The position numbers were made by a program, and so were the translations under genes. A DNA stretch of 64,000 nt from Ensifer adhaerens (GTDB lineage Bacteria > Pseudomonadota > Alphaproteobacteria > Rhizobiales > Rhizobiaceae). The notes under the pieces were generated by a model. That model saw only the letters and a list, made by a program, of their open reading frames with translations, was not told the DNA's origin and did no database searches. Positions 1 through 64,000 of the stretch are shown here, one piece after another. Where the stretch lies: the NCBI RefSeq assembly GCF_020035535.1, contig NZ_CP083350.1:2800501-2864500 (forward strand). The letters run 5' to 3'. Each line of letters begins with the position of its first letter. The stretch's first letter is position 1.

Positions 1-147
1 CGCACCGCCATGCGCGATCCGGAATGGCAGGGCATCGCGGTGCTGGAAGGCTACGTCTTCGCGGCCGTCGTCTACTTCGTTTTCAGTGCTCTCATGGGAG
101 CTTACAGCCGTTTCCTCGAACGTTATTTCAGGACCACGCATGACTAA
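1..147 (+). CDS. Amino-acid ABC transporter permease, C-terminal end (partial)
   Basis: The first 48 codons are open in frame 1 and end in TAA. They encode the tail of a membrane protein: a hydrophobic stretch (GYVFAAVVYFVFSALMGAY) followed by a basic end with LERYF. A last transmembrane helix followed by S-x-x-x-LERR is the usual end of HisM/GlnP-type polar amino-acid ABC permeases. The stop codon overlaps the start of the next gene (ATGACTAA), which suggests one operon. The N-terminal part lies outside the window, so the substrate cannot be judged. Confidence 0.6.
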   Translation, partial: RTAMRDPEWQGIAVLEGYVFAAVVYFVFSALMGAYSRFLERYFRTTHD

Positions 148-1582
148 AGAAATCCACGTCATCCGCAATGTGCACACGCTCGTCGCCTTCGACAGCGAGC
201 GCAATGGCCACGTCTACCTGCACGACGTCGACATCGCCTACGACGACAAAGGCTTCGTCCACGTCGGCGGTAGCTATGACGGGCCGTACCACAGCGAGAG
301 TTCCGGCCGCGACCGGATGATCATGCCGGGTTTTGTCAACGTCCATTGCCACTCCGGGGAAGAGCCGATCTCCAAGGGCATCTTCGAGGACATGGGCACG
401 GCAGCGCTTTGGGGCAACGCGCTCTACGAATACTCCAACCTTCTGGAGATCGATGACGACGCGATCGAGGCGTCGCTGACCGTCATGGTCGGCGACCTGA
501 TGCGCAGCGGCGTTACCACGCTGCTCGATATCGCCGGCCCGCATGAAAGCTGGTTGCCGACGCTCGCGCGAAGCGGCGCACGCGCCTTCGTCGCGCCGGG
601 CTTCCGGGAGGCGCAGTGGCATGTCGAAGATAGCCACCGTCTCGACTTCCGTTGGGACAAAGCGCGCGGACGCGATGCGTTTCAGCGTGCTCTGGAGGTC
701 GTCGATACGGCGACTGCCCACCCCTCGGGCCGCCTCGGCGGCGTCGTGGCACCGTCGCAGATCGAGACCTGCTCGCCGGAACTGCTGCAGGATGCGGTGG
801 CGGCAGCGCGCAAGCGTGGGGTTCCGGTCACCATCCATGCGGCACAGACCATGGCTGAGCACGAGGAGCTCCTGCGCCGGCACGGGCTGACGGCGGTGCA
901 ATATCTCGAAAGCCTGGGCTTGCTCGGCAAGGACCTGATCCTTGGCCATTGCATCTTCGTCGACAGCCATTCCTGGACGCGTCAGCGCACGGAAGTCGAC
1001 CTGCGTCTCCTGGCCGATCGCCAGACCACCGTCGCCCACTGCCCGGTCACTTTCTCGCGGAGCGGCATGGCGCTGGAATCGGTCGGCCGCTATCGGCGTG
1101 CGGGCGTCAACGTCGCTTTGGGAACGGACAGTTACCCCTTCAATATGCTGGAAGAAATGCGCCAGGCGATGATCTGCGCGCGGCTGTCCGGCAAGTCCGT
1201 CTTCGACGTCGCGACCGGTGACATTCTGGAAGCCGCAACCATCGCCGGCGCTCGGGCGCTCGGCCGCGATGATATCGGTCGCATCGCCGTCGGCTCCAAG
1301 GCGGACTTCCTCGTGGTTGATCTTCGTCACCATGCGATGCAGCCGGTCTACGATCCGCTGCGCAGTCTCCTGCATTGCGCCGCCGAGCGGGCGATCGAGC
1401 GGGTCTATGTCGATGGTACCTGTGTCGTCAGCGGCGGACGGCCGACCCTGATCGACTATGACGGCGCGCTTGCAAAGCTTCAGGAAGCGCAGGACTACGC
1501 CTGCCGCAAGGCGCCCGGAAACGATCCGAAGGGCCGTGGGATGCGGACGCTGGCGCCGCTCTCCCTGCCCACTGCCGGTTAG
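140..1582 (+). CDS. Metal-dependent amidohydrolase, ATZ/TRZ (cytosine deaminase/chlorohydrolase) family
   Basis: A 480-residue hydrolase of the TIM-barrel amidohydrolase superfamily that probably deaminates or dechlorinates a heterocyclic or guanidine-like substrate in the cytoplasm. The family metal ligands are visible: the early HxH in NVHCHSGEE, the mid-protein His in HAAQT, a second His in LGHCIF, and the late Asp in LGTDSYPFN. The ATG at 140 is preferred to an upstream GTG at 86 because it overlaps the stop of the upstream transporter gene (translational coupling), and MTKEIHVIRN starts the normal N-terminal beta-sandwich. Co-transcription with an amino-acid-type ABC permease suggests that the imported compound is its substrate. 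Exact substrate unknown. Confidence 0.85.
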   Translation: MTKEIHVIRNVHTLVAFDSERNGHVYLHDVDIAYDDKGFVHVGGSYDGPYHSESSGRDRMIMPGFVNVHCHSGEEPISKGIFEDMGTAALWGNALYEYSNLLEIDDDAIEASLTVMVGDLMRSGVTTLLDIAGPHESWLPTLARSGARAFVAPGFREAQWHVEDSHRLDFRWDKARGRDAFQRALEVVDTATAHPSGRLGGVVAPSQIETCSPELLQDAVAAARKRGVPVTIHAAQTMAEHEELLRRHGLTAVQYLESLGLLGKDLILGHCIFVDSHSWTRQRTEVDLRLLADRQTTVAHCPVTFSRSGMALESVGRYRRAGVNVALGTDSYPFNMLEEMRQAMICARLSGKSVFDVATGDILEAATIAGARALGRDDIGRIAVGSKADFLVVDLRHHAMQPVYDPLRSLLHCAAERAIERVYVDGTCVVSGGRPTLIDYDGALAKLQEAQDYACRKAPGNDPKGRGMRTLAPLSLPTAG

Positions 1583-1583
1583 T

Positions 1584-1604
1584 GAAGGGCGTCGCCCGCC
1601 CTTC
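1584..1604. terminator. GC-rich hairpin between convergent genes
   Basis: Arms GAAGGGCG and CGCCCTTC are perfect complements separated by five bases, immediately after the amidohydrolase stop codon and facing the convergent DedA-type gene. No T-tract follows, so termination is plausible but not certain. Confidence 0.4.
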
Positions 1605-1636
1605 GATGCCTTCGAAAAGGGGCGGGCGGGAATCGA

Positions 1637-2224
1637 TCAGTAGAAAAGGCGGTGGGCGGCGAAAAGGCAGATCAGCACTGCCGCCGCCCCGCCGGCCAAT
1701 GCGCCGAGCCGCCGCTCGAGAAAGTCGCGGATTTCCTCGCCGAATCGGCGCAACAGCCATGCGAGCAGGAAGAAGCGTGCACCGCGCGCAACGATCGCCG
1801 ATACGATGAAGAAGCCGAGGTTGATGTTGGCAGCGCCCGAGAGGATGGTTACGACCTTGATCGGCGGCAGATGCGCCAGACCCGAAGTCACGAGCAGCAA
1901 CGCCAACATTTCGGAGTCGACCGACGCTTTCAAATGCTCGAAGGTGTCGAGCTTGCCGTAGAACTCCAGGAGCGGCCTTGCCAGCGTGTCGAAGGCGTAG
2001 TGGCCGAGATACCAGCCGGCGATACCCCCAAGCACCGAAGCAACGGTGGCGACCAGCGCGTAGCGCCATGCCCGTTCCGGGCGCGCCAGCGCCATGGGGA
2101 TGAGGAGCAGATCCGCGGGGACCGGAAAGATCGAGCTTTCGACAAAGGCAATGATGCCAAGCCAGACGATGGCGGTCTCGCGTGTCGCGAGCGACATCGT
2201 CCAATCATAGAGGCGTCGGAGCAT
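1637..2224 (-). CDS. DedA/YqaA-family inner-membrane protein
   Basis: A 195-residue, very hydrophobic protein of the SNARE-associated/DedA superfamily, closest in layout to the short YqaA branch. The N-terminal re-entrant region has the family pattern FVESSIFPVPADLLLIPMAL, followed by a glycine-rich helix (ATVASVLGGIAGWYLGHYAF), a central APPIKVV-like segment (HLPPIKVVTILSGAANI) and a C-terminal transmembrane helix. DedA-family members are linked to envelope homeostasis and lipid-carrier flipping; the role of this member is not known. It starts at an ATG and is transcribed alone, converging on the amidohydrolase gene. Confidence 0.8.
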   Translation of the reverse strand: MLRRLYDWTMSLATRETAIVWLGIIAFVESSIFPVPADLLLIPMALARPERAWRYALVATVASVLGGIAGWYLGHYAFDTLARPLLEFYGKLDTFEHLKASVDSEMLALLLVTSGLAHLPPIKVVTILSGAANINLGFFIVSAIVARGARFFLLAWLLRRFGEEIRDFLERRLGALAGGAAAVLICLFAAHRLFY

Positions 2225-2337
2225 GGGTTAAGGTTCGCTGTTGGTGGTAAGCCTCTCTATAGCCGACCGAGCGGGGTGTAAATGTGACCGCCTCCGGCAT
2301 TTGAGGGATTTCTCACGAATGGCGAGCGTGGTCGTCG

Positions 2338-3240
2338 CTAGGCAGTGGCCATACGCGCAAAACGGCTCGGCGATTGGCCGACATGGCGGCTGAAGGCGGT
2401 GCTGAAAGTGCTGGCGGAACCGTAGCCAACGCGTTCGGCGATGGAGGCGAGATCGGCATCGCGTTGCCGCAGCAGATCCTTGGCGAGCGCCATGCGCCAG
2501 ACGAGCAGATATTCCATCGGCGGCACGCCGACAGCGCGGGAGAAGCGCTCAAAGAAGACGGAGCGGGAGAGTGCCGCCTCGCGCGCGAGTTGCGCCACGG
2601 TCCAGGCACGGGCCGGATCGGCATGGATCAGGCGAATGGCAGCCGCCAGCCGCGGGTCTCCCAGACCGCGCAGCAGGCCGGGCGTCGCACTTTCGCCCTG
2701 GATCGAGCGAAGTGCCTCCACAAGCATCACTTCCACAAGCCGCGCCAGAACCAGGTCGCGCCCCGGGCGATCTTCGCGCGCCTCTTCTCCCACCAGACGT
2801 ACGAGCGTCGAAAGTCGGTCGATCCCGCGCAGATGCATCAATGTCGGCAGCAGCGAAACCAGCAGTCCGGCATCGGGCGAGTCGAGGACGAAATAGCCGC
2901 CGAGCAGGCGCACGTCCGGTTCGCCGTCTTGCCTGCCGTGGCGAACCTCTTCTGTCGGAGCCGGGGTCACTTTGGGATCGATGAAAGTCGGCTGAACCGG
3001 TTCGAATCCCGAGAGCGTAAAGCCCGGCGTCGTCGGCAGCAGCACAAAGTCTCCTGCCTCCAGCGTGACGGGTATCTCGCCATCGACGGCGAGCCGGCAG
3101 GCGCCCTCGACCACCGTGCAGAAGCTTGGCTGTCCGGAGTCGGCATAGCGCACCGCCCAGCGGCCTGCGCCGCTGATGCCCTTGGTGAAGACCGTGCGCG
3201 GGCGGAGAAGTTGAATGAGCTGCGAGAGCGGATCGATCAT
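2338..3240 (-). CDS. AraC-family transcriptional regulator
   Basis: A 300-residue regulator. The N-terminal 190 residues form an AraC cupin-type ligand domain (LLRPRTVFTKGISGAGRWAVRY, then DFVLLPTTPGFTLSG). The last 100 residues form the double helix-turn-helix: first HTH around WTVAQLAREAALSRSVFFERF, second around LASIAERVGYGSASTFSTAF. It is divergent from an SDR dehydrogenase gene 100 bp away, so it probably controls that gene. The ligand is unknown. Confidence 0.88.
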   Translation of the reverse strand: MIDPLSQLIQLLRPRTVFTKGISGAGRWAVRYADSGQPSFCTVVEGACRLAVDGEIPVTLEAGDFVLLPTTPGFTLSGFEPVQPTFIDPKVTPAPTEEVRHGRQDGEPDVRLLGGYFVLDSPDAGLLVSLLPTLMHLRGIDRLSTLVRLVGEEAREDRPGRDLVLARLVEVMLVEALRSIQGESATPGLLRGLGDPRLAAAIRLIHADPARAWTVAQLAREAALSRSVFFERFSRAVGVPPMEYLLVWRMALAKDLLRQRDADLASIAERVGYGSASTFSTAFSRHVGQSPSRFARMATA

Positions 3241-3339
3241 ATCAGGACGATAGCAAATGAAATCAGGACTTCAAGCCGTAGATCGTCCGCGTTCGCGGGA
3301 ATATCCCTTATCCATCGAAACAAAGGACAGGAAGTCGCG

Positions 3340-4083
3340 ATGAAGACCGTACTGATTACTGGCTGCTCCTCCGGCTACGGGCTGGAAACGGCCCGGCGCT
3401 TTCATGCCGAAGGCTGGAACGTGATCGCCACGATGCGCACGCCGCGGCGAGACGTCCTTCCGAGCGCCGACCGGTTGCGTGTCCTGGCCCTCGATGTCAC
3501 CGATCCCGACAGCATTGCGGCTGCGATCGAGGAAAGCGGCCCGATCGACGCGCTGGTCAACAATGCCGGCGTCGGCGTCGTGGGTGCCTTCGAGGTGACG
3601 CCGATGTCTCATGTCCGCAAGGTTTTCGACACCAATACCTTCGGCGTGATGGCAATGACGCAGGCGGTGATACCGCAATTCCGCGCCCGTCGGTCGGGCG
3701 TGGTCGTCAACGTCACCTCCAGTGTGACACTTGCCTCGATGCCGTTGGCCGCGGCCTATACTGCCAGCAAGACGGCGATCAGCGGCTTCACCGGTTCGCT
3801 TGCTCACGAGCTGGCGGCGTTCAACGTCTGCGTCAAGCTGGTGGAGCCGGGCTATGCGCCGACGACCCGCTTCGCCCACAACACGGCTCTGCGTGTCGAG
3901 GACCTGATCCCCGAGGCCTATGCCGAGTTCGCAGCGCCCATCTTCGCGCAGTTTGCCGCACCGCCTTTGGTGACGACGGAGGCAGACGTCGCCGAGGCTG
4001 TGTGGCGGGCGGCCAACGACCTGTCCGCCCAGCTCCATTTCCCAGCCGGCGCCGACGCCGTGGCGCTTGCCAGGGCGGGCTGA
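3340..4083 (+). CDS. Short-chain dehydrogenase/reductase (SDR)
   Basis: A 247-residue classical SDR. It shows the Rossmann glycine motif TGCSSGYG near residue 7, the NNAG motif (LVNNAGVGVVG), the catalytic serine in NVTSSVTLAS and the YTASK catalytic Tyr-Lys pair. The ATG at 3340 follows AGGACAGGAAG; upstream in-frame codons overlap the regulator and do not fit the family start. The C-terminal region (VEPGYAPTTRF) matches SDRs of unknown substrate often found beside AraC regulators. Probably an inducible NAD(P)H-dependent carbonyl reductase or alcohol dehydrogenase. Confidence 0.88.
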   Translation: MKTVLITGCSSGYGLETARRFHAEGWNVIATMRTPRRDVLPSADRLRVLALDVTDPDSIAAAIEESGPIDALVNNAGVGVVGAFEVTPMSHVRKVFDTNTFGVMAMTQAVIPQFRARRSGVVVNVTSSVTLASMPLAAAYTASKTAISGFTGSLAHELAAFNVCVKLVEPGYAPTTRFAHNTALRVEDLIPEAYAEFAAPIFAQFAAPPLVTTEADVAEAVWRAANDLSAQLHFPAGADAVALARAG

Positions 4084-4129
4084 CATCGCTTTGGCAAGCG
4101 GACCGTGACCGTGCGGGGCCGGAGGGATA

Positions 4130-6400
4130 TCAGGCGATCAGGCGGAGACGCGCATCGGTCCCCGTCTCTTGCTTCACGCCGGATGTCGTTCGGAATCGCT
4201 CGACCAGATCGAACAGGCCAGACGCCTGGCTTGAAAGCCGATGGGTCATGGCCGTGCTGTCTTCGACCATCGCATTGTTCTGCTGGGTCACAGCGTCCAG
4301 TGACAGCATGGTCTGGGTGATGTGCTGGAGGTCGTTCGCCTGGTCGCGCGCGTCGCCGGCGATCTGTTGAGTCTGCTCGTTGATCGCATGGATCTGACCG
4401 GAGATCTCGTCGAGCGCGTCACCGGCTGCCCGCACCAGCGTTACGCCCTTCGTCACTTCCTCGGCGGAGGTGGTGATGATCGCCTTGATCTCGCGTGCGG
4501 CCAGCGCCGACTTCTGCGCCAGCTCCCGCACCTCATGGGCGACGACTGCAAAACCCTTGCCCGCTTCGCCTGCACGGGCCGCTTCAACCCCCGCATTCAG
4601 CGCCAGGAGGTTGGTCTGGAACGCGATATCGTTGATCGTGCCGATGATCTGGGAGATCGCGAGCGATCCCTTCTCGATCTGGGCCATGGCGCTGACGGCG
4701 TTCATCACCACCTGGCCCGAGCGATCGGAGCTTGCCTTGGCGGCAGCCGCGATCGTTGTGGCCGATGTGGCGTGTTCGGCGGTGCGGCCGATGGTGGCGG
4801 TGATTGCGCTGAGCGCCGCCGTCGCTTCCTCCAGCGTTGCTGCCTGATGTTCAGTGCGCTTGGCGAGCTGATCGATGGCGTCGCGGATCTCGTCGGTCTC
4901 GCCGTCGATGTCAGCGCTTCTTGTCTTCACGTCGCCAAGGGTGACGGCCAGGCTCTCCAGCGAGAGGTTGAAGTCCGAGCGCAGGCGGTCGAAACCGGCG
5001 CCGAAGGGTCGGTCGATGCGGGCAGTCAGATCACCATGAGACAACCGTTCGAGCCCAGACGCCAGCATCTCTACCGCCTCGTTGATCTGGCGCGATACCT
5101 CGGACTGGCTCGCCTCGCGGGTCTGCCGCTCCCCTTCGATCATGGTGCGCGTCTCCGCAGCCTCGGTTTCAAGGCGGGCGCGGTCTAGAAGCGCATCACG
5201 GAAGACGAGGACGGAGCGGGCCATGTCACCGATCTCGTCCTTGCGGTTGCGGCCGACGCCGAAGATCGTCGTGTCGCCATCGGCGAGCTGGCTCATGTCA
5301 CAAACAAGGCCGGTGATCGGGCGCGTCAGCCGGCGCGAATACCAGATGGAGATCACCAGCGCTGCCGCAAGGACGGCGAGCGCGGTTGCGAGCGTCCAGT
5401 TGCGCAAGGCGGTGACGGCAGCAAAGGCTTCCCGCGAGGTCATGACCGCGGCCATGGTCCAGCGGGCGCCGAAGGCGTCAAGGCTGGTGGCGGCCATCTG
5501 CGCTTCCTCGCCGCGGAAATCGGCAAGCTTGCTGCTGACAATGCCGTCTTCTGCCGGCTGGCCTGACGCGATCCGGGCTTTGAGCATATCGTTGTCAGTT
5601 GTGGCAGCGCTGTCGGCGAGGAAGAAGCCGTCGCTGTCGAGAAGGATCGTTTCGCCTGTGTTGCCAAGGCCGGTGCGGTTGCCGACGATCTCTGCGATGC
5701 GCGCGTCGGGCATCTCCAGGATCAAGGTTCCGATCTTGCCGTCGATCGATTCCAAGGGGATGGCGATGAACGCGGCGGCGTTGCCGCCGAGTGGCGCGTA
5801 GGCCTCATAGGAGGCAAAGGCCAGTTTGCTCTTGTCTGTTCCTTCGGCCGTTTCCTGGAAGACGCGCCCGAGCCCCGTGTCCTTCCAGGACGCGCCCTTG
5901 AGGTTGACGGCGAAGTCGCCCTTTTTGTTGAGGGAGTAGACGACGTCACCGCTGAGATTGGCAAGCAGTACGTCGCGGTAGTCGTGAGCTTCCGCGAAGC
6001 GACGGAAGAACGGGTGATAACGGGCATGGAGCGCGTCGTAGTCGTCGACGCCGGCGGTGCTGTAGAGCGCACGCTTGTCTTCGGCGTTGGGATTTTCGGT
6101 CAGATAGCGGCGTTGCAATTCGCTCTCGGCCTTGTCGCCGAACTTTGCGGCCGCGCCATTCAGGTCGCTGAGCGCCTTCGATACTGATTTCTGAGCCTGC
6201 AGATTGCGCAGATCGTTTTCCACGGTGGTGAGGTAATGGCGAAGCTCGTTTCGGCGAGCATCGGCGAGCGCCTCCAGCTTCTCGATCGCCGCGCGCGACG
6301 ACAGGTCGCCACTGACCGTCAGGCCGGCAAGGCTGGTGGCAGCGATGGAGAAGGCAGCCAGAGCCGCCGCTGCGAGGGGTAGCTTCGCGGACAAACGCAT
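4130..6400 (-). CDS. Methyl-accepting chemotaxis protein
   Basis: A 756-residue transmembrane chemoreceptor. Residues about 10-30 form TM1, about 30-320 a large periplasmic sensor that looks like a double-Cache domain (helical LEALADARRNELRHYL, then a GETILLDSDGFFLAD core), about 335-360 TM2, then HAMP-type segments (LTRPITGLV; LSHGDLTARI) and a cytoplasmic signalling domain. The highly conserved receptor tip is present (INDIAFQTNLLALNAGVEAARAGE, shown here in part only as QTNLLALNAGVEAARAGE). There is no C-terminal CheR-binding pentapeptide. The ATG at 6400 is preferred to a GTG three codons upstream because MRLSAKL is a typical TM1 lead. It is transcribed alone; ligand unknown. Confidence 0.92.
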   Translation of the reverse strand: MRLSAKLPLAAAALAAFSIAATSLAGLTVSGDLSSRAAIEKLEALADARRNELRHYLTTVENDLRNLQAQKSVSKALSDLNGAAAKFGDKAESELQRRYLTENPNAEDKRALYSTAGVDDYDALHARYHPFFRRFAEAHDYRDVLLANLSGDVVYSLNKKGDFAVNLKGASWKDTGLGRVFQETAEGTDKSKLAFASYEAYAPLGGNAAAFIAIPLESIDGKIGTLILEMPDARIAEIVGNRTGLGNTGETILLDSDGFFLADSAATTDNDMLKARIASGQPAEDGIVSSKLADFRGEEAQMAATSLDAFGARWTMAAVMTSREAFAAVTALRNWTLATALAVLAAALVISIWYSRRLTRPITGLVCDMSQLADGDTTIFGVGRNRKDEIGDMARSVLVFRDALLDRARLETEAAETRTMIEGERQTREASQSEVSRQINEAVEMLASGLERLSHGDLTARIDRPFGAGFDRLRSDFNLSLESLAVTLGDVKTRSADIDGETDEIRDAIDQLAKRTEHQAATLEEATAALSAITATIGRTAEHATSATTIAAAAKASSDRSGQVVMNAVSAMAQIEKGSLAISQIIGTINDIAFQTNLLALNAGVEAARAGEAGKGFAVVAHEVRELAQKSALAAREIKAIITTSAEEVTKGVTLVRAAGDALDEISGQIHAINEQTQQIAGDARDQANDLQHITQTMLSLDAVTQQNNAMVEDSTAMTHRLSSQASGLFDLVERFRTTSGVKQETGTDARLRLIA

Positions 6401-6559
6401 AACAATCACCGGACGTGCGAGGGAAGATGGGCCATGCCGAAGGGCTGGTCGCGACGCCTCATGCGCCCGGCGGGGAGAGCTCCCGCGCGGAGAGTTATAC
6501 GGTCCGATGTTACAGTTTGATGACGCTTGGATGACAATGCCGAAGTTTGGCCTGTCAAC

Positions 6560-7207
6560 CTATCGCGGTAGGGTTCCGTTGAGAAAGATTTCTGCGCAAC
6601 GCTCGGCGCGCGCCATGACCGTCGCTTCATCGATGCCGTGGATGCGGCCCATCATGACGGCGCGTTGCGGCTCCATCGCCATCATGCCGCGCAAGATACC
6701 TGCCGCCATATGGGGGTCGTCTATCGCGAGGCGGCCGTGAGTCGACTGCACCCTCAGCCAGCGCTCCAGCGTTGCGTTCGTCCGCTCGATCGCCCGCTCC
6801 CAGAAGGTGGCGGCGATTTCCGGAAAGCGCTCGGCCTCTGCGAGCACCAGGCGGATGATGGCGATCGTGTCTCCGGCCAGCACGAGGTGGCCATAGGCGG
6901 CGAGCAGTCGCACGAGACCGGTCTTCAAGCTCACGGCGTCAAAGTGCTCCTCATCAGCTTCGAGCACGAACTCGGCGATCCTGAGGGAGATGACACGTTC
7001 GAAGAGATCGGCCTTGGTTGGAAAGAGGCGATAGAGCGTCTTGGTGGAGACGCCGGAATTCTGGGCGATGACGTTGATGTTGGCGGTCTCGTAACCGTGG
7101 TCGCAGAATTGCCTTTCGGCGGCAAGGATGATCACCTGCCGGGTCTCGTCGTCGGAGCGGACCTGCGGACGACCGCGGGATCGCGGCGATTTCTGTTTTT
7201 CGACCAT
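6560..7207 (-). CDS. TetR/AcrR-family transcriptional regulator
   Basis: A 215-residue regulator. After a basic lead rich in Lys and Arg (KQKSPRSRGRPQVRSDD) the TetR helix-turn-helix is clear: IILAAERQFCDHGYETANI, then VIAQNSGVSTKTLYRLF and PTKADLFERV. The C-terminal ligand domain is of the AefR-like type. The ATG at 7207 is chosen because GGAAAG lies six bases upstream; longer starts at 7246 or 7261 have no such site. It is divergent from ligD, but control of ligD is only a possibility, and it could control itself or a distant pump. Confidence 0.88.
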   Translation of the reverse strand: MVEKQKSPRSRGRPQVRSDDETRQVIILAAERQFCDHGYETANINVIAQNSGVSTKTLYRLFPTKADLFERVISLRIAEFVLEADEEHFDAVSLKTGLVRLLAAYGHLVLAGDTIAIIRLVLAEAERFPEIAATFWERAIERTNATLERWLRVQSTHGRLAIDDPHMAAGILRGMMAMEPQRAVMMGRIHGIDEATVMARAERCAEIFLNGTLPR

Positions 7208-7344
7208 CGCGACTTTCCAAATTCTTTCGCGATTTTTAGTCGGCATCACGCAGGAAAGCAAACGTTTTCCGAAGCCGGCATATACATGGTGGCTGCCTTC
7301 GGTGGGATATTGCGGCCTTTGGGAACACGCCCTAGCTTCGCTAT

Positions 7345-9807
7345 ATGGCGACGTCGAAGCTCACGACCTACCGCGCCAAGCGGGACTTTTCCAGGACGCC
7401 CGAGCCTGCCGGAAGAACCGGCGGGGAGGGCAATCGTTTTGTCGTGCACAAGCATCATGCCACCGCCGATCACTATGATCTGAGGCTTCAGGTCGGTGAC
7501 GTGCTGAAAAGCTGGGCGGTTCCCAAGGGGCCGTCGCTCAACCCGGCCGACAAGCGCCTGGCGGTCGAGACCGAAGATCATCCGCTCGACTATATCGATT
7601 TCGAGGGCGTCATTCCGGAGGGCGAGTATGGCGGCGGTCCAATGATCGTCTGGGATGCCGGCGTCTGGGCGCCGATGGACGATATCGAAAAGAGCCTGAA
7701 GACCGGGGCTTTCAAGTTTCGACTGGCCGGCGAGAAGCTCAATGGCGGCTGGATGCTGACGCGGCTGAAATCGAAACCGGGTGAGGAAGACCAGCGTAAC
7801 TGGTTGCTTTTCAAGGAGCATGACCTTGCGGCGGACGCTGATGCTGACATCCTGACATTACGTCCCGAAAGCGTGAAAAGCGGACGGCGGATCGAGGAAC
7901 TGATTGAGCAGCCGAAGAAGCCAGCGAAATGGGCCGTTCTCAAACCCGGCGCCTTGCCGGGCGCGGTGAAAGGCCCGAAGCCGCCTCGGATCGAGCCGCA
8001 GCTTGCCAGCCCGACACCAAAGCCGCCGAGCGCGCCGCCGGGCAAGGAGGCCTGGCTCCACGAGATCAAGTTCGACGGCTATCGCACCATGGCGGATATC
8101 TCGGACGGCAACGTGAGGCTGATCACCCGCAGCGGGCTGGACTGGACGAAGCGGTACGGCGATCTGCCTGATGCGTTTCGGAAGCTGCCCTGCCGCGAAG
8201 CGATCATCGATGGCGAAATCGTCGTGCTCGATGACAAGGGGATCAGCCGCTTTGGGCTTTTGCAGGACGCACTTTCGACCGGCGTCGACAGCAAGCTCGT
8301 CTTTTATGCTTTCGATATCCTCCATCTCGACGGATGGAGCCTGACCGAGGTCGCGCTGGAAAGACGCAAGGCGCTGCTGGCCCAACTGCTCGAAGGGCAG
8401 GTGTCCAGTCGCTCGGCCATCCAGTACAGCGACCATGTCGAAGGTGATGGGCGTGGACTTTACGAGCACGCCTCAGAGCTGGAGCTGGAAGGGATCGTCT
8501 CGAAGCGCGCCTCGGCACCTTACCGGAGCGGTCGCACGCAGACCTGGACCAAGACGAAGGCGCTTCAGTTCGGTGATTTCGTGATCGCCGGCTATACCAC
8601 CTCGCAGGCAGCCGAAGGTCTTGCTTCTCTCGCTCTCGGAGAATGGGAAGAGAACGAGCTGCACTACCGCGGCAAGGTCGGGACCGGTTTCGATGCGGAG
8701 ACCGCCAAGCAGTTGCTCATCCGGCTGGAAGCGTTGCGCGGCGATGCCACCGCGCTCGAGGGTGCACCAAGGGAAATCACCTGGGTTCGGCCGGTGCTGA
8801 GCGCTCGCATCCACTACTCCAACCGGACGACCGACAATCTCCTGCGTCATGCCGTGTTCAAGGGGCTGCGCGACGTCGAGCTTTCGGCGCCGGCACGGGC
8901 GCCGCGCAAGCGGCTGATCACGGATGCGGATCTTGCAAGCATCCAGGTGACCAACGCTGACCGCCGGGTGTTCGGCAGATCCGGGCCGACCAAGCTCGAT
9001 GTTGCCGTCTACTACGCGCTTGTCGGCGACTTCATGTTGCCGCACATTCTTGGCCGGCCGGTCTCGCTCTTTCGTTGTCCAACCGGAAAGCACGCGGATT
9101 GCTTCTTCCAGCGTCATCCTTTCACCGGCATGCCGCCTTCGATCGTCAGCTTCATGTCGGCCAATTCAGAAGGCGAGAGCAAGTCCTTCCTCTCGATCGA
9201 AGGCACGAAGGACTATCTCGCGTTGGCGCAGTTCGGCGTCATAGAGCTTCATGCCTGGGGTACGAAGCGCGAACGGCTGGAGAAACCTGATCGCGTCGTG
9301 TTCGACCTCGATCCGGGCCAGGGCATCGCCTGGCGCGACGTGGTCGAGGCCGCGGTTCATATTCGTGATGAGCTTGAGGCGCTGGGCCTCGTTCCTTTCG
9401 TGAAGACGTCTGGCGGCAGCGGCATCCATATCGTCGTGCCGGTGAAACCGAAACTCGACTGGAAGAAGACGCACAACGCGACGAGCGCAATCGCGACGCG
9501 TCTGGCGGCGACTGCGCCCCAGACCTTCACCACAACGATGGGCAAGGAAAACCGCATCAAGCGGATATTCATCGACTTCCATCGTAATGCCCGCAGCCAC
9601 ACGGCGGCAGCACCCTATTCGTTGCGTGCACGCACGAATCTGCCCGCCTCGACGCCACTCAACTGGCCTGATTTGGAGGCTATCGACGCTCCGGAGGATT
9701 TGAACTATTCTTCGCTGCCTGGACTTCTGGATACTTTTGGCGATCCCTGGGCCGATATTGACGACTTTGCCAAGGATTTGCCGCTTCTGTCCGAAACGAG
9801 GACGTAA
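7345..9807 (+). CDS. ligD: NHEJ multifunctional DNA ligase LigD (PE-LIG-POL)
   Basis: An 820-residue ATP-dependent ligase of bacterial non-homologous end joining, with domains in the Pseudomonas order. Residues about 30-160 are the 3'-phosphoesterase (HKHHATADHYDLRL, including H37, H43, D45 and R47). Residues about 215-520 are the ligase, with adenylation motif EIKFDGYR and catalytic K242. Residues about 540-815 are the archaeo-eukaryotic primase-type polymerase, with metal-binding D654 and D656 in FDLDPG and the later TSGGSGIHI motif. Full length for the family. It is followed 26 bp later by ku, and the five following genes are same-strand and closely packed. No strong ribosome site precedes the ATG. 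Confidence 0.97.
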   Translation: MATSKLTTYRAKRDFSRTPEPAGRTGGEGNRFVVHKHHATADHYDLRLQVGDVLKSWAVPKGPSLNPADKRLAVETEDHPLDYIDFEGVIPEGEYGGGPMIVWDAGVWAPMDDIEKSLKTGAFKFRLAGEKLNGGWMLTRLKSKPGEEDQRNWLLFKEHDLAADADADILTLRPESVKSGRRIEELIEQPKKPAKWAVLKPGALPGAVKGPKPPRIEPQLASPTPKPPSAPPGKEAWLHEIKFDGYRTMADISDGNVRLITRSGLDWTKRYGDLPDAFRKLPCREAIIDGEIVVLDDKGISRFGLLQDALSTGVDSKLVFYAFDILHLDGWSLTEVALERRKALLAQLLEGQVSSRSAIQYSDHVEGDGRGLYEHASELELEGIVSKRASAPYRSGRTQTWTKTKALQFGDFVIAGYTTSQAAEGLASLALGEWEENELHYRGKVGTGFDAETAKQLLIRLEALRGDATALEGAPREITWVRPVLSARIHYSNRTTDNLLRHAVFKGLRDVELSAPARAPRKRLITDADLASIQVTNADRRVFGRSGPTKLDVAVYYALVGDFMLPHILGRPVSLFRCPTGKHADCFFQRHPFTGMPPSIVSFMSANSEGESKSFLSIEGTKDYLALAQFGVIELHAWGTKRERLEKPDRVVFDLDPGQGIAWRDVVEAAVHIRDELEALGLVPFVKTSGGSGIHIVVPVKPKLDWKKTHNATSAIATRLAATAPQTFTTTMGKENRIKRIFIDFHRNARSHTAAAPYSLRARTNLPASTPLNWPDLEAIDAPEDLNYSSLPGLLDTFGDPWADIDDFAKDLPLLSETRT

Positions 9808-9833
9808 TGCGTTTGGCCGCGTAGGAGACATCA

Positions 9834-10718
9834 ATGGCGCCCAGGGCAAGTTGGAAAGGTTATCTGAAACTCAGTCTCGTCAGTTGCCCCGTCAGGCTCT
9901 ATCCGGCGACCAGTTCGAGCGAACGCATCAGCTTCAATCAGCTGCACAAGGACACCCATAACCGGATCAACATGAAACCGGTCGACCCCGAGCTCGGCCT
10001 CGTCGAGCGCTCGGATCTGGTCAAGGGTTATGAATACGAAGACAAGAAATACATCATCATCGAGGACAGCGATCTCGACAGCGTCAGGATCGAGTCCAAT
10101 CATACGATGAACATCGAGGCCTTCGTCGATGAAGGCTCTGTCGACGTGATTTACCAGGACGCGCCCTATTATCTCGCCCCCGACGGCGCGATGGCGGAGG
10201 AAACCTTCGTCGTGCTGCGCGAAGCGCTGAAAAAAAGCGGCAAGGTGGCGATTGCGCGCCTCGTGCTTTCGAGCCGCGAACGCGTCGTGACCATCGGCGC
10301 GCGTGAAACCGGCATGTTCGTGTGTACGCTGAGAAACCCGAGCGAAGTGCGTGGGACTGCGGAATATTTTGGCAACGTTCCGGTCGGACATCCCGATCCG
10401 GAAATGCTGCAGCTTGCCGAAGCGCTGATCCAGCAGAAGATGACGGTCTTCGATCCGAAGAACTACGAGGACCGTTACGAGATCGCGCTGATGAAGATGA
10501 TCCGCGAGAAGCTCAAAGGCCATAAGCCGATCATTGCTGCAGCGCCCGAACGCGGCAACGTCATCAATCTCATGGATGCCCTGAAGGCGAGCCTGTCGCA
10601 GTCGAAGCCGCCGGCAAAGAGCAAGACCAAGGCCGAACCAGCGGCAAAGGAAACTGCCAAGGCGGCTGCTCCTGCTAAGCGCACGACGGCAAAACCGGCG
10701 GCGAAGAAGAAAGCCTGA
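9834..10718 (+). CDS. ku: Ku DNA end-binding protein
   Basis: A 294-residue bacterial Ku homodimer subunit that encircles DNA ends and recruits LigD. The start (MAPRASWKGYLKLSLVSCPVRLYPA) and the core (NMKPVDPELGLVERSDLVKGYEYE; downstream LRNPSEVRGTAEYF) are typical of Ku in Rhizobiales. The last 40 residues are Lys/Ala/Pro-rich (repeated AAKETAKAAAPAK-like), as in the DNA-interacting tails of many bacterial Ku proteins. The site TAGGAGA lies seven bases before the ATG. Its stop overlaps the next start (TGATG), which indicates translational coupling. Confidence 0.96.
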   Translation: MAPRASWKGYLKLSLVSCPVRLYPATSSSERISFNQLHKDTHNRINMKPVDPELGLVERSDLVKGYEYEDKKYIIIEDSDLDSVRIESNHTMNIEAFVDEGSVDVIYQDAPYYLAPDGAMAEETFVVLREALKKSGKVAIARLVLSSRERVVTIGARETGMFVCTLRNPSEVRGTAEYFGNVPVGHPDPEMLQLAEALIQQKMTVFDPKNYEDRYEIALMKMIREKLKGHKPIIAAAPERGNVINLMDALKASLSQSKPPAKSKTKAEPAAKETAKAAAPAKRTTAKPAAKKKA

Positions 10719-11803
10719 TGGCGGTTGCAGGTCAGACATTTGGTATCGTCGGGTCGCTTGCGGCCTTCCCGCGCCGGCTTGTGGCGCGGGAGGTCGAACG
10801 CCAGCACGGCCACTTGCGCCGTGGCGTCACGCGCCAAACGACCTATCTGGTATTCGGCCGCAGCCTGCTTGCGAAATCGAGCGAAGCGGAGATCGAAGCC
10901 CGTTTCGGCGCCGAACTTGCGGCCGGGCGCTGGCCTATCAGCGAGAACGGCTTTCTTCGCCTCCTGGGCCTGATGTCGGTGCCGGTCGCGTCCGCTCTCA
11001 CGCGCCAGTCGCTGATCGATCAGGCCAGGCTTTCTCCGCGGGTCTTCGACCTGCTTTCCCTGTTCGATGCCTTCGAACATGACAGCGAGCCCTATTCGTT
11101 CCGCGACCTGATCCTCGCCAGGAAATATGCCGAGTTGATTGCCAGCGGGGCAAGCTGGAGCACGATTGCCCGGTCCGTACATCGTTCGGGACAGGTCGCT
11201 TCGTTGACGGCGCTTTCGCTGCATCACGGTGGTAGCGATGCGATCTACGCCCGGAGCGCTGAGGGACTGAGCGAGTTGAATGGGCAATTGCTCTTCGATC
11301 TCGGCACTCCCGATGATGCCGCCTTGGAAGACCTGTTCGATCTGGCCGAGGAGGCGGAAGCAAATGGCGACTACGAGGAGGCTGCCGCCTTCTATCAGCG
11401 TTATCTCGCGATCGACCGGACGGATTCGGTCGCGGCTTTCAACCGCGCCAATTGCCTGAAGGCGGCGGGACGGGAGCTGGACGCCGCGCATGACTATGCC
11501 CGCGCGATCAAGCTCGATCCCTCCTTCGTCGAGGCCTGGTTCAACCTTGCCGGGCTGATGAGCGAAAGGGGGCGGATCGACGCCGCGCGCAGGCATCTGA
11601 AGAAGGCGATCGAGCTCGACAGCGACTATGCCGATGCCGTCTTCAATCTGGCGAAACTTGAATTCGATGCTGGCGACCTCGCAGAGGCCAGGCGATGGTG
11701 GAGCCGCTATCTCGAACTCGATAGCGATAGCGAATGGGCGCGGACGGCCGAGCGCGGCGTGCAATATGTCGATCTGCAGGGCCGGCCAAGGACAGCGGGC
11801 TGA
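10718..11803 (+). CDS. BRCT + MerR-like + TPR protein of the NHEJ operon
   Basis: A 361-residue protein with an unusual layout. Residues 5-85 read as a BRCT-like domain (QTFGIVGSLAAFPRRLVAREVERQHG, seen in part as LVAREVERQHGHLRRGV, then TTYLVFGRSLL and a C-terminal FLRLLGL). Residues about 100-165 resemble a MerR-type winged helix (SPRVFDLLSLFDA, then YSFRDLILARKYAEL and IARSV). Residues about 205-345 hold three to four TPR units (AAAFYQRYLAIDRTDSVAAFNRAN; AIKLDPSFVEAWFNLAGL; AIELDSDYADAVFNLAKL). It is coupled to ku by a one-base overlap, so a partner or regulator role in end joining is inferred. The domain calls are by eye. Confidence 0.8.
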   Translation: MAVAGQTFGIVGSLAAFPRRLVAREVERQHGHLRRGVTRQTTYLVFGRSLLAKSSEAEIEARFGAELAAGRWPISENGFLRLLGLMSVPVASALTRQSLIDQARLSPRVFDLLSLFDAFEHDSEPYSFRDLILARKYAELIASGASWSTIARSVHRSGQVASLTALSLHHGGSDAIYARSAEGLSELNGQLLFDLGTPDDAALEDLFDLAEEAEANGDYEEAAAFYQRYLAIDRTDSVAAFNRANCLKAAGRELDAAHDYARAIKLDPSFVEAWFNLAGLMSERGRIDAARRHLKKAIELDSDYADAVFNLAKLEFDAGDLAEARRWWSRYLELDSDSEWARTAERGVQYVDLQGRPRTAG

Positions 11804-11805
11804 CA

Positions 11806-12447
11806 ATGGGCGACAGATTCCTTTTTGACGGACCTGAGGATGCGGCGGTTTCCATTCTTCTTGCCCATGGCGCCGGCGCGCCGATGGATTCCGCCTCGCT
11901 GAATGCGACCGCCAAGGCGCTCGCCGCAGCGGGCTTTCGCGTTGCACGTTTCGAGTTCGGCTATATGGCAGCAAGACGCACGTCGGACGGGCGCAAGCCG
12001 CCGCCCCGCGCTGAAACACTCAACCCGGAATATTTGGCCGCTATCGAGGCGCTTGGAGCAGAAGGACCGCTTATCATCGGCGGCAAATCGATGGGTGGGC
12101 GCGTCGCCAGCATGGTCGCCGATCAGCTGCACGCGGCTGGCAAGATCACCGGGCTGCTCTGCCTCGGCTATCCCTTCCATCCGCCGGCAAAGCCAGAGCA
12201 GTTACGCACCAAGCATCTCGCCAACCTTAGGACGCCGACCCTGATCTGCCAGGGGACCCGCGACGAATTCGGGACGCGTGAGGAGGTGCCGGGATACACG
12301 CTTTCCGACGCAATCGAAGTCCTGTGGCTTGAGGACGGCGACCATGATCTCAAGCCGCGCAAGAGCCTTTCCGGCTTTTCGACTGCTGATCACTTGAGGA
12401 CCGTGGCCGATGCGGTGGCAGCCTGGGCTGCCCGGCTGACGCGCTGA
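11806..12447 (+). CDS. Alpha/beta-hydrolase fold protein (KAT/YdeN-like)
   Basis: A 213-residue small hydrolase beginning two bases after the previous stop. It has the oxyanion loop LLAHGAGAPMDS, a serine nucleophile in GGKSMGGR, an acidic residue in CQGTRDEFGT and the catalytic His in GDHDLK. This combination matches the KANL3/Tex30-like dienelactone-hydrolase-related family found across proteobacteria. Its place inside the ligD-ku operon is the only hint of function, and it may be a passenger. The ATG at 11806 replaces an upstream GTG that lies inside the TPR gene. Confidence 0.82.
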   Translation: MGDRFLFDGPEDAAVSILLAHGAGAPMDSASLNATAKALAAAGFRVARFEFGYMAARRTSDGRKPPPRAETLNPEYLAAIEALGAEGPLIIGGKSMGGRVASMVADQLHAAGKITGLLCLGYPFHPPAKPEQLRTKHLANLRTPTLICQGTRDEFGTREEVPGYTLSDAIEVLWLEDGDHDLKPRKSLSGFSTADHLRTVADAVAAWAARLTR

Positions 12448-12460
12448 ACTGATCGCCGGG

Positions 12461-13234
12461 ATGAAGATTGCCACCTTCAACATCAACGGCATCAACAAGC
12501 GCCTTGAAAACTTGATCGCCTGGCTAGAGGAAACCAAGCCGGATGTTGTCTGTCTGCAGGAACTGAAGGCCACCGATCGGCAGTTTCCGCGCTCGGCGAT
12601 CGAGGCGGCCGGCTATGGCGCGGTCTGGCAGGGACAATCCGCCTGGAACGGTGTTGCGATCCTCGCCCGCGGCAACGAACCTGTCCTGACCCGCGTCGGG
12701 CTCGACGGAGATCCCTCGGATCGCCAGGCTCGCTACATCGAGGCCGCCGTCAGCGGCATCCTGGTCGCCTGCCTCTATGCCCCCAACGGCAACCCGCGGA
12801 CCGGCCCCAAATTCGCCTACAAGCTCGGCTGGCACGAGCGTATGGCCAAACATGCCGCCGAACTCTGCACGCTCGATCTGCCTGTCGTGCTCGCCGGCGA
12901 CTACAACATCGTGCCGGAGCCGCGCGACATCTACCCGACAACCTCCTACGACAACAATGCGCTGGTCCAGCCCGAAAGCCGCGCCGCATTCGGCGAACTT
13001 CTCGACCAGGGGTGGCTCGACGCGCTGCGCAAGATCCACCCGAAGGACCAGCTTTTCACCTTCTGGGACTATCGCCGGAACCGCTGGCAGCGCGACGCGG
13101 GGCTTCGGCTCGACCATATGCTGCTCAGCCGCAAGCTTTCCCGCAAGCTCAACGGTGCCGGCATCGATCGCCAGGTTCGTGGCATGGAGGGTGCGAGCGA
13201 CCATGCGCCGGTGTGGATCACGCTTCGCGATTGA
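12461..13234 (+). CDS. xthA: Exodeoxyribonuclease III / AP endonuclease
   Basis: A 257-residue endonuclease-exonuclease-phosphatase family enzyme that incises abasic sites and removes blocked 3' ends. Motifs run in order: FNINGINKR, metal ligand Glu in QELKA, YAPNGNPR, catalytic GDYN, and the C-terminal SDHAPVW dyad. It starts 13 bp after the hydrolase gene on the same strand, so end-cleaning chemistry is probably co-expressed with Ku and LigD. Full length. Confidence 0.93.
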   Translation: MKIATFNINGINKRLENLIAWLEETKPDVVCLQELKATDRQFPRSAIEAAGYGAVWQGQSAWNGVAILARGNEPVLTRVGLDGDPSDRQARYIEAAVSGILVACLYAPNGNPRTGPKFAYKLGWHERMAKHAAELCTLDLPVVLAGDYNIVPEPRDIYPTTSYDNNALVQPESRAAFGELLDQGWLDALRKIHPKDQLFTFWDYRRNRWQRDAGLRLDHMLLSRKLSRKLNGAGIDRQVRGMEGASDHAPVWITLRD

Positions 13235-13397
13235 CATGACAATGCCGCGGGAGAAACTGCACGTCCATGCTGACGATGATACTGTTTCGCCTCGTAGGTT
13301 GCTAATCGCAGCCCCGATCCGGGGTAAACCCCGTCCGGTCTAGTGGATGAAAGCGGCGATCGCGACATTCAGCCTAGTCAACACGAAGGAGAACCGC

Positions 13398-13604
13398 ATG
13401 AAAATCAGCGCGCGCAACCGCCTCAAGGGCAAGATCGTCGAAGTCGTCAACGGCGCCACCACCGCCCATGTCCGGATCGACGTCGGCGGCTCGATCGTGA
13501 CCGCAGCGATCACCAACGATTCGGTCGACGAACTCGGCCTGAAGGTTGGCGGCGAAGCCTACGCGGTCATCAAGGCTTCGGACGTTATGGTCGGGATCGA
13601 CTGA
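13398..13604 (+). CDS. mop: Molbindin (Mop, TOBE-domain molybdate-binding protein)
   Basis: A 68-residue single TOBE domain. MKISARNRLKGKIVEVVNG and the following TTAHVRIDVGG are the signature of molbindins, which assemble into hexamers that store molybdate or tungstate in the cytoplasm. The ATG at 13398 is preceded by GAAGGAG at good distance; an upstream in-frame ATG at 13347 lacks a site and would add non-conserved residues. It converges on the FecBCD-type operon at 13663-17048, whose promoter holds a ModE-like site. No such box was seen in front of mop itself. Confidence 0.9.
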   Translation: MKISARNRLKGKIVEVVNGATTAHVRIDVGGSIVTAAITNDSVDELGLKVGGEAYAVIKASDVMVGID

Positions 13605-13662
13605 TACGCTTGCGGCAAGGGCGTGCGGATCGACCGTCGCGCCCTGCCAAGTCGCAGCCGGA

Positions 13663-14184
13663 TCACGCCTTCTGGCAATGATGCACGTTACCGTCACCGG
13701 TCTCGAAATCGCCGCTCTGCGGCGGCGCGATCGGCTTGAACAGCGTCCGGTCGGGCTTCAGATCGATGAGCGGCGTGCCGTCGAGGCAGTCGAGACCGCG
13801 CACGAGAAGGGTCGAGCCCTCCACCGTTTCGAGTTTGACGATCGAGGTGCCGATCGGGTTGGGGCGGACCGGCGAGCGCAGCGAAAATGTCCCATGCACT
13901 TCGCCGTTGCTGGCGGGGCTTTGCAGCACCAGGTCACGCCGTGAACGGTCGAGCCAGTAGAGGATTTCCAGCCGTTCGAACGCATCCACGCCCTTCAGCG
14001 CCAGGACCCAGGGCTCGAAGATTTCGATGCGGCACAGTGGTCCGTCATGTCGGCCCTGGCGCGGAGTTTCCATACGCGACGTCCAGGGCGTCGAAATACG
14101 GCCGATGAAGACGAGGCCGGCATCGGTTGCCGCGGGCGGTGCCACGGCCACCTCGTTCTCACGGATTTCGTTCTGGCGAAACAT
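13663..14184 (-). CDS. TrmO/TsaA-domain protein (YaeB family), short form
   Basis: A 173-residue TsaA/YaeB-domain protein. TrmO proteins use SAM to N6-methylate t6A37 in tRNA. The family signature is intact (PRQGRHDG, then FSLRSPVRPNPIGTS). It lacks the C-terminal domain of the roughly 235-residue E. coli protein, as archaeal and many alphaproteobacterial forms do. The start follows GGAAAGGAAC, and it overlaps the last 26 bases of the ABC ATPase gene upstream, so it is the last gene of the transporter operon. In this context another substrate cannot be excluded. Confidence 0.8.
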   Translation of the reverse strand: MFRQNEIRENEVAVAPPAATDAGLVFIGRISTPWTSRMETPRQGRHDGPLCRIEIFEPWVLALKGVDAFERLEILYWLDRSRRDLVLQSPASNGEVHGTFSLRSPVRPNPIGTSIVKLETVEGSTLLVRGLDCLDGTPLIDLKPDRTLFKPIAPPQSGDFETGDGNVHHCQKA

Positions 14185-14983
14185 GGTCTGTTCCTTTCCT
14201 TGCAGAGGGAGATGTGAGGCGCGGCGCACAGAGGCGGGCCTCACTGCCGTCGATCGAGCCGATCACCACATCGATGTCGTAGAGTTGTTTGAGGGCAGCG
14301 GGCGTCAACACGTCCTTGGGCAAGCCGAGCGCGATGAGCTTTGATACGTGAAGGAGGGCGAGGCGGTCCGCGACCAGTAAGGCGTGATCCGGATTGTGCG
14401 TCGAAAGCACGACCGAAAGCCCGTGTTCCGCCAATGCCCGGACATGAGAAAGCACCCGCATCTGGTTACCGTAGTCGAGATTGGCGGTCGGTTCGTCCAT
14501 GACGAGGATGGAGGGTTCCTGCGTCAGCGCGCGGGCAATCAGCGCCATCTGGCGCTCGCCACCGCTGATCTCCGTATAGGGACGTATGGCAAGGTGGGCC
14601 ATGCCAAGGCCGGAAAGTGCCTCCAGGGCGATCCGGCGATCGCGGGCGCCAGGCGACGAGAACGGCGCGAGGTGAGGGGCTCGCCCCATCAACACCACCT
14701 CCAGGACCGTAAACGGGAACAGTGCTGCATGCGCTTGCGGTACATAGGCGATCTGTTTGGCGCGTTCGCGCCGCGACCAGGCGGAAAGCGGTCGTCCGTT
14801 AAGGAGAATGTCTCCAGCCTTGACTGGCAGGAGGCCGAGGACGGTCTTGAACAGCGTCGTCTTGCCGGCGCCGTTGGGACCGAGCAGGGCCAAAACCTCG
14901 CCGGATGCAAGCGACAGGGAGACATTCTCGCCCACCGTGCGTCCGCCATAGCCGAAGGCGAGCTCCCTGATCTCCAGCGTCAT
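14159..14983 (-). CDS. ABC transporter ATP-binding protein (FecE/MolC type)
   Basis: A 274-residue ATPase of the iron-siderophore/B12/MolBCA class. Walker A GPNGAGKTT, signature SGGERQM, Walker B ILVMDEPTANLD and the switch His in STHNPDH are all present. ATG at 14983 overlaps the permease stop by four bases (ATGA). A longer frame reading upstream lies inside the permease gene and is not used. Together with the permease and binding protein it forms one importer; the ModE-like box at 17097 suggests molybdate or tungstate as substrate, rather than ferric siderophore. Confidence 0.92.
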   Translation of the reverse strand: MTLEIRELAFGYGGRTVGENVSLSLASGEVLALLGPNGAGKTTLFKTVLGLLPVKAGDILLNGRPLSAWSRRERAKQIAYVPQAHAALFPFTVLEVVLMGRAPHLAPFSSPGARDRRIALEALSGLGMAHLAIRPYTEISGGERQMALIARALTQEPSILVMDEPTANLDYGNQMRVLSHVRALAEHGLSVVLSTHNPDHALLVADRLALLHVSKLIALGLPKDVLTPAALKQLYDIDVVIGSIDGSEARLCAPRLTSPSARKGTDHVSPERNP

Positions 14984-16014
14984 TGCCAGGCCCTCCGGCC
15001 GGAGGCGAGCAGCCAGAGGAAGAAGGGCGCGCCAACGGCAGCCGTCAGGATGCCGAGCGGCACTTCGATGAGCGCAATGCTGCGCGCCAGCATGTCGACA
15101 ACGAGCAGATAGGCAGCACCTGCTATCATCGAGGCCGGCAGCAGGCGGCGAAAGTCCGGGCCAACAAGCATGCGCGCGATATGCGGGATGACGAGGCCGA
15201 TCCAGCCGATGACGCCGCTGACGGAGACGGCCGCCGCGGTGATCAGTGTTGCCGCCGCGATCAGCACACCGCGGGTAAGGCGTGTGTCGACGCCCAAGGT
15301 CTGCGCTTCCTCGTCGCCGAGCGTCATCAGGTTCATGCGCCAGCGAAAAAGCACCAGCGGCACCAGCCCGATCAAAAGCGACGGCAGGATCGAAACGACG
15401 TCGAGACGCGTGATCGCAGTGAGGCTGCCGAGCAGCCAATAGGTGATCGCCGGCAACTGGTCATAGGGATCGGCGAGGATCTTGATCAGCGATATGCCGG
15501 CACCCACGAGGGCGCCGATGGCGATCCCGGCCAGGACCAATGTCAGGGCTGGATCGCGTCCGCGGATTGCCATGCCGACGGCATAGACCGCAGCGACCGC
15601 AAGCAGCCCGCCGGCAAAGCTGATCGCCTGGATTGCGAGGACCGGCAGCGACAGAAAGATGCCGATGACGGCGCCGAGACTTGCGCCGCCGGAAACGCCG
15701 AGAATATCCGGCGAAACGAGCGGATTGCGGAAAAGCCCCTGATAGGTGGCGCCGGCCGCGGCGAGTGCCGCGCCGATCAGGATCGCGCCGGCCACGCGCG
15801 GCAGCCGCACGTTCCAGAGCACGGTCGAAAGAACGGGATCGCTCGGCTGTCCCAATAGGGCCGCGCGCAGCGCCCCGGCGATCTCCGACGGGCCGGCATA
15901 TTTGCCGACCGACATCGAGACCAAGGCCAGCAGGAGGAGGGGGCCGACGAGGAGCCAGAGATTGCCCTTGCGCCTGTCGGCCGTCATTTCCGATGTTTGC
16001 TGCCTCCGGTTCAT
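14980..16014 (-). CDS. ABC transporter permease, FecCD/BtuC family (MolB-like)
   Basis: A 344-residue permease with about ten transmembrane segments. Family marks are the N-terminal VRLPRVAGAILIGAALA, LVSPDILGVSGGASLG in the middle, and the late VIGWIGLVIPHIARMLVG loop that contacts the ATPase. ATG at 16014 overlaps the binding-protein stop (ATGA), and its own stop overlaps the ATPase start the same way, so the three genes are translationally coupled. Confidence 0.93.
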   Translation of the reverse strand: MNRRQQTSEMTADRRKGNLWLLVGPLLLLALVSMSVGKYAGPSEIAGALRAALLGQPSDPVLSTVLWNVRLPRVAGAILIGAALAAAGATYQGLFRNPLVSPDILGVSGGASLGAVIGIFLSLPVLAIQAISFAGGLLAVAAVYAVGMAIRGRDPALTLVLAGIAIGALVGAGISLIKILADPYDQLPAITYWLLGSLTAITRLDVVSILPSLLIGLVPLVLFRWRMNLMTLGDEEAQTLGVDTRLTRGVLIAAATLITAAAVSVSGVIGWIGLVIPHIARMLVGPDFRRLLPASMIAGAAYLLVVDMLARSIALIEVPLGILTAAVGAPFFLWLLASGRRAWQ

Positions 16015-17048
16015 TTCGAAGCCGGCACCGCCCCCTTCAGGAGCGTGGCCACTTGTTCGTCCGTCAGGTCGACCTGATAGAACAGCTTGTAGAAATCGCG
16101 GGTCTCAGCCGTCAGATCGCCCTTGACGCTGTCGGGATAGAACAGCTTCTGCAGCCATGCGACGCCGATCAGTCGGTTGATCGCAGGCGGCGAATCGAAC
16201 CAGCCGTAAGGCAGGGACGGCGCGGTGAACACCCGACCGGTCGTGACGGCCTTAACGTCGGCCCAGAGCGGGTCCTTCTTGGCCGAGGCCGCAAACTTGC
16301 CGCTTGCAGCGATGATGACGTCCGGGTTCCAGGAGAGGATCTGTTCGAGCGACACCTGGGTCAGGCTGCCCTTGCCGGCTGCCGCCGCTACGTTCTCGGC
16401 GCCGACGGCTTCGAGGATCTCGACATTGATCGAGCCGGAAAGTCCCGTTTCCAGCCCTTCGGGGCCGCGACCATAATAGACGCGCGGCCGCTGATCGGCC
16501 GGTATCTTGGCGAGACTGTCGTTCAGGTCCTTGATCCGCTGGTCGGCATAGGTTGCCAGCGTTTCGGCGCGTTCGGTCACGCCGAGCAGGGCGCCGACGT
16601 CACGCAGCGTCTTGCCGCTATCGGCGAAGCGGCCGTCGATCAGCACGTAAGGAATGCCGGTCTGCGCCTGCACCTTGTCGGCGAGCGAGCGGTAGGTGTC
16701 GTTGACGGTGCCGACGTCGAGGATGATGTCCGGCTTGGCGGCAAGCACCGCCTCGACATTGGCGCTGCCGCCCTTGCCCGTGAGCTGGCCGTAGGTCGGC
16801 AGGTCCCGGACCGACGGCATGAAATATGCCTTTTGCTCCTCCGTCGGCTCGCGCACCCAGCCGGCGAGCTTGTCCGGAGCCAGGACGTAGGTGAGCACCG
16901 AGGCCGGCGGACCGGCGGTAAGCACGCGGGTGATGGTATCGGGAACCTCCACCTTTCGTCCGGCGGCGTCGGTGATCGTACGCGCCTCGGCTGCGCCTGA
17001 GGCAAGGCCGAGCATGGCGGAAAAGATTATCGCAAGAGATTTCAACAT
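16011..17048 (-). CDS. Periplasmic binding protein, FecB/MolA type
   Basis: A 345-residue class III solute-binding protein with a signal peptide (MLKSLAIIFSAMLGLASGAAEA). The mature start TITDAAGRKVEVPDTITRV is typical of the FecB/BtuF group. Later features are KPDIILDVG and VNVEILEAVGAENVA-like text (in fact SINVEILEAVGAENVA). ATG at 17048 is preferred to a GTG three codons upstream. A 24-bp ModE-like palindrome lies 49 bp before the start, and a molbindin gene sits at the other end of the operon, so the ligand is inferred to be molybdate or tungstate, as for MolA of Haemophilus. Confidence 0.88.
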   Translation of the reverse strand: MLKSLAIIFSAMLGLASGAAEARTITDAAGRKVEVPDTITRVLTAGPPASVLTYVLAPDKLAGWVREPTEEQKAYFMPSVRDLPTYGQLTGKGGSANVEAVLAAKPDIILDVGTVNDTYRSLADKVQAQTGIPYVLIDGRFADSGKTLRDVGALLGVTERAETLATYADQRIKDLNDSLAKIPADQRPRVYYGRGPEGLETGLSGSINVEILEAVGAENVAAAAGKGSLTQVSLEQILSWNPDVIIAASGKFAASAKKDPLWADVKAVTTGRVFTAPSLPYGWFDSPPAINRLIGVAWLQKLFYPDSVKGDLTAETRDFYKLFYQVDLTDEQVATLLKGAVPASK

Positions 17049-17096
17049 GGAGGCCACGATAGCGAGAGGGATCGGTCGGGCCGCACTATGGCATGC

Positions 17097-17120
17097 CGTT
17101 ATATCTCATGGAATATATTG
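17097..17120. promoter_or_regulatory. ModE-type molybdate box
   Basis: CGTTATAT, eight bases, then ATATATTG. The left arm is identical to the left arm of the E. coli modABC operator as I recall it (CGTTATAT-N8-ACATAACG), the spacer length is the same, and the right arm matches the ideal inverse at six of eight positions. It lies 49 bp upstream of the binding-protein start, where a ModE repressor would block transcription when molybdate is plentiful. No modE gene is in the window. Confidence 0.65.
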
Positions 17121-17154
17121 ATTGCGTGATTTGCGATGGTGGGGCTGCACCCTG

Positions 17155-17202
17155 ATGCATTGCGATACAAATCCGCTCCTGTCGGAAACATCCGCGATAC
17201 GT
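17155..17202 (+). promoter_or_regulatory. Paired GATAC-type direct-repeat sites upstream of dipZ-msrA
   Basis: GATACA at 17164 and GATACG at 17196 are 32 bp apart. Each has a related half-site 10-11 bp upstream (ATGCAT before the first; AAACATC before ATACGTC in the second). The second site aligns column by column with elements near 19872, 21732 and 25943. The arrangement fits tandem binding of an OmpR-type response regulator; the protein involved is inferred. Confidence 0.5.
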
Positions 17203-17273
17203 CGCGATGGTCCTCTGCCGCACGTGACAAGCGATCTGTGCCTCGGGCATCGATCCCATGCGGAGAGACGGTG

Positions 17274-19043
17274 ATGATCCTCTTTGTTGTAGCCTATCTT
17301 GCCGGCGCGCTGACGATCGTCAGCCCGTGCATCCTGCCGGTGCTGCCATTCGTGTTTGCCCGCGCCGGCCAGCCTTTTTCCACCAGCATTCTCCCGATGC
17401 TGCTCGCCAAGATCGTGACCTTCGCGGGTATCGCCTCGCTTGCAGCCCTCGGCGGCAACTGGGCGGTGCAGGCGAACGCCTATGGCCGCTACGCAGCGAT
17501 CGCGATGCTCGCCGCTTTCGGTGTAACGCTGCTCTCGACGCGGGCTGCCGCCTTGGTGACCGGTCCGTTCGTGGAACTCGGCAACCGACTGTCGAGGAAG
17601 GCCGCCACCGGGAGGAAGGGCAGCGTCGGCGGTTCGATCCTGCTTGGTGTTGCAACCGGATTGCTCTGGGCGCCGTGTGCCGGGCCGGTGCTCGGTCTGG
17701 TGCTGACCGGGGCGGCGCTGAACGGCGCGAATGTGCAGACGACGCTGTTACTTGTCGCCTATGCGGCCGGTGCTGCGACCTCGCTGGCGCTCGCTGTTTT
17801 GGCAGGCGCCAGAGTATTCGCGGCGATGAAGCGCTTCCTCGGCATCGGCGACCGCATCCGCCAAGGTCTCGGCGTTGCAGTGCTTGCCGGCGTTGGCTCG
17901 ATCGCGCTGGGCCTCGACACCGGACTTTTGGCGCAGCTTTCCTATGCGAGCACGTCGGGCGTTGAACAGTCGATCCTCGATCGCCTGCGCAGCGCTGCAT
18001 CGCCCGTGGACGTCGCAAGCACCCGTATGACCCTTGCCGCAAAGGATACGCGACAGGCGGCCTATCGCAGCGACCTTCCGGTCGAAGGACAGTTTCCGTC
18101 GCTTGACGGTGCAGTTCAGTGGCTGAATTCGAAGCCGCTGACGCCTGCCGAGCTTCGCGGCAAGGTCGTCCTCGTCGATTTCTGGACCTATTCCTGCATC
18201 AACTGCATCCGCACCATCCCCTATGTCAGGGCCTGGGCCGAGAAGTACCGGGATCAGGGCCTCGTCGTCATCGGCGTGCACGCTCCGGAATTCGCCTTCG
18301 AGAAGCAGATCGGCAACGTCGAGAAGGCGGTGCGCGATTTCAAGATCAACTATCCGGTGGCGATCGACAACGATTTCATCATCTGGCGCGCCTTCTCCAA
18401 CAACTACTGGCCGGCCCACTACTTCATCGATGCGGAGGGACAGGTCCGTTACACCCATTTCGGCGAGGGCGACTATGAAGGTTCCGAGCGCGTGATCCAG
18501 GAACTGTTGGCGGAGGCGGCGGGAAAGCGGAAGACCGAAAACGGGCTCGTCGCGCCAAAGGCCGCGGGCGCGGAAGCCGCGCCTGACCTCGCACGGCTCG
18601 GCTCCGGCGAGACCTATATCGGCTATGCGCGGGCCGAACACTTCGTCTCGCCGGAAGGCGTTTCGGCCGACGCCGCCCAGCGCTACACCGTTGGCGAGCC
18701 CCGCCTCAACGAATGGGGCCTCACCGGCAACTGGACTGTCGGCGCCGAAGAGGCGCGCCTCAATGCGGCAGGTGGGGGCATCACCTACCGGTTCCGGGCC
18801 CGCGACCTGCACCTGGTGCTCGGGCCTGGCGCTGGCGGCAAGCCAATACCGTTTCAGGTGACTGTCGATGGGGTCGTGCCCGGCGCGGACCACGGCGCCG
18901 ATATCGACGCGAGCGGCAAAGGCGCCGTCACGGAGACCCGCCTTTACCAGCTTGTGCGTCAGTCAGGCGCTTCGCGGGAACGGACGTTCGAAATCCGCTT
19001 TCTGGAACCCGGTGCGGAAGCCTTCGTTTTCACCTTTGGATGA
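17274..19043 (+). CDS. DipZ-like fusion: CcdA membrane domain + TlpA thioredoxin domain + C-terminal beta domain
   Basis: A 589-residue protein that carries reducing power across the membrane. Residues 1-235 are a CcdA/DsbD-type domain with about six helices and the two reactive cysteine motifs (IVSPCILPVLPF near residue 19; LWAPCAGP later). Residues about 270-430 are a periplasmic thioredoxin-like domain with active site C308-I-N-C311 (FWTYSCINCIR). Residues about 445-589 form a beta-sandwich seen in DipZ proteins. The ATG at 17274 follows CGGAGAGACG. msrA follows after nine bases, which suggests that the protein reduces periplasmic MsrA or damaged proteins. Confidence 0.9.
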   Translation: MILFVVAYLAGALTIVSPCILPVLPFVFARAGQPFSTSILPMLLAKIVTFAGIASLAALGGNWAVQANAYGRYAAIAMLAAFGVTLLSTRAAALVTGPFVELGNRLSRKAATGRKGSVGGSILLGVATGLLWAPCAGPVLGLVLTGAALNGANVQTTLLLVAYAAGAATSLALAVLAGARVFAAMKRFLGIGDRIRQGLGVAVLAGVGSIALGLDTGLLAQLSYASTSGVEQSILDRLRSAASPVDVASTRMTLAAKDTRQAAYRSDLPVEGQFPSLDGAVQWLNSKPLTPAELRGKVVLVDFWTYSCINCIRTIPYVRAWAEKYRDQGLVVIGVHAPEFAFEKQIGNVEKAVRDFKINYPVAIDNDFIIWRAFSNNYWPAHYFIDAEGQVRYTHFGEGDYEGSERVIQELLAEAAGKRKTENGLVAPKAAGAEAAPDLARLGSGETYIGYARAEHFVSPEGVSADAAQRYTVGEPRLNEWGLTGNWTVGAEEARLNAAGGGITYRFRARDLHLVLGPGAGGKPIPFQVTVDGVVPGADHGADIDASGKGAVTETRLYQLVRQSGASRERTFEIRFLEPGAEAFVFTFG

Positions 19044-19052
19044 GAGTTTGAC

Positions 19053-19790
19053 ATGAGCGACAAACAAAAGCAGCACGGGCGCGGCTGGCCCGTCTTCACC
19101 CAACGTCTTCTCGTCGCCGCGACCATGGTCGGTGGTGGATTGACCTTCGCGCTCAATGGGCAGTCGGCGGCACAGGAGGCAAAGCCTGTGCCGAAAGCAC
19201 TTCACGATATCTGGCCGGCCGAAGGACGCCAGACGGCGGTGTTGGCCGGCGGTTGCTTCTGGGGCGTGCAGGCGGTGTTCCAGCATGTGGCCGGCGTCAA
19301 GGGTGTCACGTCAGGATACGCGGGCGGCAGCGCGGGTACGGCGACCTACGAGCAGACGGAGACCGGCACCACCGGGCATGCCGAAGCGGTGGAAATAACG
19401 TTCGACCCGAAGCAGGTGAGCTACGGCAAGTTGCTCGAGATCTACTTCTCCGTTGCCCATGATCCGACGCAGCTTGGCGGGCAGGGACCCGACAGCGGAC
19501 CGCAATATCGGTCAGCGATTTTTCCGCGCAATGACGAGCAGGCGAAGGTTGCCGCCGACTATATCGCGCAACTGAACGCGGCAACCGTCTTCGCCCGGTC
19601 GATTGCGACGACGATCGAGCCCGGCAAGGCTTTCTATCGGGCCGAGGCATATCACCAGGATTACGTCTACAACAATCCCGGCCAGCCCTATGTTGTCATC
19701 TACGAGAAACCGAAGATCGGCGCGCTGCACCGCCTGTTCCCGGGCCTCTATCTCGAGAAGCCCGTGCTTGTAGCGGACAGCGCTGCCTAG
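19053..19790 (+). CDS. msrA: Peptide-methionine (S)-S-oxide reductase, exported or membrane-anchored
   Basis: A 245-residue MsrA that repairs oxidised methionine. The catalytic motif GGCFWG places the nucleophile at C68, followed by GYAGGSAGTATYEQ and the HAEAVEITFDP and YHQDYVYNNP motifs. Residues about 17-42 (RLLVAATMVGGGLTFALNG) form a signal peptide or membrane anchor absent from cytoplasmic MsrA, so it probably works in the periplasm with the DipZ-like protein encoded nine bases upstream. No msrB was found next to it. Confidence 0.94.
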   Translation: MSDKQKQHGRGWPVFTQRLLVAATMVGGGLTFALNGQSAAQEAKPVPKALHDIWPAEGRQTAVLAGGCFWGVQAVFQHVAGVKGVTSGYAGGSAGTATYEQTETGTTGHAEAVEITFDPKQVSYGKLLEIYFSVAHDPTQLGGQGPDSGPQYRSAIFPRNDEQAKVAADYIAQLNAATVFARSIATTIEPGKAFYRAEAYHQDYVYNNPGQPYVVIYEKPKIGALHRLFPGLYLEKPVLVADSAA

Positions 19791-19839
19791 CGGATGAGAC
19801 GCCGTGGGGCCTCCCGGCGGGCCAAGCCAGTTCAGCCTT

Positions 19840-19889
19840 TTACACAAGGATACAGTTTCGCGGCCGGCTGCACACACCCGCGATACACC
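19840..19889 (+). promoter_or_regulatory. Paired GATACA direct-repeat sites upstream of 19973
   Basis: TTACACAAGGATACAG (19840-19855) has half-sites at a 10-bp pitch. CACACACCCGCGATACACC (19871-19889) has ACACACC and ATACACC at an 11-bp pitch. The two GATACA cores are 33 bp apart, close to the 32-bp spacing at 17164/17196 and 21709/21741. Confidence 0.55.
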
Positions 19890-19972
19890 CAAGAGACACT
19901 CTAGCCGCGAGCACGTTTCGAGCCTTTGGCGGCGAAACGCCGCTGCTGACATCAATAACGGAAGGAGCCATC

Positions 19973-20167
19973 ATGCGTATCTTCGCGACAGTTTTCGCCA
20001 TCGCCGCGCTCGCGGCGGCACCATGCGCCTGGGATAGCGACCCGAGAGAACCCTCGCCTCTTGCCGTACTCGTCTCGGGTTCCGGATCCGCGACGGTTGC
20101 TGAGCAGGGAGCAGGATTGCTGCAGGAGGCGCCGCATGAGGAGCTTGCCGAGCCGTTCTTCAACTGA
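19973..20167 (+). CDS. Small secreted protein, unknown
   Basis: A 64-residue reading frame with a strong ribosome site (GGAAGGAGCC, then ATG) and a plausible signal peptide (MRIFATVFAIAALAAAPCA). The mature part is short, acidic and without recognisable domain (ends EELAEPFFN). It lies between the paired regulatory sites and the formamidase-family gene, 63 bp before that start, so it is probably the first gene of that transcript. It could also be the broken remnant of a longer exported protein. I do not recognise it. Confidence 0.45.
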   Translation: MRIFATVFAIAALAAAPCAWDSDPREPSPLAVLVSGSGSATVAEQGAGLLQEAPHEELAEPFFN

Positions 20168-20230
20168 TGATAGTACCGCCGAGACGGGTGGCCTGAACCT
20201 TTGATGCCAATCAACCTGGAGGAAAGTGAG

Positions 20231-21556
20231 ATGCTGGAGAAAACGAAAGAGCGGCAGACGACCGGGGCTCGGACTGTATTTGTCAACGAGTTGACCAATG
20301 GGATCCTCGACCCGGCCGAGTCGATGCTGGGGCCCGTCGCCGATGGCGGTGTCATCATCGCGAACACAGCGCCGGGATGTTGGGGCCCGATGATCACGCC
20401 GGAGATCCGCGGCGGACATGAGGTGACGCGCCCTGTGGCGGTCGCGGGCGCGGAGGTCGGCGATGCGATCGCCATCCGGATCCGCTCGCTCATCGTCACC
20501 TCCGCGGCGACGGCTTCGGGAAACGACGAGGTGGTGGCAGGACGCTTCAACGGCGATCCGTTCTGCGCGGCTGTTTGCCCGGGTTGCGGCACGGAATGGC
20601 CGCGTACGCGTGTGGAAGGCATCGGCCAGACTGCGATCCGCTGCGAGACATGCGGCGCGGACGCGACGCCCTTCGTCTTCACAAACGGCTATACGATCGC
20701 CTTCGACGATGAGCGCCAGGTGGGCCTGACCGTCGGCAAAGCGATGGCGGAGACCTTCGCCACGGACGCGGAACGGCTGTTGGCGCTGCCGGACGGCTCG
20801 ATCCAGCACCCCATCCTGACCTTTGCACCGGCCGACCTCGTCGGTGTTGCCACAAGGCTCAGACCATTCCTTGGCCAATTGGGCACGACGCCGTCGAAGG
20901 CGATGCCGGACTCGCACAATGCCGGCGATTTCGGCCAGTTTCTGACCGACGCACCACATGCCTATTCCCTGACCGCGGATGAACTCGTTCGGCATAAGAC
21001 TGACGGCCACATGGACGTGAACACCGTGCGGGAAGGCGCGATCCTGATCTGCCCGGTCAAGGTACCGGGGGGCGGCATCTATATGGGCGACATGCATGCC
21101 CTGCAGGGAGACGGCGAAATTGCCGGTCATACCTGCGACGTCGCCGGCACGGTGACCCTGGAGGTCCATGTCATCAAGGGGCTCAAGATCGACGGGCCGA
21201 TCCTCCTGCCGGTGCTGGATGATGTACCGTTCCTTGCGCGTCCGCTTAACGCGGCGGAACGCACGCGGGTGGCGGCACTTGCCCGCAAGCACGGTGTCCG
21301 AGAGGTCGAAACCGACGCCCCGGTCACCTTCATAGGCACGGGCGCGAACCTCAATGATGCGACCACGAACGGGCTGGAACGGGCGGCAGGCCTGCTCGGC
21401 CTTAGCGTTCCCGAAGTGATGAACCGGGTGACGATCGCAGGTGCCATCGAGATCGGTCGCCACCCGGGTGTGGCGCGGGTGACGTTCCGCGCTCCGCTCA
21501 GCCTGCTCGACGCAAAGGGCATCGGCTCCTTTGCGCGCAGTCTCTACAACCTCTGA
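20231..21556 (+). CDS. Acetamidase/formamidase family protein
   Basis: A 441-residue protein of the FmdA/AmdA family, zinc-dependent amidases that release ammonia from formamide or acetamide. Typical features are GVIIANTAPGCWGPM-like text near residue 50, a zinc-ribbon-like insert (CPGCGTEW with CETCGA) at about 115-145, DSHNAGDFGQF and YMGDMHALQGDGEIAGHT, the conserved family core. The four-cysteine insert is unusual compared with the classical enzymes. The ATG at 20231 follows GGAGGAAAGTGAG. A strong terminator follows, so the transcription unit ends here. Confidence 0.85.
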   Translation: MLEKTKERQTTGARTVFVNELTNGILDPAESMLGPVADGGVIIANTAPGCWGPMITPEIRGGHEVTRPVAVAGAEVGDAIAIRIRSLIVTSAATASGNDEVVAGRFNGDPFCAAVCPGCGTEWPRTRVEGIGQTAIRCETCGADATPFVFTNGYTIAFDDERQVGLTVGKAMAETFATDAERLLALPDGSIQHPILTFAPADLVGVATRLRPFLGQLGTTPSKAMPDSHNAGDFGQFLTDAPHAYSLTADELVRHKTDGHMDVNTVREGAILICPVKVPGGGIYMGDMHALQGDGEIAGHTCDVAGTVTLEVHVIKGLKIDGPILLPVLDDVPFLARPLNAAERTRVAALARKHGVREVETDAPVTFIGTGANLNDATTNGLERAAGLLGLSVPEVMNRVTIAGAIEIGRHPGVARVTFRAPLSLLDAKGIGSFARSLYNL

Positions 21557-21591
21557 ACCGCCTGCGTCTTGCAGGGCGCCGATTGCGAATG

Positions 21592-21630
21592 AGAGCGGGG
21601 TCGACGTGATGTCGGCCCCGCTCTTTTTTT
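21592..21630 (+). terminator. Rho-independent terminator after formamidase-family gene
   Basis: A perfect nine-bp stem (AGAGCGGGG with CCCCGCTCT), 15-base loop and a run of T residues directly after the stem, 36 bp past the stop codon. Confidence 0.92.
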
Positions 21631-21708
21631 GCTGACGTCAAAGGTTAGCGGGAGAACTCCGGGGGCATTCGTATCGCTCTGCCGCAATGCCGGATCTCCA
21701 AACATTGA

Positions 21709-21748
21709 GATACACAGACGCTGCTCCCGAACACATCACGGATACACC
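21709..21748 (+). promoter_or_regulatory. Paired GATACA direct-repeat sites upstream of the SDR/epoxide hydrolase unit
   Basis: GATACA at 21709 (half-site CAAACA 10 bp upstream) and GAACACATCACGGATACACC at 21729-21748 (ACACATC and ATACACC at an 11-bp pitch) have cores 32 bp apart. They lie 160 bp upstream of the SDR start. The 351-bp gap between 21557 and 21907 holds only the terminator and these sites. Confidence 0.55.
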
Positions 21749-21907
21749 GCGCACGCATGGTCACGGCGAAATTGGATTGCATCGCGCAGATGCGATCCTG
21801 ACCTTCGGCAGCCGATGTTTATGTCCTGAAATGAAGGAATTACGACATTTGAGCCATTGACGTTTGGCCTTACCATCGAGGCTCCAACCAAGGCAAAGGA
21901 GCTTGAA

Positions 21908-22708
21908 ATGAGCAGGAATTCCAAGGGTACGGCACTGATCACCGGCGCGTCCTCCGGCATCGGTGCAATCTACGCCGATCGTCTGGCCCGCCGCGGCTTC
22001 GACCTGATCCTCGTTGCCCGCAACCGTGAGCGATTGAATAGTCTCGCCAGCCGTCTGGCGGACGAGACGGGGCGCGCCATCGAAGTCGTCGCGGCCGACC
22101 TCGGCAACAGGGATGATGTCAGGCGGGTCGAGATGATCCTCCAGAGCGATGCGAGCATCACGGTGCTGATCAACAATGCCGGGGTCGGTGCCACCGCGCC
22201 TCTGCTTGCCTCCGATGTCGACAAGATGGAAGAGATGATCACGCTCAACGTCAGCGCACTGACGCGGCTGACCTATGCGGCGGCACCTGGATTTGCCGCG
22301 CGCAGCACGGGTACGATCATCAACATCGCCTCCATCGTCGGCGTGGCGCCCGAGCTTCTGAACGGCGTCTACGGCGGGACCAAGGCCTTCGTGCTGGCCT
22401 TTACGCTGTCGCTGCAGAAGGAGTTTGCCGACAGCAACGTCCGCATTCAGGCTGTGCTTCCGGGTGCGACCGCCACGGATTTCTGGGGCATTGCCGGCAC
22501 GCCGCTCGAGCACGTTCCAAGCGAGATCGTCATGCGGGCCGAAGACATGGTGGACGCAGCGCTTGCCGGCTTCGACCAGGGCGAAGTGATCACCATTCCG
22601 GCGCTGCCGGATGCCGGTGACTGGGCGGCCTATGAGGCAGCCCGCCAGAAACTCATGCCCAACCTTTCCAGGAGCGCACCTGCTGCTCGCTACAACACCG
22701 GGGGATAG
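21908..22708 (+). CDS. Short-chain dehydrogenase/reductase (SDR)
   Basis: A 266-residue SDR. The Rossmann motif TGASSGIG is near residue 12, followed by NNAGVGATAPL, the serine region NIASIVGVAPE and the YGGTK catalytic Tyr/Lys. It belongs to the DltE/YqjQ-like group. The ATG at 21908 is preceded by AAAGGAG. It begins the SDR-epoxide hydrolase-VOC unit (gaps of 78 and 53 bp) and is placed under the paired GATACA sites. Confidence 0.88.
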   Translation: MSRNSKGTALITGASSGIGAIYADRLARRGFDLILVARNRERLNSLASRLADETGRAIEVVAADLGNRDDVRRVEMILQSDASITVLINNAGVGATAPLLASDVDKMEEMITLNVSALTRLTYAAAPGFAARSTGTIINIASIVGVAPELLNGVYGGTKAFVLAFTLSLQKEFADSNVRIQAVLPGATATDFWGIAGTPLEHVPSEIVMRAEDMVDAALAGFDQGEVITIPALPDAGDWAAYEAARQKLMPNLSRSAPAARYNTGG

Positions 22709-22786
22709 CTCCCGATTTCCACCGGGCTCCCAACCCGGAACGTCTGGCGATGCCTGAGGCATCGCTTCCACAACCGAACCAGGAGA

Positions 22787-24130
22787 ATGATGATGTCCAG
22801 ACGCTATTTGCCAGATGCCAAGCGTAGCCGCTTGGCCGCCATCGCGCTGTCGGGAGCGGTCGCGATCCTGCTTCCCCCGCTTGCAGCCGGGGCCGCTTCC
22901 TCGGCGGGCGGCACCCAGATCGTGGCCGCAGCAAAGCCGGCGACCGACGAAGCCATCCGCCCCTTCCAGTTCCATGCCGGTGATGCCGCACTTGCCGACC
23001 TCAAGCAGCGCATCGCGGCGACCAAATGGCCGGACCGCGAACTGGTTAAGGACGGAACCCAGGGCGTTCAGCTCGCCACCATGCAGAAACTCGCCGAGTA
23101 TTGGGCGACGAACTACGATTGGCGCCGGGTGGAAAAGCAACTCAACGACCTGCCGCAGTTCGTGACCAATATCGACGGCGTCGACATCCATTTCATTCAT
23201 GTGCGGTCCAAGCACAAGAACGCGATGCCGCTCATCGTCACCCACGGCTGGCCGGGCTCGATCATCGAGCAGTTGAAGATCATCGATCCCCTGACCAATC
23301 CGACTGCCCACGGCGGCAGCGAAGCCGATGCCTTCGACATCGTCATTCCTTCGCTGCCCGGCTACGGCTTCTCCGGCAAACCCAACGAACTCGGATGGGA
23401 CCCGGTCCGCATCGCCAAGGCCTGGGCCGTGCTGATGCAGCGTCTGGGCTACACCCACTATGTTGCGCAGGGCGGTGACTGGGGTGATGCGGTCACGGAG
23501 CAGATGGCGTTGCAGCGGCCGGCCGGGTTGCTCGGCATCCACACCAACATGCCGGCGACGGTTCCCTCCGAGATCCAGGAGAGCCTGGATGCCGGCGCTC
23601 CGGCCCCCTCGAATCTTTCGACCGACGAGCGCCGTGCCTATGACCAGCTCGACTTCTTCTACAGGAACGGGTTGTCCTATGCCCAGGAGATGAGCAAGCG
23701 CCCGCAGACGCTCTATGGCATCGAGGACTCGCCGATCGGGCTTGCCAGCTGGATACTCGATCATGACGCCCGCAGCTACGAGCTGATCGCCCGTGTCTTC
23801 GATGGTCAATTGGAAGGGCTGAGCCGTGACGACGTGCTCGACAACATCACGCTCTACTGGCTGACCAACACGGCCGTCTCCTCGGCGCGGCTCTACTGGG
23901 AAAACAAGCTCGCCTTCTTCCAGCCGAAGGGCATTCAGATTCCGGTGGCCGTCAGCGCCTTCCCGGACGAACTCTATCAGGCGCCGAAGTCTTGGGCGGA
24001 AAAGGCGTTCCCCAAGCTCATACACTATAATCGCCTCGCCAAGGGGGGGCACTTTGCAGCCTGGGAACAGCCTGCCGCCCTGGTCGATGAGCTGAGGGCC
24101 TCGTTCAAGTCACTGCGTCAACCGAGCTGA
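22787..24130 (+). CDS. Exported epoxide hydrolase (EHN + alpha/beta hydrolase)
   Basis: A 447-residue epoxide hydrolase. An N-terminal hydrophobic segment (RSRLAAIALSGAVAILLPPLAAGA) suggests export. Residues about 55-160 are the microsomal-type N-terminal lid (RPFQFHAGDAALADLKQRIAATKWPD in outline), then the HGWPGS oxyanion loop, the nucleophile Asp in QGGDWGD and the catalytic His in KGGHFAAWEQP. These open epoxides to diols by an ester intermediate. A ribosome site AGGAG precedes a run of ATG codons; the first is taken. Confidence 0.9.
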   Translation: MMMSRRYLPDAKRSRLAAIALSGAVAILLPPLAAGAASSAGGTQIVAAAKPATDEAIRPFQFHAGDAALADLKQRIAATKWPDRELVKDGTQGVQLATMQKLAEYWATNYDWRRVEKQLNDLPQFVTNIDGVDIHFIHVRSKHKNAMPLIVTHGWPGSIIEQLKIIDPLTNPTAHGGSEADAFDIVIPSLPGYGFSGKPNELGWDPVRIAKAWAVLMQRLGYTHYVAQGGDWGDAVTEQMALQRPAGLLGIHTNMPATVPSEIQESLDAGAPAPSNLSTDERRAYDQLDFFYRNGLSYAQEMSKRPQTLYGIEDSPIGLASWILDHDARSYELIARVFDGQLEGLSRDDVLDNITLYWLTNTAVSSARLYWENKLAFFQPKGIQIPVAVSAFPDELYQAPKSWAEKAFPKLIHYNRLAKGGHFAAWEQPAALVDELRASFKSLRQPS

Positions 24131-24183
24131 AGGGAAGAGGCGCGCGAAGGCGCGCCCTCCCGTTCCAACCAAGGAGAAGTGCC

Positions 24184-24822
24184 ATGACAAATTCAGAAAG
24201 TGCCAACAGAACCCCATCGGTTGATCTGAAGTTCGAGGTCGCCGTCATTCCCGTCTCGGATGTCGATCGGGCCAAGAGTTTTTACAGTGGCCTTGGCTGG
24301 CGGCTCGATGCCGATTTTCCGGTCGGTGATACGTTCCGGGTCGTCCAGTTTACCCCACCGGGCTCGCCGGCGTCGATCCACTTTGGCGATGGGCTGACCT
24401 CGGCTGCGCCCGGCTCCGCCAGTGGCCTCTATCTCGTCGTTTCGGACATCGAAGCCGCGCGCGCCGAGCTTATCGAGCGTGGCGCGGAAGTCAGCCAGAT
24501 CTTTCACCGGGAAGGTCCCGGAAAGCCGCCGATCAGCGGCCGTGACCCCGCGCGCCGCAGCTACCGCTCCTATGCCACCTTCAGCGACCCCGACGGCAAC
24601 GGCTGGCTTCTGCAGGAAGTGACCGAGCGTTTGCCCGGCCGTGTGGATGCCGATGTCACGGACTTCGCTTCGGTGGGAGACCTTGCGGCGGCCTTGCGTC
24701 GCGCCGCAACTGCCCATGGCGAGCACGAGAAGCGGACGGGTGGCCAGCACGATCACAACTGGCCGGACTGGTATGCGACGTACATGGTCGCAGAGCACGC
24801 GGGCAAACCGCTTCCCGAATGA
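24184..24822 (+). CDS. VOC/glyoxalase-fold protein
   Basis: A 212-residue protein whose first 140 residues are a vicinal-oxygen-chelate domain (FEVAVIPVSDVDRAKSFYSGLGW, seen in part as VIPVSDVDRAKSFYSGLGW, then DPDGNGWLLQEVTERLPGR). The last 60 residues are an extension with a His-rich end (GGQHDHNWPDWYATYMVAEHAG). AAGGAGAAG precedes the ATG. Such proteins include glyoxalases, dioxygenases and resistance proteins, so the substrate cannot be assigned. It is the third gene of the SDR-epoxide hydrolase unit. Confidence 0.85.
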   Translation: MTNSESANRTPSVDLKFEVAVIPVSDVDRAKSFYSGLGWRLDADFPVGDTFRVVQFTPPGSPASIHFGDGLTSAAPGSASGLYLVVSDIEAARAELIERGAEVSQIFHREGPGKPPISGRDPARRSYRSYATFSDPDGNGWLLQEVTERLPGRVDADVTDFASVGDLAAALRRAATAHGEHEKRTGGQHDHNWPDWYATYMVAEHAGKPLPE

Positions 24823-24901
24823 GATGCGGCTATGATCGTCGCGTTCCCTTCATGGCGGAAATCTGCTATAAGCGATCATTCCAGACAGGGATGGCTTTGA
24901 C

Positions 24902-25843
24902 ATGCACAGGATCGGCTACGTCGTCTTTCCAAGATTCCAGCTCATGGGGTTCGCGGCGGTCACCGCTTTCGAGATCGCCAATCTGACGCTCGGAGAGCAG
25001 GCCTACGGGATCGAGTTGCTGTCAGAGGCGGGCGGCGAGATCAAATCGTCCGCCGGTTTCGGTGTGCTCACAAAAGCCGTCGACGATACGGTCTATGACA
25101 CCGTCATGTTCGGCGCGGGCACTCAGATCGAACCGGTTACTCCGGGGCTGGTTGCCTTTGCGCGCCATGCACTCAAAGCCTCGCGGCGGGTGGCGGCACC
25201 CTGTACCGGTGCCTTCATCCTTGCAGAATCCGGACTGCTCGACGGCCGTCGCGCCACGACCCATTGGGTGTTTGCGCGTCAGCTCCGAGAGCGTTTCCCG
25301 GAGATTAGAGTCGAGGAAGATCGCATCTTCATCGTCGACGGCAGCGTGTGGACCTCGGCCGGCATGACGGCCAGCATCGATCTGGCGCTTGCGATGATCG
25401 AAAAGGATCATGGCGAGGACGTCGCGCGCCAGGTCGCGCGCAAGCTCGTCGTCTATCACCGGCGCGCCGGCGGGCAGTCGCAATTTTCCGCCCTGCTTGA
25501 ACTGGATCCAAAGTCGGATCGCATTCAGAAATCGGTCAACTACGCCAAGGCCAATTTGCGCAATGCGTTGTCGGTGGAGGAGCTCGCCGATGCCGCCGGC
25601 TTGAGTTCGCGCCAGTTCAGTCGCGCCTTCCGCTCCGAGACCGGCCAGTCGCCGGCAAAGGCCGTCGAACATCTGCGCGTAGAGGCGGCGCGCCTGTTGA
25701 TGGAACAGGGGCGACATTCCATGGACGTGATCGCCGAGGAAACAGGTTTTGCTGACAGCGATCGCATGCGCCGCGCCTTCCTGCGCACGCTTGGCCAACC
25801 GCCTCAGACGATCCGCCGCAATGCGCGTGAAGGCATCGCCTGA
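24902..25843 (+). CDS. GlxA-family regulator (DJ-1/PfpI + AraC)
   Basis: A 313-residue regulator. Residues 1-170 form a DJ-1/PfpI-like domain (IGYVVFPRFQLMGFAAVTAFEIA in outline, with the nucleophile-elbow position VAAPCTGAFILAESG). Residues 210-310 form the AraC double HTH (LSVEELADAAGLSSRQFSRAF, then MDVIAEETGFADSDRMRRAF). It lies 79 bp after the VOC gene on the same strand and has its own short upstream gap. It may regulate the surrounding detoxification genes. Confidence 0.9.
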   Translation: MHRIGYVVFPRFQLMGFAAVTAFEIANLTLGEQAYGIELLSEAGGEIKSSAGFGVLTKAVDDTVYDTVMFGAGTQIEPVTPGLVAFARHALKASRRVAAPCTGAFILAESGLLDGRRATTHWVFARQLRERFPEIRVEEDRIFIVDGSVWTSAGMTASIDLALAMIEKDHGEDVARQVARKLVVYHRRAGGQSQFSALLELDPKSDRIQKSVNYAKANLRNALSVEELADAAGLSSRQFSRAFRSETGQSPAKAVEHLRVEAARLLMEQGRHSMDVIAEETGFADSDRMRRAFLRTLGQPPQTIRRNAREGIA

Positions 25844-25881
25844 ACCGGACGCCACTGCGGTTTGCCGTGCCTTGGTAGAAT

Positions 25882-25960
25882 TGTATCGCCGTGTATCCGC
25901 GGCCTGCCGTTCTACACTTGCTTTCAATCGGGGCCGCAGGGAACACGCCCGGGATACACT
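25882..25960. promoter_or_regulatory. Tandem TGTATC repeat plus GATACA element upstream of 26004
   Basis: TGTATC occurs at 25882 and 25892, an exact 10-bp pitch (GATACA on the minus strand). GAACACGCCCGGGATACACT at 25941-25960 aligns with the elements at 19870 and 21729. The downstream site ends 43 bp before the hydrolase start. Confidence 0.55.
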
Positions 25961-26003
25961 GGCGCTCCATTTCTGATGCAGTTCAGTTCACCGGAGGCAC
26001 CCC

Positions 26004-27056
26004 ATGTCGGACGAAATCAACCATCCACGGCGTCGTTTCATCGGCGCAATTGCGCTTTCGCTGGCGGCGACGCAATTCGCTTTGACACGCGTTGCCAGAG
26101 CGCAATCGGGAGACAGCGCCACGCCACGCCTGCCGGCCATCACCCCCGGGACGAACAAGTCCTTCCCCACCCTCAAGCAGGTCGATGCGGGTGTCCTGAA
26201 CGTCGGCTATGCCGAACTTGGCGCGAGTGACGCTCCGGTCGTCATTCTGCTGCACGGTTGGCCCTATGACATCCATACCTATGTGGATGTGGCGCCGCTC
26301 TTGGCAAATGCCGGCTACCGCGTCATCGTTCCCTATCTGCGCGGCTACGGCACCACCCGGTTCCTCTCCGCCGATACACTGCGAAACGGCCAACAGGCGG
26401 TGATTGCCACGGACATCATTGCGTTGATGGACGCACTCAAGATCGACAAGGCGGTCATTGGCGGCTGCGATTGGGGTGCTCGCACAGCCAATATCATTGC
26501 CGCTCTCTGGCCCGAACGCTGCAAGGCGCTCGTCTCCGTCAGTGGTTATCTCATCGGCAGCCAGGAGGTGAACAGGAAGCCGCTTTCGCCGCAGGCAGAG
26601 CTTGCCTGGTGGTACCAGTTCTACTTCGCCACCGAGCGGGGGTATGCCGGTTACAAGCAGAACCACAAGGAGTTCGCCAGGCTGATCTGGAAGCTTGCCT
26701 CGCCCAAGTGGAACTTCGACGATGCCACCTTCGACAGCAGCGCCGAAGCGCTTGAGAACCCCGACCACGTCGACATCTCGATCCACAATTACCGCTGGCG
26801 CCTCAGCCTCGCCGAGGGTGAAGCACAGTACGACGACCTCGAAAAGCAACTGGCGCAGTTCCCGACCATCACTGTCCCGACCATCACGCTCGAGGGCGAC
26901 GCCAATGGTGCGCCGCATCCGGAGCCGGCGGCCTATGCCAAGCGCTTCTCCGGCAAGTACGAGCATCGGCTGATCACCGGCGGCATCGGCCACAATCTGC
27001 CACAGGAGGCACCGGTGGCCTTCGCCAGGGCGATCGTCGACGTCGATCGTTTCTAG
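26004..27056 (+). CDS. Tat-exported alpha/beta hydrolase (epoxide hydrolase/haloalkane dehalogenase type)
   Basis: A 350-residue hydrolase with a twin-arginine signal (PRRRFIGAIALSLAATQFAL, cleavage near VARAQSG). The fold marks are LLHGWPYD, YLRGYGTTRF, nucleophile Asp in GGCDWGART and catalytic His in GGIGHNLPQEAP. An Asp rather than Ser nucleophile fits epoxide hydrolases and haloalkane dehalogenases. Ribosome site CCGGAGG. It is a single-gene unit ending at a strong terminator and starting behind GATACA sites. Confidence 0.88.
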   Translation: MSDEINHPRRRFIGAIALSLAATQFALTRVARAQSGDSATPRLPAITPGTNKSFPTLKQVDAGVLNVGYAELGASDAPVVILLHGWPYDIHTYVDVAPLLANAGYRVIVPYLRGYGTTRFLSADTLRNGQQAVIATDIIALMDALKIDKAVIGGCDWGARTANIIAALWPERCKALVSVSGYLIGSQEVNRKPLSPQAELAWWYQFYFATERGYAGYKQNHKEFARLIWKLASPKWNFDDATFDSSAEALENPDHVDISIHNYRWRLSLAEGEAQYDDLEKQLAQFPTITVPTITLEGDANGAPHPEPAAYAKRFSGKYEHRLITGGIGHNLPQEAPVAFARAIVDVDRF

Positions 27057-27081
27057 TTCTTCTCCCGCAGCTTGCGTGGAG

Positions 27082-27118
27082 GCGCGGGGTTCCGGTTCGC
27101 CGGTCCCGCGCTTTTTTT
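27082..27118 (+). terminator. Rho-independent terminator after Tat-exported hydrolase
   Basis: Stem GCGCGGG paired with CCCGCGC, followed by seven T residues, 26 bp after the stop codon. Confidence 0.9.
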
Positions 27119-27217
27119 GCGTGCTGATGCGGCGTTTGGAGCCTGCCCGGCATAGTGTGTGGCACCCCGGCCAGGGACCAGCCGCAAGCGCGCAGGTCCA
27201 TGTTCCGTGGCCGCCTT

Positions 27218-27294
27218 CGTATCAGCATGTATCCATTCCGGGTCTTGGCAAACTGCCACACATTTCCGCTTCCCTGATGAAACATCCCATACAC
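27218..27294. promoter_or_regulatory. Tandem GTATC repeat plus CATACACC element upstream of ohr
   Basis: CGTATC at 27218 and TGTATC at 27228 repeat at an exact 10-bp pitch, as at 25882/25892. GAAACATCCCATACACC at 27279-27295 is a shortened version of the other elements. This 318-bp gap (27057-27374) otherwise holds the terminator at 27082 and no gene. Confidence 0.5.
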
Positions 27295-27374
27295 CTGCGG
27301 AGCGCCATCTGTGTCTCGACAGTCGCAAAGGGCAATCGGGCCCGAAAGGAACTCCTGTCGAAAGGAAGAACACG

Positions 27375-27791
27375 ATGATCGAAGCTGAAAAGGTACTCTA
27401 CACCGGCAAGACCCACACGACCGGCGGGCGCGACGGCGCCGCCCGGAGCGACGACGGACGCCTGGACGTCAGGCTCTCTACGCCCGGCAGTTCGCGGCCG
27501 GGCACAAACCCGGAGCAGCTCTTCGCTGCCGGCTGGTCGGCGTGCTTCATCGGCGCAATCGGGCTGGCGGCCGGCCAGCGCAAGGTTGCGCTCCCCTCGG
27601 ACCTTGCCGTCGACACGGAGGTGGACCTGCGCAATCGCAACGGCGGCTATTTCCTGCAGGCGCGGCTCAATGTCAGCCTGCCGGGGGTCGATGCGGATGT
27701 GGCGCGTCAACTGGTCGATGCTGCGCACCAGACCTGCCCCTATTCCAAGGCGACGCGCGGCAACATCGATGTGACGATCAATCTCGTCTGA
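27375..27791 (+). CDS. ohr: Organic hydroperoxide resistance protein (Ohr/OsmC family)
   Basis: A 138-residue thiol peroxidase that reduces organic hydroperoxides with lipoyl or dithiol donors. Both catalytic cysteines are present: the peroxidatic Cys in FAAGWSACFIGAI and the resolving Cys in HQTCPYSKAT. The N-terminal KVLYTGKTHTTGGRDG is typical of Ohr rather than OsmC. ATG at 27375 follows GAAAGGAAGAA. There is no ohrR/MarR gene beside it; control by the GATACA-binding regulator is inferred. Confidence 0.94.
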   Translation: MIEAEKVLYTGKTHTTGGRDGAARSDDGRLDVRLSTPGSSRPGTNPEQLFAAGWSACFIGAIGLAAGQRKVALPSDLAVDTEVDLRNRNGGYFLQARLNVSLPGVDADVARQLVDAAHQTCPYSKATRGNIDVTINLV

Positions 27792-27835
27792 ACGTGCTCC
27801 GACTGCGGAATACCCTATAGCATCACCCAACGGTG

Positions 27836-27864
27836 GCGGCGGCCGATGAGGCCGCCGCTTTTTT
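27836..27864 (+). terminator. Rho-independent terminator after ohr
   Basis: Stem GCGGCGGCC with GGCCGCCGC, five-base loop and six T residues. It lies between ohr and the convergent histidine kinase gene. Confidence 0.92.
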
Positions 27865-27934
27865 GATTGGAGGACTGGCTGCGTTTGGCGTGGGGTGGGT
27901 ACGGGAGTGTGAAGCCACCGCCCCCTGTTATGCC

Positions 27935-29269
27935 TCATGCCCGGTGAGGACGAATGGTAAGCTCCGCAGCCAAACCGCCGCCGGTACGATTCTTCAGGGT
28001 CAGAGAGGCGTTGATGGAGGCGGCAAGCTGTTGGGCTATGGCAAGGCCGAGGCCTGTTCCGCCAGTATCGCGGTTGCGGGAGTCCTCCAGCCGGACGAAG
28101 GGTTTGAGGACTGCATCCAGCTGATCTTCGGGAATGCCGGGTCCGTGGTCGAGCACCTTGATCGTCACGCTGTCGTCAGCAAGCCGCCTGACCTCGATCT
28201 CGGCGCTGCCGCCGAACTTGAGCGCGTTGTCGACCAGGTTGGTCAGGATGCGTCTGAGCGCCTGGGGGCGGGTGATGATCGCGCCGCCATCGACGTCGTT
28301 GGCGGTCACCGCCTTGCCGGTGTCCTGATAGTCATAGACGAGGCTCTCGATGAAGGAGGAAAGATCGATGCGTGTCGCCTTTTCGACATTGCCATGGGCG
28401 CTGCGAGCATAGGCAACACCCTCCTTCACCAGGCTCTCGATCTGCCCGAGATCCTGGATCAACTTCTCGCGGTCGGCAAAGTCGTCCGCCATTTCGGCGC
28501 GCAGCTTCATGCGGGTAATCGGAGTCTGCAGATCGTGGGAAATGGCGGCGAGGATCTGAACGCGCTCTTCGAGATACTGGGCGATGCGGTCACGCATCGC
28601 GTTGAACGCGCTCGCCGCATAGGCGACCTCGGTCGGCCCGGTTTCGCTGAGCCGCGGCGTATTGCGATTGGGGTCAAGCGTATCGGCCGCCGCTGCGAGG
28701 TTGACGAGTGGGCGGACCGCCTGGCGCATCGCAAACCAACTGCATAAAATCAAGAGCGCGAGTTGGGCAAGCAACACGAAAGGCAGCCAGTCAGCTAGCG
28801 GCATCACCCCCTTGGGATAGACGTCGATCGTCAGTGGCGACCCGTCGCTCAAGGTCAGATGCGCTTGCACGTGGCGGCGATCGCCGGGAACCGTCTCGAC
28901 TTTGACCGGATATTGCGGGCCGGTCGCACGCTGGATGTTGGCGGAGAGCTCTATGGTTGCCGGATCGAGTGACGGGTTGCCAGGAACGCCTGGGCCGAGA
29001 ATGAAACCGTAATTGTCTCGGCTCAGGCGGTTGAGCCACGCGCCGCGCTCGGTCGCGGGTAGGCGATCGAGTATCGCGATCGACGTCGCGATGTCGTTTT
29101 CCAGCGTGTTGAACATGACGGACTTCGCCGCGACGTAGCGCTCGAAAAACAGAACCGTGAACGACATGACATGCGCGATGGTGAGACCGGCCAGCAGGAT
29201 AACGAAGAGCCGCGCCCTAAGTGTGCGCGGCCATAGCCGGATGCCTTTTGGCTCTGCGCTAGTCGTCAT
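27935..29269 (-). CDS. Sensor histidine kinase (EnvZ-like)
   Basis: A 444-residue membrane kinase. Two transmembrane segments (about 20-40 and 165-185) enclose a periplasmic domain of about 120 residues, followed by a HAMP domain (RQAVRPLVNLAAAADTL), the H-box with phospho-accepting His (LAAISHDLQTPITRMKL), an N-box (LTNLVDNALKFGG) and G-boxes (DHGPGIPE; GTGLGLAIAQQ). The start overlaps the response-regulator stop by four bases (ATGA). The neighbourhood suggests that it senses an envelope or oxidative signal; the ligand is unknown. Confidence 0.94.
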   Translation of the reverse strand: MTTSAEPKGIRLWPRTLRARLFVILLAGLTIAHVMSFTVLFFERYVAAKSVMFNTLENDIATSIAILDRLPATERGAWLNRLSRDNYGFILGPGVPGNPSLDPATIELSANIQRATGPQYPVKVETVPGDRRHVQAHLTLSDGSPLTIDVYPKGVMPLADWLPFVLLAQLALLILCSWFAMRQAVRPLVNLAAAADTLDPNRNTPRLSETGPTEVAYAASAFNAMRDRIAQYLEERVQILAAISHDLQTPITRMKLRAEMADDFADREKLIQDLGQIESLVKEGVAYARSAHGNVEKATRIDLSSFIESLVYDYQDTGKAVTANDVDGGAIITRPQALRRILTNLVDNALKFGGSAEIEVRRLADDSVTIKVLDHGPGIPEDQLDAVLKPFVRLEDSRNRDTGGTGLGLAIAQQLAASINASLTLKNRTGGGLAAELTIRPHRA

Positions 29270-30006
29270 TCACGCGCCTCCACGATCTCGATGGGCACCG
29301 AGAAGACGTAACCTTCGCTGCGCACCGTCTTGATGTAGATCGGTTCGCGAGCGTCATCGCCGAGCCGCTGGCGGACCCGGCTGACGAGCAGATCGATCGA
29401 CCGATCGAAGAGTTCGGCCTCGCGCCCTTGGGTGAGGTTGAGCAATTGGTCGCGGTTGAGCACGCGCTGGGGGTGGTCGATGAATACCTTCAGCAGCCGA
29501 TACTCGGCGCCGCTGAGCGCGATTACGGTGCCGTCCGCGTCGATCAGGTGCCGGGCGGTGGTGTCGAGCTTCCACTGACCAAAGCGCAGTAGCTGTCCGG
29601 CCTCCGAAATCTGCAGGTTCGGCGGCAGCATGCGCGCGCGCCGGAGCACCGCCTTGATGCGGGCGAGCAGTTCGCGCGCGGAGAACGGCTTGGAGAGATA
29701 GTCGTCGGCACCCATCTCGAGGCCCAGGATCCGGTCCATCTCGTCGCTGCGGGCCGTCAGCATGATGATCGGGATCGCCTTGTGTTTGCCAGCGCGCAGT
29801 TCACGGCTGAGCACGAGCCCGTCGTCGCCTGGCATCATCACATCGAGCACGATGAGATCGACGGTATCGCCCTCGAGGAAGCTGCGCATCTGTCGCCCGT
29901 CGGCAACGGCCGTTGCGCGCAACCCGTTCTTCTTGAGGTAACCCGACACGAGTTCGCGGATCTCGCGGTCGTCATCGACAATCAACACGTGGTCGATATG
30001 CTCCAT
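29266..30006 (-). CDS. OmpR-family response regulator
   Basis: A 246-residue two-domain regulator. The receiver has the acidic pocket D11-D12, the phospho-acceptor D55 in LIVLDVMMPG and the conserved Lys in YLSKPFS. The C-terminal winged helix ends VRQRLGDDAREPIYIKTVRSEGY (outline). Ribosome site GAGGAGTT. It is upstream of and coupled to the kinase gene. A GATACA-type site lies about 160 bp before its start, so autoregulation is plausible, and it is the best local candidate for the protein that binds the repeated elements at 17.1-30.2 kb. Confidence 0.95.
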   Translation of the reverse strand: MEHIDHVLIVDDDREIRELVSGYLKKNGLRATAVADGRQMRSFLEGDTVDLIVLDVMMPGDDGLVLSRELRAGKHKAIPIIMLTARSDEMDRILGLEMGADDYLSKPFSARELLARIKAVLRRARMLPPNLQISEAGQLLRFGQWKLDTTARHLIDADGTVIALSGAEYRLLKVFIDHPQRVLNRDQLLNLTQGREAELFDRSIDLLVSRVRQRLGDDAREPIYIKTVRSEGYVFSVPIEIVEARE

Positions 30007-30133
30007 CGAGCAAACTCCTCAAATCCGGTTTGGTCTTGGCTTCCCTGGCGGCTTTACCCGGCCAAGGTCGAAGGCATCCGAGCAGCCCCATTGGCGCCTG
30101 GGATATGTCCTCGGTGTGTTCGCAACATCCAGA

Positions 30134-30181
30134 CTTGCATGAGAATGTAATGCAAGCACCTCCAGATACATTTCGACACAA
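30134..30181. promoter_or_regulatory. Inverted repeat and ATACATT/ACACAAA repeat upstream of the response-regulator gene
   Basis: CTTGCAT (30134-30140) and ATGCAAG (30150-30156) are perfect inverse arms nine bases apart. Next to them GATACATTTCGACACAAA (30165-30182) contains two related heptamers at a 10-bp pitch, the same pattern as the other GATACA sites. This is the promoter side of the two-component operon. Confidence 0.45.
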
Positions 30182-30192
30182 ATTTGCAAACG

Positions 30193-30224
30193 AAACCCGC
30201 CGCTTGCTGTCAGGCGGCGGGTTT
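30193..30224 (-). terminator. Terminator hairpin after the tautomerase gene
   Basis: Perfect 11-bp stem AAACCCGCCGC with GCGGCGGGTTT, ten-base loop, 23 bp past the tautomerase stop. On the minus strand the stem ends in TTT and is followed by CGTTTGC, so termination is likely. Confidence 0.65.
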
Positions 30225-30246
30225 CGAGATCGCCCTGTCCGCGGCG

Positions 30247-30486
30247 TCAGCCCTTTGCCTGAGCTACCAGCTTGGCGCGATACTGCGCGGTTGGAAGGCC
30301 GCCCCAGCCCCAGTTGTCGAGTTCGACTTCCTCGATGACCACATAGGTCGATTCCAGCGGCTTGTTGAGCACGTCGAGCAGGACCTGGCTCACGCCCTTG
30401 ATGATTTCAGCCTTCTCCTCGGCCGTGACTGCCTTGCGGTCCGGCGTGGTACCTTCGCGGGTCACCTGAACTGTTACGATCGGCAT
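30247..30486 (-). CDS. 4-oxalocrotonate tautomerase family protein
   Basis: A 79-residue tautomerase. MPIVTVQVTREG leaves Pro-1 as the catalytic base after removal of Met. Conserved Arg/Lys positions follow (KAVTAEEKAEIIKGV), and VVIEEVELDNWGWGG is the usual core of the 4-OT group. ATG at 30486 follows GAAGAGGAAAC; an upstream TTG/GTG extension would bury Pro-1. It lies downstream of an SDR gene 115 bp away on the same strand. Confidence 0.9.
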   Translation of the reverse strand: MPIVTVQVTREGTTPDRKAVTAEEKAEIIKGVSQVLLDVLNKPLESTYVVIEEVELDNWGWGGLPTAQYRAKLVAQAKG

Positions 30487-30601
30487 TGTCGTTTCCTCTT
30501 CAGATCTGGATGGTGATGGCACCATCAGGTGCCGCCTACTTGTGCGATGGCTAGCGAGGCGCGGGGCGGCTAAGATTGGGCCACTCGCGCCTCAGTCTTG
30601 C

Positions 30602-31315
30602 TTACCAGCGCCCGGCGTTCTGCCCGCCGTCTACATGCAGGATCTCGCCGGTGACGAAACCGGCGCCCTCCAGATAGAGGACGGCGTCGACGATATCGCG
30701 GATTTCGCCCATGCGCCCGACCGGATGCAGCGTCGAGAATGCTGCGTGGGTTTCCGGTGCGTGCATCGGGGTCTTGATGATGCCCGGCGAGACGGCATTG
30801 ACGCGAACGCCGGTCTTGGCAAATTCAATGGCGAGCGCCTGGGTCACGGAATTCAAGCCACCCTTGGTGATAGATGCAAGCGCCGCCGGAACACCGGCGA
30901 TCGGCTGGTTCACGAGGCTGGTGGTGATGCTGACGATGTGGCCGGAGCCCTGCTTCAGCAGCTCGCGGGCCGCGTGCTGGGTGATGTGGAAGAAACCGGC
31001 GACGTTCACCCCGAGGTTCAGGTCGTAGTCCTCCTGGGTGAATTCGGTGAACGGCTTGGCGGTGAAAACGCCGGCGTTGTTGACCAGCGTATCGATGCGG
31101 CCAAACCGCTCAAGACCCAGGCGAACGACCCGCTCGGCAGTCTCCGGCTTGCTGATGTCGCCCGCGACGCTGAGGATTCCGGCGTCCGAGCTTTCCTGGA
31201 TGGACCGGGACGTGGCGATGACGCGGTAGTTGCGATCGCGGTAGGCCTGAACCAGGGCGGCGCCGATACCCTGCGATGCACCGGTGATGATGGCGACCTT
31301 CTGCTCATTGCTCAT
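30602..31315 (-). CDS. Short-chain dehydrogenase/reductase (SDR)
   Basis: A 237-residue classical SDR with TGASQGIG at residues 12-19, DTLVNNAGVFTAKPF, the Ser-Tyr-Lys region modified (SITTSLVNQPIAG, then a SITKGG sequence where YxxxK is expected) and the C-terminal GGQNAGRW. The usual catalytic Tyr is replaced (ASITKGGLNS), so catalysis may be altered or lost. ATG at 31315 follows AAGGATCAC. It is probably in one transcript with the tautomerase gene. Confidence 0.87.
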   Translation of the reverse strand: MSNEQKVAIITGASQGIGAALVQAYRDRNYRVIATSRSIQESSDAGILSVAGDISKPETAERVVRLGLERFGRIDTLVNNAGVFTAKPFTEFTQEDYDLNLGVNVAGFFHITQHAARELLKQGSGHIVSITTSLVNQPIAGVPAALASITKGGLNSVTQALAIEFAKTGVRVNAVSPGIIKTPMHAPETHAAFSTLHPVGRMGEIRDIVDAVLYLEGAGFVTGEILHVDGGQNAGRW

Positions 31316-31458
31316 GGATGTGATCCTTATTCGATTGCAACGGGCGTTTCGCTTGGCCCGTCCTCCGCCCTCGGCGTTGGTGCAATCAGATTTAGACCCA
31401 TCCGATGTGTGGGAGAATTGATGCCATACGGCGCTCAGTCGGCCGTAAATCGGCATAA

Positions 31459-32391
31459 TTAGCTGAACGTGCCGGCGTCCGTTGCCATGCGTGCGAACTC
31501 GGTTCTGAGGCGCGGCAGCGCGAAATCTGCAAAGGCCCGGACCTTCGGAACCGACATGCGGCCCTGCGGCGCAAGAAGATGCACAGGCATCGCGGGATGT
31601 TCCGCATCAGCCAGTACGATCTTCAGGCGTCCGTCACAGACATGGCGGGCGACATGATAGGAGTAGAGCCGCGTGAGGCCAGTACCGGCGACGGCGGAGT
31701 CGGCGGCAGCACGTACGCTGTTGACGATGCATCGCGGTGTGAACTGCACCGTACGCGGGATCAAGGAGCCCTCGGCCGGCGTGAATGCCCAGGAATCGAG
31801 GCCGAAGTTGGTGAAGGCGACGATATGGTGCTTGGCGAGATCGGCCGGCTCGTCGATCCGCGGGTGGTTGGCGAGATAGCGGGGCGAGGCGACGACGACG
31901 CGCCTGATATCGCCGCCGATCCGTGTCGAGATCAGCGAGGAGTCGGCGAGGTGGCCGATGCGCAGCGCGATGTCGACACCCTCGTCGACAAGGTTCACGA
32001 AACGATCAAGCAGGAGCAGCCGGGCCGAGACCGCTGGATTGAGGTTGAGAAAGTCGTCGAGGATAGGACGCAGTACCTCCTCGCCGACGATCGGCGGCGC
32101 GGAAATCGTCAGCGTGCCGCGAGGGGCCGCTCGTTCGCCACCTGCGAGCATGTCGGCCTCTTCGAGATCGATCAGCACCCGGCGGCAGGCCGTCGCATAT
32201 CGCTGACCCGCTTCGCTGAGCTTCAGCGATCGCGTCGTTCGATGTAGCAATTCGACCCCGACGTGAGCTTCAAGCAGGTTCAGGGCGCGGCTGACCGCCG
32301 TCGGCGATCGCTTCAGCCGTCGGGCGGCCGCCGCCAGGCTGCCTTCGTCGACCGCGGTCACGAAGACTTTCATTGCATCGATACGATCCAT
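31459..32391 (-). CDS. LysR-family transcriptional regulator
   Basis: A 310-residue LTTR. The N-terminal winged HTH is clear (MKVFVTAVDEGSLAAAARRLKRSPTAVSRALNLLE in outline), followed by the effector domain (GTLTISAPPIVGEEVL; VDIALRIGHLADSSL). It belongs to the DsdC/YafC-like subgroup often found beside SDR or quinone-oxidoreductase genes. ATG at 32391 lies 22 bp after a perfect palindrome, its likely autoregulatory site. It lies between an SDR gene and a nitronate monooxygenase gene. Confidence 0.92.
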   Translation of the reverse strand: MDRIDAMKVFVTAVDEGSLAAAARRLKRSPTAVSRALNLLEAHVGVELLHRTTRSLKLSEAGQRYATACRRVLIDLEEADMLAGGERAAPRGTLTISAPPIVGEEVLRPILDDFLNLNPAVSARLLLLDRFVNLVDEGVDIALRIGHLADSSLISTRIGGDIRRVVVASPRYLANHPRIDEPADLAKHHIVAFTNFGLDSWAFTPAEGSLIPRTVQFTPRCIVNSVRAAADSAVAGTGLTRLYSYHVARHVCDGRLKIVLADAEHPAMPVHLLAPQGRMSVPKVRAFADFALPRLRTEFARMATDAGTFS

Positions 32392-32413
32392 TCTGCCGCC
32401 TTTCGCGATGATC

Positions 32414-32429
32414 CTTGCCAGATGGCAAG
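32414..32429. promoter_or_regulatory. Perfect palindrome CTTGCCA-GA-TGGCAAG
   Basis: Two seven-base arms are exact inverse complements separated by two bases, directly upstream of the lysR start. The T-N11-A type core of LysR sites is present. It could also serve as a small hairpin after the nitronate monooxygenase gene. Confidence 0.5.
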
Positions 32430-32514
32430 CATCCACCCGCAGTCCGGTGGAAGTAAAGAGGCAGGCTCGGTTCTCGCGTCAGAGGGACCAGGCCACGATC
32501 CTTCATGATGGCGA

Positions 32515-33543
32515 TCAATCGGCGAACAGCTTCCCGATCAGGTCAGCGGCCGAGCCCTGCCAAAGTTCACCCTTGCCGGTACCCGCCCAAAGGGAAAGGA
32601 AGTCTGGCGATCCCTTTGCAGCGGATGCCCCCCTGATATCGCGGGTGAACTTGTTCTGAGCGGGGAAGGGCATCACCGCAGCGGCGTCCACCTCGTTCAT
32701 GAAGCGGTTCGCGACGCCGCGGGCAAACCGCCCGGAGAAGGCGCGTGTCGTGCGCGTTATCCGTTCCACGCCTTGCAGCGCAGTGCGATAGGGTGCCGAG
32801 GTTCCGGCTTCGGTGGTCGAAAGAAAGGCCGTCCCCATCTGCACGGCGCTGGCGCCCATGGCGAGCGCCGAACGGATATCCGCGGCGGTCATGATGCCGC
32901 CTGCTGCGATCAGCGGAACCTTCATCTTCCCACGACTTTGCGCCAACAGATCCGCAAGACCAAGTTCGGGATCCGCGGCACTCGGGTCGAAAATACCGCG
33001 GTGACCACCGGCCTCAAAACCCTGGAGGGTGATTGCATCGACGCCGCTCTCTTCGAGTGCCTGCGCCTCTTCCGGCGTCGTCGCCGTGCCCACGATCAGC
33101 ATCCCTGCTTTGCGCGCGGCCCGCATGTGCTCGGCAGGTAAAACGCCGAAGACGAAGCTGAGGACTTCCGGCTTTGCCTGCAGCACGGCATCGAACTGCT
33201 GATCGAAGTCCTCTTCGTAGGGCGTCGAAAACTGCGGCTTTGGCAGATCCAGTTCGGCGCGATACTTGGCCGTTGCCGCCACGGCCCGCTCGATCATTGC
33301 AGCTTCAACCTGCGGCTGCGGGTGCTGGATGAAGAGGTTGATCGCGAACGGACGGTCGGTGCGCGCGCGAACCTTCTCGACGAACCCAGTGATGGTGGCC
33401 GGGGTCGAGTAGGCCGCGCCGATGGAGCCCAGCGCTCCGGTTTCCGACGATGCTATGACGAGTTCCGGCGACGAGGGGCCGCCGGCCATCGGCGCGACGA
33501 TCAACGGGTACTTCAGGCCAAGTTTCGCCAGGGGATCGCGCAT
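32515..33543 (-). CDS. Nitronate monooxygenase (class I, FMN-dependent)
   Basis: A 342-residue TIM-barrel flavoprotein that oxidises nitronates such as propionate-3-nitronate. It shows the N-terminal PLIVAPMAGGPSSPEL, the AGGHRG phosphate/FMN loop (LQGFEAGGHRGIF), LIAAGGIMTAADI and MGTAFLSTTEA. Ribosome site GCGAGGAC. Class I family members have the conserved AGGHRG and SAxQ(M)GTAF motifs seen here. It is followed by lysR on the same strand. Confidence 0.92.
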   Translation of the reverse strand: MRDPLAKLGLKYPLIVAPMAGGPSSPELVIASSETGALGSIGAAYSTPATITGFVEKVRARTDRPFAINLFIQHPQPQVEAAMIERAVAATAKYRAELDLPKPQFSTPYEEDFDQQFDAVLQAKPEVLSFVFGVLPAEHMRAARKAGMLIVGTATTPEEAQALEESGVDAITLQGFEAGGHRGIFDPSAADPELGLADLLAQSRGKMKVPLIAAGGIMTAADIRSALAMGASAVQMGTAFLSTTEAGTSAPYRTALQGVERITRTTRAFSGRFARGVANRFMNEVDAAAVMPFPAQNKFTRDIRGASAAKGSPDFLSLWAGTGKGELWQGSAADLIGKLFAD

Positions 33544-33799
33544 GTTCTATGTCCTCGCTGCTTGTTGCCTGCCATGTGGCGGCGGTGCAGACTTAGGGTG
33601 AGATGCAGTCGACACAAGATGAGCCGCCGCTATTCGCGCGATTATCTTGCGATGTGTGCGCTCCATGGAAACGCGTCTCGACCTTTGTCGGGTTTTCGCC
33701 GGTCGCGCTGTGGGATCGCCAACCTTGCGGCGCGTGGTTGCCGTGAGGTCGATTGGCTGGCACTGTCATGCATGCTGAACCGTTCCCATGAGGACACTG

Positions 33800-33994
33800 A
33801 TGTCGCAACAGACGGACAAACAAGATCCACCTCCGCGCCTGATCGACAACTATCGGCCGGTACAGTTGAAGGCCGTGCTCGCCGCCTGCGCCGTGAAGCA
33901 TCGCGAACCGCCACCGCCTCCGCCGGAAGAGCGCTTCTATGGCGCGCAACTGCCGGAGGGATTTCATCTCCCGCAATCGGTCTACGACGACTAA
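33800..33994 (+). CDS. Small hypothetical proline-rich protein
   Basis: A 64-residue frame preceded by GAGGACACTG before the ATG. It contains a run of six prolines (EPPPPPPEERFYG) and ends QLPEGFHLPQSVYDD; there is no signal or transmembrane segment. It converges on the chromate transporter gene, 15 bp between stops. I do not recognise a family. The 256-bp gap upstream (33544-33799) holds no other gene. Confidence 0.5.
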   Translation: MSQQTDKQDPPPRLIDNYRPVQLKAVLAACAVKHREPPPPPPEERFYGAQLPEGFHLPQSVYDD

Positions 33995-34009
33995 ACGCCA
34001 TTTTCGCAA

Positions 34010-35416
34010 TCAGTTGCTTGCAAGCGTCCAGGCCATGCCTGCAAGCGCACATGCAAGCAGCGTCGTGATCACCGAGGCATTGAAGCGGAAGATCGCGACG
34101 CCGGCCGCAAGCGTCAGCAGGAGCGATGGCATCACCAGCGACTTCAGCACCGGCACGTCGAGTGCGAACGGCCCCAATTGCCACGTTACTTGCTCCGCAA
34201 ACAGTGTGTGCAGCCCGAACCAGACGGCGAGGTTGAGGATTACGCCGACGACGGCAGCGGTAATCGCCGACATTGCACCCGTTAGCGCGGCATTGCTCCG
34301 CAGCCGCTCAATGAAAGGTGCCCCGAGGAAGATCCAGAGGAAGCAGGGCACGAAGGTAACCCAGGTGGTCAGCATCGCCCCCAAAGTCGCCGCCATCATC
34401 GGGTGGAGCGCGCCGGGAGCGCGGTAGGCGCCCATGAATCCGACGAACTGTACCACCATGATCAGCGGTCCGGGCGTCGTCTCGGCCATGCCGAGCCCGT
34501 CTAGCATCTCGCCGGGTTTGAGCCAACCGTAGTGCTGGACGGCTTCCTGGGCGACATAGGCAAGCACGGCATAGGCGCCGCCAAAGGTGACGACCGCCAT
34601 CTGGCTGAAGAACAGGCCGATCTGGCTGAAGACGTTGTCCCGGCCGAGGAAGATGACGACCAGCGCTAAGGGCACGAGCCATAGCGCGAGCAGGACGCCG
34701 GAAATCCGCAGCGACCATGCAAGGTTCGGGCGGGCATGTGCGGGGATTTCCTCGCCGAGCGCAGAATCCTCGTCCTTCAGAACCGGGCCGCTGCCGCCCT
34801 TGTGCCCGCCACCGATGCGAAAGAGCGGAGATCCGGAACGGGCGCCGATGTAGCCAAGCACGCCGGCTGCCAGGATGATCAGCGGGAAGGGCACTCGGAA
34901 AAAGAAGATGGCGATGAAGGCAACCGTCGCGATGCCGATCATCATTCGGTTCTTGAGTGCGCGGCCGCCAATGCGAAAGACGGCCTGGACGACGACCGCG
35001 AGCACGGCGGCCTTGAGGCCGAAGAAGAGGCCTTCGACGACAGTGACATTGCCGAGGGCGGCGTAGATGTAGCTAAGGCCGAGGATCGCCAGGAAGCCCG
35101 GAAGCACGAACAGAAGTCCGGCAACAAGGCCGCCGGCCGTTCTATGCAGGAGCCAGCCGATATAGACAGCAAGCTGCTGCGCCTCCGGGCCGGGCAGAAG
35201 CATGCAATAGTTCAGCGCATGCAGGAAGCGATGCTCGCCGATCCAGCGTTTTTCATCGACGAGGATACGGTGCATGACCGCGATCTGACCGGCTGGTCCG
35301 CCAAAGCTCAGCGCCGCAATTCGCGCCCAGACCCGCACCGCTTCGCCGAACGAGATGCCGTGGCTTTGCCCTTGCCGCGCCACATCGGGCGCGGCCTTGT
35401 CAGCAATATCGGTCAT
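34010..35416 (-). CDS. chrA: Chromate transporter ChrA (two-domain form)
   Basis: A 468-residue inner-membrane protein made of two homologous CHR domains. The first has SFGGPAGQIAVMHR and GPEAQQLAVYIGW; the second has TFGGAYAVLAYVAQEAV and the MAETTPGPLIMVVQFVGF loop. Long-chain ChrA proteins export chromate from the cytoplasm. The ATG at 35416 overlaps nothing but begins one base after the stop of the ChrB-like gene, so the two are one operon. The reading frame extends upstream without stops but those codons lie inside the neighbour. Confidence 0.93.
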   Translation of the reverse strand: MTDIADKAAPDVARQGQSHGISFGEAVRVWARIAALSFGGPAGQIAVMHRILVDEKRWIGEHRFLHALNYCMLLPGPEAQQLAVYIGWLLHRTAGGLVAGLLFVLPGFLAILGLSYIYAALGNVTVVEGLFFGLKAAVLAVVVQAVFRIGGRALKNRMMIGIATVAFIAIFFFRVPFPLIILAAGVLGYIGARSGSPLFRIGGGHKGGSGPVLKDEDSALGEEIPAHARPNLAWSLRISGVLLALWLVPLALVVIFLGRDNVFSQIGLFFSQMAVVTFGGAYAVLAYVAQEAVQHYGWLKPGEMLDGLGMAETTPGPLIMVVQFVGFMGAYRAPGALHPMMAATLGAMLTTWVTFVPCFLWIFLGAPFIERLRSNAALTGAMSAITAAVVGVILNLAVWFGLHTLFAEQVTWQLGPFALDVPVLKSLVMPSLLLTLAAGVAIFRFNASVITTLLACALAGMAWTLASN

Positions 35417-35417
35417 C

Positions 35418-36239
35418 TCAAAGGTCCTTCTTGGGCGAGGGCCAGTTATGCGTCTCATTGGTCGCATCCCGACACCAACGATAGAAGGCATCGTAGAGCA
35501 GCATTCCCGCCTCCAACTGCTCCAGGTCGTCGGCATACATGCGGGAGAGACCGAGGGAAGCGGCGAGCAGGCCCGGCGCCTCGGGCGCCAGCTCGAGGCG
35601 CGCGGTGTCGGCTCCGCGCACGATGGTCGCGAGCCGGAGCAACGGCGTGGTTGCAAGGCCGAACTGCTCCACCATGACATCGAATGTGCAGAGTTCGCCG
35701 CGGTGGCTCCAACGGATCGGCGCATCGATATCGAATGGCGTTGCGCCGAAGCGTTCGCCGACCATTTCGGCTTCCGACGGCGCCACGTACAGGAACACCG
35801 CCTTCGGATCGACGAAGCGTCGGATCAGCCAGGGGCAGGCGATACGGTCGATCTTCGGCCGCGCTCGCGTAACCCAGACGGTCCGTCCGCTTGCATCCCG
35901 TTCGGGTATCGCGGAAACGGGCACGCTCGGATAGCCGGCGCTGGCCCAGGCCTCGAAGCCACCTTCGAGCACGTCGGCAGCAATGCCCGCATTGCGAAGC
36001 CAGGCGGCAACGCCATGGCTGAGCTTCTTACCCTGCTGGCAGATGATGATTGCCGAAGCCTTGGCAACATCGTCGATCCAACTCTGCATCTGGCGATAGT
36101 CGCGCCTGTAGGAACCCGGGATGAGCCGGGGATCGGCATCGAAATCGTCATCGATCCTGACGTCGATCAATTCAGGGCAGTGCGGTGTGCCGATGAGGCG
36201 GGAGAGTTTTTCCGAGGAAATTTCAAGAAATGACGACAT
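35418..36239 (-). CDS. Rhodanese + ChrB C-terminal domain protein
   Basis: A 273-residue fusion. Residues 1-115 are a rhodanese domain (CPELIDVRIDDDF) whose active-site Cys is in IICQQGKKLSHGVAAWL. Residues 125-270 are the ChrB C-terminal domain (WVTRARPKIDRIACPWLIRRF in outline, then FLYVAPSEAEMVGERFGATPFD). ChrB regulates or assists chromate resistance, and this form replaces the usual N-terminal domain by rhodanese. It is directly upstream of chrA on the same strand. Ribosome site CGGAGGACG. Confidence 0.9.
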   Translation of the reverse strand: MSSFLEISSEKLSRLIGTPHCPELIDVRIDDDFDADPRLIPGSYRRDYRQMQSWIDDVAKASAIIICQQGKKLSHGVAAWLRNAGIAADVLEGGFEAWASAGYPSVPVSAIPERDASGRTVWVTRARPKIDRIACPWLIRRFVDPKAVFLYVAPSEAEMVGERFGATPFDIDAPIRWSHRGELCTFDVMVEQFGLATTPLLRLATIVRGADTARLELAPEAPGLLAASLGLSRMYADDLEQLEAGMLLYDAFYRWCRDATNETHNWPSPKKDL

Positions 36240-36388
36240 GACGCGTCCTCCGGATGAGCGGTTCTATGGACGCGATGCTTCGGCTGGCGCCTCATGGGGT
36301 GATCGCACCCCCATGCTTGAAGTTTTCCGCTCTTTCACCGGGCTGTCAAGCCGGCAGCCAGGAAACGTAGAACGTCTTGAGGCCCGCT

Positions 36389-36421
36389 GTCCTGAGTGCG
36401 GAAGGGCGCCGCACTCAGGAC
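36389..36421 (-). terminator. Perfect 13-bp hairpin after the 36444 hydrolase gene
   Basis: GTCCTGAGTGCGG and CCGCACTCAGGAC are exact inverse complements with a seven-base loop, 22 bp past the stop codon of the minus-strand hydrolase gene. There is no T-run, so it may be a terminator, an RNA stabiliser or a binding site. Confidence 0.55.
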
Positions 36422-36443
36422 GCAGACGCGCGGCGTGTTCGGG

Positions 36444-37202
36444 CTATTTGCCGGCGTCCTTGGCTGCGGTCTCGATGATCTCGGCGACCGTTTGCGCTTG
36501 CGAGGCGAAAACGGCGTGGCTTGCCTTGACTTCACTCACCTGGCTGCCGGCGCGCTTCGCCATGCTTCGTTCAAGCTCCGGATTGATGGCGCGATCTTCA
36601 GTCGCCACGATCGCCCAGCTTTTCTTTGTCCGCCATGCCGGATCGCCGGCCTTGGCAGTGAAAACCTCCTTTGCGGCAAAGACTTGCGACCGCGCCGCAA
36701 AGGCCGCCTCCGCCTTTGGAAGGTCGGCGGCGAAATCCGCAGCGAAGGCTGACGGATCGAGATAGAGATATTTGCCGTCGGCGGTTTCCTTGATGCTCAT
36801 CGCCGCTGACGGCTTCGAACTGGCAAGCGTTGCCAAGTCCTCGCCCTTTTCAGGCTGAAACGCCGCAACATAGACCAACGCTTCGACCTTCTGGTGATGG
36901 CCGGCTTCGCTGATCACCATGCCGCCGTAGCTGTGCCCGACGAGCAAGGTCGGGCCGTCCTGCAGGTCCAAGACACGGTTCGTCGCCTCGATGTCGGCGG
37001 CCAGCGACGTCAACGGTTCCTGCACGACGGTCACGTTGAAGCCGCGTCGCGCAAGGATGTCGCTGGCCTGGCGCCAGCCCGAACCGTCGGCGAAGGCGCC
37101 GTGCACGATGACAATGTTCTTGATATCTGTCGCCTGAGCAGCGAAGGCGACCACGCTCGTTGCAAACGCAAGAGCAACGGTGGAGAGAATACGGCGGCGC
37201 AT
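36444..37202 (-). CDS. Secreted alpha/beta hydrolase (esterase type)
   Basis: A 252-residue hydrolase with a signal peptide (RRRILSTVALAFATSVVAFAAQATD). The oxyanion motif IVIVHGAFADGSGW, the nucleophile in LLVGHSYGGMV and the C-terminal His in KASHAVFASQ match the family annotated as alpha/beta hydrolase or salicyl-esterase-like. ATG at 37202 follows AGAAGGAAC. It is a single gene. GTATC-type sequences at 37255-37269 lie upstream, a weak match to the GATACA elements. Confidence 0.9.
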   Translation of the reverse strand: MRRRILSTVALAFATSVVAFAAQATDIKNIVIVHGAFADGSGWRQASDILARRGFNVTVVQEPLTSLAADIEATNRVLDLQDGPTLLVGHSYGGMVISEAGHHQKVEALVYVAAFQPEKGEDLATLASSKPSAAMSIKETADGKYLYLDPSAFAADFAADLPKAEAAFAARSQVFAAKEVFTAKAGDPAWRTKKSWAIVATEDRAINPELERSMAKRAGSQVSEVKASHAVFASQAQTVAEIIETAAKDAGK

Positions 37203-37437
37203 GCGATCGTTCCTTCTGTGTTCATGAAGTGACGATCTCAATTTCATTCGAAGAGGTATCCCGGGTATGTCGGGCTTCACCAGGATATGTACCGCAATGT
37301 AGGGCAGGGCGATCTGCCGCTTGGTAATCCAGCCTGCTGCGTTGGCTCTGGCTCAGACCATGGCCAAGTGACCGCGGAAGCCGTCCATCCCGCGGCAAAC
37401 TCGCTCAAGCGCTATGCTGAATGCAGACGAATGTGCC

Positions 37438-37704
37438 CTATGATTCAACCAGGATCTTGATTGATTCCGGCACCACGCCATCAAAGGCCATGGCGTCGGC
37501 AGCGGCCTGGCCCTGCAGGGCTTTCGCCAGCGTGTCCATATCGGGAACGTCCATGAGAATGGCCACATGCGTCTGATCGCGAGGATCGACGAAGGTACGA
37601 AGGCTTGTCACGCCGAGCGAACCGAAGAATTCCTTGCGCTTTGGGGACTTCAGCCAGTGTTCCGCACTCTTTGTGATCTTGTGGTGGGCGATGATGGTCG
37701 GCAT
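37438..37704 (-). CDS. Small conserved alpha/beta-barrel-like protein, unknown function
   Basis: An 88-residue protein starting MPTIIAHHKITKSAEHWLKSPKR after a strong site (AGGGAGGTTGCA). It reads as a ferredoxin-like small domain with DQTHVAILMDVPDMDTL in the middle. Proteins with this start occur beside YciI-like and hydrolase genes in proteobacteria. It is divergent from the YciI-like gene. A TGTATC element at 37756 lies about 50 bp upstream. Confidence 0.75.
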   Translation of the reverse strand: MPTIIAHHKITKSAEHWLKSPKRKEFFGSLGVTSLRTFVDPRDQTHVAILMDVPDMDTLAKALQGQAAADAMAFDGVVPESIKILVES

Positions 37705-37846
37705 TGCAACCTCCCTGTTGTGATGCGGACATCGGATCCGTCGCAACTTTTCCAATGTATCCGCGTTCCCTCACGGAAGGCCTCGTCGGCCCGACTGTCA
37801 ATTAGCCCGTCGGAAGTAGAATGCCATTGCCAGGAGGATGTTGCTC

Positions 37847-38176
37847 ATGCCGAAGTTCGTGACGATCGGATATGGAGACCGTGCGGGTTACGACCGCACA
37901 CCGGCAGCCGTCCGCGACGCGGCGCATGCCCATGACGCCGAACTTCAAGCAGGAGGAGCGTTGATGGGGATCGCCGGCACGCCAGTCCAGGTCCGCAACG
38001 CCAACGCGGCGCAGATGGAGAAGAGGAACGGTCCGTTCATGTCGTCTTCTCTGCCCGTGGCAGGGTTCGCGGTGATCGAGGCGGCCAATCTGGCGGAGGC
38101 AATCGATATGGTATCGCGCACCCCGTGCGCGGTTGCCCACGGGGTGGTAGAGGTCTGGCCGCTCGAGACTTCTTGA
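37847..38176 (+). CDS. YciI-like (DGPF-type) protein
   Basis: A 109-residue protein of the YCII superfamily of small ferredoxin-like folds. Typical text is MPKFVTIGYGDRAGY, a basic/acidic middle and NGPFMSSSLPVAGFAVIEAANLAEAIDMV in outline (the GPF turn and the AEAIDMV helix). The ATG at 37847 is nine bases after AGGAGG; an earlier ATG at 37838 touches that site and is unlikely. It is convergent with cysA. Function unknown. Confidence 0.82.
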   Translation: MPKFVTIGYGDRAGYDRTPAAVRDAAHAHDAELQAGGALMGIAGTPVQVRNANAAQMEKRNGPFMSSSLPVAGFAVIEAANLAEAIDMVSRTPCAVAHGVVEVWPLETS

Positions 38177-38203
38177 GACGGACGCCCCGATGTCCGATGC
38201 TTC

Positions 38204-39331
38204 TTAGGAGGCTTGGGCAACCAATGTTGGTTCCTGCATCTCGATCGGGCGGCTCTCGGTCTTCGCCTCCGAGGCTACGGCCTGCTGCCTCTTATCCCTG
38301 AAGAGTTTCCACTTTGTGGGTCTGAAGGCGATGCGGCTGTGGTCGCCGGCGGCGGCGCGTTCGGGGGAGAGTTCGATCTCGACATGCGGATGGTTGCGGC
38401 CGAGGTCGAGTTCGAGATGGCGGGTGCCGGCGACACGGCGGCTGGCGGCGACGAGGCCGGCAAGACAGCCGCCGCAGCCGTCGATCAGCTCGATGTCATG
38501 CGGGCGGAAGTGCAGGTTGGCCGGACCGTCGGGCTCGGCCGGGGCTCTGAGCCCGATCGGCCGGTCCTCGAACCAGATCTCGCCGTTCTGCAGCGTCACG
38601 GCGAGGCAGTTCGACTGGCCGATGAAGCCGAAGACGAAGGGCGAGACCGGATGGTCGTAGATCTCGTCGGGGGTGCCGACCTGTTCGATCGTGCCCTTGC
38701 TCATGACGACGACCCGGTCGGCGAGCTCCAGCGCCTCTTCCTGGTCGTGGGTGACGAAGATCGTCGTGTGGCCGGTGCGGTCGTGGATCTCGCGCAGCCA
38801 TTTGCGCAGTTCCTTGCGCACCTGGGCGTCGAGCGCGCCGAAGGGCTCGTCGAGCAGAAGCACGTTGGGCTCGACCGCCATGGCGCGGGCCAGCGCCACG
38901 CGCTGGCGCTGGCCGCCGGAAAGCTGCGCCGGATAACGCTTGTCGAGGCCGGAAAGCTGCACGAGATCGAGCAGGTCGAGCGCCCGCTTGCGGATTTCGG
39001 CCGCCGGCGGCCGGCGGCCCGACGGACGCACCTTGAGGCCGAAGGCGACGTTGTCGAGCACGGTCATGTGGCGGAAGAGGGCATAGTGCTGGAAGACGAA
39101 GCCGATGTTGCGCTGCTGCACCGTCTTTTGCGAGGCATCCTCGTCGCCGAAGTAGATCGTGCCGCCGGTCGGGCTTTCAAGCCCGGCAACGAGACGCAGC
39201 AACGTCGTCTTGCCGGAGCCGGAGGGGCCAAGCAGCGCGATCAGCTCGCCGGAGCGGATATCGAGCGAGACGTCGTCGAGCGCCGGGAAGCGGCCGAATT
39301 CCTTGCGGATATTGTGAACGCGCACGTCCAT
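38204..39331 (-). CDS. cysA: Sulfate/thiosulfate ABC transporter ATP-binding protein
   Basis: A 375-residue ATPase. Walker [17 protein letters not shown], signature [14 protein letters not shown], Walker [19 protein letters not shown] and switch His in [11 protein letters not shown] are intact. The C-terminal 130 residues hold the TOBE-type regulatory domain ([13 protein letters not shown]) of CysA. It is last in the cysT-cysW-cysA operon. A cysteine pair near residue 286 is a local detail. Confidence 0.95.
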
Positions 39332-39344
39332 AGCGTTTGACCTT

Positions 39345-40241
39345 TCAGTGCCTGCGGCTGGCGGCGATCTCGGCGCTGTAGCGGATCTCCAGCGCCGTCT
39401 TCAAAATCAGGGTGATCAGCGCCAGCAGCGCCAGCAACGCCGCCACCGCGAAGGCGGCGACGAAGTTGTATTCATTATAGAGGATTTCCACCTGCAACGG
39501 CATGGTGTTGGTCTCGCCGCGGATATGGCCGGAGACCACCGAGACGGCGCCGAACTCGCCCATGGCCCGGGCGTTGCAGAGCAGAACGCCGTAGAGCAGC
39601 CCCCATTTGATGTTGGGCAGCGTCACATGCCAGAAGGTCTGCCAGCCCGACGCCCCCAGGGAGAGCGCCGCTTCCTCGTCGCTCGATCCCTGTTCCTGCA
39701 TCAGCGGGATCAGCTCGCGGGCAACGAAGGGGAAGGTGACGAAGACGGTGGCGAGCACCAGGCCGGGCACGGCAAAGAGGATCTGGATGCCGTGGCTCTG
39801 CAGCCAGGGGCCGATCAGGCTGTGCGAGCCGAACAGAAGCACGAAGACGAGACCGGAGATTACCGGCGAGACCGAGAACGGCAGGTCGATCAGCGTCGTC
39901 AGGAAGGCCTTGCCCTTGAACTCGAACTTGGCGATCGCCCAGGCGGCGGCCACGCCGAAGACGAGGTTGAGCGGCACGGCGATGGCCGCGACCGTCAGCG
40001 TCAGGCGGATCGCCGAGAAGGTCTCGGCATCGCCCAGCGCTGCGATGAACTCGACCGGTCCCTTGCGCAGCGCCTCGGTGAAGACGGCGGCGAGCGGCAG
40101 AAGCAAGAACAGTGCGACGAAGGCAAGAGCGGTGATCGTCAGCGTCAGGCGGGCAAAGCGGCTTTCCGAAGTTGCCGCCTGCAGCGGCCTGGCTGCGGGC
40201 ATGGTTCCAGCGCCGGCGGTCAGATCATGCGACATAGACAT
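39345..40241 (-). CDS. cysW: Sulfate ABC transporter permease CysW
   Basis: A 298-residue permease with six transmembrane segments. CysW marks are [40 protein letters not shown] and the EAA loop ([21 protein letters not shown]). The start is MSMSHDL at 40241 or MSHDL at 40235; GGAG spacing favours the second. Either overlaps the end of cysT, so they are coupled. Confidence 0.93.
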
Positions 40242-41085
40242 ATCTCCGCCGGCTCCAGGCCTGGATCGAGTTGATGAGGAGCAGCATGGCAAAGGAGATC
40301 GCCAGCATCACCGCGGCAATGGCCGTGGCGGCGGCGTAATTGAACTCTTCCAGCCTTATGACGATCAGCAGCGGGGCGATCTCGGAGACGTAGGGCAGGT
40401 TGCCGGCGATGAAGATCACCGAGCCGTATTCGCCGACACCACGGGCAAAGGCGAGGGCAAAGCCGGTGAGGCCGGCCGGCAGCAGCCCCGGCAAAAGCAC
40501 CCGGCTGATCGTCTGGAAGCGGCTGGCGCCAAGCGTGGCTGCGGCCTCCTCCACCTCCTTGTCGATCTCTTCCATGATCGGCTGCACGGTGCGGACGACA
40601 AAGGGCAGGCCGACGAAGATCAAGGCGACGACGATGCCGGCGGGGGTGAAGGCGATCTTCAACCCGAGCGGCTCGATGAACTGGCCGATCCAGCCGTTCG
40701 GGGCATAAAGCGTCGTCAGGGCAATGCCGGCAACCGCGGTCGGCAGCGCAAACGGCAGGTCGACCATGGCGTCGATCACCCGCTTGCCGGGGAAGCGATA
40801 GCGCACCAGCACCCAGGCGAGGATGACGCCGAAGACCAGGTTGATGATCGCCGCGAGGAAGGCCGTGCCGAACGAGATCTTCAGCGCGTTCAAGGTGCGC
40901 GGATCGAGCGCCAGCTCAAAGAACTTGGCCCAGCCCAATCCGCTGGCCCGAAACACCAGGCCCGACAACGGGATCAGCACGATCAGAACCAGCCAGCTCA
41001 GCGTGATCCCGAGCGACAACCCAAATCCAGGCAAAACACTCGGCTGGCGAAACCGCCAGCGGTTCCCATTGCGTCGCTCCGTCAA
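40225..41085 (-). CDS. cysT: Sulfate ABC transporter permease CysT (CysU)
   Basis: A 286-residue permease with the CysT features [19 protein letters not shown], the [24 protein letters not shown] core and the EAA loop ([21 protein letters not shown]). The start used is TTG at 41085, seven bases after AGGTGA; no ATG is available near it. It is first in the cysTWA operon. No sbp or cysP gene stands in front of it, unlike the usual order. Confidence 0.93.
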
Positions 41086-41503
41086 CTTCAGGTCACCTTT
41101 TCAGCCCTGCAACCGTAAACGGTCGCGCCATCCCCTTATCCAAACCGATCGTCAAGTCGCCGGTTGGCCGGCTTGTCAGAGCGCCGGTGCATTCGGCGCC
41201 AAACTAACAATTTCGCGGGCTCCAACAACGCAAATTTTTGACGCTGGGACGGGTCACAAGGAAACTGATTTCGCTTTTGAGCCGCGTCGATGGAAACACT
41301 CTACTGCGAATATTGTTCCATGCCGCTTCGGCGATCGCGCGCACATGAACTTCCGTCAAAGAAATAAATACTATCGATTTTATGGATATTAGGTGATCCT
41401 TGCTTCTCTGCCGTCTGTCGCTTGCGCATAGTTGATCCAGGATGGGATCTGCTTGCAACGAGTCGTTGCAGTTCCTGGGTCATCGTCGCAAGAGATTGAT
41501 GTC
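41086..41503. other. 418-bp divergent intergenic region: cysT promoter side and hydrolase promoter side
   Basis: No gene is supported here. The region is AT-richer than its surroundings around 41360-41395 (AAATAAATACTATCG, then TTTTATGGATATTAGG) and carries a perfect palindrome at 41454-41470. No riboswitch or small RNA could be recognised. Confidence 0.6.
41454..41470. promoter_or_regulatory. 17-bp perfect palindrome TGCAACGA-G-TCGTTGCA
   Basis: Eight-base arms are exact inverse complements around one base, 33 bp before the start of the serine hydrolase gene. The TTGCAACG-type half-site is typical of LacI/GalR-family operators. The regulator is not in the window. Confidence 0.6.
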
Positions 41504-42115
41504 ATGGCAAAAACGCTCATCATTCCGGGATTGTTCGGGTCGGACGAGGGACACTGGCAACGCCATTGGCTGAGGGATCATCCGGATGCAGTTCTCGTCG
41601 AACAGATCGACTGGGACCGGCCAAGGCTTGATCATTGGCGCGACGCTCTCGAACGCGAAATCCTCCGGCACGGGACCGTCGATCTGGTGGCTCATAGCCT
41701 CGGTTCGGTTCTTGTCGCCAATTTGGCGCGCCGCCCCCTGGCAAGGCAAGTGCGCAGCGCACTGCTTGTCGCGCCCTGCGATCTTGGGCCAACCGATAGC
41801 CTGCATCCTGGCGTCATCGATTTCGGGCCGATGCCCGACCTGCCGTTGCCTTTCTCCAGCCTTGTCGTAGGCAGCCTCAACGACCCCTATATGCCCTTCG
41901 ATCGCCTGCGGCATGTCTCCACCCGATGGGGCAGCCGCCTCGTCGATCTTGGGCATGCCGGCCATATCAACATCGCCAGTGGCTTCGGTCGCTGGTCGCA
42001 TGGCTACGATCTGTTGCGGGTGTTGAACGGCATCGCGCGTCGAGATGCACCGCGCGTTCAGGCAATCGAAGCTGACGTCGTCGATCGGTCGCCCGTCCCG
42101 AGCGCTCTTGCCTGA
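41504..42115 (+). CDS. RBBP9/YdeN-type serine hydrolase
   Basis: A 203-residue alpha/beta hydrolase. MAKTLIIPGLFGSDEGHWQRHW is the family N-terminus, the nucleophile is in LVAHSLGSVL, the Asp in NDPYMPFDR and the His in LGHAGHINIASGFG. RBBP9/YdeN proteins are small serine hydrolases of unclear substrate. ATG at 41504 with AAGAGATTG upstream; an in-frame ATG at 41432 would run through the palindrome. Confidence 0.88.
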   Translation: MAKTLIIPGLFGSDEGHWQRHWLRDHPDAVLVEQIDWDRPRLDHWRDALEREILRHGTVDLVAHSLGSVLVANLARRPLARQVRSALLVAPCDLGPTDSLHPGVIDFGPMPDLPLPFSSLVVGSLNDPYMPFDRLRHVSTRWGSRLVDLGHAGHINIASGFGRWSHGYDLLRVLNGIARRDAPRVQAIEADVVDRSPVPSALA

Positions 42116-42198
42116 TGCCTCATCGAGAGCCCATTCGACTTGATCACTCACACGGCACTTGATGTTGGGATCGTTTCGCGCTCTAATAGCGCACTAAC

Positions 42199-42211
42199 TT
42201 TATAGAGTATA
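42199..42211. promoter_or_regulatory. TTTATAGAGTATA element (shared with 47432)
   Basis: TTTATAGAGTATA differs by one base from TTTATAGAGTTTA at 47432-47444 in the flavin reductase/ssuD divergent promoter. Both lie in AT-rich islands of an otherwise GC-rich region, so a common regulator of sulfonate use may bind both; alternatively they are AT-rich -10 regions. Confidence 0.45.
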
Positions 42212-42227
42212 CCGTCTAGGGATGACC

Positions 42228-42422
42228 ATGCACAAAAGTGCCAGGCCAACCAGAACAACGGATAAGGGCTCGACCGCTGCGGCGGCGGTCGTTATGTTTT
42301 CCCGACCCCACTGTAATGGCGCAGATCGGCGATTGCGCGAGGCGGGCGACAATTTTTCAAAACTGGGTCGGTCTGTGCAGTCCGAGCCGAAACAGCCATG
42401 CATTTCAGACTCTGCCGGGTAG
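42228..42422 (+). CDS. Possible leader peptide before the FAD protein gene
   Basis: A 64-codon frame starting at ATG 42228 (in-frame ATG also at 42222), just downstream of the TTTATAGAGTATA element, with a weak AGGG site. It is rich in Arg, Ser and Thr and shows no domain. A hairpin CGACCGC-TGCGGCG-GCGGTCG followed by TTATGTTTT lies inside it (42271-42299). It could be an upstream coding leader or just an open frame by chance. Confidence 0.2.
   Translation: MHKSARPTRTTDKGSTAAAAVVMFSRPHCNGADRRLREAGDNFSKLGRSVQSEPKQPCISDSAG
42271..42299 (+). terminator. Leader hairpin followed by T-rich run (attenuator candidate)
   Basis: Perfect seven-bp stem CGACCGC/GCGGTCG with a seven-base loop, then TTATGTTTT. 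It lies in the 329-bp region before the FAD protein gene, between the putative promoter element and the start codon. Confidence 0.4.
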
Positions 42423-42444
42423 AACCGGCCATGGGAGAGTGCAG

Positions 42445-43851
42445 ATGACTGTCCATGGATTGTTTGCGAAGGCCGCTTCAGAGGGAGCCGGCGCCAACGC
42501 CAAACCGCACATCGCCATCATCGGCCGCGGCTTTTCCGGGGTGATGATGGCCATCGCGCTGATGAAGTCGGTGCGAACGGCGTTCCACGTCCATCTTTTC
42601 GATCCGCAGCCGACGATCAGCGGCGGGCAGGTGTTGGCCGCTGCCCAGAGCGGTGAGATCCTCAACAGCCGGGTGCGCGATCTTTCTGTCGCCGCCGGCC
42701 AGCCGGAGGACTTCAACGATTGGCTGCTGGGGAATACCGAGTTTCGCGCGGCGGTCTCTGCCGCCATTCCCGGTTTCCAGCAGATCTTTGTGCCGAAGAG
42801 CATCTTCAGCGACTACGTTTATCAGCGCTTTTCCGAAGCGCTGACGCGCAGGCCCGATATTTCGATTCAGCTTTCCTGTCAGGCGGTATTGGGACTGCGC
42901 AAGCAGGCCAATGGCCGTTTCCTTGTGGTGCAGGAGGGGGCAGCGGTGGAGTGTGACGCCGTCGTGCTGGCGACCGGCTTCGGCCTGCGCCTGGGCGAAA
43001 TGGAGGTTGCCGAGGAGGAGAAGCCCCTGGTGCGCGCCCGCCGCCTGGTCGTGCCTCGTCATACCGTCCTGCTCGGCAGCGGCGTCCGCGTGGTCGACCG
43101 TCTGCTGCAATTGCGCGACAACGGTTTTGCCGGCGAAGTCACCATTCTTTCCCGGCACGGTTTTCTGCCGCAGCCGCATACGCGCCTTGCGGCGGCACCA
43201 ACATTTCCGGTCGAGCCGATGCCGACGCGGCTCGGCGAAATCGTCCGCTTCGTCCGTCAGGCCTGCGCGGAGGCGGAAGCCGCGGGACTTGGCTGGCAGG
43301 CGGCCATGAATGGCCTGCGTCGGCGGGCACGCTCCCTCTGGCAATCTTTGCCCGAAGAGGAAAAACGCCGGTTCAACCGGCATCTACGGTCGATCTATGA
43401 CAGCCACCGCAACCGCTTGCCGGCGCCTCTGCACCTGCGTTTGCAGCAGGAGCTCGCCGGTGGGCATACCACCATTCGCAAGGGCTGGGCAGGCAAGCGC
43501 CGCCCGGACGGGTTGTTGGTGCGCTGGGCGGGCGAAAACGAGGAGACGTTGCTTACCGCCGATCAGGTGATCGACTGTCGCTGTTCGGCGCCGGACCTTA
43601 GGGCGCCGCTGATGCAGAGCCTTTTTGCCGGCGGCCTGGCGGAGCCGGACGAGCTCAGCCTTGGGGTTGCCGTCAGCCCGGCCGGCGAAGCGCTGGTGGG
43701 CGGCCAAGCTACGCGCAATCTCTATGCGATCGGACCGCTCGGCGTCGGCAGCCTACCGGACATCGACCTGGTGCCCGAAATTGTGACCCAGACTTATGCG
43801 GCCGCGCGGTTGATCGCCACGCGCCACCGCGTGACACTTAAGACCGCCTGA
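42445..43851 (+). CDS. FAD/NAD(P)-binding protein, sulfonate cluster (paralog 1)
   Basis: A 468-residue flavoprotein-like enzyme of the FAD-NAD(P)-binding (HI0933-neighbour, Pfam NAD_binding_9-like) family. The dinucleotide motif IAIIGRGFSGVMMAIAL begins near residue 23, a second motif TVLLGSGVRVVD near 210. It shares ordered motifs with the 48689 protein: SLPEEEKRRFNRHLR versus [15 protein letters not shown] and LSRHGFLPQ versus LSRRGLRSR. It is convergent with tauC. Ribosome site GGGAGAGTG. Such proteins occur in sulfonate and sulfur-ester gene clusters; reaction unknown. Confidence 0.85.
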   Translation: MTVHGLFAKAASEGAGANAKPHIAIIGRGFSGVMMAIALMKSVRTAFHVHLFDPQPTISGGQVLAAAQSGEILNSRVRDLSVAAGQPEDFNDWLLGNTEFRAAVSAAIPGFQQIFVPKSIFSDYVYQRFSEALTRRPDISIQLSCQAVLGLRKQANGRFLVVQEGAAVECDAVVLATGFGLRLGEMEVAEEEKPLVRARRLVVPRHTVLLGSGVRVVDRLLQLRDNGFAGEVTILSRHGFLPQPHTRLAAAPTFPVEPMPTRLGEIVRFVRQACAEAEAAGLGWQAAMNGLRRRARSLWQSLPEEEKRRFNRHLRSIYDSHRNRLPAPLHLRLQQELAGGHTTIRKGWAGKRRPDGLLVRWAGENEETLLTADQVIDCRCSAPDLRAPLMQSLFAGGLAEPDELSLGVAVSPAGEALVGGQATRNLYAIGPLGVGSLPDIDLVPEIVTQTYAAARLIATRHRVTLKTA

Positions 43852-43871
43852 CGGCCGCAAATCCTAAGGCG

Positions 43872-44723
43872 TCAGCGCCGTGTCGCCCACGGTACCAGCC
43901 ATCGCTCGAGCAGGCGTGCGGTCATCTCGAAGACAAAGGCGACCGCTGCAATGACGACAATGCCGGCGATCACCACATCGGTCACCAGAAACTGAGCAGC
44001 AGACTGGATCATGAAGCCGAGGCCGCGCGTTGCCGCCACCAGTTCGGCCGCCACCAGCGTCGACCAGCCTGCACCCAGCGCAATCCGGGTCCCGGTGAGG
44101 ACCGAAGGCAGGGCGCTCGGCAGAATGACGTGGCGCAGGACCTGCAGCCGCGAAGCACCGAAAGCGCGGGCCGCGTTGATATGATCGCTTGAGGTGGATT
44201 TGACGCCGGTCGCCGTGGACAGGATGATCGGCGGCAACATTGCCAGCGCGATCACCGCGATCTTGGAGGCTTCACCGATCCCCAGCCAGATGATCACGAG
44301 CGGCAGGTAGGCGAGCGGCGGCAGGGGCCGCAGGAACTCCACGATCGGATCGAGGATACCTTTGCCGACGCGGCTCGTGCCTGTGGCAATGCCTGCCGGC
44401 ACCCCGAGGAGGATTGCGACGGCGAGCGCACCGAAAATCCGCAACAGGCTGGCGCCCAGATGCTGGGCAAGTGTCGCATCGACGAAACCGGTGACCGTGA
44501 GGCTCCGCAGGGCCTGATAGACGGCGAGCGGAGAGGGTAGAAACAGTGCCGAAACGACGCCATAGCTGGAGACAAGGCTCCACAGGACGAGCAAGGCAGC
44601 GATCGTCGCCAGAGATATCCAGGCGAGCGATATCAGTGACCTCACCGTACCCAGTTCCGATTGCTCGATGGTGTCGCGCGGCTGATGCGACTCCAGCGGT
44701 GCGCTTTCGATGGAGAGACTCAT
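43872..44723 (-). CDS. tauC: Taurine ABC transporter permease
   Basis: A 283-residue SsuC/TauC-type permease with six helices. It has the EAA loop (NAARAFGASRLQVLRHVILPSALPS in outline) and a C-terminal GLGFMIQSAAQFLVTDVV. ATG overlaps the tauB stop by four bases. Named from the clear TauA identity of the linked binding protein. Confidence 0.9.
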   Translation of the reverse strand: MSLSIESAPLESHQPRDTIEQSELGTVRSLISLAWISLATIAALLVLWSLVSSYGVVSALFLPSPLAVYQALRSLTVTGFVDATLAQHLGASLLRIFGALAVAILLGVPAGIATGTSRVGKGILDPIVEFLRPLPPLAYLPLVIIWLGIGEASKIAVIALAMLPPIILSTATGVKSTSSDHINAARAFGASRLQVLRHVILPSALPSVLTGTRIALGAGWSTLVAAELVAATRGLGFMIQSAAQFLVTDVVIAGIVVIAAVAFVFEMTARLLERWLVPWATRR

Positions 44724-45511
44724 GCGGCGATCCCTTCGTCTTCGGCATGGATGATGGCGGTCAGTTCGTCGTGAAGCCCCCGGAACGATGACGAACTGCG
44801 GAGCTCGGCGAGCGGTACCCCGGCCAGCAGATCGCGGCCGAACGTAGTTGTGATCTCGCTGGCGATGCGCCCAGGATTGGGCGCGAGAACGATAATGCGG
44901 GTCGCAAGGAGCAGCGCTTCCTCGATACTATGGGTGATCAGGAGCGCACCGACGTTGCTCTTTTGCCAGACGTCGAGAAGAAAGCTCTGCATCCGGCTGC
45001 GCGTGAGCGCGTCGAGTGCGCCAAGTGGCTCGTCCATCAGCAGAAACTTCGGGTCCGAGGCGAGCGCTCTGGCAATACCGACCCGCTGGCGCATGCCGCC
45101 GGAGAGCTCCCAGACGTTTCGGTTTGCTGCGCCCGGCAGGCCGACACGGTCGAGGAGGATCCGCGCGCGGTCCAATCGCTCAGATTTGGCAACGCCCCGG
45201 AGCTGAAGCGGAAAGGCGACATTGTCGACAGCGGTCAGCCATGGATAGAGTGCATCGTCCTGGAAAACCACGGCGCGATCTGCATCAGGCCCCGCCACCG
45301 ATCGGCCATCGACGCAGACGCGCCCGCTGCTGGCCGCCAAGAAGCCGGCTGCCAGGTTGAGAAGGCTGGTCTTGCCCGAGCCCGAGCGACCGATGACGAC
45401 GACGAATTCGTCGCGTGCGACCTTGAGGTTGATCGAAGCCAGAACCGGCGCGGCCCTGTTATCGGACGCTGCGTATCGCAGCGTGACATTATCGAGGGAA
45501 AGAACGGACAT
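44720..45511 (-). CDS. tauB: Taurine ABC transporter ATP-binding protein
   Basis: A 263-residue ATPase with Walker A GRSGSGKTSLLNLAAG, signature LSGGMRQRVGIARA, Walker B LLMDEPLGALD and switch His in LITHSIEEALLL. It is of the SsuB/TauB type. The ATG at 45511 (MSVLSLDNVTLRYAA) is taken; an ATG eleven codons upstream is possible. Its stop overlaps tauC. Confidence 0.92.
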   Translation of the reverse strand: MSVLSLDNVTLRYAASDNRAAPVLASINLKVARDEFVVVIGRSGSGKTSLLNLAAGFLAASSGRVCVDGRSVAGPDADRAVVFQDDALYPWLTAVDNVAFPLQLRGVAKSERLDRARILLDRVGLPGAANRNVWELSGGMRQRVGIARALASDPKFLLMDEPLGALDALTRSRMQSFLLDVWQKSNVGALLITHSIEEALLLATRIIVLAPNPGRIASEITTTFGRDLLAGVPLAELRSSSSFRGLHDELTAIIHAEDEGIAA

Positions 45512-45590
45512 CCTGCTGTTCCCGGCTGGGTGGCACGTCGGCATGCACGCCCGGCCATGTGCACCGAGCGAGCATGCCGATTGAAGTTTC

Positions 45591-46598
45591 TCAGAACGAG
45601 AGCTTGGCCGCTTCCTGTGCCCAGCGGGCGGAAACGTAGGGGGCGTAGTCCGGAAGAACCGCCGGAATCTTGCCCTGCTCGAGAAGGAACGCCGAGGTCT
45701 CGGCGACCGCCTTCACCGTTGCTCCGCCGAGAAGATCGGAGCCTGCCTGCTCTTCAAGCGAAGGGAAGTAGTAACCCTTGAGCAGGTTCGGAACCTCCTC
45801 GGGCTTCGCACCGGTGAGGCGGGCGATCTTCTCCACCGCGGGCGACCCGGTGCTCCAGCTCTCCGGCCTTGCGCGGTAATCCGCATAGGCGTCGCCCGTC
45901 ACCTTGACGAAACCGGTCACGATATCCGGGTGCTCCTCGGCAAACTTCTTGCTGACGATCCAGGCGTCGAAGGTCGGTCCGCCCCACTTCGCCACATCGC
46001 TGGAGGTTGCAAGCACGGTCGCGGTCCTCTTGAGTTCGGAGAGGACCGGATCCCAGACATAGGCGCCGTCGATATCGCCACGCTGCCAGGCAGCCGCGAT
46101 TTCCGGCGGCCTAAGGTTGAGGATCTCGACAGATTTTGCATCGATGTTCCAGTGTTTCAGCGCGGTCAGCAGGCTGTAATGCGCGGTCGATACGAAGGGC
46201 GTTGCGATCTTCTTGCCAGCAAGCTGCTCCGGCTTGTCGATCCCCTTGACCGCCAGCGCCTCGGCATCGCTGATCAACCCGACGACAAAAATGGTTTCGA
46301 ACGGGAGCTGCCGGCTAGCGGCGGCCGCGAGCGGCGAGGAACCGACATAGCCGATGTCGATTGAACCGGATGCGAGCGCGGCGATCACGTCGGCGCCGCC
46401 ATCGAACTTCTGCCAGGTGATCTTGGCTCCGGTGACCTTTTCGTAGGTGCCATCCGCCTGCGGCACGCGAGACGGCTCGACGATCGGTTGATAGCCGATC
46501 GTCAGGGTTGTTTCGGCAGCGAAAGCGGGGAAGGTGGCCTGGCTGGCCAGAAGCAAGGCCGCGCTTGCGGCAAGAAGGGTGCGTCTGCGGATCGTCAT
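45591..46598 (-). CDS. tauA: Taurine-binding periplasmic protein
   Basis: A 335-residue binding protein with a Sec signal (RRRTLLAASAALLLASQATFPAFA). The mature protein matches TauA of E. coli along its length as I recall it: VGSSPLAAAASRQ, HYSLLTALKHWNI, PPEIAAAWQRGDIDGAYVW and WGGPTFDAWIV. Ribosome site GAGGAGCACACA. First gene of tauABC. No tauD (taurine dioxygenase) gene is in the cluster; an SsuD-type enzyme is present instead. Confidence 0.93.
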   Translation of the reverse strand: MTIRRRTLLAASAALLLASQATFPAFAAETTLTIGYQPIVEPSRVPQADGTYEKVTGAKITWQKFDGGADVIAALASGSIDIGYVGSSPLAAAASRQLPFETIFVVGLISDAEALAVKGIDKPEQLAGKKIATPFVSTAHYSLLTALKHWNIDAKSVEILNLRPPEIAAAWQRGDIDGAYVWDPVLSELKRTATVLATSSDVAKWGGPTFDAWIVSKKFAEEHPDIVTGFVKVTGDAYADYRARPESWSTGSPAVEKIARLTGAKPEEVPNLLKGYYFPSLEEQAGSDLLGGATVKAVAETSAFLLEQGKIPAVLPDYAPYVSARWAQEAAKLSF

Positions 46599-46774
46599 TG
46601 TGTGCTCCTCAACGGTTGGGTCCTGGCCCCGCTTGTGGAGCCTCGTCACAATGCTGATTAAAAAGATGTATTTTATATAGATAAATTATTCCGCAATTCG
46701 CTGGCCCGCAGTGGGCTTCATTCCAAAGTTGTGGCGTTTCGGCGGAGCTTCGTGCGCTCGCCGAAACAATGCCG

Positions 46775-47323
46775 CTAAAGATCGAGCCCGCCATAGCGGC
46801 CGTTGTGGTAGACGATCGGCTCGCCGGAGCCCGCTGTGATGGCGACGACCCGACCGATGATGATGGCGTGGCTATGGCGCTCGATGATTTCCTCGACCTC
46901 GCAGTCGACCGCAGCCAATGCGCCGCTCAATGCGGATGCACCGCTTGCCAGTCGCACCCAGTCGGCTCCCTCGTAACGGGCGACGCCCTTGGCGCCATGC
47001 AGACCGGAGAAGCGCTCCGCCACGCTCTGTTGCTCGCGGGAGAGGACGTTGACGCAGAAGTGCCGGTAGCGCTGGATGATCGGCCAGGTCGAGGACGTCC
47101 GGTTGATGTTGACGATCATGGTCGGCGGATCGACCGAGAGGGCCGTTGCCGACGTGACGGTCGCACCAGTCCGGTCATCGCCGATGCCGGCGGTAATCAC
47201 GGAAACACCCCCTGAGAAATTGCGCATCGCGGCCTTCAGGACAGGCGCCGTGATCGGTTCGTAGCCATTGCTGGTTGGAATACTTGCGTCGAATGCTGGA
47301 GACGCGGCGAGCGCGATCGTCAT
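46775..47323 (-). CDS. NAD(P)H:flavin reductase (FMN-binding split barrel)
   Basis: A 182-residue flavin reductase of the HpaC/Fre-split-barrel type (RNFSGGVSVITAG, then GATVTSATALSVDPPTMIVN, INRTSSTW and HFCVNVLSREQQ). It is a different fold from SsuE but can supply FMNH2 to the SsuD monooxygenase, whose gene is divergent at 187 bp. ATG at 47323 follows AGGGATTGGCC; a TTG two codons upstream is less likely. It precedes tauA on the same strand. Confidence 0.9.
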   Translation of the reverse strand: MTIALAASPAFDASIPTSNGYEPITAPVLKAAMRNFSGGVSVITAGIGDDRTGATVTSATALSVDPPTMIVNINRTSSTWPIIQRYRHFCVNVLSREQQSVAERFSGLHGAKGVARYEGADWVRLASGASALSGALAAVDCEVEEIIERHSHAIIIGRVVAITAGSGEPIVYHNGRYGGLDL

Positions 47324-47431
47324 GGCCAATCCCTCGAAATTTTCGCCTAATTCCCGTTCGCAAAACGTCGATGCGGGAAAAATTTTTCCTCGCGCAAAGG
47401 ATGGTCGTCTGATTTTTCATTGTCAATAAAT

Positions 47432-47444
47432 TTTATAGAGTTTA
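47432..47444. promoter_or_regulatory. TTTATAGAGTTTA element in the divergent flavin reductase/ssuD promoter
   Basis: It matches the element at 42199 at 12 of 13 positions, within an AT-rich island (47425-47456) between the divergent starts at 47323 and 47511. Candidate operator for sulfur-limitation control. Confidence 0.5.
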
Positions 47445-47510
47445 TATTTTTAATATTCGGCGTGGCGACCAAGACTGCCGAAGCAGAGTTTCACGAGGAG
47501 GCATTCGCCA

Positions 47511-48692
47511 ATGGAAACTGCGCCTGGAAATATCCCGGAAAAGATCAATGTGCTCTGGTTCCTGCCGACCCATGGCGACAGCCGCTATCTCGGCACCACG
47601 CGTGGCGGCCGCAATGTCGATATCAACTATCTGAAACAGGTGGCGCAGGCGGCCGACTCGCTCGGCTATTATGGCGTTCTCATTCCCACCGGTCGCAGTT
47701 GCGAGGACAGCTGGGTCGTCGCCTCGGCGCTGGCTCCGCTGACGGACAAGCTACGGTTCCTGATTGCGGTACGGCCAGGGCTCCTGTCGCCGACGCTGGC
47801 GGCCCGCATGACCGCAACGCTCGACCGGCTTTCGGGCGGACGGCTCTTGATCAACGTTGTCACCGGCGGCGATCCGATCGAGAACAAGGGCGACGGCATC
47901 CATCTTTCGCATACCGAGCGTTATGAGGTAACCGAGGAATTCCTCAATATCTACAAGGCCGTGCTTCGCGGCGACGAGGTCGAGTTCAAGGGCAACCACT
48001 TCGATATCGAGGGTGGCAAGCTGCTGTTCCCGCCCGTACAGCAGCCGCATCCGCCGCTTTATTTCGGTGGTTCTTCCGGCAAGGGACAAGAGGTCGCGGC
48101 GCGCACGATCGACAAATATCTGACCTGGGGAGAGCCCGTCGAGGACGTGGCCAGGAAGGTCGCCGAGGTCCGTGCGCTCGCCGATGCCGAGGGCAGGGAC
48201 GTGACCTTCGGCATCCGTCTTCACGTGATCGTGCGCGAAACGGCCAAGGAGGCATGGCAGGCGGCGGACGAACTGATACAATATGTCGATGACGACACGA
48301 TTGCCGCCGCACAGAAGGTGTTCGAGCGTATGGATTCGGTTGGTCAGAGCCGTATGAGCCGCCTGCATGGCGGCCGACGTGACAAGCTGGAAGTCGCTCC
48401 GAACCTCTGGGCCGGGGTCGGCTTGGTGCGGGGCGGTGCGGGCACTGCCCTTGTCGGTGACCCCGACCAAGTAAGGGTGCGCATGGAAGAGTACCGTCAG
48501 GCGGGCATCGATAGTTTCATCCTGTCCGGCTATCCGCATCTGGAGGAGGCCTACCGTTTCGGCGAGCTGGTGCTGCCGTACCTGCCGCTTGCCCATGCGG
48601 TTCCGGCCCGTGAGGCGTCCATCAACACCGGGCCTTTCGGTGAAACGATCGCGGGCGACCATCGTCCGAAACTGAAGGTTTCCCAATCGTGA
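47511..48692 (+). CDS. ssuD: FMNH2-dependent alkanesulfonate monooxygenase
   Basis: A 393-residue bacterial-luciferase-fold enzyme that cleaves sulfonates to aldehyde and sulfite. It follows E. coli SsuD closely: [26 protein letters not shown] (C64, the counterpart of Cys54), [23 protein letters not shown] and [20 protein letters not shown] with the mobile-loop Arg. Ribosome site CGAGGAGG. Its stop overlaps the next start (GTGA), so the downstream FAD protein is co-expressed. Confidence 0.96.
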
Positions 48693-50173
48693 CAGGACCG
48701 ACGCGCCGACCCGTGATCGCTATCGTCGGCGGCGGCTTCACCGGGGCGGCTGTCGCCGCGAATCTCGCGCGCAGCGCAGCGAGCGGCAGCGCAACCATCA
48801 TCGTCTTCGAACCGCGGGCGCGGCTCGGTGCGGGCCTTGCCTACGATACGGACAATCCTGCGCACCGCATCAACGTGCCGGCGGCCCGCATGAGCCTGAT
48901 CCCGGATGATCCAGATGATTTCCTCAATTGGATGGCGTCAAAAGGTGAACCGCGCGGCGATCCGGAGGTTTTGGCGGTCGATGGCAATCTTTATCCGCGC
49001 CGGGCGGTTTTCGGGCGCTACGTCTGCGAGTTCGTCGCCCCTTTCCTGAAAAGTGGAAAGGTCGAGCACCGGCGTGAGCGCGTCGAGCAAATCGAACGCC
49101 GCGAGAACCGTTGGCGGCTGAGGAGTTCCGCCGGCACGGAGCTGCTGGCCGATATCGTTGTTGTCGCGACCACTCATCCGGCGCCTTGCGCGCCGCGGCG
49201 CGTGGATCAGGCGCTATGCGGCCATCCGCGCTACGTGCCCGACTCCACCGTTGTCGACGCCTTGGCCTGCATCCGCACCGACGATCACGTCCTGGTCGTC
49301 GGCAACGGGCTGACGGCGGCCGATGTGATCGCATCCCTGGGGCTTGCCGATCACTGCGGCCCGATCGTCGCTCTCTCGCGCCGCGGCCTGCGGTCGCGCG
49401 GCCATGCTGGGCTGCCCCAGGAGCTGTTTGGTGATTTCGCCAGCGAGCCAGCACGAACCGCGCTCGGATTGCTGAAGCGGGTCCGGCAAGCAGTGCGGGA
49501 CGCGGCCGACATCGGCACGAGTTGGCATGGGGTTTTCGACGCGCTTCGCAGCCAGGGCGGCCAGATCTGGCGAGCCCTGCCAGTGACGGAACGCCGCCGC
49601 CTCGTGCGTCATCTGCGGCCTTTCTGGGATGTTCACCGCTTTCGCGTGGCGCCGCAGGTCGACGGAGCGATCCTGGCGGGACAAGAGCAGGGGCGGATCC
49701 GAATTCTCGGAGCTGCGATCGAGGAGGTCGAGAGGCGCGGCCATATCATTGCCGTCGATATCCGTCACCGGCACACCGGCCGCCGCGAGCGCCTGCTGTT
49801 TGATGCCTGTGTGGTGACGACCGGCCCGGCTCATACCGGCATCCTGTCGAGCCAGGGCTGGCTTGCCGATCTTGCCTCACAGGGATGGCTGCGTCTGGAT
49901 GATGTGGGTTTGGGTCTCGCCTGCGACGAGGAAAGTCGCGCGATCGGGGCGAATGGCACAGCGGAGCGATCGCTGATCGTTGCGGGACCACTGGCACGCG
50001 GCACTTTCGGCGAACTCATGGGCCTGCCTCAGGTCAACGATCATGCAATATTCGTCGCCGAACAGATTGCAGACATGCTGACCAAGCCGGTGCGAAGCGG
50101 CCCGCGTGCCGCTCCTTTGGCAGAAATCCAGCAACGGTCGATGACGACCGTCGGCGGCGCCGCTAGCCGTTGA
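48689..50173 (+). CDS. FAD/NAD(P)-binding protein, sulfonate cluster (paralog 2)
   Basis: A 494-residue protein starting at GTG inside the ssuD stop codon. The FAD motif is [17 protein letters not shown] near the N-terminus, then [19 protein letters not shown] and a second nucleotide motif [17 protein letters not shown]. It is a relative of the 42445 protein. Family members often accompany N-hydroxylase and sulfur-metabolism genes. Coupling to SsuD suggests that it acts on the same sulfonates or recycles flavin; this is inferred. Confidence 0.87.
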
Positions 50174-50876
50174 CCGGCGTGGTCTCTCCATCGAGACGCC
50201 GCGACCAGTCCTCGACCTTGCGCGTCTGTAGGCGCTTGACCGCATACTCCCGCCAACCGGATGGCAGAATGGCAAGATTGGCGATCTCCTCAAGCGCCTG
50301 GCGATTGAGCGTATCGACGTAGAGGAAGTGCCAGAGCCGGCCGATCGTCCACACCGGATGACGACGCTCGACGAGGTGCATTCGGTCACCAGCCGAAACC
50401 AGCCCGCCCTCGATTACGCGATAGTACCAACCGGTGCGGCCTGTATGCTGAAGACGCCGCGCCATGTCGGGCAAATCGAAGCGGCGGTTCAGTTTCCAGC
50501 AGGGCTGCCGGCCCTGGCTCACTTCGAGAAGAGCGCCGCCGAGGCGAAACCGGTCTCCGACTGCCACATCGCTTTCCGTCAGCCCGAGGGTCGAGAGGTT
50601 CTCGCCGAAGGCGCCCGGCCGTTTCAACAGTGGCAGAGGGCCGATCTCGTCTGTCCAGGCGCGATAATGATCCCAGGGGTAGTGATGGACGGCCTTGTCG
50701 ACGCCACCGTGCCTCTTGAGATCCCCCTGATGGTCGCCAGTAAAGCCCGTTGACCCCAACTGTACGGAGCCGTAGATCGGATGTTTGTCGATACCGCTCT
50801 GGGTTCCGCGATCGTCGATCGGCGAGAGGTTGCCGACAAGCAAGGCGTCAAGCGCGACGGGCTGCCGGTCAACCAT
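50163..50876 (-). CDS. MOSC-domain protein (YiiM type)
   Basis: A 237-residue MOSC protein. MOSC domains bind molybdenum cofactor or hydroxylated purine substrates; YiiM reduces 6-N-hydroxylaminopurine. Visible features are GFTGDHQGDLKRHGGVDKAVHHY, PGAFGENLSTLGLTESDV and the conserved Cys in QGRQPCWKLNRRF. The C-terminal three-helix (3-alpha) extension is present. It overlaps the amidotransferase gene by eight bases and the FAD protein gene on the other strand by eleven. Confidence 0.9.
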   Translation of the reverse strand: MVDRQPVALDALLVGNLSPIDDRGTQSGIDKHPIYGSVQLGSTGFTGDHQGDLKRHGGVDKAVHHYPWDHYRAWTDEIGPLPLLKRPGAFGENLSTLGLTESDVAVGDRFRLGGALLEVSQGRQPCWKLNRRFDLPDMARRLQHTGRTGWYYRVIEGGLVSAGDRMHLVERRHPVWTIGRLWHFLYVDTLNRQALEEIANLAILPSGWREYAVKRLQTRKVEDWSRRLDGETTPVNG

Positions 50877-51579
50877 CGATCTGCTCCAGCCAAGCGCCGA
50901 TCATCGCGACGGCGGCGTGTTTCAAGCTGGGCCCAAGCCGTTCGGCATCGGCACGCAGATTCGCCACGTTCACTGCCGCGGCCGACAGTTCGCAGGCATG
51001 GCCGACCAACCAACGTTCGAAGGCCGCGCCGGTTTCAGCCTCCGGATGGAACTGCAGGCCGAGGACGTTGCGCCCGCGCCTGAAAGCCTGCTGCTCGATC
51101 TGCGGCGTCGATACCAGCAAGTCCGCACCGGACGGCAGGTCGTAGGTGTCGCCGTGCCAGTGCAACACGGAAACGTCGGCGAGGTGGCGGAGCGGTGAGG
51201 CGAGGCCTGTAGCGGAGAAACGCAGCGGCGAAAAGCCGATCTCCTTTATGCTCGATGAATAGACGCGAGCGCCGAGCGCCCGGGCGATCAGCTGCGCGCC
51301 GAGGCAAATGCCAAGGGTCGGTCGATCGGCGGCAAGGCGCGTCTGCAGCATCGCGATCTCGTCCGCGACGAAAGGATAGGCGGCGTCTTCGTAGACACCG
51401 ATCGGGCCGCCGAGCACCACGACAAGATCAGGTTCGAGCGGATCGAACGAAAGATAGTCTGCATGGCCGACATCGCGATACTCGATGGTAAACCCCGCCG
51501 CGCTCAGAGGTTCCGCAAAGGTGCCAAGATCCTCGAAATGCACGTGCCGTATGGCGACCGCCATCTTCTCAGTCATCAT
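50869..51579 (-). CDS. Class I glutamine amidotransferase-like protein
   Basis: A 236-residue GATase1 protein, with the nucleophile elbow LGICLGAQLIA, catalytic His in LGLQFHPEAETG and the Glu two residues later. It resembles GMP synthase-like/gamma-glutamyl hydrolase proteins that act alone. Strong site AGAGGAGGCGA before a double ATG. Its role in the MOSC-thioredoxin-AhpD operon is unknown. Confidence 0.9.
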   Translation of the reverse strand: MMTEKMAVAIRHVHFEDLGTFAEPLSAAGFTIEYRDVGHADYLSFDPLEPDLVVVLGGPIGVYEDAAYPFVADEIAMLQTRLAADRPTLGICLGAQLIARALGARVYSSSIKEIGFSPLRFSATGLASPLRHLADVSVLHWHGDTYDLPSGADLLVSTPQIEQQAFRRGRNVLGLQFHPEAETGAAFERWLVGHACELSAAAVNVANLRADAERLGPSLKHAAVAMIGAWLEQIDG

Positions 51580-51588
51580 TCGCCTCCT

Positions 51589-52152
51589 CTATCGGCGTCC
51601 ATCTGGGGTATCCGGAATCGTGCAGCCTTCGCTCGTGCATCCGGGCGCTTCCGGGCCCGGGGCAGCGAAATCCGGGATTGGTGCGGCGAGCAGCGAGGCC
51701 AGGCGGGCGCCGATGACCATGTCGTCTTCGATCCCGAAGCGATGATATTCAACGTTGCCGTCACGGCCGATGATGATTGCCGTCGGCGTGCCGCGCATGC
51801 CGTAACGCTCCATCGTCTTCGGTATCGGCCCATCGTCCGATGGCTGATCGACTGCGATCGGGAAGGTCAGCCGGTATTCGTGAATGAAGGCGTTGAGCGC
51901 GTCGGGCGTCATCACCGCGTGGTGCTCGAAAACCGAATGCAGGCCGATGACCTGAAGGTCGGTCTCGCGGAAGACGCTCTGGACGCGCTGGGTCTGCGGC
52001 AGCCCGTGCGAGACGCAGGCCGGGCAGAGCATCTGAAAGGCATGCAGGAAAACGACCCGTCCGCGAAGCCGTTCGAGGTTGAGCGGCTCAGGCGTGTTGA
52101 ACCAGGTTGAAGCGGCGAGTTCCGGTGCGGTCATCCGATAGTTGCTGTTCAT
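51589..52152 (-). CDS. Thioredoxin-fold redoxin (peroxiredoxin-like)
   Basis: A 187-residue thioredoxin-fold protein. The redox motif is C-P-A-C in FQMLCPACVSHGLPQ, preceded by LRGRVVFLHAFQ and followed by TPTAIIIGRDGNV. The C-terminal end has two further cysteines (PGCTSEGCTIPD). It is similar to AhpC/TSA-type redoxins in gene pairs with AhpD-like proteins. The start at 52152 is taken because GGAG lies six bases before it. Confidence 0.87.
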   Translation of the reverse strand: MNSNYRMTAPELAASTWFNTPEPLNLERLRGRVVFLHAFQMLCPACVSHGLPQTQRVQSVFRETDLQVIGLHSVFEHHAVMTPDALNAFIHEYRLTFPIAVDQPSDDGPIPKTMERYGMRGTPTAIIIGRDGNVEYHRFGIEDDMVIGARLASLLAAPIPDFAAPGPEAPGCTSEGCTIPDTPDGRR

Positions 52153-52199
52153 TGTCATCTCCGAGGATGGCCGGACGGTGATGCCGTCCGGCCGCCTTG

Positions 52200-52748
52200 T
52201 CAGGCTGCTTCGCGAACGAGCTTCACACCGGGGAAATCGACCGGTACGGCGAGCGCGACATTGATGTAGTTCGTGAAGAGATTGAGCGCGACATGGGCGA
52301 TGATCTCGACCACGTCCTGATCGTCGTAACCGGCGACCTGCAGCGCCTGAACGTCCGCGTCAGTGACCTTGCCGCGTGCCTCTACGAGCTTCTGGGCGAA
52401 GGTCAACGCCGCCGCCGTCTTCGGATCGGATGACTTGCCCCGTTGTGCACTCGCCATTTCATCTGCGGTCGCGCCGGCCTTGCGGCCGAGTGCCGTGTGA
52501 GCCGCCAGGCAATAGTGGCAATCGTTGCGGTCGGCCACGGCAACGGCGATCTGCTCGCCGAGCTTGGCACCGAGGCGGCCGTTTCCGAGCGCACCGAACC
52601 AACCCCACATGCTGGCGAGCGCTGCCGGCGAGTTGGCGACCGCCCGGAACATGTTGGGCGTAATGCCGAAGGCGGACCGGATCTCGCCAAGCAACTCGGC
52701 GCCTGCGCCGGTTGCCGAATTGGGGTCAACTAGATTAATTCTGCTCAT
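52200..52748 (-). CDS. Carboxymuconolactone decarboxylase/AhpD-like peroxidase
   Basis: A 182-residue AhpD-fold protein. The redox centre CHYC with the following His (DCHYCLAAHTALG) is the AhpD proton-relay motif. The N-terminal FGITPNMFRAVANSPAAL is typical of this group. Likely works with the neighbouring redoxin as a peroxidase pair. First gene of a four-gene operon (gaps 47, 9 and -8 bp). Confidence 0.9.
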   Translation of the reverse strand: MSRINLVDPNSATGAGAELLGEIRSAFGITPNMFRAVANSPAALASMWGWFGALGNGRLGAKLGEQIAVAVADRNDCHYCLAAHTALGRKAGATADEMASAQRGKSSDPKTAAALTFAQKLVEARGKVTDADVQALQVAGYDDQDVVEIIAHVALNLFTNYINVALAVPVDFPGVKLVREAA

Positions 52749-52784
52749 GGTTTTCTCTTTCTATTTGCGTGGAGGGAGAAAATT

Positions 52785-52816
52785 GCCGGTCCGCCGATGG
52801 CAGTCGTCGGACCGGC
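52785..52816 (-). terminator. Hairpin between marR and the AhpD-like operon
   Basis: Perfect nine-bp stem GCCGGTCCG with CGGACCGGC and 14-base loop. On the minus strand it is followed by CAATTTTCTC, so it may end or attenuate marR transcripts before the operon; it lies 37 bp upstream of the AhpD-like start. Confidence 0.5.
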
Positions 52817-52959
52817 GCCAACATCATCGGCGCCCGCTCGCAGTACTGAGAGCGTTGCTTGCGGAGTCCGATGCTGAAGCTGGGGGCGAGAGCATGGCCG
52901 CTCTCTCGGCCTTTCGCCGGGTTCGGTTGCCGGCGCTTGTGTTTCCTTTCAAACTCATT

Positions 52960-53616
52960 TCAGGCCGCGCCGCGGTTGAAAATCCGCCACGCGGCGTCCC
53001 GGTCCGCGGCGTCGGCACCTTCGAACTCACCGCAATCGACGCGCAACTCCGCCGGCCCGAAGGCGGCATCGACGAACGCGCAATGATGCGGCGCCTTCGG
53101 ATCGTCGTAGACATGGGGTCGGAAATAGCGACAGTTGACGCACATGCGCTGTTCCGGAATGGCGCCAGCCGACTGCAGACGGCGGATGATCTTGACGAGA
53201 TGCATCAGCATGTCCTCCTGCTCGAGCTTGGAGAGCGCCGCGATGGCGTCCTCGGTCGCCGATGCCAGTTGACCGGCCTGGCGCACGGCGGCTTCGCCCC
53301 GGAGCGTTGCCGCGACTGACAGAGCCCGGGCGTCGCTGGGGTCGGCGTGCTTCTCGACGAGGCCTTTGCGCAGGAGCGCGTTGACCGAGTCCGTCGTCGT
53401 CGGCTGGCTGACGCCGAGATAGGCGGCAATCTGCTTGACGCGCATACCGTTCCGGTCGCGGGCCACGAGAAAGGTGAGGATCTGTAATTGCGTCGGATTG
53501 AGACCGATCGCCTCCGCCGCCGTCCAGGCCTCGCTTCGCATGGCGGTTGCCACACGCGATAACCCGTCGCCAATCCGGTCGACCAAACAGGGAATTTTGT
53601 CAGCTTCTTTGCTCAT
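52960..53616 (-). CDS. MarR-family regulator with C-terminal cysteine cluster
   Basis: A 218-residue regulator. The winged HTH occupies about residues 40-110 (LQILTFLVARDRNGMRVKQIAAYLGVSQPTTTDSVNALLRKG in outline) with the wing DARALS. The last 60 residues carry Cys-x2-Cys (RMCVNCRYF), His-Cys (APHHCAF) and one more Cys (RVDCGEF), a likely metal or iron-sulfur site. That tail is absent from ordinary MarR proteins. It is divergent from pseudoazurin, and a palindrome lies 14 bp before its start. Confidence 0.9.
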   Translation of the reverse strand: MSKEADKIPCLVDRIGDGLSRVATAMRSEAWTAAEAIGLNPTQLQILTFLVARDRNGMRVKQIAAYLGVSQPTTTDSVNALLRKGLVEKHADPSDARALSVAATLRGEAAVRQAGQLASATEDAIAALSKLEQEDMLMHLVKIIRRLQSAGAIPEQRMCVNCRYFRPHVYDDPKAPHHCAFVDAAFGPAELRVDCGEFEGADAADRDAAWRIFNRGAA

Positions 53617-53629
53617 GGTGGTTATTTAC

Positions 53630-53642
53630 ATAGGAATCCTAT
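53630..53642. promoter_or_regulatory. Palindrome ATAGGA-A-TCCTAT before marR
   Basis: Perfect six-base arms around one base, 13 bp before the marR start, within the marR/pseudoazurin divergent promoter. Typical place and form for MarR autoregulation. Confidence 0.65.
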
Positions 53643-53677
53643 TTAATGTCAATGAGGGGCGGAAAAGCACCGCGAAT

Positions 53678-53691
53678 TTGACGCGCATCAA
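53678..53691. promoter_or_regulatory. FNR/NnrR-type box TTGAC-GCGC-ATCAA
   Basis: TTGACGCGCATCAA matches the FNR/FixK consensus TTGAT-N4-ATCAA at nine of ten fixed positions and fits TTG-N8-CAA of NnrR. It is 78 bp upstream of the pseudoazurin start. Confidence 0.7.
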
Positions 53692-53696
53692 AGTAG

Positions 53697-54215
<519 letters not shown>

Positions 54216-54292
54216 GTAACAGACTTCGTTTCGGAGCGGGGTGGGGACAGGCCGCTCCTGGCGTCCGCGCACTGGGTGAGGCGCGACGCCAT

Positions 54293-54333
54293 CATGCGGA
54301 ACCAATGCGGAGGCTTCGCGTTGGTTCCGCATG
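54293..54333 (+). promoter_or_regulatory. Perfect 13-bp inverted repeat that includes the MgtC start codon
   Basis: CATGCGGAACCAA (54293-54305) and TTGGTTCCGCATG (54321-54333) are exact inverse complements with a 15-base loop. The ATG of the MgtC-family gene is the last three bases of the right arm, and GGAGG (54309-54313) lies in the loop. In RNA this would bury the start codon in a stem. It may be a translational switch, or a binding site or terminator for the pseudoazurin transcript. Confidence 0.6.
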
Positions 54334-54861
54334 GATCAGATCACTGCTGAATTGTTCCCGCCTTCACAGATTCCCTATCCCATCATTTTGGCGCGAATCC
54401 TCGGCGCACTGATCTTTGGTGCAGTCATCGGCTTTGAGCGTGAGGCAAAGGCACGTCCGGCGGGTCTAAAGACGCACATGCTCGTCTGCCTTGCCGCATG
54501 CGCATTCGGTATAATTTCGCTGGAAAGCGTCCGGCTGAACGGCCTCTTCGACGACCGTGTCCGTATCGATCCGCTGCGGGTGGTGGAGGCTGTGACCGCA
54601 GGTGTCGCCTTTCTCGCCGCCGGCACCATCGTGCTTTCCAGAGGTGAAGTTCAGGGGATTACGACTGGCGCGAGCCTTTGGCTCGCCGGAGCTATCGGCA
54701 TTGCGGTGGGCTTCGGTCACTGGATCGTCGCCGGCCTTGCCGTCGCCTCCGCCTTCTCCGTCCTCTTTGTCATCGGTTCTTTCGAGGCGCGGGCAACGCG
54801 GCACGAAAAGCCGGATGTGGCACCGCAGGACCGGGCGAGCAACAACCACACCAAGCGCTAG
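54331..54861 (+). CDS. MgtC/SapB-family membrane protein
   Basis: A 176-residue membrane protein with four to five helices. The MgtC core is plain: LIFGAVIGFEREAKARPAGLKTHMLVCLAAC in outline (the GxERE motif), VTAGVAFLAAGTIV and GITTGASLWLAGAIGIAVG. It lacks the C-terminal ACT-like domain of pathogen MgtC and has a short Arg/Lys/Asn tail. MgtC proteins affect growth in low Mg2+ and ATP synthase activity; the role of this short form is not known. Confidence 0.88.
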   Translation: MDQITAELFPPSQIPYPIILARILGALIFGAVIGFEREAKARPAGLKTHMLVCLAACAFGIISLESVRLNGLFDDRVRIDPLRVVEAVTAGVAFLAAGTIVLSRGEVQGITTGASLWLAGAIGIAVGFGHWIVAGLAVASAFSVLFVIGSFEARATRHEKPDVAPQDRASNNHTKR

Positions 54862-55073
54862 CAATCGCTGCCAGGCGACGCGATCGAACGGGCGTCGGTC
54901 CGCCGACTTGCGTCGCCGGTCCCGTGGGACTTCAGGTCGGTCGGGTCGCGCAGAATGAATCCGTTTGCTTGAGTACGTCGAGCCACGCACCAAGGGTGGC
55001 CTGCAGCAAATCCGTTCGGCAATTCTTCTCGGAACCGCTAATGTCGACATAAGCCTGTACCAAGGAAGGTTCG

Positions 55074-56957
55074 ATGGACTCCACCGGTTCCCTTGCCGCC
55101 AAGCTGCTGTCGGCGACGCTGTTGTTCGACCAGACCTCTTTGGCTGCCCTGGAGGCCCTGGCCGCCAACTCGGACCGCAGGATCTTGCGTCGCGGCGAGG
55201 TTCTCGTGCGAGAGGGAGACCGGTCGGACCGTTTCTTCGTCGTTCTGTCGGGCCGCTTCACAGTAATCCGCGAGGGTGTTCTTGAGCCTGTTGCCGAGAT
55301 TGGCCAGGGCGAACTCGTTGGTGAAGTCGGCTTCTTTGCCGCGCTGCCGCGCATTGCGACCGTCGTTGCGGCGCGCGATTCCATCGTACTCGAAATTCGC
55401 GACGACCAGTTCGAGAGGGCCGCTCAAGCACTGCCCAGCCTGCGCCAGTCGGTGACGACGTTCCTCGCGCGCCGGTTTGCGATGCAGTCTCCGCCGCCAA
55501 CACAGATCAAGCAACCCTGCAAGCTTCGGACGCTGGCAATTGTTCCTGCCGGCAGCAGCCGTATTTCAGCTGATTTCATCGCGCAGCTCCGCGCCGCATT
55601 TGCCCCGGACAAGCGGATCATCTTTCTGGCCAAAACAGAACTCGAGGACCGGTTCGCCAACTTGCCGTTCGACGACCAAGCCGTTCTGGATTGGTTGAAC
55701 CATCTCGAAGTCAAGGCCGATGTCATTGTCTATGTTGCGGATGATGAGCCGAGCAACTGGACGCGTGTGTGTATTCGCCAGGCCGACAACGTCCTGTTGT
55801 ATGCCGATGCTTCCGACCCGCCTGACCTCAGCCCCTGTGAAGCGTTGGCGCTCTCGGTCCATACGCCATCCAACCTTCGGCTGGTGCTCGTTCATGGGAA
55901 GCGCACCGCAACGGTCTCCGGAACTGCCGCATGGCTCGACGTACGGCCCGGCGTCCGCCAACACCACCACGTTTCCCTGGAAGACCAGCTCGATCTCGAA
56001 CGCCTGGTCCGTTTCATTCTGGGCGAGGCGAGAGGCTTTGTCGCAGCCGGCGGGGGCTCGCTCGGCTGCGCGCATATCGGCGTCTACAGGGCATTTGTCG
56101 AGGCAGGAGCTTCCTTCGACTATCTCGGAGGGACCAGTTCGGGCGCCGCGATCATGGCTGGCTTTGCAAGCGGACTGGACGCCGACGAAATCGACCGGGG
56201 TACGCACCTCATCTTCGTCAAGAGCCGCGCGTTTCGCCGTCTCACCCTGCCGCAGTATGCGCTGCTTGATCACAAGGTGCTCGACCGCACGCTTCAGGCC
56301 GAATATGGCGATAGCCTGATTGAGGACCTCTGGCTCCCGTTTTTCGCGCTATCGACCAATCTCAGCAGCCGGCTGGCATATGTCCACCGGAGGGGCAAGC
56401 TCTGGCACGCCGTCAGGGCGTCGGGCTCGATCCCCGGCGTCCTGCCGCCGTTCTTCACGGCCGATGGCGACATGCTGGTCGATGGCGCCATCATGAACAA
56501 TCTGCCGCTGGAGCAGATGAAGGAACTCAAGACGGGACCCAACGTCGTCGTGAGCTTGGGGTCCGACGGGCCGAGGAGGCATCATATCGACTATGACAGC
56601 ATTCCCGGGGCGTCCGAACTGGCGGTGCGAATGCTCACACCGTTTGGTCGTGCCAATCTGCCGAAGGTTCCGAGTGTGATCCAGGTGATCACGGCGAGCG
56701 TGTTGGCACACAGGCCGGAGGAGGTGATGCTCGGCGAGCGGGACATGCTCGTCTCGCCGCCAATTTCGAGCGCAATCGGTTTCATGGATTGGAGCCGGCA
56801 TTCCGAACTTTACGTCAACGCCTATGACTGGACGAAACGCTGGATCGAGGAACGTCTTGGCGAGAACGACCCGAAGCTTCTCCAGGTACTTGGTGTTGCG
56901 GCGGGGCCGGGCCTGTCACAGGCGATAAGCAATGGTCTGGATCGGACTGCTTTGTAG
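55074..56957 (+). CDS. Cyclic-nucleotide-domain patatin-like phospholipase (NTE/RssA type)
   Basis: A 627-residue protein of neuropathy-target-esterase type. Residues about 15-130 are a cNMP-binding domain (LFDQTSLAALEALA; EVLVREGDRSDRFFVVLSGRF; GELVGEVGFFA), about 140-300 a linker domain, and about 320-500 the patatin domain: oxyanion glycines AAGGGSLGCAH, nucleophile S355 in GGTSSG and catalytic D470 in DGAIMNN. It probably hydrolyses lysophospholipids under nucleotide control. Ribosome site AAGGAAGG. Stands alone. Confidence 0.93.
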   Translation: MDSTGSLAAKLLSATLLFDQTSLAALEALAANSDRRILRRGEVLVREGDRSDRFFVVLSGRFTVIREGVLEPVAEIGQGELVGEVGFFAALPRIATVVAARDSIVLEIRDDQFERAAQALPSLRQSVTTFLARRFAMQSPPPTQIKQPCKLRTLAIVPAGSSRISADFIAQLRAAFAPDKRIIFLAKTELEDRFANLPFDDQAVLDWLNHLEVKADVIVYVADDEPSNWTRVCIRQADNVLLYADASDPPDLSPCEALALSVHTPSNLRLVLVHGKRTATVSGTAAWLDVRPGVRQHHHVSLEDQLDLERLVRFILGEARGFVAAGGGSLGCAHIGVYRAFVEAGASFDYLGGTSSGAAIMAGFASGLDADEIDRGTHLIFVKSRAFRRLTLPQYALLDHKVLDRTLQAEYGDSLIEDLWLPFFALSTNLSSRLAYVHRRGKLWHAVRASGSIPGVLPPFFTADGDMLVDGAIMNNLPLEQMKELKTGPNVVVSLGSDGPRRHHIDYDSIPGASELAVRMLTPFGRANLPKVPSVIQVITASVLAHRPEEVMLGERDMLVSPPISSAIGFMDWSRHSELYVNAYDWTKRWIEERLGENDPKLLQVLGVAAGPGLSQAISNGLDRTAL

Positions 56958-57311
56958 TGGGGTGCCAATGATTGGCCGAAATGTGTGTCGGCGAAGCGCG
57001 ATCGCCCCGGCGTTTCGGCGAATTTCATCGCTCATTCCGAATTGTCACTGTCCTCTTGCGGTTGTAGTATTTTAGGATAGCCTTGTGGGGGATTAGCCCG
57101 CATCGGCTATCCCGTTTGGAAGTGAGAAAGATCAACAAATAGAGAGACCTCGGACAAGAGGCGGCTCATATTCGAAAATGCTTCGTCCCCGAATTGGTAT
57201 GCCGATCGGGTTCCCTTGGATGTACTTGCGGGACGTCTTTGGCTTGCGGCGCACGGCAACCGTGTAGTCCGATGTCACAGTGGTCCCATTTGCTTGAAGT
57301 GGATCGACGTG
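56958..57311. other. 354-bp intergenic region with an inverted repeat
   Basis: GGATAGCC (57075-57082) and GGCTATCC (57105-57112) are exact inverse complements 22 bases apart. No convincing gene, tRNA or riboswitch is seen. The region includes a possible promoter for the hypothetical gene at 57312. Confidence 0.5.
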
Positions 57312-57773
57312 ATGGCTGAGAATAAGAATGCCGGCGCACCTCCGAGTGCACAGGACCTCCGAATGCAGATCCTCCAGCGGGAAATGGAGGAGATGGACAA
57401 AGATCGGCGATTGAGGACGATTGAGGAAGAGAAACACGCCGACTTCGCCGCAGATTTCCTCAAGAAGCAGGTGACCGAGGAGGAGATCGCCATCGTTCGC
57501 CGCCTTGTGACGAACGCCGTCAAGGCCGGCAAGTTCGAAGCTATGGTTTATAGCTTCCCGTCCGAGCTATGCACCGACAGCGGCCGCGCCATCAACAGCG
57601 GTGACCGCGACTGGCCGCAGACCCTGCAGGGCAAGGCAAAGGAGTTCTTCGATCGCTATCAGCAGCACGGCAAGCCGCAAGGCTACAAGTTGAAGGCGAT
57701 GATCATCAACTTTCCGGGCGGCGTGCCCGGCGACGTCGGGTTCTTCCTGAACTGGGCTCCGGACAAGGCCTGA
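57312..57773 (+). CDS. Conserved hypothetical protein with N-terminal coiled coil
   Basis: A 153-residue soluble protein. Residues 15-65 are a highly charged, coiled-coil-like helix (LQREMEEMDKDRRLRTIEEEK), followed by a compact domain (AIVRRLVTNAVKAGKFEAMVY; SFPSELCTDSGRAINSGD; GYKLKAMIINFPGGVPGDVG). I recognise no enzyme motif. The ATG at 57312 lacks a strong ribosome site. It converges on the PPK2 gene. Confidence 0.75.
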   Translation: MAENKNAGAPPSAQDLRMQILQREMEEMDKDRRLRTIEEEKHADFAADFLKKQVTEEEIAIVRRLVTNAVKAGKFEAMVYSFPSELCTDSGRAINSGDRDWPQTLQGKAKEFFDRYQQHGKPQGYKLKAMIINFPGGVPGDVGFFLNWAPDKA

Positions 57774-57858
57774 GCATCACCGCCATCGGCGTCGGAGTGA
57801 GCGGTGGCGGCGGCGGCACTACATTTCCGGTGCTCAGGGAACGATCGACCGTTTCGGT

Positions 57859-57884
57859 AAGCCCGCGCCTTTCGGCGCGGGCTT
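57859..57884. terminator. Bidirectional hairpin between convergent 57312 gene and ppk2
   Basis: Perfect 11-bp stem AAGCCCGCGCC with GGCGCGGGCTT and tetraloop TTTC, placed between two convergent stops. Each strand has the stem but no clear T-tract. Confidence 0.6.
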
Positions 57885-57891
57885 ATGCGCT

Positions 57892-58746
57892 TTAAGCAAC
57901 GTCAGGCACCGTTCTGCGAACGTGGTCGTCGTGCTCGAAGTCATCCGGTCGTTTCTGGCGTTTGCCGAGGTCCGGCTCGGTGAACTTCACGCGCTCGTAG
58001 GGGATCGAGGCAAGAATGTGCGAGATGCAGTTGATCCGCGCCCGCTTCTTGTCGTCCGACGGCACAATCCACCAGGGGGCATACTCCGTGTCCGTCATGC
58101 GGATCATCTCGTTGTAAGCCCGGGTATAGTCCCACCAGCGCTGATAGGACTCGACGTCCATCGGGCTAAGCTTCCACTGGCGCAATGGATCGGCGATGCG
58201 CTGACGGAACCGGCGTTCCTGCTCCTTCTCGCTGACGTCGAGGAAGTATTTCAGCAGGACGATGCCGCTTTCGACCATTGCCGCTTCGAAGCGCGGCGCG
58301 AGTTCGAGGAAGCGCCGGGCGCTGTCTTCGGAGGTGAAGCCCATGACGCGCTCAACACCTGGGCGGTTGTACCAGGAGCGGTCGAAGATCACCACTTCGC
58401 CGGCTGCCGGCAGATGCTGGATGTAGCGCTGCATGTAGATCTGCGACTTTTCCCGCTCCGTCGGCGCCGGCAGGGCCGTTACCCTGAAGACACGGGGGCT
58501 GACGCGCTCAGTAAGTCGCCGGATCACGCCGCCCTTGCCGGCAGCATCACGGCCTTCGAAGATGATGACGATGCGGGCGCCGGTCTTTTTCACCCAGGCC
58601 TGCAGGTGCGCAATCTCTTCTTGCAGCCGGGCGAGCTCCTTGGCGTAGCCACCGGATGATCGCTCTTCTGCGGGTGCAGACGCTTCGACAACCTTGTCGG
58701 GGCCGTTCTTGTCCTTATTCTTTTTCTTGCCTTCGTGTTTTCCCAT
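57892..58746 (-). CDS. ppk2: Polyphosphate kinase 2 (PPK2)
   Basis: A 284-residue PPK2 that transfers phosphate between polyphosphate and nucleotides. Walker A is FEGRDAAGKGGVIRRL, lid and Walker B regions are EKSQIYMQRYIQHLPAAGE (outline) and DRSWYNRPGVERVMGF. The N-terminus is Lys/Asp-rich (MGKHEGKKKNKDKNGPDK). It overlaps the end of the SulP gene by 32 bases, so the two are translationally linked. Confidence 0.94.
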   Translation of the reverse strand: MGKHEGKKKNKDKNGPDKVVEASAPAEERSSGGYAKELARLQEEIAHLQAWVKKTGARIVIIFEGRDAAGKGGVIRRLTERVSPRVFRVTALPAPTEREKSQIYMQRYIQHLPAAGEVVIFDRSWYNRPGVERVMGFTSEDSARRFLELAPRFEAAMVESGIVLLKYFLDVSEKEQERRFRQRIADPLRQWKLSPMDVESYQRWWDYTRAYNEMIRMTDTEYAPWWIVPSDDKKRARINCISHILASIPYERVKFTEPDLGKRQKRPDDFEHDDHVRRTVPDVA

Positions 58747-60511
58747 CTGTCTCTCCCGTTTCGAAGTTTTGTGCAGTTCCCATGGCGTTGGAGTTCGCCA
58801 CAGCTTCCCCTTTCGGTACCTGGCTTTCGCCGTACCGGGCTTCGTAAGCGTCGAGCGCGTCCTCCATGCCCTCGAAGATCATGTTGGGTCCGATTCTTTC
58901 GATGATGCCGGCTCGCTCAAGCAGGGCGCGGGCATCCGTGTGCAGTTCCGCCGTACCGAGCGCAATGTCGCGCGCCTTCAGTTCCTCGGCGAGATCCCCG
59001 AGCATCTCGGCTGCGGTGCTGTCGATCTGCGGGATCGCACTGGCATCGATGACCAGCCAATGCGCAGGGGGCGGCAGTTCGTCGGCGATCGCCGTCAAGC
59101 GCGCCCGCACATAGTCCGCGTTGTAGAAAAGCAGACTGTCCTGGATCATGCAGGCGCCAAAGCCCGGCACCGGGCGTGCGTCCGGTGCTCGATGCAGCTT
59201 GTAGAAACCGTCCCGGCCGGGGATTCTGCCAAGCATCGCGTCGTGCGGATACATGGTCTGCAGCAGCAGATAGATCAGTGTCGCGGCAATCGCGATGACC
59301 ACGCCGGTCAAGACGCCGAGGCCGATCGGCCCCCAGAGCGCGATCAGGGCAAAAACGAACTCGATCCGGTTGACGCGCCATATCCGCCTGAGGCCCTCGA
59401 TGTCGATCAGGCTGAGTGCGGTCGCCGCAAGGATAGCGCCGAGCGCTGCGATCGGCAGGACGCGCAGAATGTTGCCGAGAAACAGGAGCACGGCCATCAG
59501 GGTCGCAGCGGCAACCAGGCTTGCGATTTGCGATCTACCACCGACAGCAAAGTTCACGGCGGTACGGGAATCCGAAGCGGTCACCGGAAACGCCCCGAAC
59601 AGCCCGGCGGCGAAATTTGCTGCACCGAAGCCTGTCAGTTCGCGATTTGGATCGACACGATAGCCACCGAGCGTCGCGAAACTGCGCGCCGTGATGACAC
59701 CGGAGCCGAAACTGACGAGGAAGATGGCGGCTCCGCCCGTCAGTAGGGCGTCAATCGGCAGGTTCCCGAGGCGCGGCAGGGTAAACGACGGTAACCCCTG
59801 CGGTATGTCGCCGACAACCGCCATGCCGCGCCCTTCGAAGTCGAAGAGAAAGGAAAGCAGCACGGCGACGAAGACGACGATGACCGGTCCTGGTATGGGC
59901 GATCGATAGATGCGGGCCACTTGCAGGAGCGCGAAGCAGGCCAAGGCAAATGCCAGGGTGGGCCAATGGATCGAACCGGCTTGGCGCAGAAGTTCGACCA
60001 CCGGCGATATCAGACCCTCGGACTCGATGCTGACGCCGGTAAACCGCTTGATCTGCCCAACCAGGATGGACAGGGAGATGCCGGCGAAGAAACCGGTCAG
60101 GATCGGACGTGACAGAAAGGTTGCCAACACACCGAGCCGCACGAGGCGGGCAATCAGGCAAAGGATACCGACGATCAGCGCCAGCAGCGCAGCGGCTGTC
60201 ACGCGGTCGACCGTGGTGCCGGGCGTAGCGAAAACCGTTGTCAGAACCGCGGCCAGCACGGTCATCGTCGCAGCATCCGGTCCAACGATCAGTTGGCGCG
60301 ACGGCCCGAAAAGTGCGTAGGCGATGAGCGGCGTTATGCTGGCATAGAGGCCGGTTTCGGCAGGCAGTCCAGCTATGGCCGGGTAGGCGATGGCGCTTGG
60401 CAGGCCAACGGCGGCAATGGCAAGTCCTGCGGAGATATCGTTGCGCAGCCAGCCGGCACGGTAACCATCCAGGTTCGCGAGCAACGGCAGGCGAGGCAGA
60501 TTAAACGGCAT
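58715..60511 (-). CDS. SulP-family anion (sulfate) permease with STAS domain
   Basis: A 598-residue transporter with 12-14 transmembrane segments, then a cytoplasmic STAS domain at about 440-545 (LVIDASAIPQIDSTAAEMLGDL). SulP marks are DISAGLAIAAVGLPSAIAYPAIAGLPAETGLYA in outline and the QLIVGPDAATM loop. Family members carry sulfate, bicarbonate or other anions. Its coupling to a PPK2 gene is unusual; sulfate is the favoured substrate given the sulfur genes at 38-49 kb, but bicarbonate is possible. Confidence 0.92.
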   Translation of the reverse strand: MPFNLPRLPLLANLDGYRAGWLRNDISAGLAIAAVGLPSAIAYPAIAGLPAETGLYASITPLIAYALFGPSRQLIVGPDAATMTVLAAVLTTVFATPGTTVDRVTAAALLALIVGILCLIARLVRLGVLATFLSRPILTGFFAGISLSILVGQIKRFTGVSIESEGLISPVVELLRQAGSIHWPTLAFALACFALLQVARIYRSPIPGPVIVVFVAVLLSFLFDFEGRGMAVVGDIPQGLPSFTLPRLGNLPIDALLTGGAAIFLVSFGSGVITARSFATLGGYRVDPNRELTGFGAANFAAGLFGAFPVTASDSRTAVNFAVGGRSQIASLVAAATLMAVLLFLGNILRVLPIAALGAILAATALSLIDIEGLRRIWRVNRIEFVFALIALWGPIGLGVLTGVVIAIAATLIYLLLQTMYPHDAMLGRIPGRDGFYKLHRAPDARPVPGFGACMIQDSLLFYNADYVRARLTAIADELPPPAHWLVIDASAIPQIDSTAAEMLGDLAEELKARDIALGTAELHTDARALLERAGIIERIGPNMIFEGMEDALDAYEARYGESQVPKGEAVANSNAMGTAQNFETGETDGKTRRQEKE

Positions 60512-60830
60512 GCTTATGCCCCCGGACTATGTCTCCTCCTGCCAGCAACGATACCGTGCCGAACGGGAGGGTCACACGAACGGACCATAACATCGAGAAT
60601 ATTAGAGATGCAAAACTTTTCGTTTTGCCTCATCACGCATAATGCGCAAAAGTTGCAGCGGCCAGGAGGCCAAAGCCTCTACAACGTGTGCTGCGTCTGA
60701 TCTCGCCGTGCAGCGGCACGCGGCGGCCTCTCCGTCCACCCGCCGCAGTGGATTTCTACAGCCCGAGGTTGCCTGATATCGTCGCGCTGACCACCCCGCA
60801 GGATAGCTGAGGGGCGGTGAGGGCGTGCAC
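60512..60830. other. 319-bp intergenic region
   Basis: It contains a small hairpin GCAAAAC-TTTTC-GTTTTGC (60610-60628) and no supported gene. Promoters of the SulP gene (minus) are expected here. The remainder shows no pattern that I can name. Confidence 0.5.
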
Positions 60831-61193
60831 CTATGCCTTGACGTATCCCAGACCCTCAACGATCTTTCCGTCCCGAACGCGCATTATGTTTACGCCGCGT
60901 ACCCGGTCAGCTCCGTCTTCGCTCCAGCGAAGTTGCCAGCGGATGATCCCACGGTCTTCGTTCGCCCATATGTCCTCTTCTTCGAAAACAAGGTCCGCGG
61001 AGGACGCAATCCCTTTCCAGAAATTGAGGCAGGCCTCACGCCCTTCGTAGCGTGCTCCATCGGGGGCCGGCGCCGTATTTTCGAGAACACAGCCCTCGCC
61101 AATCAGATCATCGAGGTCTTCAGGGCGATGCTGCTGAAAAGCGGTGTTGAAACGCTCCATGAGCTTGCGGGTCATTTCGCTGTCGGCGTTCAT
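60831..61193 (-). CDS. SnoaL/NTF2-like protein, copy A
   Basis: A 120-residue SnoaL-type alpha+beta barrel. MTRKLMERFNTAFQQHRPEDLDDL, LENTAPAPDGARYEGREACLNFW and IMRVRDGKIVEGLGYVKA in outline follow the family. It is a paralog of the next gene upstream (61285): both hold APDG-R-Y-G and N-MRVRDG-I-E-LGY patterns. SnoaL proteins bind small hydrophobic compounds; some are isomerases or cyclases. Ribosome site GAGGAAGAAAG. Confidence 0.85.
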   Translation of the reverse strand: MNADSEMTRKLMERFNTAFQQHRPEDLDDLIGEGCVLENTAPAPDGARYEGREACLNFWKGIASSADLVFEEEDIWANEDRGIIRWQLRWSEDGADRVRGVNIMRVRDGKIVEGLGYVKA

Positions 61194-61284
61194 CTTTCTT
61201 CCTCGCTGAGTGAGATAGAGCCTCGCCCTGGAAGGGGGGGCTCGACGTAGTCGGCTGCTGGGGCCAATGGCTCGGGCGGTTGGG

Positions 61285-61662
61285 TCAATCCGGCAGGGGA
61301 GCCGACTGGCCCGGCAATTTCGAGTATCCCAGCGCTTCGATGATCCGGCCGTCGCGGACGCGCATCAGGTTGACGCCCCGTAGCGACTGGTCGTCGCCGA
61401 AGTGGAACCGCCAGCGAATGGTGGCACGGTCGCCCAGTGCGTGCGTTTCTTCGACTTCGAAATGGGCAACCGTGTTGCTGGCGAGGGCCTCCCAGAACGC
61501 AAGGCAGGCGTCATAGCCTACGTATCGCGTGCCATCGGGGGCCGGCTGAATAGACTCCATCACGCAGTCAGGTGCGATCAGGTCTTTGAGTTTTGCGGGA
61601 TCGCGATCGAGGAATACCCGGTTGAACTGCTCGATGACTTCTGCCGTTTCGTTGGTCTGCAT
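61285..61662 (-). CDS. SnoaL/NTF2-like protein, copy B
   Basis: A 125-residue paralog of copy A with the same order of motifs (AEVIEQFNRVFLDRDPAKL; ESIQPAPDGTRYVG; RWRFHFGDDQSLRG; NLMRVRDGRIIEALGYSKL). It is the first gene after the large operator at 61677-61713, with copy A 91 bp behind, so both are probably under the divergent TetR protein. Function unknown. Confidence 0.86.
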   Translation of the reverse strand: MQTNETAEVIEQFNRVFLDRDPAKLKDLIAPDCVMESIQPAPDGTRYVGYDACLAFWEALASNTVAHFEVEETHALGDRATIRWRFHFGDDQSLRGVNLMRVRDGRIIEALGYSKLPGQSAPLPD

Positions 61663-61676
61663 AATTTCCTCAAAGA

Positions 61677-61713
61677 CAGACAGGTCTGTATATTCAACAT
61701 ACAGATCTGTCTG
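61677..61713. promoter_or_regulatory. TetR operator: 15-bp inverted repeat, each arm also palindromic
   Basis: Arms at 61677-61691 (CAGACAGGTCTGTAT) and 61699-61713 (ATACAGATCTGTCTG) match as inverse repeats at 14 of 15 positions with a seven-base spacer. Each arm holds an ACAGNTCTGT- or ACAGGTCTGT-type palindrome of the AcrR/TetR kind. It lies exactly between the divergent starts (61662 and 61728). Confidence 0.82.
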
Positions 61714-61727
61714 CTAGAGTCAACGAC

Positions 61728-62306
61728 ATGAACAAGAGCGCCCCGCAAACCGATTCTGGAGCAAGCCCCGCGCGCCGCCGCCTGCTCGATACCGCAACTC
61801 GTCTTTTCTACGCCGAGGGCATCCGTGGCGTGGGCATCGATCGCATCATCGCCGAAGCGGGCGCCGCAAAGGCGACGTTCTATAACCACTTCCCGTCGAA
61901 GGACGATCTGGTTCTCGCATACATCGAAGAGCAGGACCAATTGGGACGGAAGGCTGTGTCAGAGCTGCCCAAGCAACCTCCGCGCCAGACGATCACAGCG
62001 ATCTTCGGACGCATCAGCGCCGCCGTCGTCGGCGAGGATTATCGGGGCTGCCCATTCCTCAACGCGGCCGCGGAATACCCGGACGCGAAGAGCCCCGTTC
62101 GGCAAGCCATCAAGGCGCAGCGTGCTTGGTTTCACGCCGTATTCAGCAAACTGCTGGTGGCGGATGGCGACGCAGCCCCATCCGCCACTGCATCTTTGCT
62201 GGTCGCACTATACGACGGCGTTCTCGAAACCGCATATCTGGATGATTCGGCGAGGATTCCCGCCTTGGTGGAGGAGGCGCTTGGAAGGCTTCTGGCCCAA
62301 CGCTAA
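61728..62306 (+). CDS. TetR/AcrR-family repressor
   Basis: A 192-residue regulator with the N-terminal HTH (LDTATRLFYAEGIRGVGIDRIIAEAGAAKATFYNHFPSKDDLV in outline), followed by the TetR_C type core with CPFLNAAAEYPD. It is of the YbjK/LmrA-like group. The large operator upstream makes autorepression and control of the twin SnoaL genes likely. Confidence 0.92.
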   Translation: MNKSAPQTDSGASPARRRLLDTATRLFYAEGIRGVGIDRIIAEAGAAKATFYNHFPSKDDLVLAYIEEQDQLGRKAVSELPKQPPRQTITAIFGRISAAVVGEDYRGCPFLNAAAEYPDAKSPVRQAIKAQRAWFHAVFSKLLVADGDAAPSATASLLVALYDGVLETAYLDDSARIPALVEEALGRLLAQR

Positions 62307-62846
62307 AGTCGAGCTGCGCGCGCCGGTGTTGTCTCGTGTGCCAGCCACACGAGCCCGTAGAGCACTGCAATGATGCGCCAGTGACTGCGCGTTGCATCAT
62401 CCCGTTGCGACGGAGGTACAAGATGGGCGCACTACACCGAACGGCGCAGTTCATCGAGGTGCCGGTTCTGAGTGACCGCGCTACACCTTGGGCATGACGC
62501 CCTTGTTGACGAGCCATGTCTCGAAGGTGCCCGGGCATCCTTCGTTGAGCCATCGTCCCCGATAGGAGAAACCGGGGGTGGTGCGCCCTGCGCCGACGAA
62601 CCCGTCATCATAGCGGCCGACAGCTACAATTGCCTTGTGCATCTTTCCGGGATGCTTCTTCTTGGACTTTGAGAATTTCACTGGATGCCCCCTACGCACT
62701 ACAACCGTGAAGTCATAGCGTCTCACAGTGCACGCGCCCGTCAAGGATTAGACGGGTGCGTAAATCGGGTTATCGAGTGGTGAGAATGTGGCGCCTGTTC
62801 GATGGCTGCTGATGGAAGGCCGTCCCCCGACAGGCGTCGCTCGGCG
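62307..62846. other. 540-bp mostly non-coding region
   Basis: It contains the repeat ATGATGC/GCATCAT around 62370-62395, a possible small minus-strand gene (next entry) and otherwise no structure that I can name. No tRNA or RNA gene seen. Confidence 0.5.
62481..62681 (-). CDS. Possible small basic protein
   Basis: A 66-codon frame from GTG at 62681 with GGGGGC upstream, encoding a lysine-rich start (KFSKSKKKHPGKMHKAIVAVG) and ending WLVNKGVMPKV. It resembles no family I recognise. An ATG at 62642 gives a 53-residue version. It may be a real small protein or a chance frame. Confidence 0.3.
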   Translation of the reverse strand: MKFSKSKKKHPGKMHKAIVAVGRYDDGFVGAGRTTPGFSYRGRWLNEGCPGTFETWLVNKGVMPKV

Positions 62847-64000
62847 CTATGGTCGCCCTGTCTCGACGACGCCTGAGTCATACACGATCTTGCCGCCGAG
62901 CAGGGTCAGGACGGAGCGGACCGTATCGACCTCGTCCACCGGCATGGTCATGTAAGGTTTGTCAATCACGGCAAGATCGGCGAACTTGCCCGTGGACAGC
63001 GTGCCGCGGTCCTCTTCCGCAAAGCCGATCCAAGCGGCGTTGCGGGTATAGAGGCGAAGCGCATCCTCACGCGTCAACAACTGATCATCCGCCTTTTGCA
63101 CTGTGCCTCCGAGCGAACGCCCCGTCAGGTGATATTTTATCGCCTGCCAGACGCCGGCGACGCCGATGCGGGTAGAGTCGGTGCCACCGGCCACCATGAT
63201 CCCCTTGTCGATGGCGAGCCGCGTCGGTGGCGAAAGTGCAGCGACCGCGGCACCGTTCGCTTCCCTGATGGCAGGAGCCTCGAAATACGGCCCCATCTGG
63301 ACGGTGTAGGCGAGGCCCATCTTCTGCATTCGGTCGAGGGTTCGTTCCGATCCGGTGTTGAGGTGGGCGATCGACCACCTGAGGTCATTGAGCGGGTGCG
63401 TCTTGTGCACCTCCTCGAAGACGTCGAGGATCGCGCTCGCGGCATCATCGGTATAGGCATGGATCTCGACGGGGATGTGTCGTTCCGCAGCGAACAGCGC
63501 GACTTTCAGCAGTTCGTCGCGGGCTTCCTTGGGCGGCGCGAAACCCGGCCCCATCTGCACGCCGTCGTTCATCGCAAAGACCAGGGATTCCCCAATGCCG
63601 AGGAAGCTCAGCGTGCCGTCGTCGTGGACGGCGGGACGGAACGACATGATCTCGCGGAACCATTCAGCCTCTTTGCCGGGATGGGACGCCGGAATGCGGT
63701 AGCCGGCCCTCAGCGTCAGGCCGCCTTCGTCGCGGAGCGCGAAGAACGGTTCGTAGCCGGCCGCCGGCCCTGCGGAAGGGTCGATGAAGCCGGTAACCCC
63801 GGCTGCATTGAGATGCGAGAAGAACACCTTGAGGTTCGCCTTGCGCTCTTCCTTTCCAATCGCGCTGAGTTGTCCGAAGAGCACGTTGAACGAGCCGATG
63901 TTCCCGAAGAGCTTGCCCGTCGCGCGATTCTCGCCGTTGCGCTCAACTCTGACGCCGGGCGGTAGTTTCGGTGTGGGGCTGTCGAGCGCAAGCAGCTCGA
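62847..64000 (-). CDS. Amidohydrolase family (YtcJ-like), N-terminus beyond the window
   Basis: A partial reading frame open to the window edge (the apparent GTG at 63884 is internal: the 38 codons before it are open and protein-like, ELLALDSPTPKLPPGVRVERNG). The visible part has the amidohydrolase pattern of the YtcJ group: PVEIHAYTDDAA (metal His), SIAHLNTGSE (second His), MVAGGTDSTR (metal Asp) and the C-terminal beta domain with LSTGKFADLAVIDK. Those enzymes act on aryl or acyl amides, often with a signal peptide. Substrate unknown. Confidence 0.85.
   Translation of the reverse strand, partial: ELLALDSPTPKLPPGVRVERNGENRATGKLFGNIGSFNVLFGQLSAIGKEERKANLKVFFSHLNAAGVTGFIDPSAGPAAGYEPFFALRDEGGLTLRAGYRIPASHPGKEAEWFREIMSFRPAVHDDGTLSFLGIGESLVFAMNDGVQMGPGFAPPKEARDELLKVALFAAERHIPVEIHAYTDDAASAILDVFEEVHKTHPLNDLRWSIAHLNTGSERTLDRMQKMGLAYTVQMGPYFEAPAIREANGAAVAALSPPTRLAIDKGIMVAGGTDSTRIGVAGVWQAIKYHLTGRSLGGTVQKADDQLLTREDALRLYTRNAAWIGFAEEDRGTLSTGKFADLAVIDKPYMTMPVDEVDTVRSVLTLLGGKIVYDSGVVETGRP

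Follow-up and report, generated by a model that had tools for sequence, protein, structure and literature searches.

In the window, by which we mean the whole 64,000-nucleotide stretch of the Ensifer adhaerens genome analyzed here, a family of repeated elements very probably represents the operators of an undescribed OmpR-family activator. This predicted activator, the response regulator (RR) encoded at 29266-30006, would be activated by the kinase encoded at 27935-29269 and serve an envelope oxidant/electrophile regulon. We establish here the sites, their conservation, the gene set behind them and their co-occurrence with the two-component system. Judging from sequence, the sensor-regulator pair probably controls a response to cell-envelope damage, because the sites are found in the tested rhizobia that have the pair and are all but missing from those that lack it.

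By searching 190 upstream regions of relatives de novo, we obtained GACACATccgGGATAC and aTTGTATCgnAaTGTA as the top motifs, with scores of 1091 and 1073, compared to 124-131 for the best motif of three shuffled control sets; the elements are conserved in relatives. Within the window, ACAYC-N3-GATAC has three exact matches, all in the promoters named by the initial annotation, against one for the N2 core form given there, and 10 out of 15 GATACA occurrences (both strands) fall within these promoters. With up to two mismatches, ACAYCN3GATAC has 67 matches where 53.3 are expected, a level reached by 3 out of 100 shuffles, and it was rejected as a site definition on its own as too weak. Genome-wide, ACAYN4GATAC was found at 61 places (11 for the reversed control), while a 37-base two-core pattern with at most one mismatch was found at 29 (33 for the reversed control); its two exact matches both lie inside the window. 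Since such short patterns are weak, a full operator model was needed. The resulting 68-position model (R1) has seven, cleanly separated matches in the window, with E-values from 2.7e-11 to 1.1e-5.

The operators are built from two sites with paired half-sites, the proximal one, GACACATnCnGGATACnT, at a half-site spacing of 11 bp and the middle one, ACAnTnnGATACA, at 10 bp, in agreement with the pitch of 10 or 11 bp initially proposed. Both sites are in-line, i.e. on the same strand, and are separated by about two helical turns. In many operators, a distal inverted pair, TTGTATCgcAaTGTATC, is also present, its start lying 60-63 bp upstream of the proximal site; this element was found in 100 out of 140 promoters, in 99 of the 100 at -60 to -63. 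The proximal site ends approximately 8 bp before a -10-like element (read from the logo), where a -35 would sit. Tandem direct repeats of half-sites at a 10-11 bp pitch are as expected for OmpR/PhoB-family targets. The operators in the window, and the genes behind and around them, are as follows.

17153-17217, plus strand: dipZ-msrA operator (R1 match, 39.1 bits)
17154..17174, plus strand: dipZ-msrA middle in-line site GATGCATTGCGATACAAATCC, within the R1 match
17185..17202, plus strand: dipZ-msrA proximal site GAAACATCCGCGATACGT (operator models)
17274..19043, plus strand: dipZ, membrane thiol-disulfide protein (Pfam DsbD_TM, AhpC-TSA, Thioredoxin_10; the DsbD_TM match, E 4e-4, is below its Pfam cut-off)
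19053..19790, plus strand: msrA with an N-terminal signal-like segment (PMSR/TIGR00401; signal by eye)
19842..19888, plus strand: operator of the small-ORF and acetamidase/formamidase unit (R1 19840-19893, 21.6 bits; proximal site 19871-19888)
19973..20167, plus strand: small, apparently secreted protein of 64 aa, behind the same operator in relatives also (of its 16 homologues at E <= 0.01, none has a listed Pfam domain)
20231..21556, plus strand: acetamidase/formamidase family protein (PF03069)
21702..21747, plus strand: SDR-epoxide hydrolase-VOC operator (R1 21702-21757, 26.5 bits; proximal site 21730-21747)
21908..22708, plus strand: short-chain dehydrogenase, SDR (domain search)
22787..24130, plus strand: epoxide hydrolase (EHN) with a signal-like N terminus (PF06441; signal by eye)
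24184..24822, plus strand: VOC/glyoxalase-fold protein (domain search)
24902..25843, plus strand: neighboring GlxA-type AraC regulator (domain search), on this evidence not the binder of the sites
25881..25897, plus strand: abh distal inverted element TTGTATCGCCGTGTATC (24.2 bits at offset -61)
25911..25964, plus strand: abh operator, in-line sites (R1 21.3 bits; proximal site 25942-25959)
26004..27056, plus strand: abh, alpha/beta hydrolase with a Tat-like signal (domain search; RRRFIG by eye)
27217..27233, plus strand: ohr distal inverted element (22.1 bits at offset -62)
27252..27311, plus strand: ohr operator, in-line sites (R1 22.6 bits; proximal site 27279-27296)
27375..27791, plus strand: ohr, Ohr-family organic hydroperoxide reductase (TIGR03561)
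27935..29269, minus strand: sensor histidine kinase (HAMP, HisKA, HATPase_c)
29266..30006, minus strand: OmpR/PhoB-family RR, proposed binder of all operators (domain and family profiles)
30092..30149, minus strand: operator of the RR gene itself, in-line sites (R1 25.5 bits; proximal part weak, 11.4 bits)
30165..30181, minus strand: distal inverted element of the RR gene (24.1 bits at offset -61)
36444..37202, minus strand: second alpha/beta hydrolase with a signal-like N terminus (by eye), an added regulon member
37253..37303, minus strand: second alpha/beta hydrolase operator (R1 28.2 bits; proximal site 20.8 bits)

The last of these operators is the seventh window match, which the initial annotation had missed. 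The half-sites that it did report were found in place: the cores at 17164/17196, 19849/19882 and 21709/21741 as GATACA/GATAC, with measured spacings of 32, 33 and 32 bp (32-33 bp had been claimed), the minus-strand pairs at 25882-25897 and 27218-27233, and further cores at 25953, 27288 and 30165. The element at 30165, assigned to the RR gene, is indeed present and is the distal inverted element of this gene, whose in-line sites are at 30092-30149 on the minus strand.

To scan the 8.1 Mb own genome, we used a model trained exclusively on other species, with the window's own clade left out. It recovered all six promoters initially described, and 13 matches (E 3.4e-9 to 0.013) precede the first one at chance level (E 2.28). 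Ten of these 13 promoters lack the distal element. The refuting outcome named by the initial annotation, as many matches in coding as in promoter DNA, was not seen in 80 loci of relatives: of 231 matches, none fell within a coding region carrying a label and 211 were situated just upstream of one, with labels only on the genes of the query set and with the model's own training sites among the 231. The proximal site was found on the strand of the gene in 44/44 dipZ, 51/52 abh, 35/38 ohr and 12/56 RR upstream regions, counts that are circular in that the motif was refined on those same regions. Among the 44 RR upstream regions without a site, 27 have abh directly upstream in the same direction and 17 do not.

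The genes behind the 13 own-genome matches are dipZ-msrA (two copies), the SDR-epoxide hydrolase-VOC unit, ohr, the RR gene, three further epoxide hydrolases (four in all, one being inside the SDR-led unit), two alpha/beta hydrolases, a thioredoxin-like gene and the small secreted ORF (two copies). In relatives, the most common targets are dipZ, abh and ohr, with 69, 62 and 51 of the 231 matches, respectively, and a cupin is added, as are GST-like and cytochrome P460-like genes (the last two by eye). In four genomes, the exported-type cupin is found behind sites on contigs other than that of the kinase. The oxidative-damage label originally suggested suits dipZ, msrA and ohr, yet the regulon extends beyond these genes to epoxide and alpha/beta hydrolases, the cupin, VOC and others, and it is better described as an 'envelope oxidant/electrophile response' than by oxidative damage alone. 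Compatible with this is the appreciable possibility that the signal is a specific one, e.g. epoxides or other reactive plant or soil organics, with the oxidative genes being secondary. The epoxide and alpha/beta hydrolases among the own-genome targets speak for such a signal, as do the cupin, GST-like and P460-like genes of relatives, whereas oxidative damage is suggested by dipZ and ohr, two of the three most frequent targets.

The initial annotation had linked the elements to the neighboring OmpR-type system, and this link is supported by the distribution of the sites across genomes. Among 257 genomes of the family, sites were found in all 20 with the kinase and in 1 out of 237 without it, and among 199 genomes of the order, the six with sites at E <= 0.001 are the same six that have the kinase (6/6 vs 0/193). 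Likewise, dipZ-like loci have a site in 19 out of 20 cases with the kinase and in none of 10 without it, five of these 10 controls being distant homologues with 38-54% identity. The exception among the kinase-bearing genomes is a truncated dipZ (L122) without a site. In one genome (G242), a site at a contig end is present with no kinase match, while in another (G268) the dipZ site is kept though the kinase is 1.86 Mb away along the contig, or 0.49 Mb if circular. The system and many of its targets are inherited as one cluster, so the co-occurrence is partly linkage and the independence of these counts is overstated. The kinase and RR were found at all 80 loci of relatives, while GlxA and the LysR protein (at least 55% identity) were found at 19 and 22, respectively; as neither is a constant neighbor, both were rejected as the binder.

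The link is further supported outside the order, since operators adjoin RR homologues in Betaproteobacteria and, more weakly, in one Gammaproteobacterium. Operators with a 61-62 bp spacing occur in two Caballeronia records and one Variovorax record. An R1 search up to E = 1 gave no match at the Methylobacterium or P. agglomerans locus, and a weak one (E 0.0035) at the P. eucalypti locus. A more speculative and rather doubtful reading is that the system is a portable, self-contained envelope-defence module, which would have moved among Alpha-, Beta- and Gammaproteobacteria with its three-part operator, in which an inverted dimer is kept about 61 bp upstream of two in-line dimer sites. A higher-order regulator complex unlike known OmpR-family ones might then assemble on this operator, and the kinase might respond to a type of periplasmic electrophile or oxidant outside the range of any known sensor.

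The RR has a receiver domain (PF00072, 104.8 bits), with the phospho-acceptor D55 invariant in 13 sequences, and a C-terminal winged helix (Trans_reg_C, PF00486, 72 bits). In the latter, the segment FDRSIDLLVSR, which by analogy we take to be the recognition helix, varies only conservatively across 13 regulators from three classes. The nearest solved sequences are ordinary OmpR-family proteins. In the kinase, HAMP and HATPase_c are above their cut-offs and HisKA, at 25.6 bits, is just under its 26.9, while the His box SHDLQTP is invariant in 34 kinases. Its AlphaFold2 model (mean pLDDT 73.6, pTM 0.38) shows two long helices with a segment of mixed alpha/beta structure between them. A homologue of the system is located on pSymB of the laboratory strain Sinorhizobium meliloti 1021, and our literature search found no published study of this two-component system.

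In the mechanism that we propose, the kinase would sense a periplasmic change caused by an oxidant or electrophile and activate the RR, phosphorylated dimers of which would then bind the operator sites. PhoB activates as phosphorylated dimers by recruiting RNA polymerase, and the RR, bound in place of a -35, may similarly contact and recruit the polymerase. It would also control its own gene. The regulon would provide enzymes for repair and detoxification, many of them with putative export signals, namely DipZ, MsrA, the epoxide and alpha/beta hydrolases and the thioredoxin-like protein, and in relatives the cupin; Ohr, VOC and SDR appear to be cytoplasmic members.

It is very unlikely that other OmpR-family regulators, i.e. 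ChvI or CenR, bind the sites and that the neighboring system is incidental. Both are widespread in the order, yet the sites are nearly confined to kinase-bearing genomes. ChvI did pull down a fragment inside SMb20213 (S. meliloti pSymB 221089-221185, PMC3687685), which from its coordinates appears to be the dipZ gene of this cluster, but this fragment lies approximately 1 kb inside the gene, where the operator model has no match. Furthermore, the reported motifs, i.e. N-GCC-N8-GCC for S. meliloti ChvI (as cited in PMC9731502), TTGC-N3-GCAA for Caulobacter ChvI (PMC9731502) and AgTCAC--C--cGTgAct in four promoters for CenR (PMC9561847), are by eye unlike the operator consensus. It is highly improbable that the elements are not operators but promoters recognized by an alternative sigma factor. 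The proximal element does keep a constant distance from a -10-like sequence, and its distance from the start codon varies little, but half-site repeats at 10-11 bp match the OmpR-type binding mode, and neither the additional in-line site nor the rigidly offset inverted distal pair is a promoter element. Of the four window regulators that were looked for (kinase, RR, GlxA and LysR), only the kinase and RR occur at every locus.

With the RR as the predicted activator, a two-component system with a homologue on S. meliloti 1021 pSymB gains a likely function and a testable list of targets. Uncharacterized exported-type hydrolases, a cupin and a small secreted protein become tied to thiol, methionine and peroxide repair, and the operator model finds candidate regulon members in genomes with the system.

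Among known systems, ChvG/ChvI and CenK/CenR are similar in being OmpR-family systems for envelope stress, likewise from Alphaproteobacteria, and one CenKR target has a predicted thioredoxin fold (PMC9561847); their published motifs, as compared by eye, differ from the present consensus. OmpR/EnvZ provides the best NCBIfam matches of both proteins and shares the tandem half-sites at a 10-11 bp pitch. However, the RR (250.1 bits) is below the curated cut-off of 331 for OmpR proper (NF007005) and the kinase (177 bits) below that of 415 for EnvZ, and the gene set and restricted distribution of the present system are different. The pho box of PhoB consists of direct repeats at a pitch of about 11 bp at the -35 position, close to the -10, a geometry that the proximal site resembles. 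The RR is nevertheless below the cut-off for PhoB proper (TIGR02154, 204.6 vs 296.2 bits), its predicted operator has two dimer sites, often with an inverted distal pair, and no phosphate genes were seen among the targets. Lastly, HprRS/MsrPQ is a Gram-negative, two-component envelope oxidant response with periplasmic methionine-sulfoxide repair. The present system likewise combines a two-component system with such repair among its targets. The difference lies in the targets, which here are MsrA, DipZ, Ohr and hydrolases.

The initial annotation had read repeated GATACA/AYACAYC elements at six promoters as a possible OmpR-type oxidative-damage regulon. The half-sites were present where it had placed them, but the core spelling had to be corrected to ACAYC-N3-GATAC. 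As a short pattern this core barely exceeds chance (67 occurrences against 53.3 expected, s.d. 7.7; equalled or exceeded in 3 of 100 shuffles), and a two-core pattern, searched at up to one mismatch, occurred no more often in the genome than its reversed control did (29 versus 33 places). Such patterns being too weak, relatives were needed for more information. The window, contig C2 2800501-2864500 of the three-contig, 8.1 Mb genome G000, contains dipZ-msrA, an acetamidase-like gene, an SDR-epoxide hydrolase-VOC unit, a gene for a GlxA-type regulator, abh and ohr, together with an OmpR-type kinase and response regulator, both on the minus strand. Features referred to below are:

19973-20167, small, apparently secreted protein, beginning MRIFATVFAIAALAAAPCAWDS
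26004-27056, alpha/beta hydrolase with a Tat-like signal (abh)
27935-29269, minus strand, sensor kinase
29266-30006, minus strand, OmpR/PhoB-family response regulator (RR), the proposed operator binder

Of 349 kinase relatives in named genomes, the best 80 were kept (63-90% identical), the closest named ones being from Ensifer (87-90%). Their loci come from Ensifer/Sinorhizobium, Rhizobium, Agrobacterium, Phyllobacterium, Bosea, Cupriavidus and others. With 55% identity as the lower limit for counting a gene, all 80 loci have the response regulator, 76 dipZ, 70 abh, 54 ohr, 22 LysR, 19 GlxA and 12 msrA, and the genes occur in several orders. Upstream regions of 220 bp that passed filters (dipZ 67, abh 69, ohr 52, RR 80) were thinned by k-mer similarity to 44, 52, 38 and 56, respectively. 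An EM run without a prior motif returned GACACATccgGGATAC (score 1091) and aTTGTATCgnAaTGTA (score 1073); the top motifs of three dinucleotide-shuffled sets scored 124-131. The proximal site lay on the gene's strand in 44/44 dipZ, 51/52 abh, 35/38 ohr and 12/56 RR regions, counts that are circular in that the motif was refined on the same regions. Among the 44 RR regions lacking a site, 27 have the end of abh, in the same direction, at most 400 bp upstream, and 17 do not.

Relative to the start codon, the proximal site begins between -86 and -100 in 40 of 44 dipZ promoters and between -61 and -67 in 48 of 51 abh promoters, and a -10-like block starts about 8 bp past its end. An alignment of 86 of the 125 eligible sites, excluding the window and its closest clade (L009-L013), gave the consensus CTACAnTnnGATACAnTTCCG-N8-GGACACATnCnGGATACnTC, i.e. 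two in-line dimer sites (proximal and middle) separated by about two helical turns, each with its half-sites spaced by 10 or 11 bp. Farther upstream, 100 of 140 promoters also carry a third element, TTGTATCgcAaTGTATC, in inverted orientation (abh 47/51, RR 10/10, ohr 24/35, dipZ 19/44). In 99 of these its start precedes the proximal site by 60-63 bp; among 140 base-shuffled controls, none passed the threshold. Scanning in the opposite orientation matched 50 of 140 promoters, a result we attribute to similarity between the middle site and the reverse of this distal element. Since the half-sites are direct repeats at 10-11 bp, and the proximal site lies where a -35 would be, the predicted operator has the layout expected of an OmpR/PhoB-family activator.

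The 86 sites were turned into a sequence-only model, R1, and run against the whole of G000. Fourteen matches were obtained at E <= 5, thirteen of them at 3.4e-9 to 0.013 and the last at 2.28. All six promoters originally proposed are among the thirteen, as is a further site in the window (37253-37303, minus strand) in front of an alpha/beta hydrolase. Of these thirteen promoters, just those of abh, ohr and RR have a strong distal element. A second cluster, C2:2027218-2036206, holds five of the matches and carries dipZ and msrA (96% and 94% identical), two epoxide hydrolases, a thioredoxin-like gene and a second copy of the small secreted reading frame (L103 9749-9943); queries with the window's kinase, regulator, abh and ohr found no match there. 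This paralogous region (C2:2022001-2041000, L103) adjoins IS110/IS66-type transposases. One match precedes a fourth epoxide hydrolase at C2:2180052. The small reading frame also stands behind the same operator in relatives (L010, L013, L036); its 16 database homologues (60-76 aa) are hypothetical where named, with no Pfam domain listed for any. Chromate transporter and ChrB-like genes lie near the regulon (34010-36239), with no R1 match of their own.

In the 80 relatives' loci (1.65 Mb), R1 gave 231 matches at E <= 0.01, training sites included, lying in front of dipZ (69), abh (62), ohr (51), RR (13), abh2 (4), VOC (4), cupin (4), SDR (3), epoxide hydrolase (1) and 20 others, the last including, as recognized by eye, GST-like, cytochrome P460-like, EamA-like and small secreted reading frames. 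None of the 231 fell inside a labelled coding region, labels being limited to query-set genes. Microvirga, Methylobacterium, Pantoea, Caballeronia and Variovorax plasmids carry homologues of the regulator at 69-81% identity. R1 matched the loci of Microvirga, Variovorax and both Caballeronia, weakly that of Pantoea eucalypti (E 0.0035), and also the Cupriavidus loci (weakly in L038, E 0.054); the Methylobacterium and Pantoea agglomerans loci had none up to E = 1. In the Caballeronia and Variovorax records, a distal element of 22.7-29.2 bits accompanies a proximal site at the conserved offset of 61-62 bp; P. agglomerans has one of 27.7 bits. In two Pantoea plasmids (L147, L148) the two-component system has distal-type elements close by and partly different neighbors, either DUF305 and YncE or DUF6130 and alpha/beta hydrolases.

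Across 199 genomes of the order, R1 matches at E <= 0.001 occurred in exactly the six genomes with the kinase (E <= 1e-80), and three additional genomes had one match each at E 0.006-0.009. Among 257 family genomes, 21 had R1 matches (E <= 0.001) and 20 the kinase, all 20 within the 21. The exception, G242, has a dipZ-type operator 186 bases from a contig end (L142, C13:186-241) and neither a kinase nor a dipZ match; it is perhaps a remnant after cluster loss, or reflects an assembly gap. Fisher P values of 1.3e-11 (order) and 6.9e-29 (family) are too small given kinship and linkage. The genome sets overlap (at least G000, G023 and G187), and some searched genomes may be species in R1 training. 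These searches used stricter filters and scored only the top candidates per genome, so that weak sites can be lost; the order-wide search recovered 12 of the 13 G000 matches at E <= 0.01.

With regard to linkage, dipZ-like proteins were found in 27 of the 257 family genomes, of which 19 have the kinase and 8 lack it. An R1 site (E <= 0.5) was present at 19 of 20 dipZ loci in kinase genomes, the only miss being a partial dipZ (L122), versus none of ten in kinase-free genomes. Five of the ten (two in G423, one each in G428, G321 and G224) share 58-67% identity over the matched part, as do many dipZ of kinase genomes; the other five are 38-54% identical, four matching the C-terminal half only. 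In G268, dipZ retains its site 1.86 Mb from the kinase on one contig (0.49 Mb if circular). Eight more places were inspected. On non-kinase contigs, sites precede an exported-type cupin (G187, G298, G295, where by eye it stands behind a VOC-like frame, and G343), an EamA transporter (G348) and abh (G150), those of G187 and G150 lying at most 2 kb from a contig end, so that their distance from the kinase is not proven.

The predicted kinase structure has a mixed alpha/beta segment between two long N-terminal helices, and no conserved cysteine appears in the kinase alignment. Many targets carry export signals (judged by eye, as for all proteins), and periplasmic oxidant or electrophile damage may activate the kinase. 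In the literature searched, we found no work on this two-component system. The nearest published finding (PMC3687685) is a ChvI-bound fragment (F18) inside SMb20213 of S. meliloti, by coordinates the dipZ of this cluster (L143, S. meliloti 1021 pSymB 218982-233477). By its coordinates, the fragment lies about 1 kb from the dipZ operator and holds no R1 match. Compared with OmpR proper and PhoB proper, the regulator falls below the curated scores of both, and we file the system as a putative OmpR-family regulon with an unusual composite operator.
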